Below, piece after piece: positions 1 through 64,000 of a DNA stretch of 64,000 nt; positions within the stretch are counted from its first letter, which is position 1; every line of letters starts with the position of its first letter. Under the pieces are notes generated by a model that worked only from the letters and a program-made list of their open reading frames with translations, ran no database searches and had not been told where the DNA came from. A program made the translations under genes and the position numbers. Origin of the DNA: Isoetes taiwanensis (lineage: Eukaryota > Streptophyta > Lycopodiopsida > Isoetales > Isoetaceae); the NCBI GenBank assembly GCA_021234155.1, contig JAJEKV010000040.1, forward strand, positions 8,245,161-8,309,160, given 5' to 3'.

Positions 1-2
1 GT

Positions 3-866
3 ACTGCAGGTACTAATCCAGGAGGTGGTCCCACTGAGAGTGCAAGTGCAAGTTCAGGTGGTGAAAGCTCGGGTGGTGGATCTGTTGTTGGTGGAGGTAG
101 CTCTGCAATTCAAACTGATGCCACTAAAATAATGGAGGCCCAAGCCATTATTATGAGCAAGGTAGGAACTGCTTTGAAATTAAAATTGAGAGGTGCTTGA
201 CCAAAGGAGATGTGGGAATATATGATTAAACATTTTGAAATCAAGAGTTCATCCCAGATAGATGTTTTGGAAAAACAACTTAGAAGACTTAAGTTGTTTG
301 AAAAAGACAATATAACTGAGTTTATGGAGAAATTTGAGTCCATAATTGCAGACTTAGAAGGTCACGGGGATCTATTGTGAATGATCAAAATCAAATTACG
401 TACTTAGCCAAGTCGGGTTTCTCATAATTCTCATTTAGCTACACTAATTAGGAATGTGGCTACTAGCAAAGAGCATGCTGTAAAAATGATTCAAACAGAG
501 TTTGAACAGACTCGAAGGGGTTTTGATGATGAAGAGCAATCACCAGAAGTACTATTCAGTGGGAAGTTTAAAAAGGGTGTAAGTACTTCAGAAATCAGTA
601 AAGATAAAATAGGGCCATGTTTTAAATGTAACAGGTATGGTCATTTAAAAGCAAATTGTACTTTTGAGGGCAAGGTGTTCAAGTGTTTTAACTGTGATGG
701 TAAAGGACATTTGGCTTCAGAATGTCCAAGTCCTAAATCTTCATCTGGAAGAGGGAGAGGTCGTGCAGGCTGGAGGAGGGGGAGAGGGAGGTTTCAACCA
801 AGTATGAATCTGGTAAAAGAGGAAGTATTGAGGAAGCTAGCAGTGGAGATGAAATTTTTGAGGTAA
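3..866 (+). pseudogene. gag: copia gag (nucleocapsid), broken
   Basis: Gag packages element RNA into virus-like particles. Frame 3 opens with a Gly/Ser-rich stretch, reads through a helical gag-like segment, is cut by TGA at 198-200 and again near 378, and continues in another frame at 456-866. The 456-866 part carries two CCHC zinc knuckles, CFKCNRYGHLKANC and CFNCDGKGHLASEC, followed by an Arg/Gly-rich basic tail. Two intact knuckles identify it as a nucleocapsid. The N terminus is incomplete because the window starts inside it. It is non-functional as read. Confidence 0.85.
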
Positions 867-907
867 CGTGTAATCATGTCTCAAATAATGTTCTTACTTC
901 AAAATCC

Positions 908-1777
908 TTGCATGACAATTTTTGTGTGATAGATTCAGGAGCAGAAAAAAGTGTAGTCTTCAAGCCAAATCTGCTTCAGAATTGTGTAAAGAAAGTTGGG
1001 CATGTACAGTTGGGAGATGGTGGAGTGCAGCAGATTAAGGATGTTGGTGTTTTAGAAATCTTTGATTTACAAGGGAAACCTGTTAAACTCAAAGATGTGT
1101 TGTGTGTTCCTGGACTAGTAAGAAATTTGATTTCAGTAAGTCAACTTGTTGATCTTGGTTACAAAGTTGTATTTGAAAAACTGGAATGTACTATTTTTCA
1201 TGATAATGAAATCAAGTTCGTTGGCAGACGTGTTGGTAACTTGTTTGGTTTTCCATACAGTCATGTTCCATGTCTAAATTCCATTGAATGTACTTCCAAA
1301 CAAGTTTGGCATACTAGGCTTGGACATACAAATTTCAAGAATCTTGATGCTCTGGAAAAGAGAGGATTGATCACCATGACTTCAAATAAGGAAGAGAAGA
1401 TTTGTGCTGGCCGGATGCTTGGAAAGCAGACTAGACAAATCTTTAAGAAGTCAAAACACAGGTCAAAAAGAATTTTGGAGTTAATTCACACAGATTTGTG
1501 TGGGCCTATAAATGTAACTAGTATATCTGGTTACAAGTATTTTATGACTTTTATTGATGATTTCGGTAGAAGAGCTAATTGCTATTTATTGAAATCAAAA
1601 GATCAAGCTCTAGATGCTTTTAAAATTTTTGTTGCTGAAGTAGAGTTGGAAACCTGGAGCAAAGATCAAATGTATCGATCCGGAGGAGGTGGTGAATATC
1701 CGCCGGATGAATTTAAATGGTTCTGTGCATCCAAAGGTATTAAAAGACAACTTACATGTCGGTATTCTCCACAGTGA
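908..1777 (+). pseudogene. pol: copia protease, GAG-pre-integrase and integrase N-terminal part
   Basis: The ORF begins with the aspartic-protease signature VIDSGAEKSVVF, where DSG holds the catalytic Asp. The GAG-pre-integrase motif VWHTRLGHTNFKNL follows near residue 135. The integrase core then starts with IHTDLCGP, giving the first catalytic Asp, and YFMTFIDDFGR. The frame is lost at 1777, where the second and third catalytic positions should follow. Between 1778 and 2216 further integrase-like peptides appear in shifting frames with stops. The usual polyprotein is therefore split and inactive. Confidence 0.88.
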
Positions 1778-2454
1778 GAATGGAGTGGCGTAAAGAAAAA
1801 AATAGAACCTTATTAAATGCGGTCGGATCTATGTTGAAGTATTCAGGGATTGCCAAATTTTTTATGGGATGAGGCAATCGAAAACTGCGGTGTTTATTCA
1901 AAACAAAGGTTGCCTTCAATGAGCATAAATGGAGCCATACACGAAATGCTATGGTGGGTAAGGCACCATCTTTGAAAAAAATTTAGAACTTATGGTTGTT
2001 TGGCTTTTGCGGGTTCGAGAAGAATTAAGGAAAAAGCTTGATGATCGATCTTATATACCGTTATCCGGTAGGCTATGATGAAAATTCAAAGGGATATAGA
2101 TTATACAATTCAGCTCAAAGGAAAATAATTATTAGCGGAGATGTGGTATTTTCCTCGAAAATCAGTTTTCTGAGAACTATTCCTAAAAAGTAAATAAAAC
2201 AGATGGCAAGGAAGCTATGAATAATCAAAAGGAAACTAATAGTCTACATGAAGAGTCAATTAAACTTGAAGGAAATACTAGTGTAGATGGTCAGACTAAG
2301 GTTGCAGACTTTAGTGATGATGATGATGAGATAGAACAAGTAGAAGAACCTGCAAATGGGACTGAAAAACCTGCAGAAGATACTCAACATATACATGAAG
2401 AAATAGTGGAAAAACCAAAAAGGAAAAGAAGAACTGAAGCACAGATGCTACAGG
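1778..2454 (+). pseudogene. Degenerate copia integrase C-terminus and linker to RT
   Basis: The three frames mix stop codons with copia integrase-like peptides, such as a stretch equivalent to RKNRTLLNA just after 1780 and a FLWDEA-like segment near 1865. From 2217 to 2516 an open frame encodes an acidic, Asp/Glu-rich linker ending in KPKRKRRTEAQ. This is a common composition for the region between integrase and reverse transcriptase. It is decayed polyprotein rather than a separate gene. Confidence 0.7.
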
Positions 2455-3288
2455 ATGAAAATAAGGATATTGCATTATTTGGAAGTATTTGGAAGGGATG
2501 TTCATGGCAGAAGTAAAAGATTGCTGGAAAGTGAGGGGGAAATAAACACAGTATTTGATATTCTAGTGCTAGAAAATGAAGAGGCTCCAAAAAGTTATAA
2601 TGAGGCTATAAGTGGAAAAAATAAAGATGACTGGATGAAAGCTATGGAAGATGAAATGAACTCATTTCATAGAACTAATACGTATATACTTGTGGACAGA
2701 CCTGAAAGTAAAAATGTTGTAGGAAGCAAATGGATATACAGAATTAAACTTGGAGCTGATGGGAAATCCAGAAAATACAAAGCTAGACTTGTTGCTCAAG
2801 GATTCACTCAAAAGCAAGGTCAAGACTTTGATGAAACATTTTCTCCATTAGTAAAGATTAATAGTCTTCGAATGTTGTTAGCTATTGCAAATTCTGAAGA
2901 CTTAGAGATTCATCATATGGATGTCAGTACAGCATTTTTAAATGCTAAATTGGAAGAAGAAATTTATCTAAAACCAGCTCCAGGATTTGACAAAATTGAA
3001 GGTAAGGTTTGGAAGTTGAATCGAGCTGTGTATGGGTTAAAACAGGCTCCTAGAGAATGGTACAAATGTATGGATGGCTATTTGCTTGAACAGGGATTTG
3101 AGAAGTTTCTGTGTGATGGGAATCTATATAGATTTAGAAGTGGAGATGAATGGTGTGTGATTGCTCTATATGTAGATGATAATATTATGGTAGCGAAAGG
3201 CAAGAATATTCTTTTGCATTGTAAGAATATTTTGAGTAAAAGATTTCAAATGACTGATTTAGAGAATCAAGAGGTTTCTTGGAATTGA
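2455..3288 (+). pseudogene. pol: copia reverse transcriptase
   Basis: This is the RT domain of the copia polyprotein, which copies element RNA into DNA. Visible motifs in order are SKWIYRIKLGADGKSRKYKA, VAQGFTQKQGQDFDETFSP, MDVSTAFLNAKLEEEIYLKP, YGLKQAPREWY and the catalytic YVDD box near the C terminus. These are typical RVT_2 family motifs and the catalytic aspartates are present. The frame stops at 3288 and RNase H resumes from 3279 in another frame, so a small frameshift separates the two domains. Confidence 0.92.
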
Positions 3289-4148
3289 AGTCCGCAGGGA
3301 CGGGGACAAACAAGACTTTACTCTTAAGTCAACAAACACATATTACTAATATGTTAAAAACGTTTAAAATGCAGGATTGTAATGTTGCAGATACTCCATT
3401 AGTACCTGGACACAGAATTTCAGAAGATATGTGCCCAAAATCTACTCAGGAGGTGAGGCAAATGGAAAGAACTCCATACAGATCTTTAATTGGTTGTCTT
3501 GCTTATGTGGCTAATTGTACAAGGCCAGATATTTCCTTCTTTGTCAATTTATTAAGCGGATATAATAACAATCACGGTGTAGCTCATTGGACTCTTTGCA
3601 AAAGAATTTTGAGGTATTTAAAGGGCTCCTTGGAAGTTGGAATTATGTACAATCCAGCTAAACTTGAACTGAAAGCATATTGTGATTCAGACTGGGGAGG
3701 AGATTTAGATCAAAGAAAATCCACTTCGGGTTATTTAGTCATGTTGGGTGGGGCACCTGTAGCCTGGAAGTGCAAAAAGCAGTCTAGCATAGCACTGTCA
3801 AGTGCAGAGGCTGAATACAGTGCAGCCTGCTTAGTAGCAAAGGAGTTGATTTGGGAAAGAAGACTCTTAGCAGAATTGGAAACTCCACAGAATAATCCTA
3901 CTGCTATTTACTGTGACAATACCAGTTGCATAGCTATGTCAAAAAACCCTGTTCTTCACGAAAGAACAAAGCACATTGAAATGGAAGTCCACTTTCTTAG
4001 AGACATGGTGAAGAAAAACATGCTACAAATGATATATGTTGCAACGGATGGACAATTAGCTGATATTCTCACCAAGGCACTTACAACCAGCAGGTTTCTC
4101 AAGCTAAGAACAATAATCCAGTATAATCAGAATCTGCTTATTACATGA
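3279..4148 (+). pseudogene. pol: copia RNase H domain
   Basis: This is the C-terminal connection and RNase H segment of the polyprotein. It starts with the end of the RT domain (PYRSLIGCLAYVANCTRPDI) and carries the RNase H motifs AYCDSDWGGD, SSAEAEYSAA and YCDNTSCIAMSKNP, ending with HFLRDMV. The acidic residues of the RNase H active site appear intact. The stop is at 4146-4148, only 8 bases before the LTR, as is normal for copia elements. Confidence 0.92.
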
Positions 4149-4156
4149 AGGGGGAA

Positions 4157-4752
4157 TGTTGTAGTTGTCATGTAATAATTGTGAGTGATATTCTATTCTA
4201 ATCTATGAGAAGCAGTGGCAGTAGATTAGAGCAGTGGCATGTTAAATGGTGTCATGTTATACAAAGCTTTGGAAAGACCTATGAGAAGCAGTGGCAGTTA
4301 GTCAAAGTCAAAGGTGGCGGGCACCCCCTACCCGGGTGTTGCTGGGCTCGCTAGAAACACACAGACACCCCCTGCCCGCCACTTAGGGTTTGCGTTGACC
4401 AGTCAAAGTCAAAGTCAACTAGGGCCGAATTTTAAGGAAGGCAAGTCTATCTACTCCTGATTTTTAGGCAAGTTGGAGAACTTTCTATATGAAGGGGATG
4501 CACAATTTGACAAGTGGATGCACCCGGATTGGAAGGTAAATATGGAGATAAATACTGGAGTAATGGATAGACAGGTAGCTTACAGGTCGAGAGCTGAGCG
4601 CAGGAGTTGTATTTTGTAGAAGGTTCTTGGATGAGTGACCATATTTTGGCTCCATGAACCTAAGCTTTTATAAGCCTTGTTTATAAAGTTGTCTAGCAAA
4701 TTTGGTGAATAAAGCTATTGTTATACTGACTATTTCTGGAACAATTTCTACA
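4157..4752 (+). repeat. 3' LTR of the copia element
   Basis: The LTR starts TGTTGTAGTTGTCATG right after a purine tract and ends CAATTTCTACA, giving the TG...CA boundaries typical of LTRs. It is about 596 bp. It contains an internal short duplication (TATGAGAAGCAGTGGCAGT near 4204 and 4278) and an AATAAAG polyadenylation-like signal near 4709. No second LTR is present in the window, so the length is judged from its ends only. Confidence 0.8.
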
Positions 4753-6887
4753 GATGGCCCAAGGGCACTAAAAAACTGAACAATGTGAAGTAAAAGTCAA
4801 TGTGAAGCAAAAGACTAAACTGACAATTGAGCTTAAAAGAATAATGAAGAAACTTATAGCAATGGAACTTGGGTAAACAAAAGCAAGGCACGAAACAATG
4901 GGACTAAATGGAGCAACACAAGCTTGATAGAGTAAGGATGCGACTGAGGTGACCAAAAATAATCTGAAGTAACGGCGAATCACGCGCAAAATCATGGAAA
5001 ATGGAACATATGGAGCAATAGAGCAAATGGAACTACAAGAAAAAATTAATAGAAAAATGAAGCAAGTGGACCAAATGAGACAATGAAATAAAGGATTTCA
5101 TGGGATAAATGGGATCCAACTATATCACAAGCACAGACCATTGAAACCATGAACCAAATGGCATGAAGCCATGTAAAGGAAAGTGAACCAAATCATGTGC
5201 ACCCTTAAGCCTTGAAACATGGTGCCGACAGGAAATAACAAATGAAATTAAAGCTTGTTAGGAAATATCATAAGAAATTAAACTCATAAATGCATCATGT
5301 CATGCGATAGAAAAATAAAAGAGTGGAACATAAAGGTTCACATATCAGAAAGATACGAAGCAGAGTGTTTGCACATGCTTAAGGCGACAACAACGAAAAT
5401 TTTCCAAGTATAAAAGAACGATCATAGAAAGCAGTTTCCAACTACAAATGAGCAGTTTCCGGTCACAAAATGAGGTCCCGACAACAGTTTCTTAAAATTG
5501 AAATATATGGTGCAAAGAATGCAAATGTAAAATGGTCAAAGCTCATATCCACAAGATTGAGATTCATGGTACATATGCAAAAAGAGGGAATGTAAGGACC
5601 AAATTTTGTGAAAAAGCAAGAGACAGAAGATGCACCATTGCTAGACGAATAACTTTAAAGAAGTGAAGGTCACATCCTATGAAGAAATTACCAAGCTAAG
5701 TAGGAAGAGGTATCCCCTATGCCTAACAAGATGAACAATGAAATGTCGAACAAAATAACTGCGCTAATACCTCCAATGCCATCGAGAACTTGTCGTCTAG
5801 TACATGCAAACTTGTGCTTAGGAGACAAAACTCTACAGGCGATCCGATGTATCATGGCCTCCAAATGCGTAAAAACATTTCGCCATAAGGCACTCATCAA
5901 ACTCTGTGAGGGCAATACAAAGAGTCAACCACGACACACGAAAACTTCGACACCATAGGCAAAAAATAACAAATGGCACCAGAAGCATGGACAACGTGTC
6001 ATGGAGCCATGGAGTAAATATAAATAAGAAAGATTAGAACTAATAGAGATATACAAAGAAGTGGAAATGACGAGGCAAAGGAAAAAGTACCAAATGAAAA
6101 ATACAAGCACGTCAAAGGGAGAGAGTGGGCCATCAATGGAGATGTAACTATGTCCACGGAGATTCTTGGGGTCCCAAACGACCCCAGTTGGTCACTTAGT
6201 CTTGTCCAGGCATGTTACTGATGCAAATACGCCTGAGAAGCTCATCCAAACAAGGAGTTAGAACAAATAAAACATTGATGCTAAATGTACCATAATCACG
6301 CCACAAATGAGATGCAATTAAGCCTCAGGAAGGGCAAAGAACTAGACTCCAATCTACATACCTCAAATCATAGAACAACAGCTATCCCACAAACTCGAGA
6401 CCCTAGGCACCATGAGTCAAAGAAACATATCTAGAAAAGTATACTGCAAAACCTCACCAGTTTTGGCACCCCTAGTCAAAGACCGTCGGAATAGCACAAG
6501 CGTAGATGCAATAGTAGTAGAAAAGGATTGTAAAAGGAACAAGAACCTTGTTGTTAATCCGAGAACGAACTTTGAAAAAAGACTAGCAGGAATTCAATGT
6601 TAAAAGAAACCATATACGCCAGACATAAGAACAATGTGAAGCGTGTACAATAACCAAGGGGCGTGAACCAAGCAGCTTAAAGGAGCGATATGGAAAACCG
6701 GCAAAAATAAAAACCGAAGAACAAAGGAAGGCAAAAGACCATAAGAAAAAGGCCAAGGAATAAATTTGTAGGGGAAACGGAGACCCGGCATCCCCCGCCA
6801 AGAGGGGAACAAGGGAAACCAATTGCTAGTATCCCTTGAAAAGTCTGAACCCGACACAGGCGGAGGCGGTTGTGATCGGTTGCATTA
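4753..6887. other. No gene recognised; A-rich intergenic DNA
   Basis: This stretch is purine- and A-rich on the plus strand. The few short open frames show no motif, no codon structure and no splice-site arrangement that I can support. It may hold very old, unrecognisable retrotransposon sequence, but nothing specific can be named. Confidence 0.6.
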
Positions 6888-7776
6888 GGGCGGATTTGGG
6901 GTCTCAAAATGGCCCATATCTTGGATGCCAGAATTCCACGTCATGTTTCTCGCGACCAATGATGTTTGCGCATTTTTTTCCAAAGTCAATATTAGTTGGC
7001 AAGTAGAAAGAGGAGCAGGCTTACTTGGCATCCACATGGCGAAATTTCATAGGACATGTTTGTGCATTCATTGCAACCACATTAATGGCCCGCATTTTTC
7101 GAAAATTGTATCGCGGACCAAAATAATGGCTACTTTTCCCGCCTACTGTGCACATGCCCACATGCACCAACCACCTTATCAAATTTTGGCACCAAGATTT
7201 CCATTGTTCACATTAGCGCCGCTATGTGCATCCTCTCCGCCTTCGCTCTTCATTTGGAATCCAAGGCTCCAATAGTGTCTGTGTTTTTGCGGGGCGAGCA
7301 TGGAGTTAAGCAACAACAGCGAGGCGATGTGCGGACAAGCAAACGTACGTTACATGCCATGTTTTTACTACCCAAATTTTCATTCTGAAGTTTTCCTACT
7401 TTTCAGCTCTTCCCATTCATCGTATTGCTCCTTGCCATTCATTCTTACAATTCAACGACCGATCTGTATCTCTAATTGCATCCATCATTGCTCCTAGTAC
7501 TCCTACATTGCTTCTGCAGTTCATCACTTACAAAACAATAAAGGCATGACGGTGGAAGGATATCTATCCATAGGCTCGTGGGTGAGAATGCTATCCTTAA
7601 CGTAGGGTGACTATGGAGTTACATGTGCGGGGCGACATTCATCATAATGAATAGGTAGAACCATAGGGTTCAAAATAAATACTATGGATAGTATATTGCA
7701 AAAAAAAAAAGCGAAGGGAGGGGGGAAGGGATTTGAAGAGGAGGATATTTGCAAATTTGCACCCTCAATAATACAT

Positions 7777-9184
7777 GGATCACACCATGCGAAAATGCAT
7801 ATGCACTTTATAAATGTGTAGTGAGATTTCGCGTCATGTGATCCTTGCTTCTTTTTTCTTCCCTCTTCTTGATTTATATTCACTCACTGAATCAAATATT
7901 TTTCTTTGGGCTATATTTATCAGATGTCGGGGATTTGAGACTAGGGAAAAGCATTACTAGCATCGTTGTTGTCTAACATATGGACATAAGAGACATGCTT
8001 TTCCAAGGTATACATTCAGGGCAATGGGCATCTAGTTTTACGTTGTAAAGTTGTGGGAGCCGAGCTTGAAAGTCGTCCCATGACCTCTTTTAAGCGAATT
8101 GTGCAAGCCTTATGAGAATGGTGTCCTTGCAATGAAGAAATGTTTGATAAGACGTGCATCCAGGGTTGTTGAAAAAATGAGTTACAAAATATTTGCTCCA
8201 TTAGAGGTGTTTACTAATGCCACGACACAAAAGCTCCAGAGATATATTGTATAAAATGTCGCTTTCATGAGCCTTTGGATCAATTAACTCAAAGTGTTAC
8301 ATATGGAAACATTGTTAGGTTTGATAAAAAAACATAAAAATATTTAATAAAGCTTTGGTTGTTGGTAAAGTATTGGCTTATTGATTAAGTGTTTGTATTT
8401 TGCTTTGGGACCCTCTTTGAAAAAGTTTAGTTCATAAAACATAATATAACTTGGAATGATACATATTTTATATGCAAATGGGAGACTATTGATGAGGGAC
8501 TTGGTGTTATTATCTATTGACAACAAACAAGAAAGTGGATCACACCATGCGAATTTAGTATATTCCAACCTTTTAGCTTATACAAAATTCGCTTGGTGTG
8601 ATCTTTTTGGAAAAAGATGACTTCCTATAGTAAAATTACTTTGATTATCTTTTAATAAAAGATATATATATGTGTCTTATTTGAAGTTATGTGTGGATAT
8701 GTGACGTGCTCATGTTTGCTTTTTGAAAAAGGCTAATAACTTTATGTACTACTAGAGTTGGTAAAGTATTTTAGATGCAAATAGGATGCTTGATGTGATC
8801 CTTCTTAAAAAAAGATATGCTCTTTGAAAAGGACTAATAACTTTATGCACTTAGGGTGGTAAAGCATTAAATGAGAAGGGGTACTTGTGTTTAATTTTAA
8901 TTTGACAACAAATAAGAAAGTGGATCACACGATGCGAATTTAGTGTGTTCCATTTTTGTTGCATATGTACTATTCGCTTGGTGTGATCCTTCTTGAAAAA
9001 TAATATGCTCTTTGAAAAGGGATAATGACTTATGTACTTAAGAGTGGTAAAGCACTTTAGATACAAATAGGAATGAGTACTTGTGTTTAATTTTAATTTG
9101 ACAACAAATAAGAAAGTGGATCACACCATGCGAATTTAGTGTGTCCCTTTTTTTTGCATATGTATTATTCGCTTGGTGTGATCC
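7777..9184. repeat. Array of GGATCACACC hairpins
   Basis: Four short inverted repeats lie at 7777-7844, 8537-8603, 8922-8989 and 9118-9184. Each has one arm close to GGATCACACCATGCGAAT and the other close to ATTCGCTTGGTGTGATCC, with a 25-35 base loop. Two copies belong to a direct repeat of about 196 bp that starts near 8882 and 9078. That repeat also shares the upstream block TTTGACAACAAATAAGAAAG. Solitary arms occur near 8775 and 9344, and a diverged fifth hairpin lies at 10919-10984 preceded by the same TTTGACAACAA block. The arms are better conserved than the loops. Confidence 0.8.
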
Positions 9185-10051
9185 ATCTTGAAAAAAAAAA
9201 TAGCTTTCAAGTAAAAGGAAAGAAAGAAATGTCATATTTAAAGTGTAAAGTGTTAGTATGTAAAGTGTTGGTTTATTAAAATACTATTTGTTTACGCTAA
9301 GTTGTAAGTTCAATATTTGTGTTTCTATTTACGTTTTTACGCAAGGATCACACCAGGCGAATCCTCTTTAAACAAGGATGGCTTTGACCTTCAATATTCA
9401 TAAATTTTATGAATGTTTGCATATAAGAATGTCACATATCATATTTTCTTAAAAAATGGTCATCAAATGGATAACTAGTCAAAGAGTTCTTCTACTACTT
9501 AAAGAGTTTCAAGACTCATTTTTGCTATAATTTAAATAGCAATAGATTTTTAAAGGAATCTGTTGTGAAAAGCAAAGACTTCTTGTATTAGAGGTATCTA
9601 AACACAAACATCATAACCTTTGTACTTCAAGAATGTATAAACCCTTTGTATAAACCAATCATAAAATTGCATATTTCCATACAATTCACATCCATTCATA
9701 AAATTTATACAATTGCCTACATTCATCCAATTCAGCTCTATTCACACAATTGCATACACTAGCTGCCCTTGTCATATACACAAATCCTATAAACACCAAA
9801 ACATGTACAGTAAAAAAACAAGTTAGGTATTCAAATGGAATTAGAAGCAAAAACTTTTTACATTCAAAATTTTTTATGGCCGTATGGCTTTACATCAGAA
9901 CATCATTTTGTAAATTTAAATGCCCGGAGGCTTCAACTATTCATAACAAAAAAGCCTGGAGGCTTGCAGTCATATGGTAAGAAGCTGGAGGCAAGCTGGA
10001 GGCTAAGAACAAGGAAAAAAAAAAAAAAGAGGTGCTCTGCCCTAACAAATT

Positions 10052-10484
10052 TCATTCATCTGCTTCACCATCTGCAAAACAAAAAAATAAGAAATAACCG
10101 TTAGTTGAATGCTTAAGAAAAGAAAGAAAACATGCATGTACCTTTTAGCAACGCCATGAGCTCCTCGAAGTCAGCGGATTCGTCTTCAACTTCTTCATCT
10201 TCTTCATCATCTTCGGCTTCTTCTCCTTCGGTAGACCACTCATTCTCTGAAGAATCTCCTTCCCAGCCTTCAAGAACACCTGTGATGAACTCCTGCTCCG
10301 AAATTTCCTCTGATTCCTCATTCTCTGATTCCTCATCAGAGGAATCAGAGGAATCAGAGGAATCGGAAGCATTCAAAGCAAGAACCGTGGGCAGCGGAGG
10401 GAACAGCGGAGGGAACACCTCTTCCAGCCGTAATAGGCGCCTCTTGGAGGACACCTCCAGCTCTTCCCTAGCTAATCTCTTCAT
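10052..10484 (-). CDS. Two-exon gene for a 120-aa acidic protein of unknown function
   Basis: Exon 1 runs from ATG at 10484 to 10142. An in-frame stop lies five codons upstream, so the start is well defined. The intron 10141-10072 begins GTACATGC, has a CTAAC branch-point-like site and ends in a T-rich tract plus GCAG. Exon 2 (10071-10052) joins in phase and ends in TGA after DGEADE. The predicted protein starts basic (MKRLAREELEVSSKRRLLRL), has a Pro-rich turn FPPLFPPLP, then a Ser/Asp/Glu-rich tail with SDSSDSSDSSDEE and a final FEELMALLKD. It could be a nuclear acidic protein. No family is recognised. It sits inside the putative DNA transposon, as cargo or captured host sequence. Confidence 0.6.
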
Positions 10485-10918
10485 GGCGATGGACTAGCGA
10501 AATTGGGCGAAGGATCTAACGAAGATTGGGCGGAGAATGGGGGGAGAATGGGCGCCAATCTAGGTTGGAATAGATATAGGCTGGATTAGACGTGAAAATC
10601 GTAGGAATGATTCGAATTCCAGTCTTATCAACCATCATTACATGCCATTATGTGCATGTCTCGAAATTTGAGCCATATCCAATATCTTCCTTTTTTAACC
10701 TTATTCCTAAACCTATATGATTTGAGTTTAACCTGAAAATGAACACCGATATAATTCGAATTTAACATACTATTTAATACCAAGATGCTACGTCACACTA
10801 TGTCGATAATTGGGATTTAAAAAAAAAACACTCCAAACCCTCCTCGAGAAAACCACGTAAGTGCCGACCTCACTTGTGTTTAAGTTTAATTTGACAACAA
10901 GCAACTTCCATACTGCGT

Positions 10919-10984
10919 GGATCGCACGGCGCGAAATGAAGGTGTACAATTTGTATGCCCCAACACAATTCGCTTCGTGTGAAC
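10919..10984. repeat. Diverged member of the GGATCACACC hairpin family
   Basis: The left arm is GGATCGCACGGCGCGAAA and the right arm is ATTCGCTTCGTGTGAACC. As with the others, a TTTGACAACAA block lies upstream. It sits between the acidic-protein gene and the right end of the putative transposon. Confidence 0.65.
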
Positions 10985-11577
10985 CGAACGTCCGTACTAA
11001 CCTCGTTTTTGAAATTTGCAACGTGCATATGGAAATCGAAAAGTCCATTCTCTTACAATCCATGCTTTTATACATTAAGCAAATTCAAATTTCGAATTGT
11101 AGGGGGCGGGAAGCCTGTATTAGGGTGAAGTAAAGATCCCGGTTAAGGCGCAGCCGTAGCACCTCGAAATGAAAGTCTGATCTGATACAAAGCTTCAACC
11201 TACACATTCAAATTTTGAAATGTAGAAGGCGGGAAGCTTATATGGCCATGGCCTCTAAATGAAAATAGCGCAAGACAAGAATCGGTGACGTGCACGCTTG
11301 GTATCTGACAAACTAAAAGACACCGTCATGAGTTGCCGGTATGCTATAATGCAAGTGGCTTTTTAGAAGCGCCACGTGTTGCATCAGTCTGTCTGACAAC
11401 CAACAGAATTAAATACATATGGCACCATGAATGTGCGATCCCCCTTATTCCGGGAGAATATTTCAAGCAAATCTGTAATTATGAGAGTTTGGTATCCTAG
11501 GTGGCATAGAAAAAAAGGAGCGGAAATATGACGTGGAATGGCTGATAGGAGGCTGTTTTGAGACCCCAAATCCGCCC

Positions 11578-12345
11578 TAATGTGATCTTGCAGCCACGGA
11601 TCGATGGAGCAAAGATATTATTTACAGGCACAAAATGAAATTGAATGCATAGGCACAATCAATGCAAAAAACCGCGCTTACCTCTTTGGATCACAAGAAT
11701 CGAAATGAAGAAAATGATTATATCTTCCTGTCTAAGCCGAATCTGGCTGTACCCAGAGCTTTTTGACCTATATGGTCCTCGAACTAAGTAATCTCCATGC
11801 AAATCGCATCCTGTGCTTGTAAATCAATCCGACCTCCAGCACGGTGTGAGAAGCCATTAAGTTGAGCCCCTGACGTCGCCATGTCGGAATGAATTCCAAG
11901 TCGAGCTCCAGACCCTGCGGAAACTAAAAGCAAATAAAAGATATACAAGAGTTTGACAAGCAAATATGATTAATAAGCCCAACTGTGTATTCCGATTCAT
12001 AGAAGAACTGCATCCAGACAAAGAGTCATCCCTGGAATTTCTGGCAACTCAGAAGAACCATATCCATGGATCACAGACAGATAAGGAAAAGCGTGATCTA
12101 CGTTCTAGCCCTATAACCCACCGACAAGATCACCCACTCCGAGAAAAGCGATCTTACTCTATGAAGCACGCCCAGATCTTATAACTATAAAAAAAAAAGA
12201 AATGGGATCTTGTAAAACAGGATGAGGGAAAGAACGTGATGAATGAAAATCAAAACTGAATGGAAGGAATGGGAAACACTGGAATAACCCATACAAAAGC
12301 ATAGCAAAACATCAAGGACTGAATGTTTCATATGTGGAGGAGTGC
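11578..12345. other. No gene recognised
   Basis: Short frames such as 11966-12184 lack motifs and splice context. The segment separates the right end of the inverted-repeat element from the A-rich 3' tail of the minus-strand LINE. Confidence 0.6.
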
Positions 12346-12582
12346 ATTATTTTTTCTTTTTTTGAAGGACGAAAGCCAAAAAGTTTATTAATCAGAGAAA
12401 AAGTACAAAATTTATATGTCTCATCTAACTGTGTAAGCATAAAAAGATGCCACAGGAGCACGAGCCTGGAGCACAATGTACTTACTCCAGAATAGGAGAC
12501 TAACGATAAGAATCAATTCGAAGATACTGAATCCAGATGCGTTCTATCATTTCTGATTCAAGGGAGGAACACTCGTAGGCTG

Positions 12583-13263
12583 TCAATATCTTTTTCTGGG
12601 CCACCGTAATAACACCGCGTGCAGATGAATTAATGCCCTGAAAGATGTGGTGTCTGCGACGCTCCCATATCGACTATAGGAGCCAACCGGAACCAAGATG
12701 GAATGCACTTTGTTTAGCTGGAGGGCATGCATTGGGATAGGATGCCAAGAGGATGCATCGGCAGTCCAATGTACTGTTAAACAAACCTTGTAGCCAGGAC
12801 CATGCTGGTTGAACCCCAGGACAATCAAGGAGACAATGCTCAAGAGTCTCAACATCCGAAAGACAGAGCGGGCATACTGCATATATGCGAGGATCATAGT
12901 GATGTCAAAAGGCTTTAACCCGTAGGCACCTATGGATAACCTGCCACCACAGTACAGAGACTTTAGGGTGGAGCAACCTATCCCAAAGCCATTGCCATGT
13001 ACGACACAAAGTGGGCTGTGGAACCTGTAGGTGCCACCCATCTGGCAACTGGAGGGGCCGTGGTGCTAAAAGAAGGCAATACACTGATCTGACAAAGTGC
13101 TTTCCTTTGTGAATATTTTCATGACAGTCCCATGGCACCCTTTCAGCAACACCAACTTGCACTATAAAAGGCAAATTTTCTGCGACCTTCTCCCATATAG
13201 ATACATCCCAACGAGAGAGCCAGAACTTTGCCTGAAATTCAGGCCAAGACAGTAGGTGACCCG
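12583..13263 (-). pseudogene. LINE C-terminal zinc-binding (zf-RVT-like) domain
   Basis: In three overlapping minus frames one can read WLWDRLLHPKVSVLWWQVIH, which matches the W-x-x-x-W-x-H core of the zinc-binding domain found after RT in plant L1 elements. It is followed by a Cys/His-containing segment ending LEHCLL-like. The domain probably helps nucleic-acid binding. Frame changes near 12905 and 13041 break it. It is separated from the RT by the inserted LTR element. Confidence 0.75.
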
Positions 13264-13268
13264 CCTCA

Positions 13269-13457
13269 TGTTAGAATATACGACCCTCCAACTCAGCATG
13301 TAATATGATATGGCATCCATGTAGGCAAAGAGTCGTGTCCTTTAGTAAACAGTTATGTCTATATGAAGCTACGTGAGAGGCTTGTACTCACGATTTTCCT
13401 ATTTCTATTCAATATACTATTTGCATTGTATTCATGTGTTGATTCCTAAACTTAAGA
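13269..13457 (+). repeat. 5' LTR of the non-autonomous element
   Basis: It starts TGTTAGAATATAC and ends CTAAACTTAAGA, directly abutting the primer-binding site. The 3' end is GA rather than CA. It matches 16010-16203 almost base for base apart from a few substitutions and a 5-base insertion in the other copy, which suggests recent insertion. Confidence 0.9.
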
Positions 13458-13470
13458 TGGTATCAGAGCC
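13458..13470 (+). other. Primer-binding site for initiator tRNA-Met
   Basis: TGGTATCAGAGCC is the standard plant copia-type primer-binding sequence and begins immediately after the left LTR. Confidence 0.92.
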
Positions 13471-13495
13471 TGAGTGCTCTTGATCCTGGGACGCA

Positions 13496-15989
13496 GTGAT
13501 GAAGCTTCAGGAGGAAGTAGGAGAACCTCCTCCAAAACGAAGAAGTATGGAGGAAGTAGGAGAGCCCCCTCCATCGAAATTGAAGAAATCTAGGAAGAAG
13601 AATTCGTTGAAGTATGCCTTGAAAAAAGTGAATACCGTGTCGAAGCAAGTGAAGGTATTTAAATCTTTCATAGCTGCATGTTTTTCTATTCCCTCCTGTA
13701 TTCCGGAAGAGGGGAAGGATGATGCCAAGGGCGGTCTTGTCAAGGAAGGGGTTGTGATGGAAGACCCACAAAATCCTGTTGCCTTTGAAGCAGATTCTGC
13801 AAATGCCGTCAAAGAGGCTGTAGAAGAAGTAGAAGCCAAATCTGGCTATGAAGGGATCGGCCCTTTGCAAATTGCAATTGATGGCCTGGAGAATACCCTA
13901 GAAGACCAAGTTGAGATCGATTCATTGCTACTTACGGAAGGGGCTGTTATGGCAGAAGAATCAAGAGGCAAATATGCCCATGATAGAGTCGGAATTGCAG
14001 CACAGGCCGATTTTGTTGGGCGTTCATGGATAATTGCCAGAGGATCCGCGGCCACACAAGAGATGGCTGGAGTTGGGAGTGCAGATAACCCACGATCCTT
14101 TAATTCCGTTTGGAGACAATTGGAGACAGAAGAAACCGTTTCGTTGGAAACGAAAGGGATTATCAGGGCCCTACTAAATCATGGCAAAGGTGCTGCAGAA
14201 GACCCAATCCTTAAGAAGGACCCAGAGGAGGTCAGATTTGAAGCCCACGTCGCCCAAAAGATTGCAATAGATTTCGCTACTAAAGCAGAAATCACAGAAG
14301 TATTTGCAGATAACCCACGGATACCAGGAAATGTTGCAGATAAGAATTCTGGGATTGTAGATGCCGCAGCAGAAAACCCTGTGCAGATGAAGGTAGCAAC
14401 AGGGATGCCATTTAGAGAAGCCAGAGATAAAGATAAGAGTGCGGGAATTAGGCAGAAGGATGTCGTTGCCATACATGGACAAATTCCAGAAAAGATTTGC
14501 GCAGGTGGGATGCTTCACAGATCAACCTCTGTACATCTAGCAAAATGTAAAATGGCCGGTGATGCCTCCAGAATTGGGACTGCAGAAAATTATTGCAGAA
14601 GTTGGGACTGCCACAACTATTACTCTATGGGACATGGTTGTAGACATGGCTGTTGGAGACGATGCCAAGAACAAGGCTGCTAAAATTGCCAAAGAAAACA
14701 GGATTGATGCCTCAAGCTTCAAAATTCAGGAAGAAAAGGTCCCGGTTGAAGCCCACGGATTGAAGCCCATATGTGGTGATGGCATTTCCTCGCTACAGGA
14801 GGACGTCCAAAGGGAATTGCCAGCAGAAATTCATGCATATGCCCCTGCTCAATGCAACCTAGGAGGAGCAAATAAGTTTGTCACATAGAGGAATTTGCAG
14901 CATGTTACTGTGGAAGATCTCAAGAATGATCCAGAAGAGAGAATGATCCAGAAGAGGCTGAATTTGAAGCCTCAGCCAAGGAAAAGCTCGGTGGAGATGC
15001 CCATGCCATTGCAGAACCGGCCAGAAATGATACTTGTACAAACTTGCAAGGATATCATAGAATTGTATGGAGTTGTCCTGATTGAAGCAGCGAGACTTAC
15101 TCATGCCCATGGTTCTGGAAAAGATGCAGAGAAGTCGTAGGCACTACATTATCTATTAGAAAATTCAGATGGAGATGCACAGATGGTAACTCAGCAGGCT
15201 CCGCGTGTAGAAGAATTCAACGGGGTCCAATCTGATAGTGCTAAGGATGAATCTAAGTCTGAGGGCACACTTCGAGAATACAGTTATAGAGCAGTAGAAA
15301 TTGCAAGGAATCAAATTGCTGACAGATTTCAGATATTTGAAGTAGAAGACATTGCTACTACTGCAATTGAAGATCCTGAGATGAAGGGAGGGCTCAAGAT
15401 AAGTGAAGACCAAAAGAAGACCGATGCAGATGGAGACATATGCTCACCAGGTACTGTTGTGATTTCTAATGCATCTCTAATCTTAAAAGGAGAAAAAGCA
15501 AAATGCAATGCACCTGGCCAAAACACCACCAGATTTCAGAACATGAATTTGGACTTTTGCTGCTCAAGGGAGGGAATAATGATTGTGAGCAGCATGGAGA
15601 ATGAGCAGCTAGCAAATGCTTATGATGTTGTAGTACAAAGAAATGTTGGAGATGCAAATTTATTTGAACTGCAGACAGATGCCAACAGAAAAGCCATGAA
15701 GATCTTGGGCAATAGATCTATGGTTCAAGCATATCACACAATACAGAAAATATGGACAGTTATATGCACAGCAGTTCTAATTACTGGTATGGAGAAGCTT
15801 ATCTTAATTGATTTACTAATCAGTTGCATGAGCAAGCATACTCCAGTTTGGAGAGCCGAAAGGAAAAGAAGGTTAATTTCAATACAAGTTCTTGAAATGA
15901 GGACATGCTGGTTAGATGCAAGGCATGATCGAAGACATAGAAGAATAGATCATATTCTTCGGTATGAAGCAGATTCGGATCATGATTGA
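13496..15989 (+). pseudogene. Unknown ORF of about 830 codons carried by the LTR element
   Basis: ATG at 13496 lies shortly after the primer-binding site. The first frame is open to 14683. The other frame, open from 14559, continues to 15989 with only two stops, both TAG (14886 and 15138). One frameshift near 14560 and two C-to-T-type stops thus explain the present state. The N-terminus has a repeated GEPPPKRRSMEEVGEPPPSK motif and a basic KLKKSRKKNSLKYALKK stretch that could be a nuclear localisation signal. Most of the rest is Ala/Glu/Asp-rich with recurring phrases such as ADNPRIPGN, AENPVQ and AEDPILKKDPEE. No known domain is recognised. It ends 20 bases before the right LTR, so it fills the whole element. 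Confidence 0.65.
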
Positions 15990-16009
15990 GTCGAAGGATT
16001 GAGGGAGGG

Positions 16010-16203
16010 TGTTAGAATATACAACCCTCCAACTCAGCATGTAATATGATATGGCATCCATGTAGGCAAAGAGTCGCATCCTTTAGTAAACAGTTATGTC
16101 TATATGAAGCTACGTGAGAGGCTTGTACTCACGATTTTCCTATTTCTATTCAATATACTATTTGCATTGTATTCATGTGTTGATTCCTAAACTTAACTTA
16201 AGA
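16010..16203 (+). repeat. 3' LTR of the non-autonomous element
   Basis: It is the second copy of the 13269-13457 repeat, preceded by the polypurine tract at 15992-16009. It ends CTTAACTTAAGA, with an extra 5-base repeat relative to the left copy, and is followed by the CCTCA target duplication. Confidence 0.9.
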
Positions 16204-16208
16204 CCTCA

Positions 16209-18068
16209 TACCATGCTTGAATTGAGACAACACCTGTAAGAACCCATCGTCTCTGTGTAAGGAGAGGGCCTATACCTATACTGCTGCCAGTGGAGGTGCT
16301 GAGGGATCTGGAGGCAGTGGTGCCCACCACCATGGGGTGTGGATAGAGGGGCATGGCCAGAAAAGATGTATGACCGCTTCCCATGCTGTCAACAAGCCAC
16401 GCAAAAATGGAGAAGCACTTGGAAAAGGCTGCAGAGTCTGAAATAATGCCCAAGCATTAGGGTTTTTTTGAGATTAAAAAAGGGCCTTCAAAAGATGCCA
16501 ACTAAGCCAAATGAAGATAAATGAACTACCAATCAGAAATCAGAGCCTGACGGGTCCAGTCAGCAAAACTGTTATAACTAACTCACTGGATCACATTTTC
16601 TAGCATAACTATTGATAGAAAAGTTCAAATGAGCTCTCGTTTAGTGCAATAGATAGTTCTCGTTGAGATCTTTCCAACCTTAGGTGTTTTGCACATATTT
16701 TAACCACTTATGATTGTCAAAACTCCAAAAAATGTGGTTTTTACCATTTTTTACTATCCTAGGGGGCTAAAAAATATGCAAACCACCCAAGGTTGGAAAG
16801 ATCTCAATGAGATCTATCTATTGCACCAAACAAGAGCTCATTTGGACTTTCCTATCAACACTTATGCTAGAAAATGTGATCCAGTGAGTTAGTTATAACT
16901 GCTTTGCTGACTGGATTACCAGTTTTGTTTTCTGATTGGTAGTTCATATAGCTTAGTCAGCAGTTCTTAGAAGGCCCCTTTATGATCTCAAAAAATCCCT
17001 AATGGTAGGACTGGTTTGACAGCCTTCTTGTCTAGAGGGATACAGTGACCAAGAGCTTGTCTAAGAAGGCGTGAACCAGAAGAGTCATCCTCACCATTCA
17101 GGAGTCTCCAAATGAACTTTGAAATAAGCACTTTGCTCTGCAGTAAGAAGTCCATCATACCCAGACCACCTGCCCATTTTGGAAGGATACACTTCGACCA
17201 AGCCACCTTAACCACAACACCTTCCTCAGTACCCGCCCAAATAAAGTTTCAAAGTAATGCAATGAGCTCACGCACTTTGATCTGCGGGGCTAGCAGTAAG
17301 GATGCCATATAACCATAGGTACTACTAAGGACTGACTTGGCCACTGTAATGCGACCCGCAAGAGATAACCTAGCGGTGGACCACCAGAACAAGTGCTTCT
17401 CCAAACCCCTAATGATCTCCTCCCATGCAGCTCCCATAGTAACATGGATGCCAACTGGAATCCCCAACAACCTGATGGCTTGTCCATGCACAAGTAATTT
17501 CCATGGATAATCGTGAACACATGCCGGAGCTGGATTATCCAACGTCCACAAAGTTGTACACTTCTGCCACCCCACAAGAACACTGGAAGCCAGTGAAAAA
17601 GTATCTAAGAGCATTTTGGCAGCAGCAAGATTCTCATCATTAGCGACTAGGAAGAGGAACGTGTCGTCTGCATATTGATTGCAAACCTCTTATGTGCCGT
17701 CCTCCATTGCAAGACCATGGAGAAGTCCCTCTGTGGTTGCAACGGTGAATAACTGCGACAAAGCCTCTGCAACAATTGTGAAAAGCAATGGTGCTAAAGG
17801 GCATCCCTGGCGAATACCACGACCGAGTGAAAAGGCATCTGATGGCTCACCATGGAACATAACAGTCGCTCGAGTAGAGATATGCAGCTTCATAATATTT
17901 GATGTGAACAGTTCCCCAAATTCCAGTCTTAGCATACATCGGTGCATGAATTCCCAGATGACACTATCATAAGCCTTTGCAAAATCAAGCTTAAGGTATA
18001 CAATTGGAAGGTTTTGCTTATGTGCCTAATAAATTCCCTCGTAAGCAGTAGCAACATTGTTCAAAATG
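16209..18068 (-). pseudogene. LINE reverse transcriptase, catalytic and thumb part
   Basis: The minus strand carries SLGRGIRQGCPLAPLLF (17690-17947), the motif that precedes the polymerase active site, then QYADDTFLFLVANDE near 17635-17685, where YADD is the catalytic box. Downstream come GRITVAKSVLSSTYGYMASL and LPKWAGGLGMMDFLLQSK (16988-17215), standard for plant L1 RTs. The frame changes at several places. Active-site residues survive but the ORF does not. Confidence 0.88.
16460..16999. mobile_element. Foldback (MITE-like) DNA element in the LINE
   Basis: The two halves of this 540-bp segment are long imperfect inverted copies of each other over most of their length. The left end GGGTTTTTTTGAGATTA pairs with the right end TGATCTCAAAAAATCCC, and internal blocks such as AACTAACTCACTGGATCACA and GGTTGGAAAGATCTCA recur in inverse orientation. 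Flanks are CATTA and TAATG, so a TA duplication in a CATTAATG target is the simplest reading. No coding capacity is seen. It interrupts the LINE between RT and the zinc-binding domain. Confidence 0.82.
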
Positions 18069-18949
18069 CACCGTCTTGGAAGAAAACCTGACTAGGTTGT
18101 TGAGATGGACTCCGCCAAAGTGTCCTTTACCCACTCTGCAAAAGCCTCGGCGAAGATCTTATATACGGATGACAATAAGGTGATGGGCCGCCAATCTGAA
18201 ATAGTCTGAGGATCCTTGACCTTGGGGATGAGTGAGATGGCACCTGTATTTAGAATTTTATCTAAAGCAGTGGAACACCGAAAGTCACAGAAAGCATCAT
18301 ACACATCTGGCTCCAGCAATTCCAAACCATCCAAACCTGGGCATTTGCCTCTTTTCAGTCCAAAGACTGTCGAACCTAAATCATCAGCTGTCATAGACAC
18401 TTCTATTGACTCGCACTGCTCACCAGAGATGATGGGAGAAATCCTAGACAAAATAGCATCTCGCATTTCTGATTGAAAGGGAAAACGTTTCTCAGCAAAA
18501 AACGTCTGGAAGTGGTTATGCAGATGTTGCTTGAGTTTAGTCGGCTCTGTTAGCATCGAACCATTCGGCAAAAGCAATGAGGACATGGTTGACGTCATGC
18601 GACGCCTCTTAGCCGCACGAAACGGTCTCCATCACGAAACCACTGTAGACCTGCCTTCATCTTTGCTTGCTGAATTTTCTCCTCCTCCAATGCTTGGATC
18701 TGTGCCAAAATATCATGATCATGAACACCTGGAATACGTCCCTGTCGAGAATGGAGCATGTCTCGATATAAGGTGTCCAGTAAAGCATGACCTGCTGCTG
18801 CAGAATCTTGACCCCACTGTTTGGCAAAGCCTTTGATTGCCGCAATTGCATCCACTATGCCAGTCATACCTCGACGCCGGCTGAAGGCAGTTGTCCAACT
18901 ATTCTTGCAACCTTCTTGAAAGTCAGCATCCTTTAAGAACTTCACGTTC
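17742..18949 (-). repeat. Tandem duplication within LINE RT, copy A
   Basis: This segment is almost identical to 18969-20187. Copy A has lost 27 bases that in copy B encode the IDFFQEYW region, and keeps 16 bases lost from copy B. Between the copies is a 19-base filler at 18950-18968. It contains the RT fingers region (KCPGLDG, TISDWRPITLLSSVYKIFAE) and part of the SLGRGIRQGCP motif. Confidence 0.92.
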
Positions 18950-18968
18950 AAGCGAAAACACGACGTTC

Positions 18969-20187
18969 ACGGTGAATAACTGCGACAAAGCCTCTGCAAC
19001 AATTGTGAAAAGCAATGGTGCTAAAGGGCATCCCTGGCGAATACCACGACCGAGTGAAAAGGCATCTGATGGCTCACCATGGAACATAACAGTCGCTCGA
19101 GTAGAGATATGCAGCTTCATAATATTTGATGTGAACAGTTCCCCAAATTCCAGTCTTAGCATACATCGGTGCATGAATTCCCAGATGACACTGTCATAAG
19201 CCTTTGCAAAATCAAGCTTAAGGTATACAATTGGAAGGTTTTGCTTATGTGCCTAATAAATTCCCTCGTAAGCAGTAGCAACATTGTTCAAAATGCACCG
19301 TCTTGGAAGAAAACCTGACTAGGTTGTTGAGATGCCTTTACCCACTCTGCAAAAGCCTCGGCGAAGATCTTATATACGGATGACAATAAGGTGATGGGCC
19401 GCCAATCTGAAATAGTCTGAGGATCCTTGACCTTGGGGATGAGTGAGATGGCACCTGTATTTAGAATTTTATCTAAAGCAGTGGAACACCGAAAGTCACA
19501 GAAAGCATCATACACATCTGGCTCCAGCAATTCCCAATACTCCTGGAAGAAATCAATTGGCAAACCATCCAAACCTGGGCATTTGCCTCTTTTCAGTCCA
19601 AAGACTGTCGAACCTAAATCATCAGCTGTCATAGACACTTCTATTGACTCGCACTGCTCACCAGAGATGATGGGAGAAATCCTAGACAAAATAGTATCTC
19701 GCATTTCTGATTGAAAGGGAAAACGTTTCTCAGCAAAAAACGTCTGGAAGTGGTTATGCAGATGTTGCTTGAGTTTAGTCGGCTCTGTTAGCATCGAACC
19801 ATTCGGCAAAAGCAATGAGGACATGGTTGACGTCATGCGACGCCTCTTAGCCGCACGAAACGGTCTCCATCACGAAACCACTGTAGACCTGCCTTCATCT
19901 TTGCTTGCTGAATTTTCTCCTCCTCCAATGCTTGGATCTGTACCAAAATATCATGATCATGAACACCTGGAATACGTCCCTGTCGAGAATGGAGCATGTC
20001 TCGATATAAGGTGTCCAGTAAAGCATGACCTGCTGCTGCAGAATCTTGACCCCACTGTTTGGCAAAGCCTTTGATTGCCGCAATTGCATCCACTATGCCA
20101 GTCATACCTCGACGCCGGCTGAAGGCAGTTGTCCAACTATTCTTGCAACCTTCTTGAAAGTCAGCATCCTTTAAGAACTTCACGTTC
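18969..20187 (-). repeat. Tandem duplication within LINE RT, copy B
   Basis: This is the second copy of the 1.2-kb segment. It retains KCPGLDGLPIDFFQEYW, the standard plant L1 motif that copy A lacks, but has a 16-base deletion after WVK. Near-identity of the two copies implies a recent event after most of the LINE decay, because both share the same older lesions. Confidence 0.92.
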
Positions 20188-20310
20188 GCTTTAAAATAAA
20201 TCTGTCGAACATCGTTGCCTACTGAGGGGCTCGTCACGAAATGAGTTGCGGATCGGTGATGCGGCGAAGTTATCTCGAGACGAACCGAAAGAGACCTGAA
20301 AATGCCGCAA

Positions 20311-20880
20311 CTACATCTGCATTCTAATAAGCTCTATCCAACAGAGAGCTTGCACGACCCCCACCAACTTGACCATTGCACCAAGTAAAGGCACCTTCAC
20401 CATCAATCTCCGAAAGGTTGCAATCATGGAGTAGACGGAGCCACTGCTGGCATTCAAAACCAGACACCACTGTAGAGGTCGCCCCCAACCGATCAGACTC
20501 CATTTCCACCATATTAAGATCCCCAACAAGAAGCCATAAAATGTAGCAGCCCAAGCTGAGTATCTTCCCTTACAAAGAGGCCCACAGTGAAGCTCTCTGA
20601 TGAGGTCTGTTGTGGGCGTAAGCATTAATTAGACCATATTTAACCCCTTGTTCCTGCCATACAATTAGGACCCAACGATCAAAGCGATCAGCCTAAGTAA
20701 AGATGACTGGCAAGGAAGAAAGCCATGCTATCACGACCCCTGCACTGGCAGAATAGCTGCTGCGATAAGGACATTAAACCTGCGACCAATCATGTCTGCA
20801 AGCTTTGATATGTCTCCCTTGAGGGGGGAGGAGGCTACCCCCTGAACATTCCATGAGACTAACCGCATTGATCTTGTGAT
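20311..20880 (-). pseudogene. LINE endonuclease (EEP family) remnant
   Basis: The minus strand begins near 20870 with MRLVSWNVQGVASSP, the standard start of L1 apurinic endonuclease-like domains, and later has LLVGDLNMVEMESDR and FTWCNGQVGGGRASSLLDR. Compared with the related copy at 52539-53461, about 30 codons containing the LQEHK motif are missing after the start. Stops are also present. The domain normally nicks target DNA to prime reverse transcription. It is inactive here. Confidence 0.78.
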
Positions 20881-21465
20881 GGGGCCAATTCAGATGAGAC
20901 CATTGGTGTCTCAAGGAAATTTGAGGATGTTTCTTGGGCATCTGGCATGGCAGTAACCTCATCAACCAAATGAGCCCACTGAAGTGGATCAAAACGACCA
21001 CAGTGGGATGCAATGGGAGGGGAGTGCTACCTGAAGCAGGAACTGAGGGCTAGGATGCAGAGGAATTAAATCCCTTAGCTGATTTTCGTGGTTGACGAAG
21101 AGCCGGTGGATGTTTTGGTGGTGGGTGGATACCACGCCGATCAATGTCCATATATTGTCCACGAGCCTCTTCAATTTGCTCTTGCGACTTCTGGATTTCA
21201 TCCAGTCTCAACATTTGGTAATCCAGAGACTGAGGGGGGGAGCGAATCGCTGCCCGGCGGGCGATCCGCGAGCACAACGATGTGAGAAATATCCATTGAG
21301 CTGGGAGCTGATCTAGGAGCATGGAGTGCCGGAGAAGCAGATGGAGGACACTGTTGGTGAACCCTGCGATATTGAGCAAAGAGAGGGGCTTCGGGAAACT
21401 TGAGAGCTAGCTCAGGACCATTCAACAAGGACAGCTTAAACGGAAAGAACATGGAAGCATGATTT
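20881..21465 (-). pseudogene. LINE ORF1-like region
   Basis: Minus frames give FPFKLSLLNGPELALKFPEA and a helical segment LRLDEIQKSQEQIEEARGQY followed by a Pro-rich basic stretch ending RQPRKSAKGFNSSAS. ORF1 proteins of L1 elements bind RNA. The assignment rests mainly on position upstream of the endonuclease and on the matching layout of the second LINE at 53412-53990. The gypsy element is inserted at its upstream edge. Confidence 0.55.
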
Positions 21466-22050
21466 TGTTTGGGGTCTGGGTTCGGGAACTCCTGGAAGAC
21501 AGCCCTCTGTGAGGACCCGTGGATCTAACAGGAGAGTCCGGGGGACTATGTCACGCGGGATTTGCTGAAAGAGAAGAAAAAGAAGAGAACAGAACAAATG
21601 AAAGAAAGATGATAAGCTTCCTTGATATCAATGATGAAAATACATGAGCTCTCGCAATAGAGAGAAAACTGAAAGGAGACAAGACTCAAAACTCATCTAA
21701 AAACTTATGAGCTAACTCTACTCATATATATAGTACAATGGCCTTGGGCCCAATATAGACACTCTGACTGATCCCGGTGCCGACTCCTGGAAGGAGGCCT
21801 GATTTGTAGGAAAGTTGGCGGTGCCTCTTGAAGTGCCTAGAATCACGCCGACGCCGACGCTGGCGTGATTCGTCATCACTTGTCCGGAAGCGGGCCTCTT
21901 GTTGACCGCCAAAGGCTTTGATAGCGGGCTCGCTTAGTCTTCGCGGGAGGCTTGGATGTCCGACCGCGGGTTGGCCCGAGGATCTTTGAGCTTGACCTGG
22001 TCTCGACGATGCATGAATAGTCCCTTGCATCAGGAGGCACAGATTCAACA
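21466..22050 (-). repeat. gypsy 3' LTR
   Basis: On the minus strand it begins TGTTGAATCTGTGCC and ends CCCCAAACA. It matches 31988-32565 throughout, with scattered substitutions, many at CG versus TG/CA positions, and small indels. Confidence 0.93.
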
Positions 22051-25000
22051 CTCCCCCACCAAACGACACTCGTGAGTGAAGAAAAGGAGGAAGCTGCCGG
22101 AGGGCGGGAAGCCATCACCGAAAGTGATCCTCACGGGGAGTGAGGACGGGCCCCATTATGGTAATCGGGCCGATGAGATCTTGGCGTGATTGAAGAGCTT
22201 GAGGTGTGTCTTGACCAAGGGCAGGATCAAGATCAATAAGAAAACGAGAGCCGCACTCATGTCTTCAAGCGCGGCGTGCATGTCCCAAGAAATGTAACCG
22301 ACACTCCATGAGGAGACAGTTCTGAAGGCCAAAAAGCACCGACGCCGGCATTTGGATTGCAGTGGAAAAATGGGATTGCCGATTTAAGGAGCCGAGCAAA
22401 ATGCATTTGAGGGCAGCGCATAAAATCCCGCTTGAAGATGGACGAAGGATCGAGGTGAGGTGGAGGCGTTACGCGCAAGAAGGTGTTGAGACCATGAAGC
22501 GCATCCGCGGCTGTTGCCAACCACGCCATTAGCAATGTAGATCCAATTGGTGGTGTTGTCCGTAGTAGCACCTTCTTCCCAATGTGATCGGGCGAACAAA
22601 ACGTGGATCCCAACGGAGATCCGCCGAGATCCGAGGTGGTGGTGTCAGCCCCGCATGACCATCCATGACCTTGGTCCAAAAAGGAAGGCCAATCAGAAGT
22701 CGTGAACTGGGGCGTGGAGGTACACCTGTGGAAGCATAGGGAGAAGGAACCATGCCCGTGGGTGGGTTGCCGGCGATCTCCCTCAATTGATCGACAAGAT
22801 CCGGATCAAGTGCGACACCGGCGATCCCAAAGAGAAGCGTAGAGCTAAGAGTTGGGGAGGGCTATCCCATCCCGTGGGGACCGTCTTGCTATCCAACGAG
22901 CACATGAATCGATTGTAACCGGCGAGGTGTCGCATATAGACTTGTGCATAGGGAAGATCTTGGGATGTCCTAGATACTTCCTTATTTGTTGCGGCGCTTC
23001 AAGCTTGCCGAGAGATAAATGATTGGCAAGCTCGGGCATGTACTCTCGATGAAAAGTTTTGGTCCGGCGAGGGATCCGCAAGATATGGATTGTTATCTGA
23101 AGCACCCATTGGCGCAGTGGGGTCACCCCTGAACGGCCCGGGCGTGGCCCATTGCCAAAATTTTCCTGTGTATCACCCAGATAGAAATCATGAAAAATGT
23201 AAGCCATGGGCTGAACCACGCGGAAAGTGAGAAAGTCAGGATCGGCACAGTGTATGAGATCAAAGACAACAAGGGCACAACACAACCCTTTGTCTTCAAT
23301 GGAGAGTTCTGGCCAACCGAGAAAAATCAGCGACCGCCGCTGGGATATCCACAGGGGCCATCAACCGCGTGCCACTTTGAAAGGAAGAGGTGGCGCCGAA
23401 AGCAACCACATAATCATGATAGCAGGAGGGAGCTGGGAAGTCCACTGGCATTCTGTGAAGAATTGAAGTCTGGGCGTCAAGTTTGGTTTGAGCCTCATCA
23501 GCAGACTGAATAGCTTGCTGCAACTGTTGTTCGAGATCACGGATCCTATTGTCCTTTTCAAGTAGGAGGCGTGACTGGTCACGGACCCGCTTCTGAGAAG
23601 GATTGACCTGGGAGGAAGATTTCCCCGGTGTATTGAGACGGGCACGGCAATCTCCGCGTCATCGAAGTATTTTCTGTTTCTCGCACCTCGTAGTTTCGAT
23701 CTTGAAGAGAGGTGATCCGAGAGGTTACGTGTAGAAAGCTGAGCCGTCAAGGAGGCAACTTGAGCATCTCGGCTGAAAGATTTTGAACTTGAGTGCGGAA
23801 GTTTTCACCACGCCCGAAAGTACAAGGCATTGAGTTTAGCAATATCTTCATCCTTGGTACTCGTGAGAGCAGCTTTGGACTTGTTGTGCTCCAATAGAGT
23901 CCAATTTCGGTTGAGCCGAGCCTGATCCGCGAAGTTGGCTGACTTGAGCTTGTGTACTTTGAGATCCGCATGAGCACGTAAGAGAGCTTCATGCTTGTCT
24001 TGAAGTTTGGCCTCAAAGTTGCAACTTGGGCGATTGCTTTTGAAGGTCTTGGTGTACCGCGATCGAGGCCTCTAGTGCGGATTGAACCCGCCATAAGAGC
24101 CGCCTTGGGATTCCTCAGAACTTAAGTGCAAAGCAGCTTGAGCATCCCGGCGATATCGATACAACAACCCAACCGAGGGTGTTGTGGTGGTGGAATTGGC
24201 TGTTGCCCGGTGTGGGAGGTTTGTGAAAAATGGTGTGAAGTGGATGGTGTAGCGGAGGAAGAGACAAGTGACATGAGTGTGACCGTGGTCATGACCAGTG
24301 GGAAGATGGGCGTGATGTGCCAACTTGGTGATTATTTGGAAGGGGGCCGAGTGGAAGTATGAGAATTTGGTGGTGTGGGAGGGAAGTAATGACGGATGAG
24401 GGCTTGAAAGTGCCCTCCCACGTAAACTTTCGTGAAATGGAAGTGGTACCCCGGCGGTCCATTTCTTGGAGAAGACGATAGAACATCATTTGGGGCCAAT
24501 CTATGTGGTGCTTGGAGTGTGTAGCAAAGAAGGACCAGGTTATAGAAAGGCTTATTGATATGGGTGTTCTTGATAGAATACCCAAGGAATTTGGCGCCAC
24601 AAAAAAATTTTACAAAGGTCTCATGAGGCTTTGTCGATATTGGTCGGACGATGGACATTGGCGTGATAAGCGAGGTGCACCAAACTCGTGTGACATCAAT
24701 ATCCTGTATAGCGAGACCATGATACACAAGGAGTGTGCAAGGGAATATGAAATACCTCGAAATCAAGTGTTGAGTCAATGAAATAGTGGTGCCATCGACC
24801 ACAAGTGGGTGTACCCTTGCGGTCGTTAACAATATTGGCGATGAACCGGGCCGCGAATCGGGCGGGGATTTGGAGCCGGAAGTTCCATTTGAGAAAATTC
24901 GTAAAGCTGGTGTCGTTCAGCGACGTCTTTATTGGGGCCAACAAGGGCTTCGCGGAAAGTGGGCGTCAAGAAGGATACAGATGCAAAAAGGGCCGGATCC

Positions 25001-26050
25001 TTGGGAGCAGTAGCTTGAAGTGTAGAAAATCTTGGGGCAGCCATGAGAATGATTTTGCGAACGAAGAGAGATGGCAAAGGCGAAGACGAAAAAGTCGAAA
25101 GCACCTGAGGATGAAGGCGCAGAGGAACTAAAAGGTTTGTTTTAGGGCTTAATAACCGAGGTGAAGAGGTATGAAGAGTGCTAAAAAACAGAACCGCTGA
25201 TGATGCCAGGTGTCAAGAGATGCGAAGAAGGGGATTGAGAGGCAAAAATTTGGCTAAGTCCCCAAAAACGTAAGGGAGAAGCAATGGACGGTGAGGATGA
25301 GACGTGAAAGAAAGATCGGATGTGACAGATGGCAAAGGACACCCATTAATGTTCGACGGGCGTGGAAAGAAGGAATGGCATTCAATGCTGGCAACTCGAA
25401 GTGGGATATCATTAAAAGGAATGTGTCAGAAGGTACCATTGCTAGATATGCGGCGGGAGAACAGATTCTCCTTTTAGAAACAGCCTTGCATTGCAACCAC
25501 GTTGGCGATTTGTGTGATTGGTCCACGTCGACAAGGAGGTCCTCAGTTGGCTATATAAGACGAACCGAGAGAAACGAAGGCATCCGATGGCGCTCAGTAT
25601 GGCTGCTGCTGGTTTGAACGAAGATTGCACCATGCCGATTTAACCGCCGAGTGGATCACTTGTAAGATGAACTGCGGATCTTCGGGCGCTGCCACAACCC
25701 GGGCATTCGTGATGGACGGCTGGTGTGCGGGATGGCTGAACATCCCGACCAAGACCAACGGGATGGAGGTGGTTTCACGCACCTTTGGGATCCGGGGCAG
25801 AACCTCTACCATCTCCTCGCATCACCTCGATCCGAACCCGGAGTAGAGGGTTTTTCCTCTTAGGACTTAGTAGATAGGGCTCGAGCCCTTTTTTGTATAT
25901 AGGGCGGTGCCCATAGCGGAAATAGCGGGTTGGGCTTGCGCCCACATTTTGTAAAAAATTCTCCACTATAATATAATCTACCGCCTTTCTAGTCACTTTT
26001 ACGTGGTGTTTGATTTCGAACTGTCTACGTGTTGGGATGTTCACTTTACG
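22051..26050 (-). other. Extra region downstream of gypsy integrase, with decayed additional ORF
   Basis: About 4 kb lies between the integrase C-terminus and the 3' LTR, which is unusual for a minimal gypsy element. Minus-strand frames between 25104 and 24289 read as one protein with frameshifts: SFTNFLKWNFRLQIPARFAA, IKNTHINKPFYNLVLLCY, FHFTKVYVGGHFQALIRHYF, then a Pro-rich stretch PPTPPNSHTSTRPPSK. Below 24100 helical peptides such as RAHADLKVHKLKSANFADQA suggest a coiled coil. The layout resembles additional ORFs seen in some plant gypsy lineages. The family is not established and no envelope features are visible. Confidence 0.55.
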
Positions 26051-27314
26051 TGTGCTGAAATGCTTTGAGGCGAAAACCATTAACTAATGTAGGTAATGGA
26101 GTGCCATCTAATTCAAATGAAGTTGGAAAACACTTGGTCTAACCACTTGAACAATTTGATAAGGGCCAAGCCAACTAAACTTGAGTTTACAGGAAAATTT
26201 TTGTACACGGAATCATAAAGAAGAACCAAATCTCCTTGTTTGAATGTTTTTGTCTTCAAACGCTTGTCATGTAAAGATTTTTGCAACTCGTTGTCCATGA
26301 AGAACACGTAATATAAGCATCCTCGCTGGGTTCATCCAACTGTTCTAATTGATAGACCCGCTCTTTGAGAGCAGGTGGTGGATTATGAGCAAAAGAGCCG
26401 ATTGAAACCGAGTGTTGGAAGAATGAATTCAAAGGGCATGAGAGCTTTCGACCATAAACCAATTTAAAAGGAGTGTGACCCGTAGCAATCTTGAAACAAG
26501 TATTGTAGGCCCAAAGAACTGTAGGAAGTTTTGTCTGCCAATCTCTGCGGGAAGCGTCACAAATTTTCTTGAGAATGGTGACCAGAGTTTTGTTGGTGCT
26601 TTCGGCCAACCCATTGCCTTGAGGATAGTAAGGTGTGCTCTTGTGATGATGTATCAAGAGATAATCCGTCAGCTCTTTGATAGTATGATTGATGAAATGA
26701 ACACCACGACACGACCAGCCAGTAGGGCGGCCGAATCGCGTGATGATTTGTTGATAGAGGACTCTGGCTGTGCTTGCAGCAGTGTTGTCTGGAAGTGCAC
26801 AAGCTTCCGCCCATTTGGTGGCGTAGTCAGTGAGAACCAGGATGTATCGGGCACGAGTGTGCCGCGCCGGAGGGTCTATAGGTCCCACAAAGTCCATTCC
26901 CCATTTGCTGAAGGGAAGTGGCGTGGCGACCGGCGTCAAGGGAAGAGCGTCACGGGCCGTGGGGCGTCCCACCCGCTGGCAAGCGTCACACGTGCGGGCG
27001 TGGGCGTGAGCATCTTTGAAGAGCGTGGGCCAATAATACCCGGCAAGAAGAATTTTGCGCGTCCGTGGTGTCACCATGAAAATGACCACCACCGAGCCCC
27101 TTGATGAGCTTCTAACAATGTCCGGAACTTCATGAGGGAGAACACGGCGTCGAAGGATGGTGTCCTTACCTTTTGTAGAGATGTCAGGCAACCATGGTGT
27201 AGTCCGCGGACCTCTCGAGAAATTGATGGCGAATGGATTGTCGCCAGCGTGAGAGAGCCGCCTCATCTTCGGTGGAAGAAGAGCACCCGTGAGGAGGAAT
27301 GCTGCGAAAATCAT
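26050..27314 (-). pseudogene. pol: gypsy integrase
   Basis: The minus frame 27314-26256 contains the zinc-binding end GYYWPTLFKDAHAHARTCDAC, then WGMDFVGPIDPPARHTRARY with the first catalytic Asp, and YYPQGNGLAESTNKTL with the catalytic Glu. The segment that normally holds the second Asp (typically SDxGxHF) reads SCRGVHFINH, so a key residue appears lost. The C-terminal part continues in another frame (26307-26050) with KTKTFKQGDLVLLYDS and a LDGTPLPTLVNGFRLK ending, typical of gypsy integrases. It would insert the cDNA if intact. Confidence 0.9.
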
Positions 27315-27386
27315 GGAACCAATGTGGTGTTGCCGTGACTAAAAAAGTTGAGCATCAGGGAAGGCGCCCGAGACTCTGTTGCGGGA

Positions 27387-29103
27387 TCATCCGTGTGGAT
27401 CGCGGAAAGATAATCCGAACAACATGAGATTTGCCGGCTTTATGAGCGATTTCAAAAGGAGCAAATTCTTGGAGAAGAAGGACCCAACGAGCAATGCGAC
27501 GTGTGGCGCATGGATTTGTTGATCAAATAGAGAAGTGCTTGGTGGTCCACAAAGAACTTGATTTGACTTCCCAAAAGGTAATGACGGAAGCGTTGGACCA
27601 CGAAAAATGAGACCCAAAGCTTCACGCTCCCGTGGCGAGAATAGTTTGCATTTCAGCGTAATTGAGTTTTCGGTGGCATAGCGATTTGGTTTATCGGTGT
27701 GTGCATCATATTCTTGAGAAAGAACAGCTCAATAGCAAACGCCGAGACATCGACATGAGCGTGAAAGGGCTTGTCCCATTGAGGAGGAACAAGTACAGGT
27801 GCTCGAGTAAGCAAAAGCTTCAAATTTGTTGGAAAGCGGCTTCGCTTTGGGAATTCAAGCCCGTGGATTCGTCACCGTGAGTTTATGAATGGGATCTGCA
27901 ATGGCTGCGATCCCGGTATGAAGGTGGAGTAATAATTGACCTTTCCTAGGAAAGAGCGTGTCTCTTTGATATTGGGTGGTGCTTGAGCTTTTAGCACACA
28001 ACTGATTTTGGGGGATCAGTGGTGATGCACCGCTTTGGCGACAACATGGCCTATGAGAACACCGAAGTGGCGCAAAAGGTGCATTTTCGGGATTGAGACT
28101 AATGGGACTCATCACATTTCTGAAAAGACGAGTTCCAATTTATCCAAATGGTCAGCCATGGAACTCAGAGGCGGAGAGAAGTCATCTTGAAAAATTTGCA
28201 AGAAGGGATTTTCCTTCATGAAATCATGAAAACGGAGAGCATGATGCGTTGAAATGTTGAAGGAGAGTTGGATAGTCCAAAAGGAACCACCTTGTAGGCA
28301 AAAGTGCCCTACAGGGTGGTGAAAGTGGTCTTGAGTTGATCAGATTCTTTGATGGAGATCGATTGTAGCGGAGAGAAACCATCCATAAAGGAGTACATCT
28401 CATGTCCGACCACTTCTTCCGAACTTGGTGCGTGAAGGGAAGTGGAAAATGATCACGCTCCGTGGCCCGATTGAGTTTAGATAGTCTACCGCACGCGGAT
28501 CTTACCATTGTGCTTAAGGGCAATGACGATAGGGCTCACCCATTCGAGAATGTTTGACCTCATAGATCAAACCTGCGCAGCAAGGAGTTTGTCAATTTCC
28601 TTGACGCGATCACGGTAATTAGGGTTGAGCACTGCATCGTCGTTGCTACACCGGGTCGTGCATCGATTTGGTAGGAATGGTGAGTTCCCCAAGCTTTTGT
28701 TGATTCCCGCGGATCTTTGTAACTCCGGCGAAAATGTGTTTGAATTTTTTGAGCAGCGTGACGGCCCCGTTACGATAAGGAGCCGGAAGGTTTGCAAAAC
28801 AATAATGACGAGGTTGATTGTTGCCAACATCCACAATTTCGACTTCAGAGTCTGAATATGGGGTATGACTTCAGTATCCTGGACAATGTGTGCAGGAGGT
28901 TGGAGCATAACCGGATGCGTGGCACTTTGCGTGGTAAAAAAGAGAGGTTGCTCAGTGTCATCTAGCAGTGGTTGCTTCATGACGGCGTGTACATCAGCAG
29001 GAGTTCTTTGGAGTGTCCGTATCGAAAAGTGATCAACGTTGGATTCGATTGCAAGGAGCCGGTAGGGGGTCAAGCAAGGGCAGCCACACCGGTCCACGAT
29101 CAA
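27387..29103 (-). pseudogene. pol: gypsy reverse transcriptase and RNase H, heavily frameshifted
   Basis: Recognisable peptides appear in different minus frames: NPNYRDRVKEIDKLLAA near 28570-28630 at the RT start, MYSFMDGFSPLQSI near 28370-28400, then FAYKVVPFGLSNSPSTFQ near 28240-28310. The RNase H region near 27500-27570 reads QIKFFVDHQALLYLINK. Spacing fits the gypsy order. The catalytic YxDD box could not be found intact. Numerous one-base shifts make the reading patchy. Confidence 0.78.
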
Positions 29104-29386
29104 GAGTCATTTCTCCCCAAGGATCAGCATATTCGGGGTAGGATGACAGAGGCAGACGCGCAGGGGTAGCCTGAACTTGATAAATATTCTGAGCGTCTTC
29201 AGAATCAGTGTCTGAGAGAGAGGGTTCCGCATTGTCAACGGAAATGATCCGGCCTGTTTGCAAGTCCATTGTGGCATTGAGATGACCATCTGTGATGACT
29301 AAGCGGTCCGCGGGCCCAATAATGGATACTCTTTGCCTGGCGGAGAAAGGGTCTTCCCACCAAAGCATTTCATAGTCACCGGATCT

Positions 29387-29617
29387 TCACCAGCTTTCCA
29401 AACTCCAAATTCCATGGGAAGCGGAGATCACCAATGTTGATGTGTAGAATAGGTGTGCGCCTTGAGGTCTCGTGATATGGCCATTAGCCAATTTGATGTC
29501 ATATGGGGCACGAAAAAGAGTTGTGTGATGCCCATTTGTTTTGCGGAGTTTGTCCGTGATGAGATTGACCGCACTACCTCCATCGATTTGAACATGGTTG
29601 ACTTGCTGATTTCCCAC
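29387..29617 (-). pseudogene. pol: gypsy aspartic protease
   Basis: The minus frame reads NHVQIDGGSAVNLITDKL, matching the D-G/S-G-S-x-x-N-x-I protease active site seen in gypsy elements where the loop reads DGGS. PYDIKLANGHITRPQG follows, the typical second strand. It lies between gag and RT as expected. Confidence 0.8.
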
Positions 29618-30185
29618 CGTTGCATGGACCGTGGGTGTAGAGGTAATACAGCCCCAACCAAAAGCAGTTGGGAGTGGTAACCGGTCCTTGAGAGCGGGAC
29701 GAGTTTTAAAATGGTTGCCAAGCTTAAAGGAATTTTGATCTTGGCAAGCTCCTCTTGGAGTTCGAGAGGTACATGAGAAAAAGGATCTGCTGGTTCCTTT
29801 GGGTGCGGGAGTGCGTGGCGGGAAGGCGGCAACTTCTTGAGTAAGTCAACCTCGCTGCAATATTGGGATATGTCCAGAGGCGTGGAGGTTGAGATGTTGA
29901 AGGTGGATCGTGTCTTTGTTGAGCTCGAAAGTGGTGGCATGAACATTTGCCAATGTCGCGCCTTCACCGCTTGCATGAGATTCAAAATGCTTTGGCGAAC
30001 TTTGGGCATGACATTTGGCATGAGCTTTTCTAAGTCGTGCAAAGTGAACCTTTTTTTCGTCCTCATGAGGAAGGGTGTCAACTGCAAAGGCAGGTTGCGT
30101 GTCCTTCTGAATAATAGTCAAGGGACGTGATGCCTTGGTCTGGCGTGAAACTAGACCAACCCAATTTGACGGCTGTACGGGAGGA

Positions 30186-31417
30186 TTAAGTGCCTGAAAA
30201 ATTTCCTCTTGGGCTTGTTGATCCACCGAGGTTGATTTTTCGGAGCTGGTTGATAGCGGGATTGCCGAGGCGCTCTTTGGGGGCTTTTGAGAACTGGTCG
30301 CGGGCCTTGTTTGCCATTAGCAAGCCGAGTTGGTAAGCCGTGAGGCGGACCGATGTGGTCTGATTTGTGCCAGGAAGCTGGACCTGAACTTGTGGAAGTT
30401 GAGGGCACGCCGTGGTGGTATGACCCCATTCTTGACAGTGATAGCACTGAGCTTTAGAAGGATCAAAAGGAGGACGTTGGTTGGATCCCCGTGGTTGGTC
30501 CCATTCTCGATAGAGTTGCGCGGGCTGCACTCAAGAGGTGGCTGCCGATAGTCTGTTGGGACCGAGGTGTGGTTTGTACTTGATAAACCATTTTGTTATG
30601 AAGCGGTGTGGGATGAGTGCGCGAGTGCACTCTTCCGTGGCATGATTGCACATGTTGCATCGCTTGCAATGAGGCGGGCCATTGGTGGAGTTGCACTCAT
30701 TGGCCAAATGGCCTTGATATTTGCAAATATGGCACCAGATTTGACTGCGCTGTGGATTAGCGTGTTGAGGCTGAACAGCCGTTTGTGGAACCATGACGGG
30801 TGGAATGAACGGGAGCTCTTGAAGAGCCACGCCTCGGGAGGAAACATTGACGGAGTGATTGACAAGGTCGATAGCCCCGCTCCAAAGTTTTTGGGACGCA
30901 GTATTGATCATGAGTCGAATAGCGGGAGGAAGTCCTTGGAGAAACCAGACCAAAATCCGGCTCGGTAGGGTACTCCTTGAGCTTATCGGTGAGAATGTGA
31001 AGTCGATCCATAAAATCCCGGCGGACTCGTGGGCTCTTGTTGAAGTTCATTGAGTTGCTTGAGATGAAGTTGATCATCATCCGTGGTCCCAGAATGAGAC
31101 GTAAAAGCAAGGCGCATTTCGGACCGATCTTGTTTCCAATGGCTTTTGTTGGACATGAGCCATTGATGAGGAGAGCCACGCAAAGTGTGGTGGAAAAGAT
31201 GTGAAATTTCAGTTGAGGTTGCGCTGCGTGCCCATTTAGGACAGACTAGAGCCTCAAATTCTTCCATGTGGGCCCGAGCACTTTGGTCTAACGGTTTGCC
31301 TTTCGTGTTGCCAAAGGTGGGATAAGTCAGTTTCAGAGTCTGAAAGGTAGATGTGAAAGTGCTGGGCTGGACAGGAACAGGATAGTGAGGATATTGAGGT
31401 TGAGGTGGATTTGGCAT
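30186..31417 (-). pseudogene. gag: gypsy gag with three CCHC zinc knuckles
   Basis: The start is at 31417 (MPNPPQPQYPHYPVPVQPS), followed by a capsid-like segment with YPTFGNTKGKPLDQSAR and EISHLFHHTLRGSPHQWLM. The C-terminal part has CHICKYQGHLANEC, then CKRCNMCNHATEEC (both within 30531-30953), and in another frame CYHCQEWGHTTTAC (30186-30530). Three knuckles are more than the one usual in gypsy gags. Frame changes near 31000 and 30530 break the ORF. Confidence 0.82.
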
Positions 31418-31987
31418 TGTGCCTGACGGACCCTGATGAAGGGGTGACTTCGGTTGAGAAACTCAAGTAGCCGGAGCATTGGTTTTGAGATCCAGAAGGT
31501 TGTAAACAGGAAGAAGAGCAAAGGGGAAACGTAGGGAAAAGGATATTCCCGGCAGGCGCAAAGGAGACATGTGGATAGCCGCCCACCCGGGAGATGATGG
31601 TTGGCGGAAGGAAGTGGCGTATGGCCTGAAGAATGATGGATGTAGGCATGTTCAGGGGTATGAAAGTACGGTTGAGAAGGTTGAGCCGGATAAGGCTCCC
31701 CGATAATGATGAGGGGACCGAGGTTGTGAGCAATGTTTGCACGCTTTGGGGCGGGAAGGGACGACCGGACGACACGAGGGGTGGGTGGGCTGGACCGAGC
31801 CCTAGACCAAGATGGCCTCCCTCTATGTCATAAGCAGATCCATACATGTCGCGAAACAGCTTCCCCGACGCCGATGGCGCCCAAGCCAGATGCCGCTCGA
31901 GAAAGGAGTTCTTCCGGGCGTGAAATTGCGGCGCACGCACATGGCGCATGTAAGAAAGTAGGAGAAAATCACCCGGCAAATGCATGT

Positions 31988-32565
31988 TGTTTGGGGTCCG
32001 GGTTCGGGAACTCGGAAGACAGCCCTCGTGAGGACCCGTGGATCTAACAGAGAGTCCGGGGACTATGTCACGCGGATTTCTTTGAAAAGAGAAAAAAAGA
32101 AGAGAACAGAACAAATGAAAGAAAGATGATAAGCTTCCTTGATATCAATGATGAAAATACATGAGCTCTCTGAATAGAGAGAAAAATGAAAGGAGACAAG
32201 ACTCAAAACTCATCTAAAAACTTATGAGCTAACTCTACTCATATATATAGTACAATGGCCTTGGGCCCAATATATAGACACTCGACCGATCCGGTGCCGA
32301 CTCACGAAGGAGGCCCGATTTGCAGTGAAAGTTGGCGGTGCCTCTTGAAGTGCCTAGAATCACCGACGCCGACGGTGGGTGGTGTGACGGGCCATCACTT
32401 GTCTGACGGGGCCTCTTGTTGACCGCCAAAGGCTTTGACTGCGTGGCCTGCTTAGTCTTCTGTGGAGGCTTGGATGTCTGACCCGTGGTTGACTGAGGAT
32501 CTTTGAGCTTGACCTGGTCTGACGTATGCATGAATAGTCCTGTACCAGGAGGCACAGGACTAACA
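31988..32565 (-). repeat. gypsy 5' LTR
   Basis: On the minus strand it begins TGTTAGTCCTGTGCC and ends CCCCAAACA. The central TACTCATATATATAGTAC region is the best conserved part shared with the other LTR and may contain the TATA box. Confidence 0.93.
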
Positions 32566-32570
32566 GATTT

Positions 32571-32830
32571 CATTAATTGGAGAGAATAATGCTATTTTGA
32601 GAATTTTAAGCACATCTAATTTGCTCAAGCACGAATATTTTCACCTAGTTCTCGAGCCCAAGATACATGAGGTTATTAACATACACATATACATACAAAT
32701 TATGTGTTATACTTGTACGTATACGTGATACTTGTACAAGCCCAATAATGGCGCTACAATCTACACCAATAATTCACATCAATAATTTTAGTTCACTATA
32801 AAAACAGCTCCATCCGCTCATTCATCCCGC
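32571..32830 (+). promoter_or_regulatory. Promoter region of small gene 1
   Basis: A TATAAAAA box at 32797-32804 lies 34 bases before the ATG. The upstream 180 bp, including CAATAATTCACATCAATAAT, is clearly related to the region before small gene 2, so gene and promoter were duplicated together. Confidence 0.65.
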
Positions 32831-33073
32831 ATGGCTTCCTTGCCTCCTCGTCCGGAGCACATCCGATCCTTCAAGTGCTACTTGAGCTACAACGATATGT
32901 GTGAATGCTATAGAAATGGTGTTAATCTTGATCCATGGCTCCAATCCAAAGCAGATGGTCCTGCGAGTGCTTGCAGGAAGCTCACTCATGTTGTGGTCCA
33001 CCTTTATTGGCTTCCTGATCAGGAGATCTTTGAGCTGAATGGCATCACCCTTGCAGGTGTCGATGATGAGTGA
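32831..33073 (+). CDS. Small 80-aa protein, unknown family, gene 1 of a tandem pair
   Basis: ATG at 32831 follows a TATA box at normal distance and the frame is open to TGA at 33071. The protein has no signal peptide or membrane segment. It holds four cysteines in its first half, FKCYLSYNDMCECYRNGVNL plus the one in SACRKL, and a beta-rich second half HVVVHLYWLPDQEIFELNGI ending in the acidic AGVDDE. It matches the product of the downstream frame at 33455 along its whole 80 codons without gaps. Conservation of TATA box, length and the C-terminal WLP...GIT...VDDE pattern argues for a real gene. I do not recognise the family. Confidence 0.7.
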   Translation: MASLPPRPEHIRSFKCYLSYNDMCECYRNGVNLDPWLQSKADGPASACRKLTHVVVHLYWLPDQEIFELNGITLAGVDDE

Positions 33074-33214
33074 ATCGTCGAAGACTAGTGTATCTGCCAG
33101 GAATATGATAATGATATATGAGCACTTCTATAGTATGTAAGGATGTAATAAGCTTAATCAATGTTATCAGTGATGTATCATACCTGAGTGTAGTGTCACT
33201 ATATGTGCAAGCAG

Positions 33215-33454
33215 TCCCTATTTTCAATCACACCTGAATTACTCAAGCACAAAAACTTCTACCATATTAAAATCCACAAAACATGTTTTAAAAGCATACA
33301 CATATCCATACGAAAGATGTATTATACTTGTATGTATACAACAGTCTTATACACGCGCAATAATGGCGGTAAAGTCTACCCCAATAATTCACCTCAATAA
33401 TTCTACTTCACTATAAAAGCTTCTCACTTCGGGGCTAAAGTTCATTCATCTCCC
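33215..33454 (+). promoter_or_regulatory. Promoter region of small gene 2
   Basis: A TATAAAAG box at 33412-33419 lies 36 bases before the ATG's preceding CCC. The CTCAAGCAC, CAATAATGGCG and CAATAATTCACCTCAATAAT blocks match the promoter of gene 1 in the same order. Confidence 0.65.
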
Positions 33455-33697
33455 ATGGATTTTTCGCCTTCATCAGTTCACCACATCGAGGCGATCAAGT
33501 GCTCAATGAGCCACTCTGATCTTGTCGATTGCCTAGACAGGGGTATTCTTCTTGATCCCTACCTGTGAAGAAAAGCTTTGGGCGCTGAGATTCGTTGCCC
33601 TGAGCCAATTCGTGTTATGATCCATCTGATTTGGCTTCCTGAGCGCAATAGCTATGAGATATCAGGGATCACTACTACAGCTGTTGATGATGAATGA
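33455..33697 (+). pseudogene. Small gene 2 of the tandem pair, with stop at codon 38
   Basis: The frame from ATG 33455 to TGA 33695 has exactly the same codon number as gene 1 and aligns without gaps: HIEAIKCSMSHSDLVDCLDR, then after the stop IRVMIHLIWLPERNSYEISG and the end AVDDE. TGA at 33566-33568 interrupts it in the middle. It may be a recent pseudogene (CGA to TGA is one step) or, less likely, be read through. The rest of the frame lacks further damage, which suggests the stop is young. Confidence 0.7.
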
Positions 33698-33960
33698 ATC
33701 ACCTGTTCAACATTGTATAGTGTAAGAGCTCTTGTGTTAAGATGAAAAATGCAAGACGTAATGAATAATAAATAGTTTATTGTACCTTGCATATTATATA
33801 TGCTATAGTAATCATGTAAAAGAACATTGCATACCTCAAGAGTTCTCATCATCCTGGTTAGCTTCTTTAGACACTAATTCTTGCAACTGAGTCCCCACAC
33901 TATTGGGGATCACCACTAACAATGGCTTTGTCTCTACCACCCAACTGTAGTCTATTGTTT

Positions 33961-36916
33961 TCAATTGCTCCAGCAATCCCTATACTGCATTGCATATGAG
34001 GTACCCTTTCTGGCAACAGGCTCAAACCAAGAGACAAACACCTCTTCGTAGTGAGGGAGATTAGGGTCCTCTACTGGGTCCTCTTCGGCAAAGGCCATCC
34101 ACGTCGGGCAGTTATCATGTGGTCTGATCAGCAAGAGCATTCCTTTCTTGACATCTTGGTAGGGGTCGAATATTTCAACTGGGTTCTTGGGTCTACCAGA
34201 GAAAGGCCCGACATAATGAGATGCACCAATGTGCTCATCCACCAACACGTTATCGGGTTCTTCCAATGCATTTTGTCTCGTCTTTGGGCCGAAATCACGA
34301 ATGGATGACTCTACCGGCTGAACGTCCCCAAGCACTCGCAACAAGGTGGACCAGTAGTCAATAACTTCATTCATATATGTGTTAGACCATGAGTTATCGC
34401 CGGCTCTAGAAATAGCTGCCCAGTGCATCATGTACTTGGCAATAGAAGCTCTCAATGCACCTATATCTTTCAAGCTCTCATATGGTCGCGACGACCTTAG
34501 GTGACCCTCTCGGAATCATAGGTAAACCTTGGGCATCCTCCTTCCACATTTTGATTCCCTTTTTCGTAGCCACTCCCTATGCCCCTGGCCTCATCTTGTA
34601 GAACATTAGTGGCCATCCATCCTTCATGCAGAACTTGAAGAGTAGAGGTTCCAAATGACCACATAAACGGTCCTTCTTATCAGGGATAAAACCTTTCACA
34701 AATTCTTTCTAGTTGGGAACCTCTGACACAAGGTAGGGTGAAGGAGACTTTGAACTACACTGCCTCAAGAGTTGCATAAGCTCTGGAATAGTCAATGCAT
34801 CTGATCTTCTCAATAGAGTAGAGTAGTTTCCAAAGAGGGCATCTATGTCATCGTGGGTGTGTCCAACCATCATGAATCCCAGCTGCACCTGATCGAAGAC
34901 ACCCAACCAGACCAAGTATGACAAGTAAGAGAAAAGATACCTGTTCTTGTTTTGACCTGAGCAATTGTCTAGCTGCAAGTAAAGCCTCCTAGGCAACTTC
35001 TTTGGTACCATAGGGCCCTTGAGAGGAGGCATAAAATCATTTCTAGTGCCATTCACCATTTTTGTCCTAAGGGCATCCGTGTTCAAAATTGCTCCACCCC
35101 AGCAGCTTCCAGGATGATCTGTATTTCTCAAATGTCCCCAATTGTCCTCAGATTGATTCTCTAGTGTTTTCAAGGTATGATTTAAAGATCCCACATGAAA
35201 ATTCGAATCATCAGGCCAGAGGTCCAGCGAGAAGTGGCCCAAGGCACCTACACCATGACCGTGCATGAGAGCACCAGTAACACTCACCTTCAATCATTCA
35301 CCCCTCCATACAGACTTTGCTAGCTTCTCTAGACGAGGAACCATGGTCTTATTCTGATCCATTTTATCATGTATAATGGTTAAGGCATGTTCAGGAGATC
35401 GATGAGACAAAGCTCTCTATGACCAGTAGAGACTCCTGCAGGAAAGTTGGGCTGTCATGTGAGATTTCCTTTCCACGGCAAGCTCTCTTCTTTCTCTTGG
35501 ATCTCTAGTCTTGGCAAGCTTCTCCTTTATCACAATACATGTATTACACTTAGAAAATGCTATTCTTTTAGTGATTGCTACCTCCGAGTGGTTCTCCTTC
35601 CACGTTGACAAGAAGGACGACGGAGAAACATGTTTTCCTGTCATCTCGTGCACGGTAATATCTACCTCTTGATGTATGTCCTTTTTAGTCAAGATGGAAG
35701 GTAATCTCTTCACATTTTCTCTAGTGCCCCCACTCGTAACCTTTGAGCGGTGTGGCATAGTTTCAGCATTTTCATCTATGTACATAGATAGCACAACACT
35801 TCCGGCCAGTGTATGAGATCTTGTCTTCTTGGATCCGGAGTTTCCGTGCTCCGCAATCCTGTGGCCGCTCAAAAATAGCTTCCTCCATTTGTAAAATGTA
35901 GAAACGGGTATACCGTAAGCACTATGCCATGCCTTCACACAGACTTGCTTGTTGTTCAGCATTAGTTTTGTCATACTTCCATTCTCTGAACAAAGATCTA
36001 GCATGTTGTACGCAAAAGTTGTATGTTCTGAGCTTTTCATGTTCCAGTAAAAGGTTCTCATGGAGGATACCTCTTTAAATGTGAAATTAGCACAACATCT
36101 CTTCAAGCAGCACAGCGAGGACCTGAACTGCAACATAGCGTCAGGTGTGGTTTTCCTTTCACATTTGTTTGGGGTGGAGCGTGGTCTCGCCCTCCTGTTT
36201 ACCATGTGGTACTGTCTTTTCTTTGGTATTCCAGCCTCCGGCCTGATGGCATAAGCTTCTTTCTCGACCTCTGTCTCCTTCACGGCCGAAACTAGACTTG
36301 AAACTGGAATACTGTCTACTAGAACCAATGCTATTGGCCATCTCACCAAGTCATGCACCTGTGGCATTTCTGCACAAGCCTGACAGCGCATAGAAATATT
36401 TTCGGGCATGGGCAACAAATTCATAACAGAAACCCCTATCCATGTTTCACCCAACTTCATGTCAGACACGACATCGTTTGGATCTGCGAAGACGATGACA
36501 CCTGAAGCATAAGGCAGGTTGCAGCACTCGTGCAGTAACACGCATGTCTTCTCCACTAGTTTATCTCTGCAAATCCCCTGCACTTCAATTGGTTTACTGT
36601 TTTCTTCACAACCATTTTCTCGGACTTGCCAATTTATCCGTTTGATCTGACCAGGTGGTGTGCTAACATCGGGTGCTGCTTGGATTTCATTCTCAAGGTC
36701 GCTTTTGGACCAAAGAACGAAGCTACCGATAGCTTCCCCTAGCTTGTTCAATTCCGGTTCTGGGAACAGTAGTGGTATCTGCCCATCAAAGACAACTACA
36801 ACAGAAACTACTATCAAATCGTCTGGCACAGGAACGTTGTGGTAGTTCTTGAAGTTATGCACTCTGCCCTCAGCCACCTTCTTCTCCAACAAGTAGAAAG
36901 ACTGTAGAGATTCCAT
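33961..36916 (-). pseudogene. DUF7869-like transposase-type protein, broken by stops
   Basis: A long minus-strand coding region starts at 36916 (a second ATG-less upstream exon is possible because TTTTTTAG lies just before it). The first 499 codons are open and include a Cys-rich segment with CLKRCCANFTFKEVS, a helix-turn-helix-like stretch KAWHSAYGIPVSTFYKWRKL and FSKCNTCIVIKE. In the same frame follow HDKMDQNKTMVP, YLQLDNCSGQNKNRYLF and GFMMVGHTHDDIDALF, which I associate from memory with the DUF7869 family of transposon-borne proteins and an RNase H-like fold. Stops TAG (35417), TGA (35294), TAG (34709) and another TAG near 34585, plus one frameshift near 34480, interrupt it. The last part, from 34473 to 33961, has YVGPFSGRPKNPVEIFDPYQ and a Trp-rich tail. 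Confidence 0.75.
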
Positions 36917-38562
36917 CCTAAAAAATGGTCAACATTGCTCGTCAACATCGCGAAGGCGATCCTCTGGACCTCATTAGTAAGAAAATAATGCAAATAATTC
37001 AAGGGCCCAACAGGTATTGTTTTATGAGTTCAGTCTGAAGGGACGACATAATACTCAAGAAGATCGCGAAGGCGATCCTCTGGACCACACTGGTAAGAAA
37101 CTGACAGGGAAAAGACACAGAGAGCCCAGCAAGTATTATTTTATGAGTTCAGCAAGTATAATACGTCAACAAGATCGCGAAGGCGATTCTTTGGACCACT
37201 TTGGTAAACATCTAGAATCCTTCAAATCTAACTAGAATCTTCCTCTAATCTAACAAACCTTCCTCAACTCTAACTATTTTCTCTGACCATTTAAAAAACA
37301 CTTTCCTCGGGGATTTACCTCCACAGGATCGCAGTCGCGATTAATTCGATGTGAGCTCGCGTCGCGTTATACGTCCTAAGCTCGGGAGGAACGCAGTCGC
37401 GATTCTTTTAGGCAGAGAACCGAGCTGGTGCAACTGAACAACAAATAGATATTTGAGTAACTCTCGCAAATTAAATGTTAACGTAAATACTAATTGCAAC
37501 TGTTATTTCCACAACGATTCTTTGCCTTTTTGTTAATTAGAATGGATATCTGTCCTGATTTGTCAACCTGGGAGCAGATCCATTGTTATGTTACAGTGAT
37601 CTCCATTAAAAAACTTTGGGTATGCGATGTACTCTTGGGAAGGAGTATTTATGCCCGTTATTAGGATCATCTTCTAGCATCATTCTTACACTGAGACCGA
37701 GCTGTCTGACCCCCTCATTACTCAATTACTCGGAGAAATAAACAATTGATTCAGGGCTTGCTTACCAGATTATACACAGCCGTGAACAGCATATACCAAA
37801 AAAGAGATGGTGCTAATACAGTAAATTGCATGGTGGTTGTGAAAACACTTTTATAACCTATACATAAACAACAAATCAGAAATCACCTCCTGAATTGGAC
37901 CATGGCAGCTTAAGATACTCGAGCGCCTTCAAGATGAGACCTAGCGCCTTCAAGAACAGATCGAGCGCCTTGAAGAACAGATAGGGCACCCAGACGAGGA
38001 GATCGAGCGCCTTCCAGAACACCTTGCTTGATTTCAAAATGGAATTCCCGCCAACGAGAACGAGCGCGAATTTCAGTCTCAAAATTCAAATGCAGTTGTC
38101 TTTTTCCATCCTTCACTCGTCCTCCTGAGGCTTGTACTGTTTTATTCTGCGGGGCATTTATTACGCGGGGTGTTGGTACGGGGGGTGGTTATATCTCTCC
38201 CTCTACATACAGATTTTGAATCCAGAGGTCCACGTCAAAAAGTACCTCTTGTCCGGAAGATGCCTCAATTTAAATAAATTTGTTGCGTCTCCATAATTAA
38301 GGGCGCCTACATTAATCGTGTGTAATTATTAATGCCGGCCGCATTAATGGCAGGCATTTATGGCGTGTCAGATCTCGCACGTGTGATATTAATTTAATGC
38401 AGCCGGCAGATCAATATTTATTTCCAGAATTCGGGAATTTTTTTTACGACCAGCGCCATCGACGAGCGCCATCGACAATTTCCGCACCTTCAGGTCACCC
38501 GAGCGCCTTCGACCGCAGACGTATAGAAGCCGCTTTCTGATTTCTTCCGGCGCCCGCGATCC
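36917..38562. promoter_or_regulatory. Divergent intergenic region with palindromes and short repeats
   Basis: This region separates the two divergent genes. Three direct repeats at 111-112-bp spacing each carry GATCGCGAAGGCGATC or a close variant followed by CTCTGGACC (36947-36960, 37062-37077, 37173-37188). Two variants with an AGTCGCGATT core lie at 37327-37342 and 37390-37404. From 37918 to 38025 there is a degenerate tandem repeat built on GAGCGCCTTCAAGA. A half-site GCGCCCGCGATC abuts the ATG at 38563. A short minus-strand frame at 37910-38116 covers the repeat and is not supported as a gene. Confidence 0.75.
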
Positions 38563-38618
38563 ATGGCACCTAAAGCCCATCTCAGAGAAGGTTAGTTCTA
38601 GACCCCTCAGCTCAAGAA

Positions 38619-38865
38619 GATCGCGGCCGCGATTTATTTCGATAATGCATGTTTAATTTTATGGTCCATCTTTTCGTCTTGAAGTAGTCATAAAGAAGTA
38701 TGTAACTCAACAGGATCGCGGCCGCGATCTTCGTGAGAGGTCAGCATGATCGCGACCGCGATCTTGTGGAGTGCTCGACAGGATCGCGCCCGCGATCTCG
38801 TGGAGCACTCAACAAGATCGTGGTCGCGATCATGCTGAGCTTTCACGAAGATCGCGGCCGCGATC
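38619..38865. repeat. Cluster of six GATCGCGNCCGCGATC palindromes in intron 1
   Basis: Copies lie at 38619-38634, 38714-38729, 38748-38763, 38782-38797, 38816-38831 and 38850-38865. The last five are spaced exactly 34 bases apart. Each is a perfect or near-perfect 16-base palindrome with GATC at both ends and a GCGNCCGC centre. They lie within the first intron of the methyltransferase-like gene. Confidence 0.92.
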
Positions 38866-40496
38866 TTGTTGACTTCACGGGAGAATATGTGCGGTAGGGA
38901 TTAATAATACACTTCTCTTGCTTGCAGCTCTGGATTTGTTTCGCGGTCCAGACGTTGAGCCTACGAAGATCATCACACCTTCCAATGAAAGGAAGTGGTG
39001 CATTGAAATTGCACAAGCAATTCCACAGACAAAAGGCGACCGCAGAAAAGACCTCTGCTTGTTCCTCAAGACTGGCAAAAAAGTTGAGGACATACAACAG
39101 ATAGGAATTGTCATTACTATGTGGGAAGGAACAAAAAACAATGTCCAAGACGCCATTATATGCAGCGTGGAGGATACACAAAATTTGCAGTTCCTTGAGT
39201 ACATTCTTAAATGGACAAACTATGATCCCTCACTCATGACATCTAGCAAGTTAAACAAGCCAGCCACAGGAAAGAATGTTCCGACCAGTGCAAAAGGATA
39301 CGGCTGAGAGCTGCAGTCCTATGAATCTCTGACTCTGTCCGGAATAACTGGAAATAGGGATATATTGTCTGGTTTCTCGACATGCAGAAAAGGTTTGCTA
39401 GCAGATAAGAAACCACCCAGCATTGCATTGAAAGCTAAACGAGATGAGAAAATGCCCTCGGTAATGGACACAAACTGGTTAAGAGCTCAGGCGAAGAAAA
39501 AGCATGTAAAGCCCGTTTCTTTAGCGGAGGACACTACCCAGACCAGAGCCCTGTCTGTGGAGCCTGTTTCCACTGCCCATCCTTCTGCTATCATTAATCC
39601 TACTCAGCCTTTGGCTATTTGTGCTCCCCCTATTGTGCCGAAAGATACTACGGTCCCAAATAAGATTTCTAAGTTCACGATCAACCTCCGCAAACTGACT
39701 ACTTCTGACAGCGGAGAGCCTTCGTCTTCTCGCACGCCCCCTTCCGTCTCAGGTATTTCATCCTCGAATGGCCCGTTGTTTCTGAACTGCCGACGGAGCT
39801 TAAATTCAATCCTGAGGAAGAACGCAAGTTGGCAGAACAAACTGCACAGAAGCTTGAACAATTTAAACGGTTCTATCCGCTTGGTGTGAACTGGTTTATG
39901 AAGGTCTCTATCTTTGATTGCGAGCCTGCTCCTGCTAACCTCACGCATCGAATGCATTCAAACGACCATGTGCAGACACTCGTGAAGAGCTTCAAGACGT
40001 ATCCTACGGAGGTGCTCACACCGGCCGACGTTGTCCCCTTCGACCCGATTACCAGGTGATTGTTATTGTCCATCATTTCTGTTTTGTGGCTTCCTAACTT
40101 ATAAGTGCACATTATTTCAGGAAGAAGATCACGTGGAACACAGAAGCTGATTTGAAGGGCAAGAAATTTTGGATAATTTCTGGTAACCATAGTATATGTG
40201 CAGCTCAATTGCTTTGTGGCTTTGTTGGAGAGCTGGAACAGCAGCTAGAGTTTGCTAAAGCCTACGCCAGGAGAAGAACAAGAGTGCTTAATGGAAATTT
40301 GACAGATAGAGAATATATTGAATTGAGCATTCAGTGCAATGAAGTCATTGCTAACACTGTATACAGAGAGCCATTGTTAGAGAAGCTTCAACAGTTGCGG
40401 CATCAACATAAGGCGTATGGATGTCCTCCGCAAGGTCCTATTGGTACTGCCACAACCTCAGCATGGAAGGTATTTTTCTTATCTTAGCTCATGAAC

Positions 40497-40510
40497 ATCG
40501 CGGCCGCGAT
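40497..40510. repeat. Palindrome copy inside intron 3
   Basis: ATCGCGGCCGCGAT, the core of the 16-base palindrome, lies inside the 64-base intron 40470-40533. Confidence 0.9.
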
Positions 40511-42333
40511 TTTCCTGACCATTTCTTTTGTAGGACTTCCACGAGATAGCTACCACAACTTTGAAAGTGAAGGAGCTAAAAGACGAAAAACAATTTATTT
40601 TTATGGAGGAGCGGGTCTTCAGAAAATTAATGGAAGTGGCCAACAAATATGTGAGCAAAAAAATCTGTGATGAACATGGAGATTTTCCTGATAAGCCCAC
40701 GAAGGACTTCTTCAACAAAACCTGGTTAAGATACCTTCGAGGCATGTCTAATGCAGAGGTGTCTCAGCTTCTTGATGAGATTTTGGAAGGAAAAACATAC
40801 ATTAAGGTGCAAGCCGGATATCATGGCAGGTTTGATTGCAAGCAGCGCGCCATTGACATTAGAAGCTTGACCTTCATGCGGAAAGAGATTTTGTCATACG
40901 CTTCCACGTTGCTTCAGAAAGAATACACTTTCTGGGAAGAGTTGCTGTCTGATTTTCCTGCTTTCACGGAACAGAGATTCTTGATATATCTGATTCGGAT
41001 ACAGAGTACGTGAAAGCCAATTACAATAAGGATCATGTTGTGGGTAATTTGCCCGTTGCATTCTTAGAACCCATTAGATCGACATGGAACTCTTTACAAG
41101 AATATCCATCATGACAACTGCTAATATTTATCACCTGGTGATTCTAATGCGGTCTTTGAACTTGCCAGATTGCTTGTACAGCCAGAGACAGATTCAAGGC
41201 GGGTCCCATATTTTTGTAGGCACATATGACGAGCCAGGATGGGTGAACAAGAAAAGGGTAAAGGAATATCAGTATTACATCACCCATATGTGCATTAACA
41301 GAAGCGACTCCAGGGTCAGCTCGATATTGCCAGAGCTGGAGCTTCGTTTGACACCGGTGAGCACTGCACCAAAGAACACCCCCTTGCCACCAATGCCTGT
41401 CACTGGTGACGAAGAAACTGATGAGAAAATGAAAAAAAAATGGCAGACTTACTTCACGGGTAAACCCAGATACAAGTTTGTTGGAATGGAAGGTGATCAC
41501 GTGCTGAAGTGCTAGTTGAAGACATCATATGCTTACTACATAGTTGACAAGCTTGTGCCCAAGGATGGTTGTGTCCTTGATTTCTTCTCAGCAGGTACTG
41601 CTTCCCGTGTCGCCTTAATACAGGGAAAGAAAAGTATTGCTTTCGAAAGCCAGGGTAAAGTATGCCGATTTTTGAGGGCTTTCTTGGATAAGCTCGAAAA
41701 AATGGTTTGCCAGGGCACTGGGGAGACAGTTGAAGAGGAGAAGGCAGACACTATAAATGATCCTCACAAGATCAATTTAAACATTACCCAGAGAACAGAT
41801 ATATCTAAGATTGATGAAATCTTGGATCAAATGGATGAGAAAAGCTATGAGGAAAGGATGCAGGAAACGAAAAGACTTCTGGAGTCTACTGAGAAAGTTA
41901 TTATTGCGCTAGAGCCCGTCTTTCAAAAATTGGGGGCTTTAAACAAAAAATTTGATGCCTACATGCCTTTCTTGACAGGCGGATCGAATTTTGAATACGT
42001 AGGCATGGACGTGGATCAAGAGGGTGAGCCATCAGGTACACAAGAGCATCAGGTTCCAGCCAAGAAAAAGAAGCTCTTCCATGCACCCGATTTCGCCTGT
42101 GCTGTGCAGAGTGGCGCATCGGTCGAAGGCAACGCTATGGATACTGAGACTGAAGGACCGGATCCACATATCCAAGTCCTTGCACAGGCCATGTCTGTAG
42201 ACATCCCAGATGTACAGGCTATACTGAGATGGACACAACAGAGGTTATACAAAGGGGCCAGGAACATGTTGCTAGGATAGCTGCTGAGATAGGTGTTGTC
42301 CCTGAGTCAGTATCAGAAACCCAGATGGACTAA

Positions 42334-45300
42334 TTTCTGCCCCTCTGGCAAAGTAATGTACATTGCTATATTTGAGGAATATAACTTACAAGGCTTTGAA
42401 GTTTTCCACATCTTTGAGTTTTCTTATTGTTTGAGTTTTGTTTCTTGTCTAAACTTTCCTTGACTCGATATTTGCTAGCACTTTCTTAGAATTATTAGCT
42501 TCTACAGACTTCTTTTAAATTAAGAATTCGAATCAGATGGGTAGCTAAACAGCTCAAAATGTTCGCCGCCGCGATCCTCAGTATCACTTTGCTTTCTTTT
42601 CATCCATGTGTAGACCTTAACGGACTTGTGATATTATATCCATGGGCTAGCTAAGCAGCTTCAAATCTTCGCCGTCGCGATCCTGCTGAGTATTTTTACT
42701 CTTTCTTGTGGACTGCTCTTACTCACAAAGGAGCTTGGGATAGCCTTATACATGTCAAAGTCGGATACATCGCATAGGACTAAAGAAGAAAAAAAAAGAT
42801 AAGCTCAATTATATATAACATCACCTAATTAGTTATAGGAGCATTTAACTAGAATATGTATCTTAGAAACTACATTCAAATTCATATGCTACTTAGTTTC
42901 AACCTTATTTAGGTATATGCAATCATTTAGTTAATTCTAGAAGCATCTTATGAAAATATGCATCTCATTCTATGATAACAACAATCTTGGAATAGGATAT
43001 GGAATATTACATATGCAACGTGGAGTAATAAAATTTTTAAACCAAGCTTGCAATGCCCGATTATAGTTGTGTAAGGAAAGTGAGTCATGAAGACCAGTCT
43101 GAACTCAAAAGATATAGTTTGATCGCTTTTACTACACATTGATAATCCTCTGAATCACATCTATTTGTTAATGGTCGAAGCTGGTTCTTAATCTTGCGGC
43201 AGATTTGCTACTAAGTTCCCTAGCCCATGGTTTAAAGGGATCAACGCCTCCCTCTTGATGTTCTCGACTTCGCGGTTTATTCTGTAGAACCCCCTTGAGA
43301 GAGGCAACAGATATTTGAACTGTTAGGTTATGAGAAGCGTAACGAGGGAAGGCAGAGATGGAGGTAATAAAAAAGAAGAGACGACACTCATAACCTAGGA
43401 AGTTTTCATGTAAGAGCAATATGGGTGGTCCACAAGACACCTATCACAACCTTAGGATGCTCCTTGATCATCAGTAGAATTCTAATGGCCCTGCACATTA
43501 TGGGGACCTACATGAAAGATACTTGTAAGTCATACCTGCTGTGTTTCTTGTGCACCACATACATGTGTCTCTTTGCGTTTTCTTCGCATCACATATACAT
43601 ATCTATATAGAGGAGGGTGCCCTACAAGCGTCCACTCAACTGCAAGGATTTTATTATGATGGGTTCAGTCTTTTTAAACCGTCTATTTTGACACATATTT
43701 TAACCCCAATAGCCCACCAAGTGCTCTTCAATGGATCGTCAAATGCCCTTCGATGGACCACTAAATTCTCATACTTACCTTTATTAGCCCACATGTGCCC
43801 AACAATAGACCATGCATCTCATCCAACTTATAATAGTTCTTAAGGTGGGCTATTAAAGGGCAAAAGTGAGCATTTTAAGGGTCAAAATGTGGGTTCTCAA
43901 AGAGGAAAAAGTGGGCATTTAAAGGCCAATGGGTGGAAAAAGGGCACAATTCCTATGTCAATAAGTTGTTCAAATTTTATATGCCTGGAATAGTTTTGCT
44001 TGTGCAAAAAAGTTGTTCCTTAAGTTGGCTAGGTTAGAATGAGGGGGAAAAGTTGAACATTCTATTGAGCTATCTAGATAAGGACAATGTGCATGGGCAT
44101 GCCCTTATAAGGGCCTAGCGAGTTGCAGTAGCAGTGAAGCAAGTTCAAACCCTGCAGAAAGGCCTGCCCACACATATTACCCATCCCAGTTTAAGAAATT
44201 TCTTGTGATTCTAGAGAGTTCAGTGTGAGCATGCCATTACTGTATATTATTTGGGTCTGTAGTCTGGCGAGATAGCCTCTACCCAATCATATGAATTTGA
44301 AAAGAAGGCCTTACAAATGATCATTCCACCCATATAATGTGAGAGTCATGGCTGTGTAAAGAGTTGGCAACATCTCCTTTGAGGATATGGCATCTAGAAT
44401 TTAAGCATATGCGACGGACAAAACTCTATGGAATATAGAATATTACATATGCAAGCGCAGCAATGGTGGCCCATAGACAGGGGCTTGAATTCTAAAGGGC
44501 CTTGCACATTATGGGGACCTACATGAAAAAAATACTCGTAAGGTGTCTTTTCGCGTTTTCTGTGTACCACATACAGTTTCCAAGGAGTATTTTGACTCAA
44601 CCTGACATATGCCTCTTTTGCGTTTTCTTTGCACCACATACATGTAATGTCCTTAATAAGTAGTTCCAATTCCACATGTCTTGAATCCTTTTACTTGTGC
44701 AAAAAGAAGTTCTTCAATTTGGCCAGGATATAATGATGCTATTAACCATCCCAATTCATGAGGTAGAGGGTATTTGCTTAGACAACAGTAGTAGGGAGCA
44801 GCAATTTCAAGTAAAGTCATGGTTGTGTAAAGAGTTAGCAACCACTTGTGTATCTCCTTTGTGGATATGGCATCTTGAAGCATCTTGAGTTTGCGGATAT
44901 TAAGTATATGCGACCGACAAATCTCGATGGAATACGGAATATTACATATGCAAGCGCAGAGTGGTGGCCCATGGACCGAGGTTACAATTTTCAAATTCAA
45001 ACTAGATTGCTTGAACATGGAAGAGAAAAGACAAAGGGCAAACAAAAGCGTGGGGGTTGGTCTAAATAAAATGAGTAAATAAAACAAGGCTTACCCACAA
45101 TGCCTCACTTAGGCCCAGCATAAGCAATCTATGACCATGGTTGTAAAAATATATTTCCAAAGAAACGGGTCAGATAATTCTTTCAAATGTCGGATGGTTG
45201 GAAAATGACTACAAGAAGACAAACAGCCCTAACATTTTAACTGTGTCTCTTGACCCACATAAAGGTGCATTTTCTAGCCATATCACAAAAAATGTTGCGG

Positions 45301-45931
45301 CTGTTAAGATGTCAACTCCCACTAAGTGCCATTTTCAGTTTTGCTTCGTTGTCCTTGGCTCCATATAACATTTTGATAATCAAAGTATAGATCTGAGAAC
45401 CTTTTTACAGTTATTTCATTGAGGTTTATTCCGAAAGTAGATCTATCAATATATAGCCACTTGCATTCATGTTTCATTTGCCTCCCACTCCCGTTGTCTC
45501 CTTTGAGCACCACTTGCTTGCTGCCATTTTTAGTTCTTAAGTACTGCATTGCAGTCAGATGTCTAGAACGGTCGGCGCCATACTGCATTTCTTTATCTCA
45601 TTCCTATGATTTGGATTCTGTTTTAATGATCTGACATCCTATCATAGAATGAGACCTCTCCTATCTCTGCAAGATAGGAGATAGAACCACTTAGACTATC
45701 AGTGGTAACCTGTCAGAATGTACAAGATCTTCTCCCTGCAGGCACTCTGAATTCTTCTTTAAGTCCAAATATTCTCCTAGGTAATGAACCTATATTTCAC
45801 CCTTATTAACAAAGTCTTGCTCTTTGATATTTAGTCCAGAAGTAATGCACAACACTTGTGGTAGCATTTCTTTTATGCTAGAATCCTTTGCTGTGTTAAT
45901 AATATTTACTTAATATCTTTGCTTGTAACAG
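42334..45931. other. Non-coding region with diverged direct repeats upstream of the bHLH gene
   Basis: No gene is seen. A block around GGGACCTACATGAAA plus a GTGCACCACATACATG-like neighbour occurs near 43498 and again near 44510. A longer block with GTCATGGTTGTGTAAAGAGTT, through ATATGCGACCGACAAA to ATTACATATGCAAGCGCAG, occurs at about 44345-44480 and 44813-44975. These look like old transposon-derived duplications. The 3' part near 45932 should contain the bHLH promoter and 5' UTR exon, since a splice acceptor GTAACAG precedes the coding exon. Confidence 0.6.
42560..42690. repeat. Two half-diverged palindromes downstream of the methyltransferase-like gene
   Basis: TTCGCCGCCGCGATCCT (from 42562) and TTCGCCGTCGCGATCCT (from 42669) lie in two direct repeats of about 107 bp that also share GGGCTAGCTAA/GCAGCT-like sequence. 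The right half matches the GCGATC arm of the other palindromes. Confidence 0.75.
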
Positions 45932-47599
45932 ATACTTGTACAATTTTGAAAACATGGAAAATGATGATCAAATGTCTTTCATGGTGGAGGGAGAGGACAG
46001 AGATACATCTCTTGAATTGTCTTTGTTTAATGGATCCCAATTTGCTTCAATATGGGAACACTGGCCTACACCTATATCTACAGAAGAATGTGGCTCCTCT
46101 TTACTACTATCAGAATTTTCCAATTTTCCACCTGTGAATAATTTTAAGCCCAGCCAAGAGAGCTCAAACTTTTGTGAAGATACAAGTGCATCCTCCTGGG
46201 AAGAACCTGTACAGTATAGCAGTTACCCTCTTGAGCATTCCTTATTTCCAGAAAAAGGAATTTCTGAGCTAAAGCCAGGCTCACCAGCATCACCATTGTC
46301 TCTATGTAACATAGAATATATTCCACATACACCATTTTCAAGACACGCAAGCTTTGATGGCATGTACCAAGCTTCACCATACATGCATTTTCCTATTCAT
46401 GTGGGAGATGGTTTCAGCCAATCCATTCCACATGGAGCAGATCCATGTTTCCTTAGATCCCTTTCTGATCCAGCTATGTATGATCCAAGCCTCTTCACGC
46501 ACAACAGAATGTTGTCTGTTAAGGATCAATGTGGTTTGCCTGCCTTCCATAAGAGTAGTGCTAAACTGGCTTTAAAATCAGTAGATAGAGAAAAATCAAG
46601 TCCAGAGGGAAGCATCAGCAGCACAGGGTCTATCAAGCAAGGAAATCTGTTGCCATCTCAATCTGGAAGAGAAACAACCCCTCCAAAAAGGATGCTGCAT
46701 CTGGAAGAAGATTCTTCAGCAAAAAGACTTTGCCTGGTAAGAAAGAAGGCGTTTTTTTTTTTTGTTTAAATTCTTGCAAAGAGTAACCCTGACATAAATT
46801 TTAAATCATGCAGGAAGATAAGAGATGGACGGATACTAATGCAGATAGAAATGTAGATGTTAAGCCTTGTATATCAACTGTGACAAGCTCTGGTGGAGAA
46901 CCCAGCAACGAGCTTGCAGTTATAGGACCTGCATTGAATACCAACGGCAAGCCTAGGGCTAAACGTGGATCTGCAACAGACCCACAAAGTGTTTATGCTC
47001 GGGTACAAATTTTACTATATTTTTTGAGTTTCTCATCAGGTTGAAGCAATGTAGGTTTCTTAGCTTGTTTTCTGCTAAAATTTGATCTTGAAAAACTCAA
47101 ATCGAGTTTATGCATTCTGATCTAAGTTTAAAACTAAACTAAGTATATTTTCGTTTCACCTTTTACAGCACCGCCGTGAGAGGATCAGTGAGCGCCTAAA
47201 GATGCTGCAGAGCCTTGTCCCCAACGGCGCCAAGGTGGGTCCTCGTTTTTACCGCCGCGATCAACTTGCATTTCCATCTCGGAATGTGATACGTTCTTTA
47301 CGGCCAGAAAAGCCATCTAATGCAATGTGTTCCCACGTCTAACTTGTGCTGGTATATTTTACAGGTCGATATTGTCACAATGTTAGAAGAAGCCATTAAC
47401 TATGTAAAATTTCTCCAGCTACAAGTCAAGGTAACACTTCTACTGCAACAGATTTACCTCTTTTTTTGCCAATTGACTCATATGCTTTCTTGCCCTTCAG
47501 CTCCTTAGCTCTGATGAGTACTGGATGTATGCACCGACCACGTATAACGGAATTAATGTTACCTTTGGCATTCACATTGGAATGCAACAAGCGTCGTAA
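45932..47599 (+). CDS. RSL: RSL / RHD6-like bHLH transcription factor, five coding exons
   Basis: Coding exons are 45954-46736, 46814-47002, 47169-47234, 47365-47430 and 47501-47599, giving about 400 residues. All junctions are GT...AG and in phase 0. ATG is at 45954, and an acceptor at 45931 implies a 5' UTR intron. The N-terminal part is low-complexity and Ser/Pro-rich. The bHLH is split over exons: NGKPRAKRGSATDPQSVYAR in exon 2, HRRERISERLKMLQSLVPNG in exon 3, VDIVTMLEEAINYVKFLQLQ in exon 4, and the family-specific tail LLSSDEYWMYAPTTYNG in exon 5. The KxGxATDPQSxYAR and LLSSDxxWMYAPxxYNG signatures define the RHD6/RSL family. These factors drive root hair or rhizoid development by E-box binding in the nucleus. 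It appears intact. Confidence 0.92.
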
Positions 47600-48260
47600 A
47601 TTTTCCCTAGGATTATTCTTTGAAGACATTCTTTTGTTCGTTTATTGGGTGTCTTCATTCACCCATTCTTTCACAACAGTGATACAGACAAAATTCATTA
47701 ACATTGCATAAGCAAAGACTTATGGATAACGACAACGACTATTCTTCCTCATACTCTCACATCTTACTCGTTTAGTTATCTTTAACATATGAAATGTAGA
47801 ACACCCTCATTTGGAATAATATACATGAGTTTATTACTAGACTAGATTGTCTTACTAATGTGCTCGCTAAATTTCTACTTTGAATGCCTAGCATTAGATA
47901 AACTGCCCCAGCTTGTCATTTATCACATTGTCATTAATTTTCTTATGGAGAGCATTCTATGCTAGCATGGTATATTCACATGATATCTATGAAGAGATAA
48001 CTACTCCTTTGCTAAGGACACAAACATTATAATTCAGAATAGAAAGTACCTAGAAAGTGCCACCTTCAAGACGTGCAAGCACAAAGGGTATGAGCAGCGA
48101 CTAATGTGAAGTCTAAATATTGAAATTAGTATGTGGATAATGTACGCAAAGAACTTGCATATCTGCCTCAAGAGGGGCACTTATAAGCCATTGGTATTTT
48201 AGCTTGGGCATCATAAATAATGCGATGAATAGATGCCATGAAAAATATGAAGGTTGCATA
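47320..48260 (+). repeat. Tandem duplication, copy 1 (3' end of the bHLH gene and downstream DNA)
   Basis: Sequence from just upstream of exon 4 through about 600 bp beyond the stop is repeated at about 48360-49300, offset by about 1040 bases. Shared landmarks include the exon 4 and exon 5 sequences, ATTCTTTCACAACA, and GAAACACCCTCATTTGGAAT-like blocks. Confidence 0.85.
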
Positions 48261-48412
48261 TCGACCACAAACTAGCCAAAGCCAAGGTGAAATGCACCTA
48301 TATGGGAGGCTAAAATAACACATTGGCTATCAAAGGCGCACCCCCAGAAGCCTTTGGTGATGGAATGTATTCGCACGTTTGCCTTGTCTATCTTGTGCTG
48401 GAATATTTTATC

Positions 48413-48632
48413 GATCGATATTGTCACAATGTTAGAAGAAGCAATTGACTATGTAAAATTTCTCTAAACTACACTTCTAATGCAACAAATTAATCTTTGT
48501 TTTGCGAGTTGTCATATGTTTTGTTGTCTTGTAGCTCCTTAGCTCGATGAATACTGGATGTATGCATCGGCCACGTATAACAGAATTAACATTTTCCTTG
48601 GCCTTCACATTGAAATGCAACAAGCACCGTAG
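48413..48632 (+). pseudogene. Dead duplicate of bHLH exons 4 and 5
   Basis: Exon 4' still reads DIVTMLEEAIDYVKFL and then hits a stop where LQ should follow. Its acceptor TTTACAG has become TTTATCG. Exon 5' (from 48535) has lost one base in the SSDEYW segment, so the WMYAP tail is out of frame. The promoter, N-terminus and basic region are missing. It lies in copy 2 of the tandem duplication. Confidence 0.88.
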
Positions 48633-49564
48633 ATTTTCTCTAGGATAATTCTTTGAATACATTATTTTGTTCGCTTATCGGGATGTCTTCATTTACCCAT
48701 TCTTTCACAACACAATGATACAGAACTCATCAACATTCCATAAGTAAAGACTTATGGATAACCCAGCAACAATTCCTCCTCCTACTCCCATCTCTTATTA
48801 GTCTAGTTATCTTTGCCATATGAAATGTGAAACATCCTCATTTGGAATAATATACAGTACCAGACTATCTTACTAATGTGCTCATCGAATGTCTACATTG
48901 GATGCTTGGCATTAGATAAATTGCCTCAGTTTGTCGTTTACCACATTGCCATAAATTTTTTGAATGAAGAATATTAACAGGTCTATCAAGGGATCTTCTT
49001 TTTTAAGGTCGAAGATATTATAATTTAAAATAGAAAATACTTAGAAAGTACCAGCTTCTGGCCTCTAGATGTGCAAGCACAAAGGGTACCTTGGGAGTAA
49101 GACCATTAACTAACACCACTATAGAAGTCTAATTATTGAAATTAATATGTAAATACTAGATGTAAAGAACCTGTGATCTAGCTCAAGAAAGGCACTTACA
49201 AGCCATTACTATTTTAGCTTGGGCATAAAAGTAATATGGTGAATAGCACATATAAAAAATGTGAAGGTTGCGTCATTTCTATATCAACCACACGGACTAG
49301 CATATACAGTAATAAGTTCACAGACTAGTTATATGCAACTTACAACCTACATGTGTTTCTATATATTATAGCCATCAAGTTGAAGGTTGTATGTTCTCAG
49401 CTATGAAGTACTAAAGTGCAAATCATTCTATGATGTAGTCTGACATTAAGGGTTAAGAATATTTACCTACCAATTAGAGCTTTGCGTCTAAGTTGATCCA
49501 AATCATTCTGAAAACTATACATACGAGTTTCACAAGTTAGTTCCATCGTTGTATAGGCATTTGA

Positions 49565-49662
49565 TCTGCCATTCCCTGTTTATCCGGTGGCTGCTGCGAT
49601 CAACAACATTCCTTGTCTATTCGCGTCGGAAGCATCCCATTGGATAAACAGGGAATGGCAGA
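49565..49662. repeat. 98-bp hairpin with perfect 21-bp arms
   Basis: The left arm (49565-49585) starts TCTGCCATTCCCTG and the right arm (49642-49662) is its exact reverse complement, ending CAGGGAATGGCAGA. The loop is about 56 bases. It may be a short foldback element or a small-RNA precursor. No target duplication was recognised. Confidence 0.75.
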
Positions 49663-51829
49663 CCAAATGTCGTTTCTCTATGCAATAGAAATAGAAGAGG
49701 TTTTTGCCTTCTGAGTGCCGATTTGGATCGAGAAAGCATCATTTCTCTGATCAGCTTTGGAAGATGAATCGCAGTTGAAAACAGAAATATGAGAGTTTTT
49801 TTCTTCTAATTTATACAAGACCCTGCCGAAATTCCAAAATGGAGGTTGATTTGGGTCTAAAAAGGACCGATTTTCCCTAAGCAAATGATCGCAACTGAAA
49901 ATAAGAGATCCAGCATTGAACTAGTTAACTAGTTAGCATTGTAAAATTAAAACCCTTGTATTTAACATTTACAATTCCTAAACCATTTTTTTAATGCCCA
50001 AGAAAAAATGCTTTTGCCATTTCCATGCTTAGAAACCCTAATTTTACAATATCCATACACAAATACCTCCAATCTAATATCATATATCATAAGATATTTG
50101 TAAGAAAAAACCCCAAATTAGCAACCATATATAACTAATCATCCCAAACCCTTGTCTTCTGCTTTTCAAGCTTATGTGTATCATCATGGAATATGAGTTT
50201 GACTTCGGTACACACAATTTATCTTTGAAATACAAGATATTACATAAAGAAATACAAGAGATTCTTGGAAAGACTTCACAGCAACAAGAACAACATGTGG
50301 TCGGGAAAGACCATGAAGAGAGAACATGCTAGCAGTGATGGAAAAAACACCTATATGGTATCTGTTCAACATTCGTCAATGATTCGTGCACGCCAACAGC
50401 TAAATCCCTGCAAGATATGCACAGAAATTCTCAGAGGTTTGGGTTATGCAGCATATATAAAATATTCTAGGTAAAAAGCTTTATATCACCTTGATTTAAC
50501 AGCTTAACGACCCTTATGATATTTTGCATCTTATATTCGTTCTCTGCCTCACATTCAGGCTTGCAAGTTTGCAAAGTTAGCATAGCAAATGTCATGCTTT
50601 CCAATGACCTTAGTGATTTGGAAAATCAAAATACGTGGCCATTATTTTTGTTCTTGATTGTGGCTTTCGAGTAAACTATTTTCCATCTTCTATTCTGCAA
50701 CATCAAACCTTTCTAACATGACATGTACAAATTATCTTTTGATTTGTCGATTGTTAGAGCTTCTGAATTTCGTTTTTTATGGAGAGACCATTTTGTATGA
50801 CATTTGAATTTGCTATTGAAAGATGAGGAGATTTTCTATTTTCCTTGCCCATCTAATATAAGCAGCTTCCAGTGGTTTTATTTCTTTCTTATTCTCAAAC
50901 TATTTTGTGCAAAATACATGGAGACCATTTTTAACATATCTAACTTGCCATGCAGGCAGATCCAGTATGTGAGCATCCTTTTTGTGCTCACCATCCTGCC
51001 AGATAACTCTACACATGGTATCTGATCATGTGCCCTTATGCTTGGTACAATCCTTGCTTGGCAGTTCTTGCTATTCATTTGAATTCTGTTCTAATGCAGT
51101 TGACAATCTTTAAAATGTCCCAAAATTATCTTCTATTCTGCAGCGTCAAACTTTTCTAAAATGAGATGTACAATCTATCTTTTGATTTGTTGACCGTTAA
51201 AGCTTCTGAATTTCATTCTCTATGGGAGATCATTTTTTATGACATTTGAATTTGCTATTCATTGAGGAAAAGATTTCTTGTTTTCCTTGCCCATCTAATA
51301 TGACCTCGAGGTTGCCATGTAGCCAGAACCAGACAGATCAGTCCAATGAGGTTGACCATGGATTTAAGCCATATAAAAAGATGGTGTTACAAAACGAAGT
51401 GCGAGTGAAGAAACTCAGAGAAAAATTGTAAAATCGAGAAATAATTGTATGGAAGTAAGAGCTGGAGAAGTACCCAAACCGAGGTGCATGCATGTTCTAA
51501 GGATCTGTTTTATAAAATCAATGGTGCAGAAAATTATGATGATTGAAGTGGCATGCCGATGGAGTTGTATCATGTGCAACAGTTGTCTACTTTATTGTCA
51601 TATGCGGGTGACCATGTACGGGTATTAGATGACAACAATGTGAACCATGAGTCAGAAAGAGTTACAGATGGTCGAGTCAAGGAGTCATGCGGCCAGCTAC
51701 TCCTAGGCACCATCATACGCCAAAGCCATTATATATGTTATTTGCAGATGGTAAGTGTATGGGTGCATGGTAAGTGTATGGGTGCATGGGTCCTGCTAAC
51801 ATTTCACATGTAGCAAGTAAAGATAACGT
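49663..51829. other. Non-coding; one 185-bp direct repeat
   Basis: No gene is supported. A segment at about 50690-50865 (TCTTCTATTCTGCAACATCA to TTGCCCATCTAATAT) recurs at about 51130-51300. A 19-base unit GGTAAGTGTATGGGTGCAT occurs twice in tandem near 51750. Open frames such as 50265-50474 and 51553-51813 show no recognisable motif. Confidence 0.55.
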
Positions 51830-53990
51830 CAGCCAAGATGTCTCGGACTCTTTCTGCCAATGTCTTAGCAAAGATCTTGTACACAGAGGAAAGCAATGTA
51901 ATAGGTCGCCAGTCAGAAATAGTCTTGGGTTCCTTGCTCTTTGGAATGAGAGAGATACAACCTGTATTCAAAATCTTATCAAGGCTCCTAAATCTCTGAA
52001 ACTCACAAAAGGCATCATGTATGTCATCCTCCAACTAGTCCCAGCACTTCTGAAAGAATTCAATAGGAAAGCCATCAAGACCAGAGCATTTGTCCCTTTT
52101 CAAGAGAGCCACAGCTGCTAAGTCCTCCTTCATGATATTGGACTCAAGAAGCAACCTTTGCTCTTCAGAAACAATGCGACGCACCTTAGTCAACACAGCC
52201 AATTGCATGTCCTTCTGAAAGGGCAATGGGTGTCGTGCAAAGAATGAAGAAAAGTGATGATGAAGATATTGCTTAAGATTCACCGGATCGGAGATAAGAG
52301 CGCCATCTGGCAACACCAAAGAATGTATAGAAGTGGCGAGTTTCCTTCTTCTTGCAGCCGCTAAAAAGAACCGGGTACATCTATCTCCGTCCTTGAACCA
52401 CTGCAACCCTGCCTTCACCTTGGTTTCAGTAACTTTTACAGTTTTGATAGCCTTGATATGAGATAATAACTCTTTTTCTCTGACTCCACTAGTATGGCCA
52501 CGAGCTCGGAGTACTTCTAATTCCTGGTACAATGCAGTCTATAGTCCTCTAGCTTCAGCAGCTCTGACTCTCCCATATTCTTTTGCAAATGACTTCACTG
52601 CAGACAACGCTGCGACAACCCCAGACATGCCCCTACGAGGTGAGAAGGCCCGAGACCAAGCCCGACTACAGCCAAGTTTGAACTCATCATCCTCCAAGTA
52701 CTTGCAATTAAGCTTAAAGTAGGTCCTGGTAGGCCGATGACAATTAGCCATATCATTAGTTAGGAGTTGTGGATTATGATCAGACACGGAGCTATCCAGA
52801 AGATTTGAGCGACGAAAATACGCTAGCCGAGCAGCTGCACAAGTATTAAAGTATCCTCTACCATGCCTTGCATAAGCTCTGCCAGCTCCTGTCCAACCAT
52901 TACACCACGTAAAGGACTGATCATCATCAATCTCTATAAGCTGACCATCATGGAAAAGGCGTAGCCATTGTTCTCGCTCGAATACTTGCACCACTTTAGA
53001 GCCGCGACCACTTCTATCTCTTTCCAACTCGACCATATTAAAGTCACCAACGAGCAACCATGCAACATTCTGCCCAAGTTGAAGAACGTTACTCCTCAGA
53101 GTTGCCCACAAAGCACCACGCTGACGAGGTCTATTATGAGCGTATACATTTATCAAACCCTATTCTTGGTCCTTGTCTTTCCATTTGATTATTATCTACC
53201 GCCCGAACCTTTGAGTAAAAGTGCATACACAGAAGACTTCCATGCAGTAAGCACACTAGCCTTAGATGCATCAGCAACAGACACCAAGACATTATAATCA
53301 CGTCCAAATACATTAGCTACTTTATGTACATCACCTCGGCGGCATTTATGCTCTTGAAGGCAGCAAAAGGTTGTAGAAAACTTAGACAGGTAAAGAGACA
53401 ACCTGCTTCTTTTACTTGGGGAAGGAGCCACTCCCCTCACATTCCAAGACAACAGGTTCATGTGGCCAAACTATTATGTTCCACCTCCATCCCAATAGAG
53501 CCAGCATCAACCATGTCCATCTTGGATGGTTCTCAGGCAGGAGGTCACCCCACCTCGCCCCGAAATTGGCAAGGGGAGCCTCCCTCTGCTCCACCCTTCC
53601 ATTGTTTTGTTGAGAACTTGGTGAGGGAGAGCCTCCTCTCGCTCTACCTCCCCCCCCCCCATTATTTTGTTGGGTAACTGGCAAGGGAGAGCCTCCTCTT
53701 TGCTCCACCCTTCCATGCAAATTAGCAGAATCACTCATGACATGAGACACATGTTGACTAGCCTTATTGCATGCAGCTCTTTTCCAATTAACATTTGTCC
53801 ATCCCTCTTGGGCATTTTCATGATGCTCTTGAACATTTTCATGCCGCTCTTGCAATTCCTGGATCTTCTGTAACTTAGCCCTAGCATCCTCTTCAAAAGC
53901 GGGAGTATGAACAATCTTCTGTGGGATAGTGGTTTTAGCAGCAGATGGAGTAGCAACAACAGAGGTAGCAGTAGCATTGGTATCTTTTCA
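51830..53990 (-). mobile_element. Second L1-type LINE copy, 3'-truncated
   Basis: On the minus strand it carries an ORF1-like tail (53412-53990, with a helical QKIQELQERHENVQEHHENA segment), the endonuclease start MNLLSWNVRGVAPSPSKRSR (53461) with FCCLQEHKCRRGDV, then LLVGDFNMVELERDRSGRGS and SFTWCNGWTGAGRAYARHG (52539-53156). RT fingers follow with LQWFKDGDRCTRFF, KCSGLDGFPIEFFQKCW and TISDWRPITLLSSVYKIFAK (51804-52532). The match to the first LINE stops just after ERVRDILADVI, before the polymerase core, so the 3' half is missing. Frames change at about 53190 and 52535. It is a better-preserved relative of the first LINE. Confidence 0.9.
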
Positions 53991-55529
53991 TCTGTTAGAT
54001 CACGGTGACATCAAATGATTCAGTTGAAGGAGTCTTTGGCCATTCAGAAGGACAAATTTGAGAAGGACAAATTTGATATGTACAGAAGGACAAATTTGAG
54101 AAGGACAAATTTGATATGTACAAACAAGACACTTAAACCATGGTCGATGGTCTATGTCTCAAGTGTAATGTAAATTTTTTTTTCCCAAGACCCAATGCAA
54201 TGCAATGCTAACTCAAAAAAATCCAAACGCTTATATAGATCTTGCAAGAAATAAGATTTACCTTTCTTAACATGTATGTCATTGTCAGCCCTTCAAATAG
54301 TGGAATGACTAACCTTCACAAATTTGTTGATCTTTTCCCTTTCCTCTAAACGGTTTCACGATAATAAAGAGTTGTAGGCATGCAGCTGACGTGGAGATGA
54401 TGTAGATGGGTCTAATGTGAAGGGGCATCTTTCTCTACCTTTACGTAAGAAAAATGTGTGGGCTTGTTGCTTTAGGGCAAACACAAAGCATGCCACTAAC
54501 GCATCTCACCACTCTGTTTCACCTCAAAACAACCCGCTCACCTAGTCCGTGATTTGGAGAGTTCTTATTTTATAGTGATTAGTTTGTTAAGCAAGTTGGC
54601 ATAATGATGTAAGAGGCATTGAAATCTCCACCTACTTTTTGCATTTTTTAGCACTTGAGAATACAATAGAATAGAATAGATTTTCTTGTAAGTAGCGTTG
54701 GATAATATGCCATGATAGAATACTCTAAATCTGGTACACATCAAAATGTAACCTAAGACAACTCCCAGTCTTTAAATCTGCTATGTATGAAAATGTAACC
54801 TAATGCAACTCTAAATCTAGTACACATCAAGATGTAACCTAATACAACTCCTCGTCTTATGATCTGCTATGAATGAAAATGTAACCTAATACAACTCCCA
54901 ACGAAGACGGCATACATGTCAGAAAAAGATCAGGTGACCTTCAACATATTAATTAACAGTTTAAACAATTGTTGAAAACATAAGAAATAGAGCCCTCTCT
55001 ATCTTTATAGAAGATAGAATGGTTTTGGGGAGGGGTGGGGGAGGGGCACCAATACATAAAGGGATTAGCCTTATATGAGAACATCGATATATCAATTTTC
55101 AAAAAGTATATTGTATTGATACTTTGGATATCCCTACAATGATCATGCATTGTATCTTATTCTTTACAGGTTTTCAACTTCTACCCAGCAATGCTAGGCA
55201 GTGTCATTTTATAATGCAGTCTTATCATTTATAGGTCCCCAACATTTACAAGTTTCAACCTGTGCCCAGCTGAGCACCGTAACTAGTTATAATAAGGCTT
55301 TTTTTGTGTGGTTTCAACTCCTACAAGTCTGAATAGGACCTAATTTTTCTGGACTAAGGCTGCCTAGGTTTCCGTGCCCTAGACTTCTTGCTCGGGTAGA
55401 CCTATATTATAAGGCTATAGATGTCCAAACTAGGTAGCATGAAGTGCAAATGTAAGCAAAACAAGGCAAGAAACACTATAAAGCAATTTACTAGGTAAAT
55501 TTTAGACAAATTTGGCTCGAACATGCTCG
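53991..55529. other. Non-coding with short tandem repeats
   Basis: A 38-base unit containing GAAGGACAAATTTGA occurs about twice at 54045-54121. A looser repeat of roughly 60 bp around ATGTAACCTAATACAACTC runs over about 54740-54900. No gene is seen. Confidence 0.65.
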
Positions 55530-55938
55530 ACTCGGGTTATTCCGCGCGAAACGCATATGCGTTCGCGAGGCAAGGCCCCTCAGTGTGGAGTGATCCGAGT
55601 GGGTCAACTTTGACTAAAACTTAACATATTTGGGAGATATAAGAAACTAAAATGCAAGTTTGGCTCTATTCTAAGCTATCTAGCAACTTATCTTATGTCA
55701 ATCTAACATAAAACGATGCAAATATGGGTGACTCGAGTTACTCCGCGCGAAACGTGTCGGCGTTCGCGATGCAAGACTCATCGGTGCGGAGTGATCCGAG
55801 TGGGTCGATCTAAGCTATTGTTCAAACGTTCTAACAACATTGGACAATTTATGCCAACAAAAAGGGGACTCGGGTTACTTCGCATGAAACACGTCTATGT
55901 TGGCATCGCAAGGCCCCTCGACGCGGAGTGGCCCGAGT
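55530..55938. repeat. Three 71-bp GC-rich hairpins
   Basis: Copies lie at 55530-55600, 55731-55801 and 55868-55938. Each has a left arm close to ACTCGGGTTACTCCGC and a right arm close to GCGGAGTGATCCGAGT. The first copy also has an internal palindrome around ACGCATATGCGT, so its middle can fold too. All three are exactly 71 bases long although their centres differ. They are followed by GGGTCAA or GGGTCGA. Confidence 0.88.
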
Positions 55939-56777
55939 GGGTCAATTTTGACCTAAATAGTCAATTCCAAAGGAACATTTGTACTAGCAATATTATCTAA
56001 TCCTATATTATAAAACCGTGGCGTCGGTCTGTGCGCTCGATCGACGGCCGAGATCGCGCCATTGTCCCTGCCCCCGCCGGACGGCCCAGATTTGTCTGTT
56101 TATACTTCTGCCCCATCAAACTGCCTATATTGTGCCACGTGGCATCATCAACCCTCGAAGGGGCACATAAAACATACCTTTCGTGCAAAAATTTCAAATT
56201 TGGATTTTTATTATGCCAAAGTGGCATCGTTTCCAGATACTGTCCGGAAGACCTTTCTAGGGCCGCTACGATAGAGAAGACGAAAGAATGCTCTAGGGCG
56301 GATCAGTCTGGGGTTTCCTTCGGTTGCCAGAACCCCTCGACTGTGCAGACATGGCTGCTCTTCCGGTTCAATATCTTTTCTCTGGTACGAGCTCATTCTT
56401 CTGCCAAACAATCTGTGCTCCTGAAGGGATTGCATGCAAAGATTTCTATGACATTGACATCATATTTTGCTGATGAAGTAAAGGTTTTCTTTTTACAATG
56501 CTTTCTTAAAAGGGCATACAGTACGGTCGAACTAGAGCTATAGACATGTATAAATAATGCACGATTAGTTCCTAGCCAGCATCCACATGAACTTGGTTAC
56601 TCTGTATATGTTCTAGAATGTGCCAAACAGGAGGCTATGGTACCGTGCATACCAGACAAAAGGACTGCCTTTAAACGTTTTGCTCAATCAGGTGCCAAAG
56701 TGTTTCTATTCTGCATCTTTACAATAAAATGGAAGAGTTCATATCTGCAACTATCATATTCTTTTTTGTGAGATCAG

Positions 56778-56960
56778 ATGATTTCAAGAATGCTTTGGAT
56801 TGTTGCAGATGAATCCATAATCATCGAATATTTTGAAGAAATGCAACAGAGAAGCATAGAGCCAAACAAGCTCATTCTTGTGAATATTCTGAAAGCATGT
56901 GGTACCACTGTTGTAGTGGGGCATCATCTATGCATCCATGGGCAGATTCTTCATAGCTGA
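56778..56960 (+). pseudogene. PPR-protein fragment captured by Helitron 1
   Basis: The frame reads EYFEEMQQRSIEPNKLILVN followed by ILKACGTT and IHGQILHS. This matches one PPR unit of the plant PLS type, where EEMQ-x-x-x-x-x-PN-x-x-x-x-x-x-ILKAC is typical. Only about one and a half repeats are present. PPR proteins normally act on organellar RNA. The fragment is too short to work. Confidence 0.7.
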
Positions 56961-57393
56961 TTTCTGAATCAGCTTTACCTCATGCGCACAAGGATTGAGC
57001 TATTTTTTACCAGGTAGTGTATCTCTTCCCACAGCTAAGGGATTAGGTTTCTGAGTCGGGTTTAAGGAAAGGGGCGTAGAAGTATAGGATCTACATCTAT
57101 AAAGAGCTTGCAAAAGAAGCATTTATTCCACTTGCCAGAAGCATTTCATAGGTTGACGATGTCCCTTCTTCCTATTTTTTACGGAATTAGCCTTCAGTTT
57201 GGTGCGAAATTGTTAAGCTAGCAAATAAAATTGAAAGAAATAAGGTAGAGATCCTACAGAATGGACATCCTTGAGTTATGTAAGTCTTAATCGTTTTGCA
57301 TCAAGAACAGAAGAGGTAGTGAATTTGGAGGTATGTTTATTGCTCTTTCAGCATAGCTGACTCAGAATTTTACTTAATTTATACTTAATGCAG

Positions 57394-58495
57394 GTTCTAA
57401 AGTAATCTACGTGGGCCGAGCTCAGGAAAAGGCAGAAAGGAAGCAGATACTTTGACGTCAATTTGAGGAGAAGCGTCTTGAACGCAAACAGAAATATCAG
57501 GTGGTTCTTCTTCTCTGGCCAAAGAATCAGTTTCTTCATGGGCATATTAATTATGCAATGCTTATATTTCAGGGTGTCAATTTGTATGTTAAAAATCTCG
57601 ATGATATTATAGACGATGATTACCTTAGAAATGAGTTTAGTGCATATGGTACAATCACATCAATGCGTCATGAGAAGGAAGTAAGCAGGGGTTTTGGCTT
57701 TGTGTGTTTTTCAACTTCAGAGGAGGCTTTGAGGGCAGTCAATGAAGCTAATAGTATGTTTATTGCTCTGAATGTGATTATTCTTGAAGACAGTGCAGAT
57801 AACTAATAGACATTGTGGTTTTCCTAGATCGCATGGTACATGGAAAGCCTATGTATGTTGCTTTTGCACAAAGGAAAGAAGTTCGTCGGGCACAGTTAGA
57901 GCAGCATTATGCACAGCGGATGGAAGGATTGATTGCTTTACCAGGTGCAGCTGTGGCTGCTGCATATCCCCCAGTATACTTCACTACACCTGGTATCCTT
58001 CCACCTGCTGTAACTCCAAGGCCGGGGATAATGTATCAACCAGTTGTGAGGCCAGGAGGCTGGCGGGCTGGATCTATGCCACTTCTAGGGAGACCTGTTA
58101 TTCAACCTCTGCCACCATATACCATGGTGACTTTCCAATTGGTTTCCCGGGGCATGATCCCAGTTTTTAAAGTTTTTATTTTTGGCACGTTAAGTTTTTA
58201 TTAAAAAGGCAAAATTTTCATTTGAAGGTTTCAAACTGCAAGAACCCAACAGGTTTGAGAGCTGCAAATTGTTGAGGATTTATTTCTTGGTTACTAAAGT
58301 GCATGATCTTATGTGCAGCAACAACCCCGCCAGACTGTCAAATATGCATCTAATGGACAGCCGCGAGATGCTGTTTCTCCTGCAGTCACCCCGCAGCCTT
58401 CACTTCCGGTTGGCTTGCCGTCTGGAATTCCTGCAATTGTTTCACAAGTTCCTTCTGCTGTCACTGGACAGGGGGATCAGACACCCATATTCTAA
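57394..58495 (+). pseudogene. PABP: Poly(A)-binding-protein gene fragment captured by Helitron 1
   Basis: Four exons with kept splice sites and phases are visible: 57394-57500, 57573-57753, 57828-58126 and 58319-58495. Exon 1 reads VIYVGRAQEKAERKQ, a TGA stop, then [15 protein letters not shown], the end of RRM3 and linker. Exon 2 is [20 protein letters not shown] with RNP1-type RGFGFVCFS, the start of RRM4. Exon 3 has GKPMYVAFAQRKEVRR and begins the Pro-rich linker. RRM1, RRM2 and the C-terminal MLLE domain are absent. A TAA at 58493 closes the frame. The parent protein binds mRNA poly(A) tails in the cytoplasm. Confidence 0.9.
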
Positions 58496-60268
58496 GACCG
58501 AACAAACCTGGTATATTAGATGCTCCGGATCCGAAACAATGTACTCCTGTCCTGAAGGAAATACATACAGTGATATAGCACTGCATTTAGTTGCATGTTG
58601 CACCAGTTCAAATATGCACAAAACATCAAGGCATGATGCAGGTATGCCGCCCAATATGAAATAAAAAACTTGATCATGCAAAATCTTCTTTTCAAATATT
58701 ATAGACGTATACCTTTTACCTTTATTTACCAAGTGGTTTAATGGTTTCGAAGACTTTCCTTGAAACTCTAATCTCCATTTCTGTGGATTTCTTCACCAGG
58801 TTCTTTCCCCTATCGACTCTATTCTGCACGGTTAAGGGCTTCTGTCGGCTCTATTTAATGGCTTCTTCTACTTCAGGTACGCATATGGACAATATATCAT
58901 TTTATTTATTGGCTGCTGTAATACCTTTCTCTACAAAAAGACTTCATTTTGGGATACAAGGCTTCCCAAATAATCCTCATAGGAAGACATTGGATTCTAA
59001 CCCTGGAACCCCAAGCACAACACAACATTATAATCAATCCCAACATACCACATACCTTGGAATTACGCAATTGGTGAGTTGGAGAAACCTACTAACAATT
59101 CTTACCAATCAAATGCTAACTAATCCAAAACATACTACAACAAATAGGTACAATACAGAAGGTAAAAATGCAACGTACACACCTGCGGCAGCAACCCTAC
59201 ACAAAGAACAGTCATACAACAATTCAACAATACAACAAAATGATCACACATTTATATCAAACATCACATTAGCTACCGTTGAACAATTAAAAGTAAACTA
59301 ACAACACAAATTAAAAAAACAATTCAATATTTGCAAGACTAACAGCTTATAACTGTAAAATGAAAGGCTAAAAGCCTCATTGTGAGAGCATATATAAGTT
59401 ACATCAATCACGTCTTACAATACGCTAAAAAGAATACAATGACTACCAACAATTATTATTGAGTATGCAGATTAAATTACAAATTTTAACATTCATTAAC
59501 ACAATCAAACTGCACCAAAAAAAAGAAGAAGCCAGATTTGGCAAATAAAGCGCTTTACATTTTTACAACAAAAAAGAGTTTCGCAGTAACAAAACAAATG
59601 AAGGCACTACTGTAACGAGGTTTCACAAGTGAGCGCACACAACCATATCTTACCACACATTAAAACTCAACTTATGGACAACACATTGCTCTTCAAATCT
59701 CTATTTACAATCACATACAAAGCCCACCAACGGTGGGCAATTTTCTAGTCTATTATTATAAAACCGTGGCGTCGGTCTGTGCGCCCGATCGACGGCCGAG
59801 ATCGCGTCAATGTCCCTGCCCCCCGTCCGACGGCCCAGATTTGTCTTTTTATGGTTGTGCCCCTATTAAACGGCTTAGATTGTGCCACGTAGCATAATTT
59901 GAACCATTTTTTATAATATAAGAAAAAAATGAAAGGGTGCGAAATTATCTTTTCCCGTGGCTTTCCGGTTCTAGCTCTCCCTGTCGACTCAAACAAAATA
60001 GACCTAATTTGCAATGACGAAGGAGTTTTCCCTCTTTGCTCCCGCAACGAGCAGAAGAGAAGAGACGACTTTTCGGCCATGGCAGATTGGCATAGAACTC
60101 CTGCCTGGCGACCGGCGAAACTCCTTCTGCTTGGCAATCAGGCTCCTCCAGTTGGTGGCTCCAGCTTCTACCTAGGTCCTGGGTTCGTCTCCGGTGAAGA
60201 GAAGGGACAAGATTTATCGTAGGTTTTGTTTCCTGCAGATTAAGTCGTTGCCTCATTCCATTTACAGC

Positions 60269-60590
60269 AAGCTTTAGATTATGGTGATTTATGAAACATT
60301 CTGAAGGCATTGGGTTGAATGCGGCAAGGACGTGGGCCTTCAAAGATGGAGGCTATAATGCTAAGAAGAGTTGCTTGGGAGTCTATGATGAACGAGTCAT
60401 GCAGGTCTGTTTTCTGCATCCAGAAACAAAAAGGAGTAACAGGTTTGCACTTTCGGAATATTTTACTAACTTAGGTAACTTGGATTTGATGTTGTACAGG
60501 GCTTGGATTTCGTGGTTTATAATCAAGCTCATCCTTATCTTTGTTATCAATTATGGCAACTTGGGTGGCAGATCTGAGTGGCAAGTATGC
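60269..60590 (+). pseudogene. Mannan endo-beta-mannosidase fragment captured by Helitron 2
   Basis: One exon ending at 60403 reads LNAARTWAFKDGGYNAKKSC then LGVYDERVMQ, the (A/C)RTWAF-x-DGGY-x-AL...PGVY-x-E-x-x-F(Q) signature of plant GH5 endo-1,4-beta-mannanases. A normal donor follows. The next exon starts at 60500 with GLDFVV and, after a frameshift, gives IKLILIFVINYGNLGGRSEW, the next conserved segment. The catalytic glutamates lie outside the fragment. Such enzymes loosen mannan in cell walls. This copy cannot be active. Confidence 0.82.
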
Positions 60591-62974
60591 AGCTTTTCCT
60601 TGGATTTGCTTTTTTGTGCATCTCTTAATATGGATATATTTATGCTGCCCAGCATCGGAATCGCCATAGCCGGCTTTAAACCTCAGTTTTTGCTATGATT
60701 TTCTATTGTTCTTTTGGTTCTAGATTGAACTCTGTTTATCTCATTCTAAGTTAAATGCTTTTGACCAGATAACTTATGCGTATGTAAACTGTAGGGTCTG
60801 CTTGCATTAATTTAATATGTTTCTTAGAAGGAAGCCAGATTAAATTCCACTTTGCATCTGAGTTCTTAGAGCGGCCATTTGATCTTTCATGGAATTTCCA
60901 CAATCTGGAGTATTTGATCTGGAGTACTTCATCAGGTGGAACCATATGGTGGTGGTCGCAATGTTGGCGACTGTGTTTAACACTTCCAGTATAGGGAAAA
61001 ATGGGATGCATTGGATGTGGCTCAAGTTATTTAGAGTTAGGTTTCTTTTGTTCTTTAAAATCAAAGCAGGCATTAATGCATATCACACACTAATGCAGAA
61101 TAAAGAGATTGCTGGTGTTTACAAGGCTGCTCAATCCAGACGCAGATGTTCTAAAAGCATTCTGAAATGCGCTTATGGTCTTGGATATGGTTGTGGAGAT
61201 AGAACACCAGCAGCAACAGTTATTACTTCCATCAGGATGTTCCAAGCGGTGAGCTTTAAAATATTTTTGCATCACATTTAATAAGATCCTGACTTATATG
61301 TGTTTTATAGGTGGTGAAAGCAACCCAAGACTGTATTCCTATGCTACTCTTGAATTCTATCCTCAAAATGTGTACTGTTGATCTAGATACCAAGCCCTTT
61401 GCTCCAAACAGTTAGAACCATATGTGATGGTTTCTCATTTGATTGAACTATAACTAATCGAGAATTTGTATCCAGCCTTGCAACAGAGCAATTTCCAGAT
61501 CCTCTTCAAAGCCGTTAAGCACCTGTTGGAAGGGGCATATTCACATTGGATTACACATTTGTTGCCCCAGATGTCTCAAAGAATTTGGTGTTGGCTTTTA
61601 TCATTTATTTTGCTAAATGTCCAATGCGAAACACACACCTCAGAAAGTGCATATTCAAACTTAAAGAAACGAAATAAAAATCGCGTGGAACTAATTATAG
61701 TTGTTTCTGCTTTCTCTTTGCTTCCTGCTTGGATCTTCAAGAAGGTGAAGTTCTTATTTTTATTTTTATGCTGGCAGATCATCATGGGGTCTGGCCTAGA
61801 TGCTGACATTTGGAAAAAAAAAATTGAAAAGAAGGATTGTAGTTCCTTTTGTCATTCTTGGACGATCTTAGTACTTAGTTCCTCATAATGTTTTACCCGC
61901 CTTTGTTGCCAGGGGCATAAGCAAGTTGTGTAAAAGCCCTTAGTTCAAACTACTCTTGAGATGATTTGGATCATTTTGCGTATTCTGATGCTCATCCCTA
62001 TGCAATAATATTAGACAAAGTGATAATGTCTATTTATCACAATCTTAAAACATGTGTGCACAAAAAAGAAGAAAACAATAGCAATAGACTCTGTGAGATG
62101 GTTTACGAAAGCATAGTTGATTTAACTTTTAAACTTAAAAGGGCTGAACAACTGCCGTAAGAGCAGAAAGAGCGACAATCTAATCTAGAAAGTTACCAAA
62201 TAACCTCTACAACACATGAAAATAACCTCTTTCAACTTCTTCAATGCAACGGGAAACAAGACATGTAAAAAATGCAACATGCATTCTATAGTTCTAACAT
62301 ACAATAAACTTAGACAGTCTCAACAATCTAAAGTAGAATGAACACAAAATTCCAGTTACAAGTTTCCAACTTTAGCCAATGCTAACTATGCCAACTTATC
62401 TCACCCTCCAGGTTTTTTGCTAGGCACCGTTGCTATAAGTACATAAAGACACACTACTTATGCTCTTTTTGCCTTAGCATCCATTTGGTCATATAGCGAA
62501 TTTTTGAGCAAGTTTGCATGTGTGAAAAAAGACCTCATCTCAATAAAGACCAGGTATTGTTGACAGGTTCCCAATGTTACAAAGGATCATGGCAACAAGA
62601 CTAAAGCTTTCCCTTTCTTCATATGGGCCCAAGCTTCCACAATTATACTTTATAGGCCTGTTGCGCAAGAAAAACCCATTACCCATTAGGCTATATGGAA
62701 TAGTAACGTTCAAACTACATGTTTGAACCAGGTTTAATCACAAAAAAATCCACTAAGTCCACAGAAACGACATGTATTTTTTTGTGATGTGGTTTTAACA
62801 TGTTAAAGACCTGGATATACCCATGGTTTAAAAGTGATGGCATCCGATATTTATGAGGCTCCTCTAACTACCGGTAACACATTACTATCCCATTCTTTGT
62901 GAACAATCACATGGAATGATCACAAAAGGTGAACGATCACATGTAAAGCCCACCAACGGTGGGCAATTTACTAG
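60591..62974. other. Remaining interior of Helitron 2
   Basis: No further gene is firmly supported. Frames at about 61085-61255 and 61466-61640 contain protein-like stretches such as FTLDYTFVAPDVSKNLVLAF that could be other captured exons, but I cannot name them. Confidence 0.4.
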
Positions 62975-63370
62975 TCTAATATAATAAAAGAATAGCGTCC
63001 GTCTGTGAGTGAGTGAGTCTGTATTTCACGACCTTCTATTTCAAAGATAATAAAAGAATAGCGTCCGTCTGTGAGTGAGTGAGTCTGTATTTCACGACCT
63101 TCTATTTCAAAATTTTTTGGTTTTGTGGGGATTTAAACCCTGGACCTTGCCCCCCCTACCCCCCCATCCTTACCACTAGACCAACCATTCTTTTCTTGAA
63201 AGAACTCTAATATAATAAAAGAATAGCGTCCGTCTGTGAGTGAGTGAGTCTGTATTTCACGACCTTCTATTTCAAAATTTTTTGGTTTTGTGGAGGATTT
63301 GAACCCTGGACCTTGGCCCCCCTACCCCCCATCCTTACCACTAGACCAACCATTCTTTTCTTGAAAGAAT
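62975..63370. repeat. Repeated element terminus with tRNA-like (SINE-like) body
   Basis: TCTAATATAATAAAAGAATA begins at 62975, again at 63206, and without its first bases near 63045; each is followed by GCGTCCGTCTGTGAGTGAGT. After two of them, on the minus strand, there is an A-box-like TGGTCTAGTGG (63183-63173 and 63348-63338) and a B-box-like GGTTTAAATCC or GGTTCAAATCC (63138-63128 and 63303-63293). This looks like a tRNA-derived polymerase III promoter. The repeating unit is about 160 bp. Confidence 0.7.
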
Positions 63371-63459
63371 AGGAACTCCATGCTTAGTTAAGGCTGGGGC
63401 AATGGAAATTCCTTTGGTTAATTAAAAGCCTTGATGATCCTAGAGCCTTCTAGAATGTA

Positions 63460-64000
63460 GAATGAAGCTAGAGAGAGAAGAGGGAAAGATAGAGGGGGAG
63501 AAGAGAGAGGAGAGAGAGAGGAGAGAGAAGAGAAAGGAGGGAGAAGAGGGAGAGAGGAGAGAAATAGGAGAGAGAGAAGGAAAAAAGAGGAGAGAGAGAG
63601 AGGAGAGAGAGGAGAGAGAGAAAAGAGGGAACAAAGACAGAAGGGAGGAGGGGAGAGGAGAGAGGAGAGAGAGAGAAGAGAGGTGAGGGAGGAGAGAGAG
63701 AGGAGAGCAGAGAGGAGAAAGTAGAGAGAGAAGAGAAAGAGAAGAGAGAGGGGGGAGAGAGAGAGGGGAAAGAAGAGAGAGGAGAGAGAAGAGACATGAG
63801 AGAGAGAGAGGAGAGAAGAGGGAAGGGGAGAGGGAAGAGACAGGAGAGAGAGAGAGAAAGATAGGGAGAGAGAGAGGAGAGAGAGGAGAGAGAGAGAGGA
63901 GAGAGGGAGAGAGAGAGGAGAGAGAGAAGAGAGGGAAGAGAGACAGAAGAGAGGAGAGAGAGAGGAGAGAGGAGAGAGAGAGGAGAGATAGAACCTTCTA
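63460..64000. repeat. GA-rich microsatellite
   Basis: The plus strand is an almost pure GAGA/GGAGAGA tract of more than 500 bp. Long open frames on both strands here arise from the repeat and are not genes. Confidence 0.97.

Follow-up and report, generated by a model that had tools for sequence, protein, structure and literature searches.

A two-gene DNA transposon of Isoetes taiwanensis joins a DUF7869 gene to a methyltransferase-like gene and an array of CpG-rich dyads

At this locus two genes face away from each other across DNA full of palindromes, raising the questions of whether they travel as one mobile element and what the second gene does for it. For the window (the whole stretch of 64,000 nucleotides that was analysed), an earlier note had proposed a DNA transposon made up of a DUF7869-like gene (T) and a ParB-methyltransferase fusion (M), with boundaries at 33961-42333. 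The element turned out to be wider than that:

32566..42773, no strand assigned: truncated, decayed copy of a DNA transposon, aligned to loci L009, L013, L014 and L015
32831..33073, plus strand: small open reading frame s1, 80 aa, with an acidic C-terminus and TATAAAA 34 bp upstream
33455..33697, plus strand: s2, a tandem paralogue of s1 (138-bp repeat D3)
33961..36916, minus strand: T, transposase-type gene with DUF7869, ~985 codons, no intron recognised
36917..38562, no strand assigned: divergent intergenic region, CpG observed/expected 1.07

The window copy begins inside the left terminal inverted repeat (TIR), whose first 6 bases (AAGCAT) are absent at the junction with an LTR retroelement, and its last ~140 bp and right TIR are missing. 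A relative, C1105 (positions 3839939-3850223), a recent copy, is a full two-gene element of 10,285 bp. The TIRs are imperfect, ~25 bp long and start with AAGCAYGA. We looked at 12 copies for target-site duplications (TSDs), of which 10 were resolvable and 2 were not; the TSD is 4 bp (for example ACCA, TGAT or TGAA), matching at 4/4 bases in 8 of the 10 and at 3/4 in the other 2. TIRs and a TSD of fixed length in several copies are the marks of a TIR DNA transposon, and M has at least 151 matches across the genome. With its common ends, TIRs, 4-bp TSDs and many copies, the element is a two-gene TIR DNA transposon, as had been proposed; its mode of transposition is probably cut-and-paste. Contamination is ruled out by introns, many dispersed copies and TSDs. 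Membership of Zisupton (KDZ) is likewise ruled out, since the TSD is 4 bp here versus 8 bp in Zisupton. An Rfam scan gave no matches. Relatives of the small reading frames, which rest on rows of the s1 query only, match s1 at 82.5% in L013 and at 81% (from residue 6) in C1105, and s1 is disrupted in L009; s2 has one stop in the window copy and is open in C1105.

Taken alone, the window copy would allow T and M to be chance neighbours, or M a captured passenger, and among the M matches listed, 28 of 40 left-end matches have no M in range. Pieces of both genes nevertheless lie divergently inside common TIRs in all 11 copies with enough flank read, a sample biased because 9 of the 11 were picked by palindrome (the other 2 were picked by M, with flank fetched). 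Single-gene copies with unrelated flanks, the outcome that the earlier note had set against itself, were not seen in this sample. M was also under purifying selection across subfamilies, and we give the chance-pair reading almost no weight.

DUF7869 (PF25273) was matched in T at 34709-35293 (E = 7e-41, 140.4 bits, curated cut-off 26) and again in L048 (E = 2.7e-32), and is the sole Pfam family above its cut-off in the scans made. The DUF7869-like gene with a partner facing away is thereby borne out, WIISGNHSICAAQLL and VLDFFSAGTASRVALI lying at the places claimed for them. The motifs HDKMDQNK, LQLDNCSGQNKN and GHTHDDID all recur in L010, L046, L048 and L014. In the window T is decayed: no fewer than 3 in-frame stops interrupt it, and its frame is shifted at least once; in C1105 its frame extends beyond the homologue of position 33961. 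A stretch resembling HTH_23 is weak (E = 0.039, below cut-off). Pfam lists the function of DUF7869 as unknown, and no paper on 'DUF7869' was found within the part of the literature covered. T would be the transposase of the element; DUF7869 here belongs to a transposon delimited by its ends and target duplications, and can therefore be tested as a transposase.

The structure of M is as follows:

38563..38590, plus strand: exon 1 (MAPKAHLRE...), present in the window, L046, L009, L014, L015 and L048
38591..38927, plus strand: intron 1, holding six dyads, of which a 34-bp tandem array (38706-38867) contains five
38928..40055, plus strand: exon 2, N-terminal domain, proline-rich linker and first half of a putative ParB-like segment
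40056..40120, plus strand: intron 2, 65 nt, GT-AG
40121..40469, plus strand: exon 3, second half of the putative ParB-like segment (FWIISGNHSICAAQLL)
40470..40533, plus strand: intron 3, GT-AG, with one dyad (40487-40520)
40534..42333, plus strand: exon 4, helical region, methyltransferase-like domain, long helix and tail

The three standard introns described earlier can be read in M, intron 1 being GT-AG as well. The start exon was found (with up to 9 mismatches) in 6 of 10 sequences searched, the window and five loci, and the bases next to it are a GT donor in all of these but L009, which has AT, so in 5 of the 6; intron 2 was matched in 6 of the 10, at 65 nt in five and 67 nt in one. The window copy of M carries 2 in-frame stops and several frameshifts in total: exon 2 has one stop and a frameshift, and exon 4 has the other stop together with frameshifts. 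Exon 4 has also lost ~160 bp at ~41082, and with it the motif IV region. Motif I (VLDFFSAGTASRVAL) lies near 41570. In 7 near pairs of M sequences dN/dS was 0.10-0.40 (NG86) or 0.11-0.68 (YN00), and in 8 between-subfamily pairs dN was 0.20-0.39, with dS saturated and not computable. These codon comparisons indicate that purifying selection acted on M, also across subfamilies.

The palindromes are instances of a single CpG-rich dyad of ~40 bp. Its core, GATCGCGGCCGCGATC, occurs 10 times in the window at up to 3 mismatches (0.06 expected), and the extended dyad 12 times (0.02 expected), all 12 within 36937-42691; none was found at this threshold in 32566-36936. Genome-wide, the exact 16-bp core occurs 362 times and a reversed-pattern control 0 times. 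The palindromes claimed earlier are therefore real, but they extend beyond the 1.6 kb that separates the genes: dyads lie between T and M, in introns 1 and 3 of M and 3' of M. Besides those in the introns, they comprise:

36937..37413, no strand assigned: five degenerate dyads upstream of T, at 36937, 37053, 37164, 37318 and 37380
42552..42691, no strand assigned: two degenerate dyads 3' of M

Conservation extends beyond the core used for selection, for example to a thymine at -15, present in 93% of 80 instances (both strands were read, and instances in tandem arrays overlap). Dyads were found in L010, L011 and L012, whose genes align to the window and whose intergenic, intron-1 and 3' parts have no blastn alignment (only nucleotide alignments longer than 60 bases were considered), and also in L048. 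The dyads thus persist while most adjoining non-coding DNA has ceased to align. CpG observed/expected in the intergenic region compares with 0.48 in T and 0.59 in M. The fraction of CpGs retained in dyads was 1.0 of 9, 0.85 of 89 and 1.0 of 11; in other non-coding parts it was 0.58 of 251, 0.28 of 32 and 0.46 of 85, and in the genes 0.64 of 359 and 0.64 of 183. Dyad CpGs outlast most other CpGs of the element.

One protein that could bind the dyads is T, or else a host factor, with M unconnected to them. The evidence that links M to the dyads is indirect, and T has its weak HTH_23-like stretch; however, M introns hold dyads in several subfamilies, as the VANC21 intron holds VANC21 motifs in the available part of that description. 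We consider binding by T or a host factor unlikely.

Weak but convergent signals suggest that the C-terminal half of M resembles amino-methyltransferases. The N6_N4_Mtase profile matched 10 of 19 M members, all below cut-off (best E 0.014), hhalign against a phage profile gave a weak match at motif I (P = 0.0045), and a permutation test gave 5/200. Pieces with doubtful frame had been trimmed from profiles A2 and A3 beforehand; the phage profile excluded L071 (no continuation into the methyltransferase), and L073 and L079 were unused. For whole proteins hhalign reached only P = 0.028, locally. A first predicted structure model was unusable (pLDDT 41.9). Most of the structure-model matches listed are SAM methyltransferases, and the model aligns to DNA methyltransferases over residues 38-303. 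Alignments to M.HhaI and other non-amino methyltransferases are as extensive as those to adenine ones and so do not discriminate the class of the fold.

The catalytic motif IV, D/N/S-P-P-Y/F/W, was found in 0 of 34 M rows (counted with overlapping loci; this segment is missing from the window copy). Its position reads D-I/F/V/M-R-G/S in 33 of them, mostly D-I-R-G, and IGFSKI in one. Since this position is never DPPY, DNA modification by M is doubtful, which tells against the suggestion that the element modifies its own DNA. Another possibility is that M does methylate DNA, by way of a non-canonical catalytic motif, and marks the dyads of the element itself (4mC, 6mA or 5mC). In favour of this, motif I is conserved across M, as is an aspartate where motif IV would lie; purifying selection and the model alignment to DNA methyltransferases also fit, but with the catalytic motif missing from every row and the fold itself weakly supported, we find an active enzyme improbable.

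ParB homology of the M segment is weakly supported. A Pfam scan of 2 spliced M proteins gave no ParB match; hhalign of the segment against ParB gave P = 0.24. Shuffles attained the score in 62/300 cases with 2 full rows, 0/300 with 12 rows and 52/300 in a control. PDB sequence searches with two window pieces, profile A2 and the spliced ParB-like protein returned nothing relevant, a tblastn search of phages with M of L012 returned four records, at E = 9, and viral contigs yielded no relative. Of the proposed fusion, the methyltransferase fold has weak though converging signals; the ParB part lacks a Pfam match and has mixed permutation results. That M is an active non-canonical methyltransferase from a prokaryotic ParB-methyltransferase, marking or shielding the CpG-rich dyads, strikes us as a long shot; if true, a eukaryotic transposon would label itself with a tag of epigenetic identity at sites resembling parS.

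The reading that we tentatively prefer, at somewhat less than an even chance, is a self-encoded anti-silencing system in which M, by binding the dyads, protects the element from silencing, with T as transposase. M would be a sequence-specific DNA-binding protein, its ancestor probably an amino-methyltransferase and perhaps a ParB-methyltransferase fusion, with the catalytic motif gone and the SAM-fold domain retained. Its targets would be the ~40-bp CpG-rich dyads that lie in the intergenic region, within the introns of M and 3' of that gene. Where M is bound, host cytosine methylation or silencing marks would be kept away, and expression of T and M would thereby be sustained.

Alternatively, dyad binding by M may assemble the transposition complex or repress T, leaving silencing unblocked. 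TnpA of En/Spm is a model for such a transposition accessory protein. Two dyads do lie near the right end, ~80 and 190 bp before the truncation point of the window copy, and M is co-carried and conserved; yet the other window dyads are central or intronic, with none in 32566-36936, whereas subterminal transposase sites occur at both ends. An accessory role seems rather unlikely. If anti-silencing by M is correct, a non-MuDR transposon would escape DNA-methylation silencing through a sequence-specific protein, one whose DNA target is defined and can be tested in vitro. In the element DUF7869 is accompanied by a methyltransferase-like protein and by CpG-rich dyads in a conserved array, and no description of a comparable element was recognised in the part of the literature covered.

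Among known systems, each compared below (phage fusions apart) through the available part of its description, anti-silencing by M would be analogous to VANDAL/VANC of Arabidopsis, with no sign of kinship in the Pfam scans made. Both have an accessory gene and tandem-array motifs in introns and upstream non-coding DNA, VANC21 motifs forming tandem arrays in regulator introns and upstream regions (PMC5735166). VANDALs, however, are MuDR transposons with a 9-bp VANC motif, YAGTATTAY, whereas the present element has DUF7869, a 4-bp TSD and a ~40-bp CpG-rich dyad. Sola2 elements, compared by description only, likewise have 4-bp TSDs, and their TIRs are short and imperfect too (examples measure 12-13 and 21 bp); some carry an extra gene, Fanzor1 (PMC3627910); their TSDs are AT-rich, in contrast to the ACCA, TGAT and TGAA included here, and that description has neither a methyltransferase-like M nor a dyad array. 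Phage ParB-amino-methyltransferase fusions resemble M in the order of putative ParB-like segment, motif IV region and motif I, and in the weak profile match at motif I; M differs in having lost DPPY, in serine replacing the arginine of the ParB GHTR box, and in its large extra domains, introns and transposon setting. In fungal TET+ DNA transposons (Zisupton and others) the carried gene acts on DNA methylation, as M might, but it is a dioxygenase, and Zisupton TSDs are 8 bp (PMC12730594). Mariner-2_PGv and Mariner-1_OLpv carry methyltransferase genes (PMC3627910), but with a Mariner transposase and with methyltransferase domains detectable by ordinary domain search.

The element is a transposon. 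Its copies share a right end and likewise a left end, with imperfect terminal inverted repeats (TIRs; left AAGCAYGATTTCATTAATTGGAGAAAA, right AAGCACGAWTTAATTAATTAGAGAA). Flanks of 12 copies were checked for target-site duplications (TSDs), of which ten, all but C1075 and C919, were resolvable; eight carry identical 4-bp duplications and two match at three of four bases. The DNA transposon with both genes suggested in the earlier note is thus borne out, and the search it had proposed for further copies with common ends and TSDs found them. The full copy on contig C1105 measures 10,285 bp.

Target-site duplications by contig, with matching bases
TAAG, C1105, 4 of 4
TAAT, C513, 4 of 4
TGAT, C1040, 4 of 4
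TATT, C1063, 4 of 4
ACCA, C1033, 4 of 4
TGAA, C907, 4 of 4
TATG, C1079, 4 of 4
TTAA, C1080, 4 of 4
TTAC/TTAT, C1052, 3 of 4
TCAT/TCGT, C1097, 3 of 4 (ends at least 23 kb apart)

The window copy contains the following features.
32831–33073, small ORF, about 80 codons
33455–33697, small ORF, about 80 codons
33961–36916, minus strand, DUF7869 transposase-type gene (T), about 985 codons, no intron recognised
38563–42333, plus strand, methyltransferase-like gene (M), four exons

T and M lie back to back on opposite strands, the divergent pair that had been described. The three introns claimed for M agree with the four exons read: the start exon was matched in six of ten sequences searched (donor GT in five, AT in the fetched sequence L009), and intron 2 in six of the same ten. 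The small ORFs stand in tandem in the left part of the element, each with TATAAAA upstream, and have relatives in C1105, L009 (broken), L013 and L015. Neither gene is intact in the window copy, which is dead. M is interrupted by two in-frame stops and several frameshifts and has lost ~160 bp at ~41082; T contains three or more in-frame stops and one or more frameshifts. The copy also lacks its first 6 bases, at an LTR junction, and its last ~140 bp; the word AGGACTAA at both edges (32556–32563 and 42776–42783) is possibly a trace of how it was cut.

Retroelement sequence (29022–32565; gag-like ORFs with a CCHC knuckle) adjoins the left end and is 86% identical to sequence in L013; an integrase-like ORF lies nearby (26256–27314). 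Elsewhere in the window are Ty1/copia-like polyprotein remnants, read by eye (908–4148, plus strand), duplicated stretches ~500 and ~1000 bp apart (43484–44959; repeat families D5–D10, D12 and D13), and a 277-aa open frame (45936–46769) that is not obviously transposon-derived and may be an exon of a host gene.

From the 1.66-Gb genome we fetched eleven regions: ten that surround an exact palindrome, plus L006, which has no match and extends the place on C6. They make up nine copies; L012 and L013 (C212) apparently belong to a single copy in which a large retroelement has inserted between M and T. Pieces of T and M occur together in divergent order in all nine (T in L007 is weak by protein, 72.5% by DNA), a sample biased because it was chosen by palindrome. 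C1105 and C1041, chosen through their M match only and examined together with flanking sequence, both contain both genes. Matches to the C-terminal part of M number 151 or more genome-wide, a lower bound with 149 of 2653 candidates scored, and frames of 657–672 codons are open around four M matches (C1105, C908 at 19.70 Mb, C1041 and C1019 at 19.84 Mb). Only 12 of 40 left-end matches have an M match on the same strand within 30 kb in the incomplete M list; truncated or M-less copies likely exist.

The palindromes reported between the genes are one single motif (the dyad), present there and also in M introns 1 and 3 and 3' of M. Genome-wide there are 362 exact copies of its 16-mer (reversed control, 0). 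We collected 80 instances in 13 sequences by their 14-bp core, allowing at most two mismatches. Their consensus is symmetric over 20 bp on either side, A.TGCTCAACAAGATCGCGG and its complement; T occupies position −15 in 93% of them and A position −10 in 81%. All 12 extended dyads in the window fall within 36937–42691 (chance expectation 0.02): upstream of T, inside M (intron 1, with its 34-bp tandem array, and intron 3) and 3' of M. Core matches with at most two mismatches are all non-coding in the window and C1105, where coding sequence holds only matches with 3–4 mismatches. Dyads recur in L010, L011, L012 and L048. Of these, L010–L012 were compared with the window by blastn: their genes, short introns 2–3 included, aligned in part, and no alignment was obtained for the intergenic DNA, intron 1 or the 3' part. 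That a protein other than M binds the dyads seems rather unlikely.

When the window was compared with four copies (counts not independent), CpGs were kept more often inside dyads than in most other parts. The intergenic part lacks CpG depletion; the genes are CpG-depleted. CpG retention is high 3' of M too (0.80 of 50), and GpC inside dyads is kept at 0.77–1.0; constraint on the sequence thus accounts for the CpG retention at least in part.

In Arabidopsis, the motifs of the anti-silencing protein VANC21 are arrayed in tandem in non-coding DNA, both in introns of its own gene and upstream (available text of PMC5735166); here too, motifs lie in M's introns and in upstream non-coding DNA, with tandem arrays. 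Because of this matching layout we tentatively favour M as a sequence-specific anti-silencing protein: M would bind the dyads sequence-specifically and, once bound, would counter silencing of the element. A role for M as a transposition accessory or repressor is the least unlikely of the alternatives; that M is an active methyltransferase we consider improbable.

No report of a DUF7869 transposase family with an M-type accessory protein and a dyad array was recognised in the literature searched, and the accessible portions of PMC9477723, PMC4455052 and PMC10294476 hold nothing on the element. The 4-bp TSD does not fit Zisupton, whose TSD is 8 bp (PMC12730594, in part). Transposons with DNA-modification genes are already described (sections of PMC3627910 and PMC12730594), so the kind of element is known. 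Sola2, with a 4-bp TSD and short imperfect TIRs (PMC3627910, excerpted), fits the ends seen here, a likeness in TSD length and TIR form.
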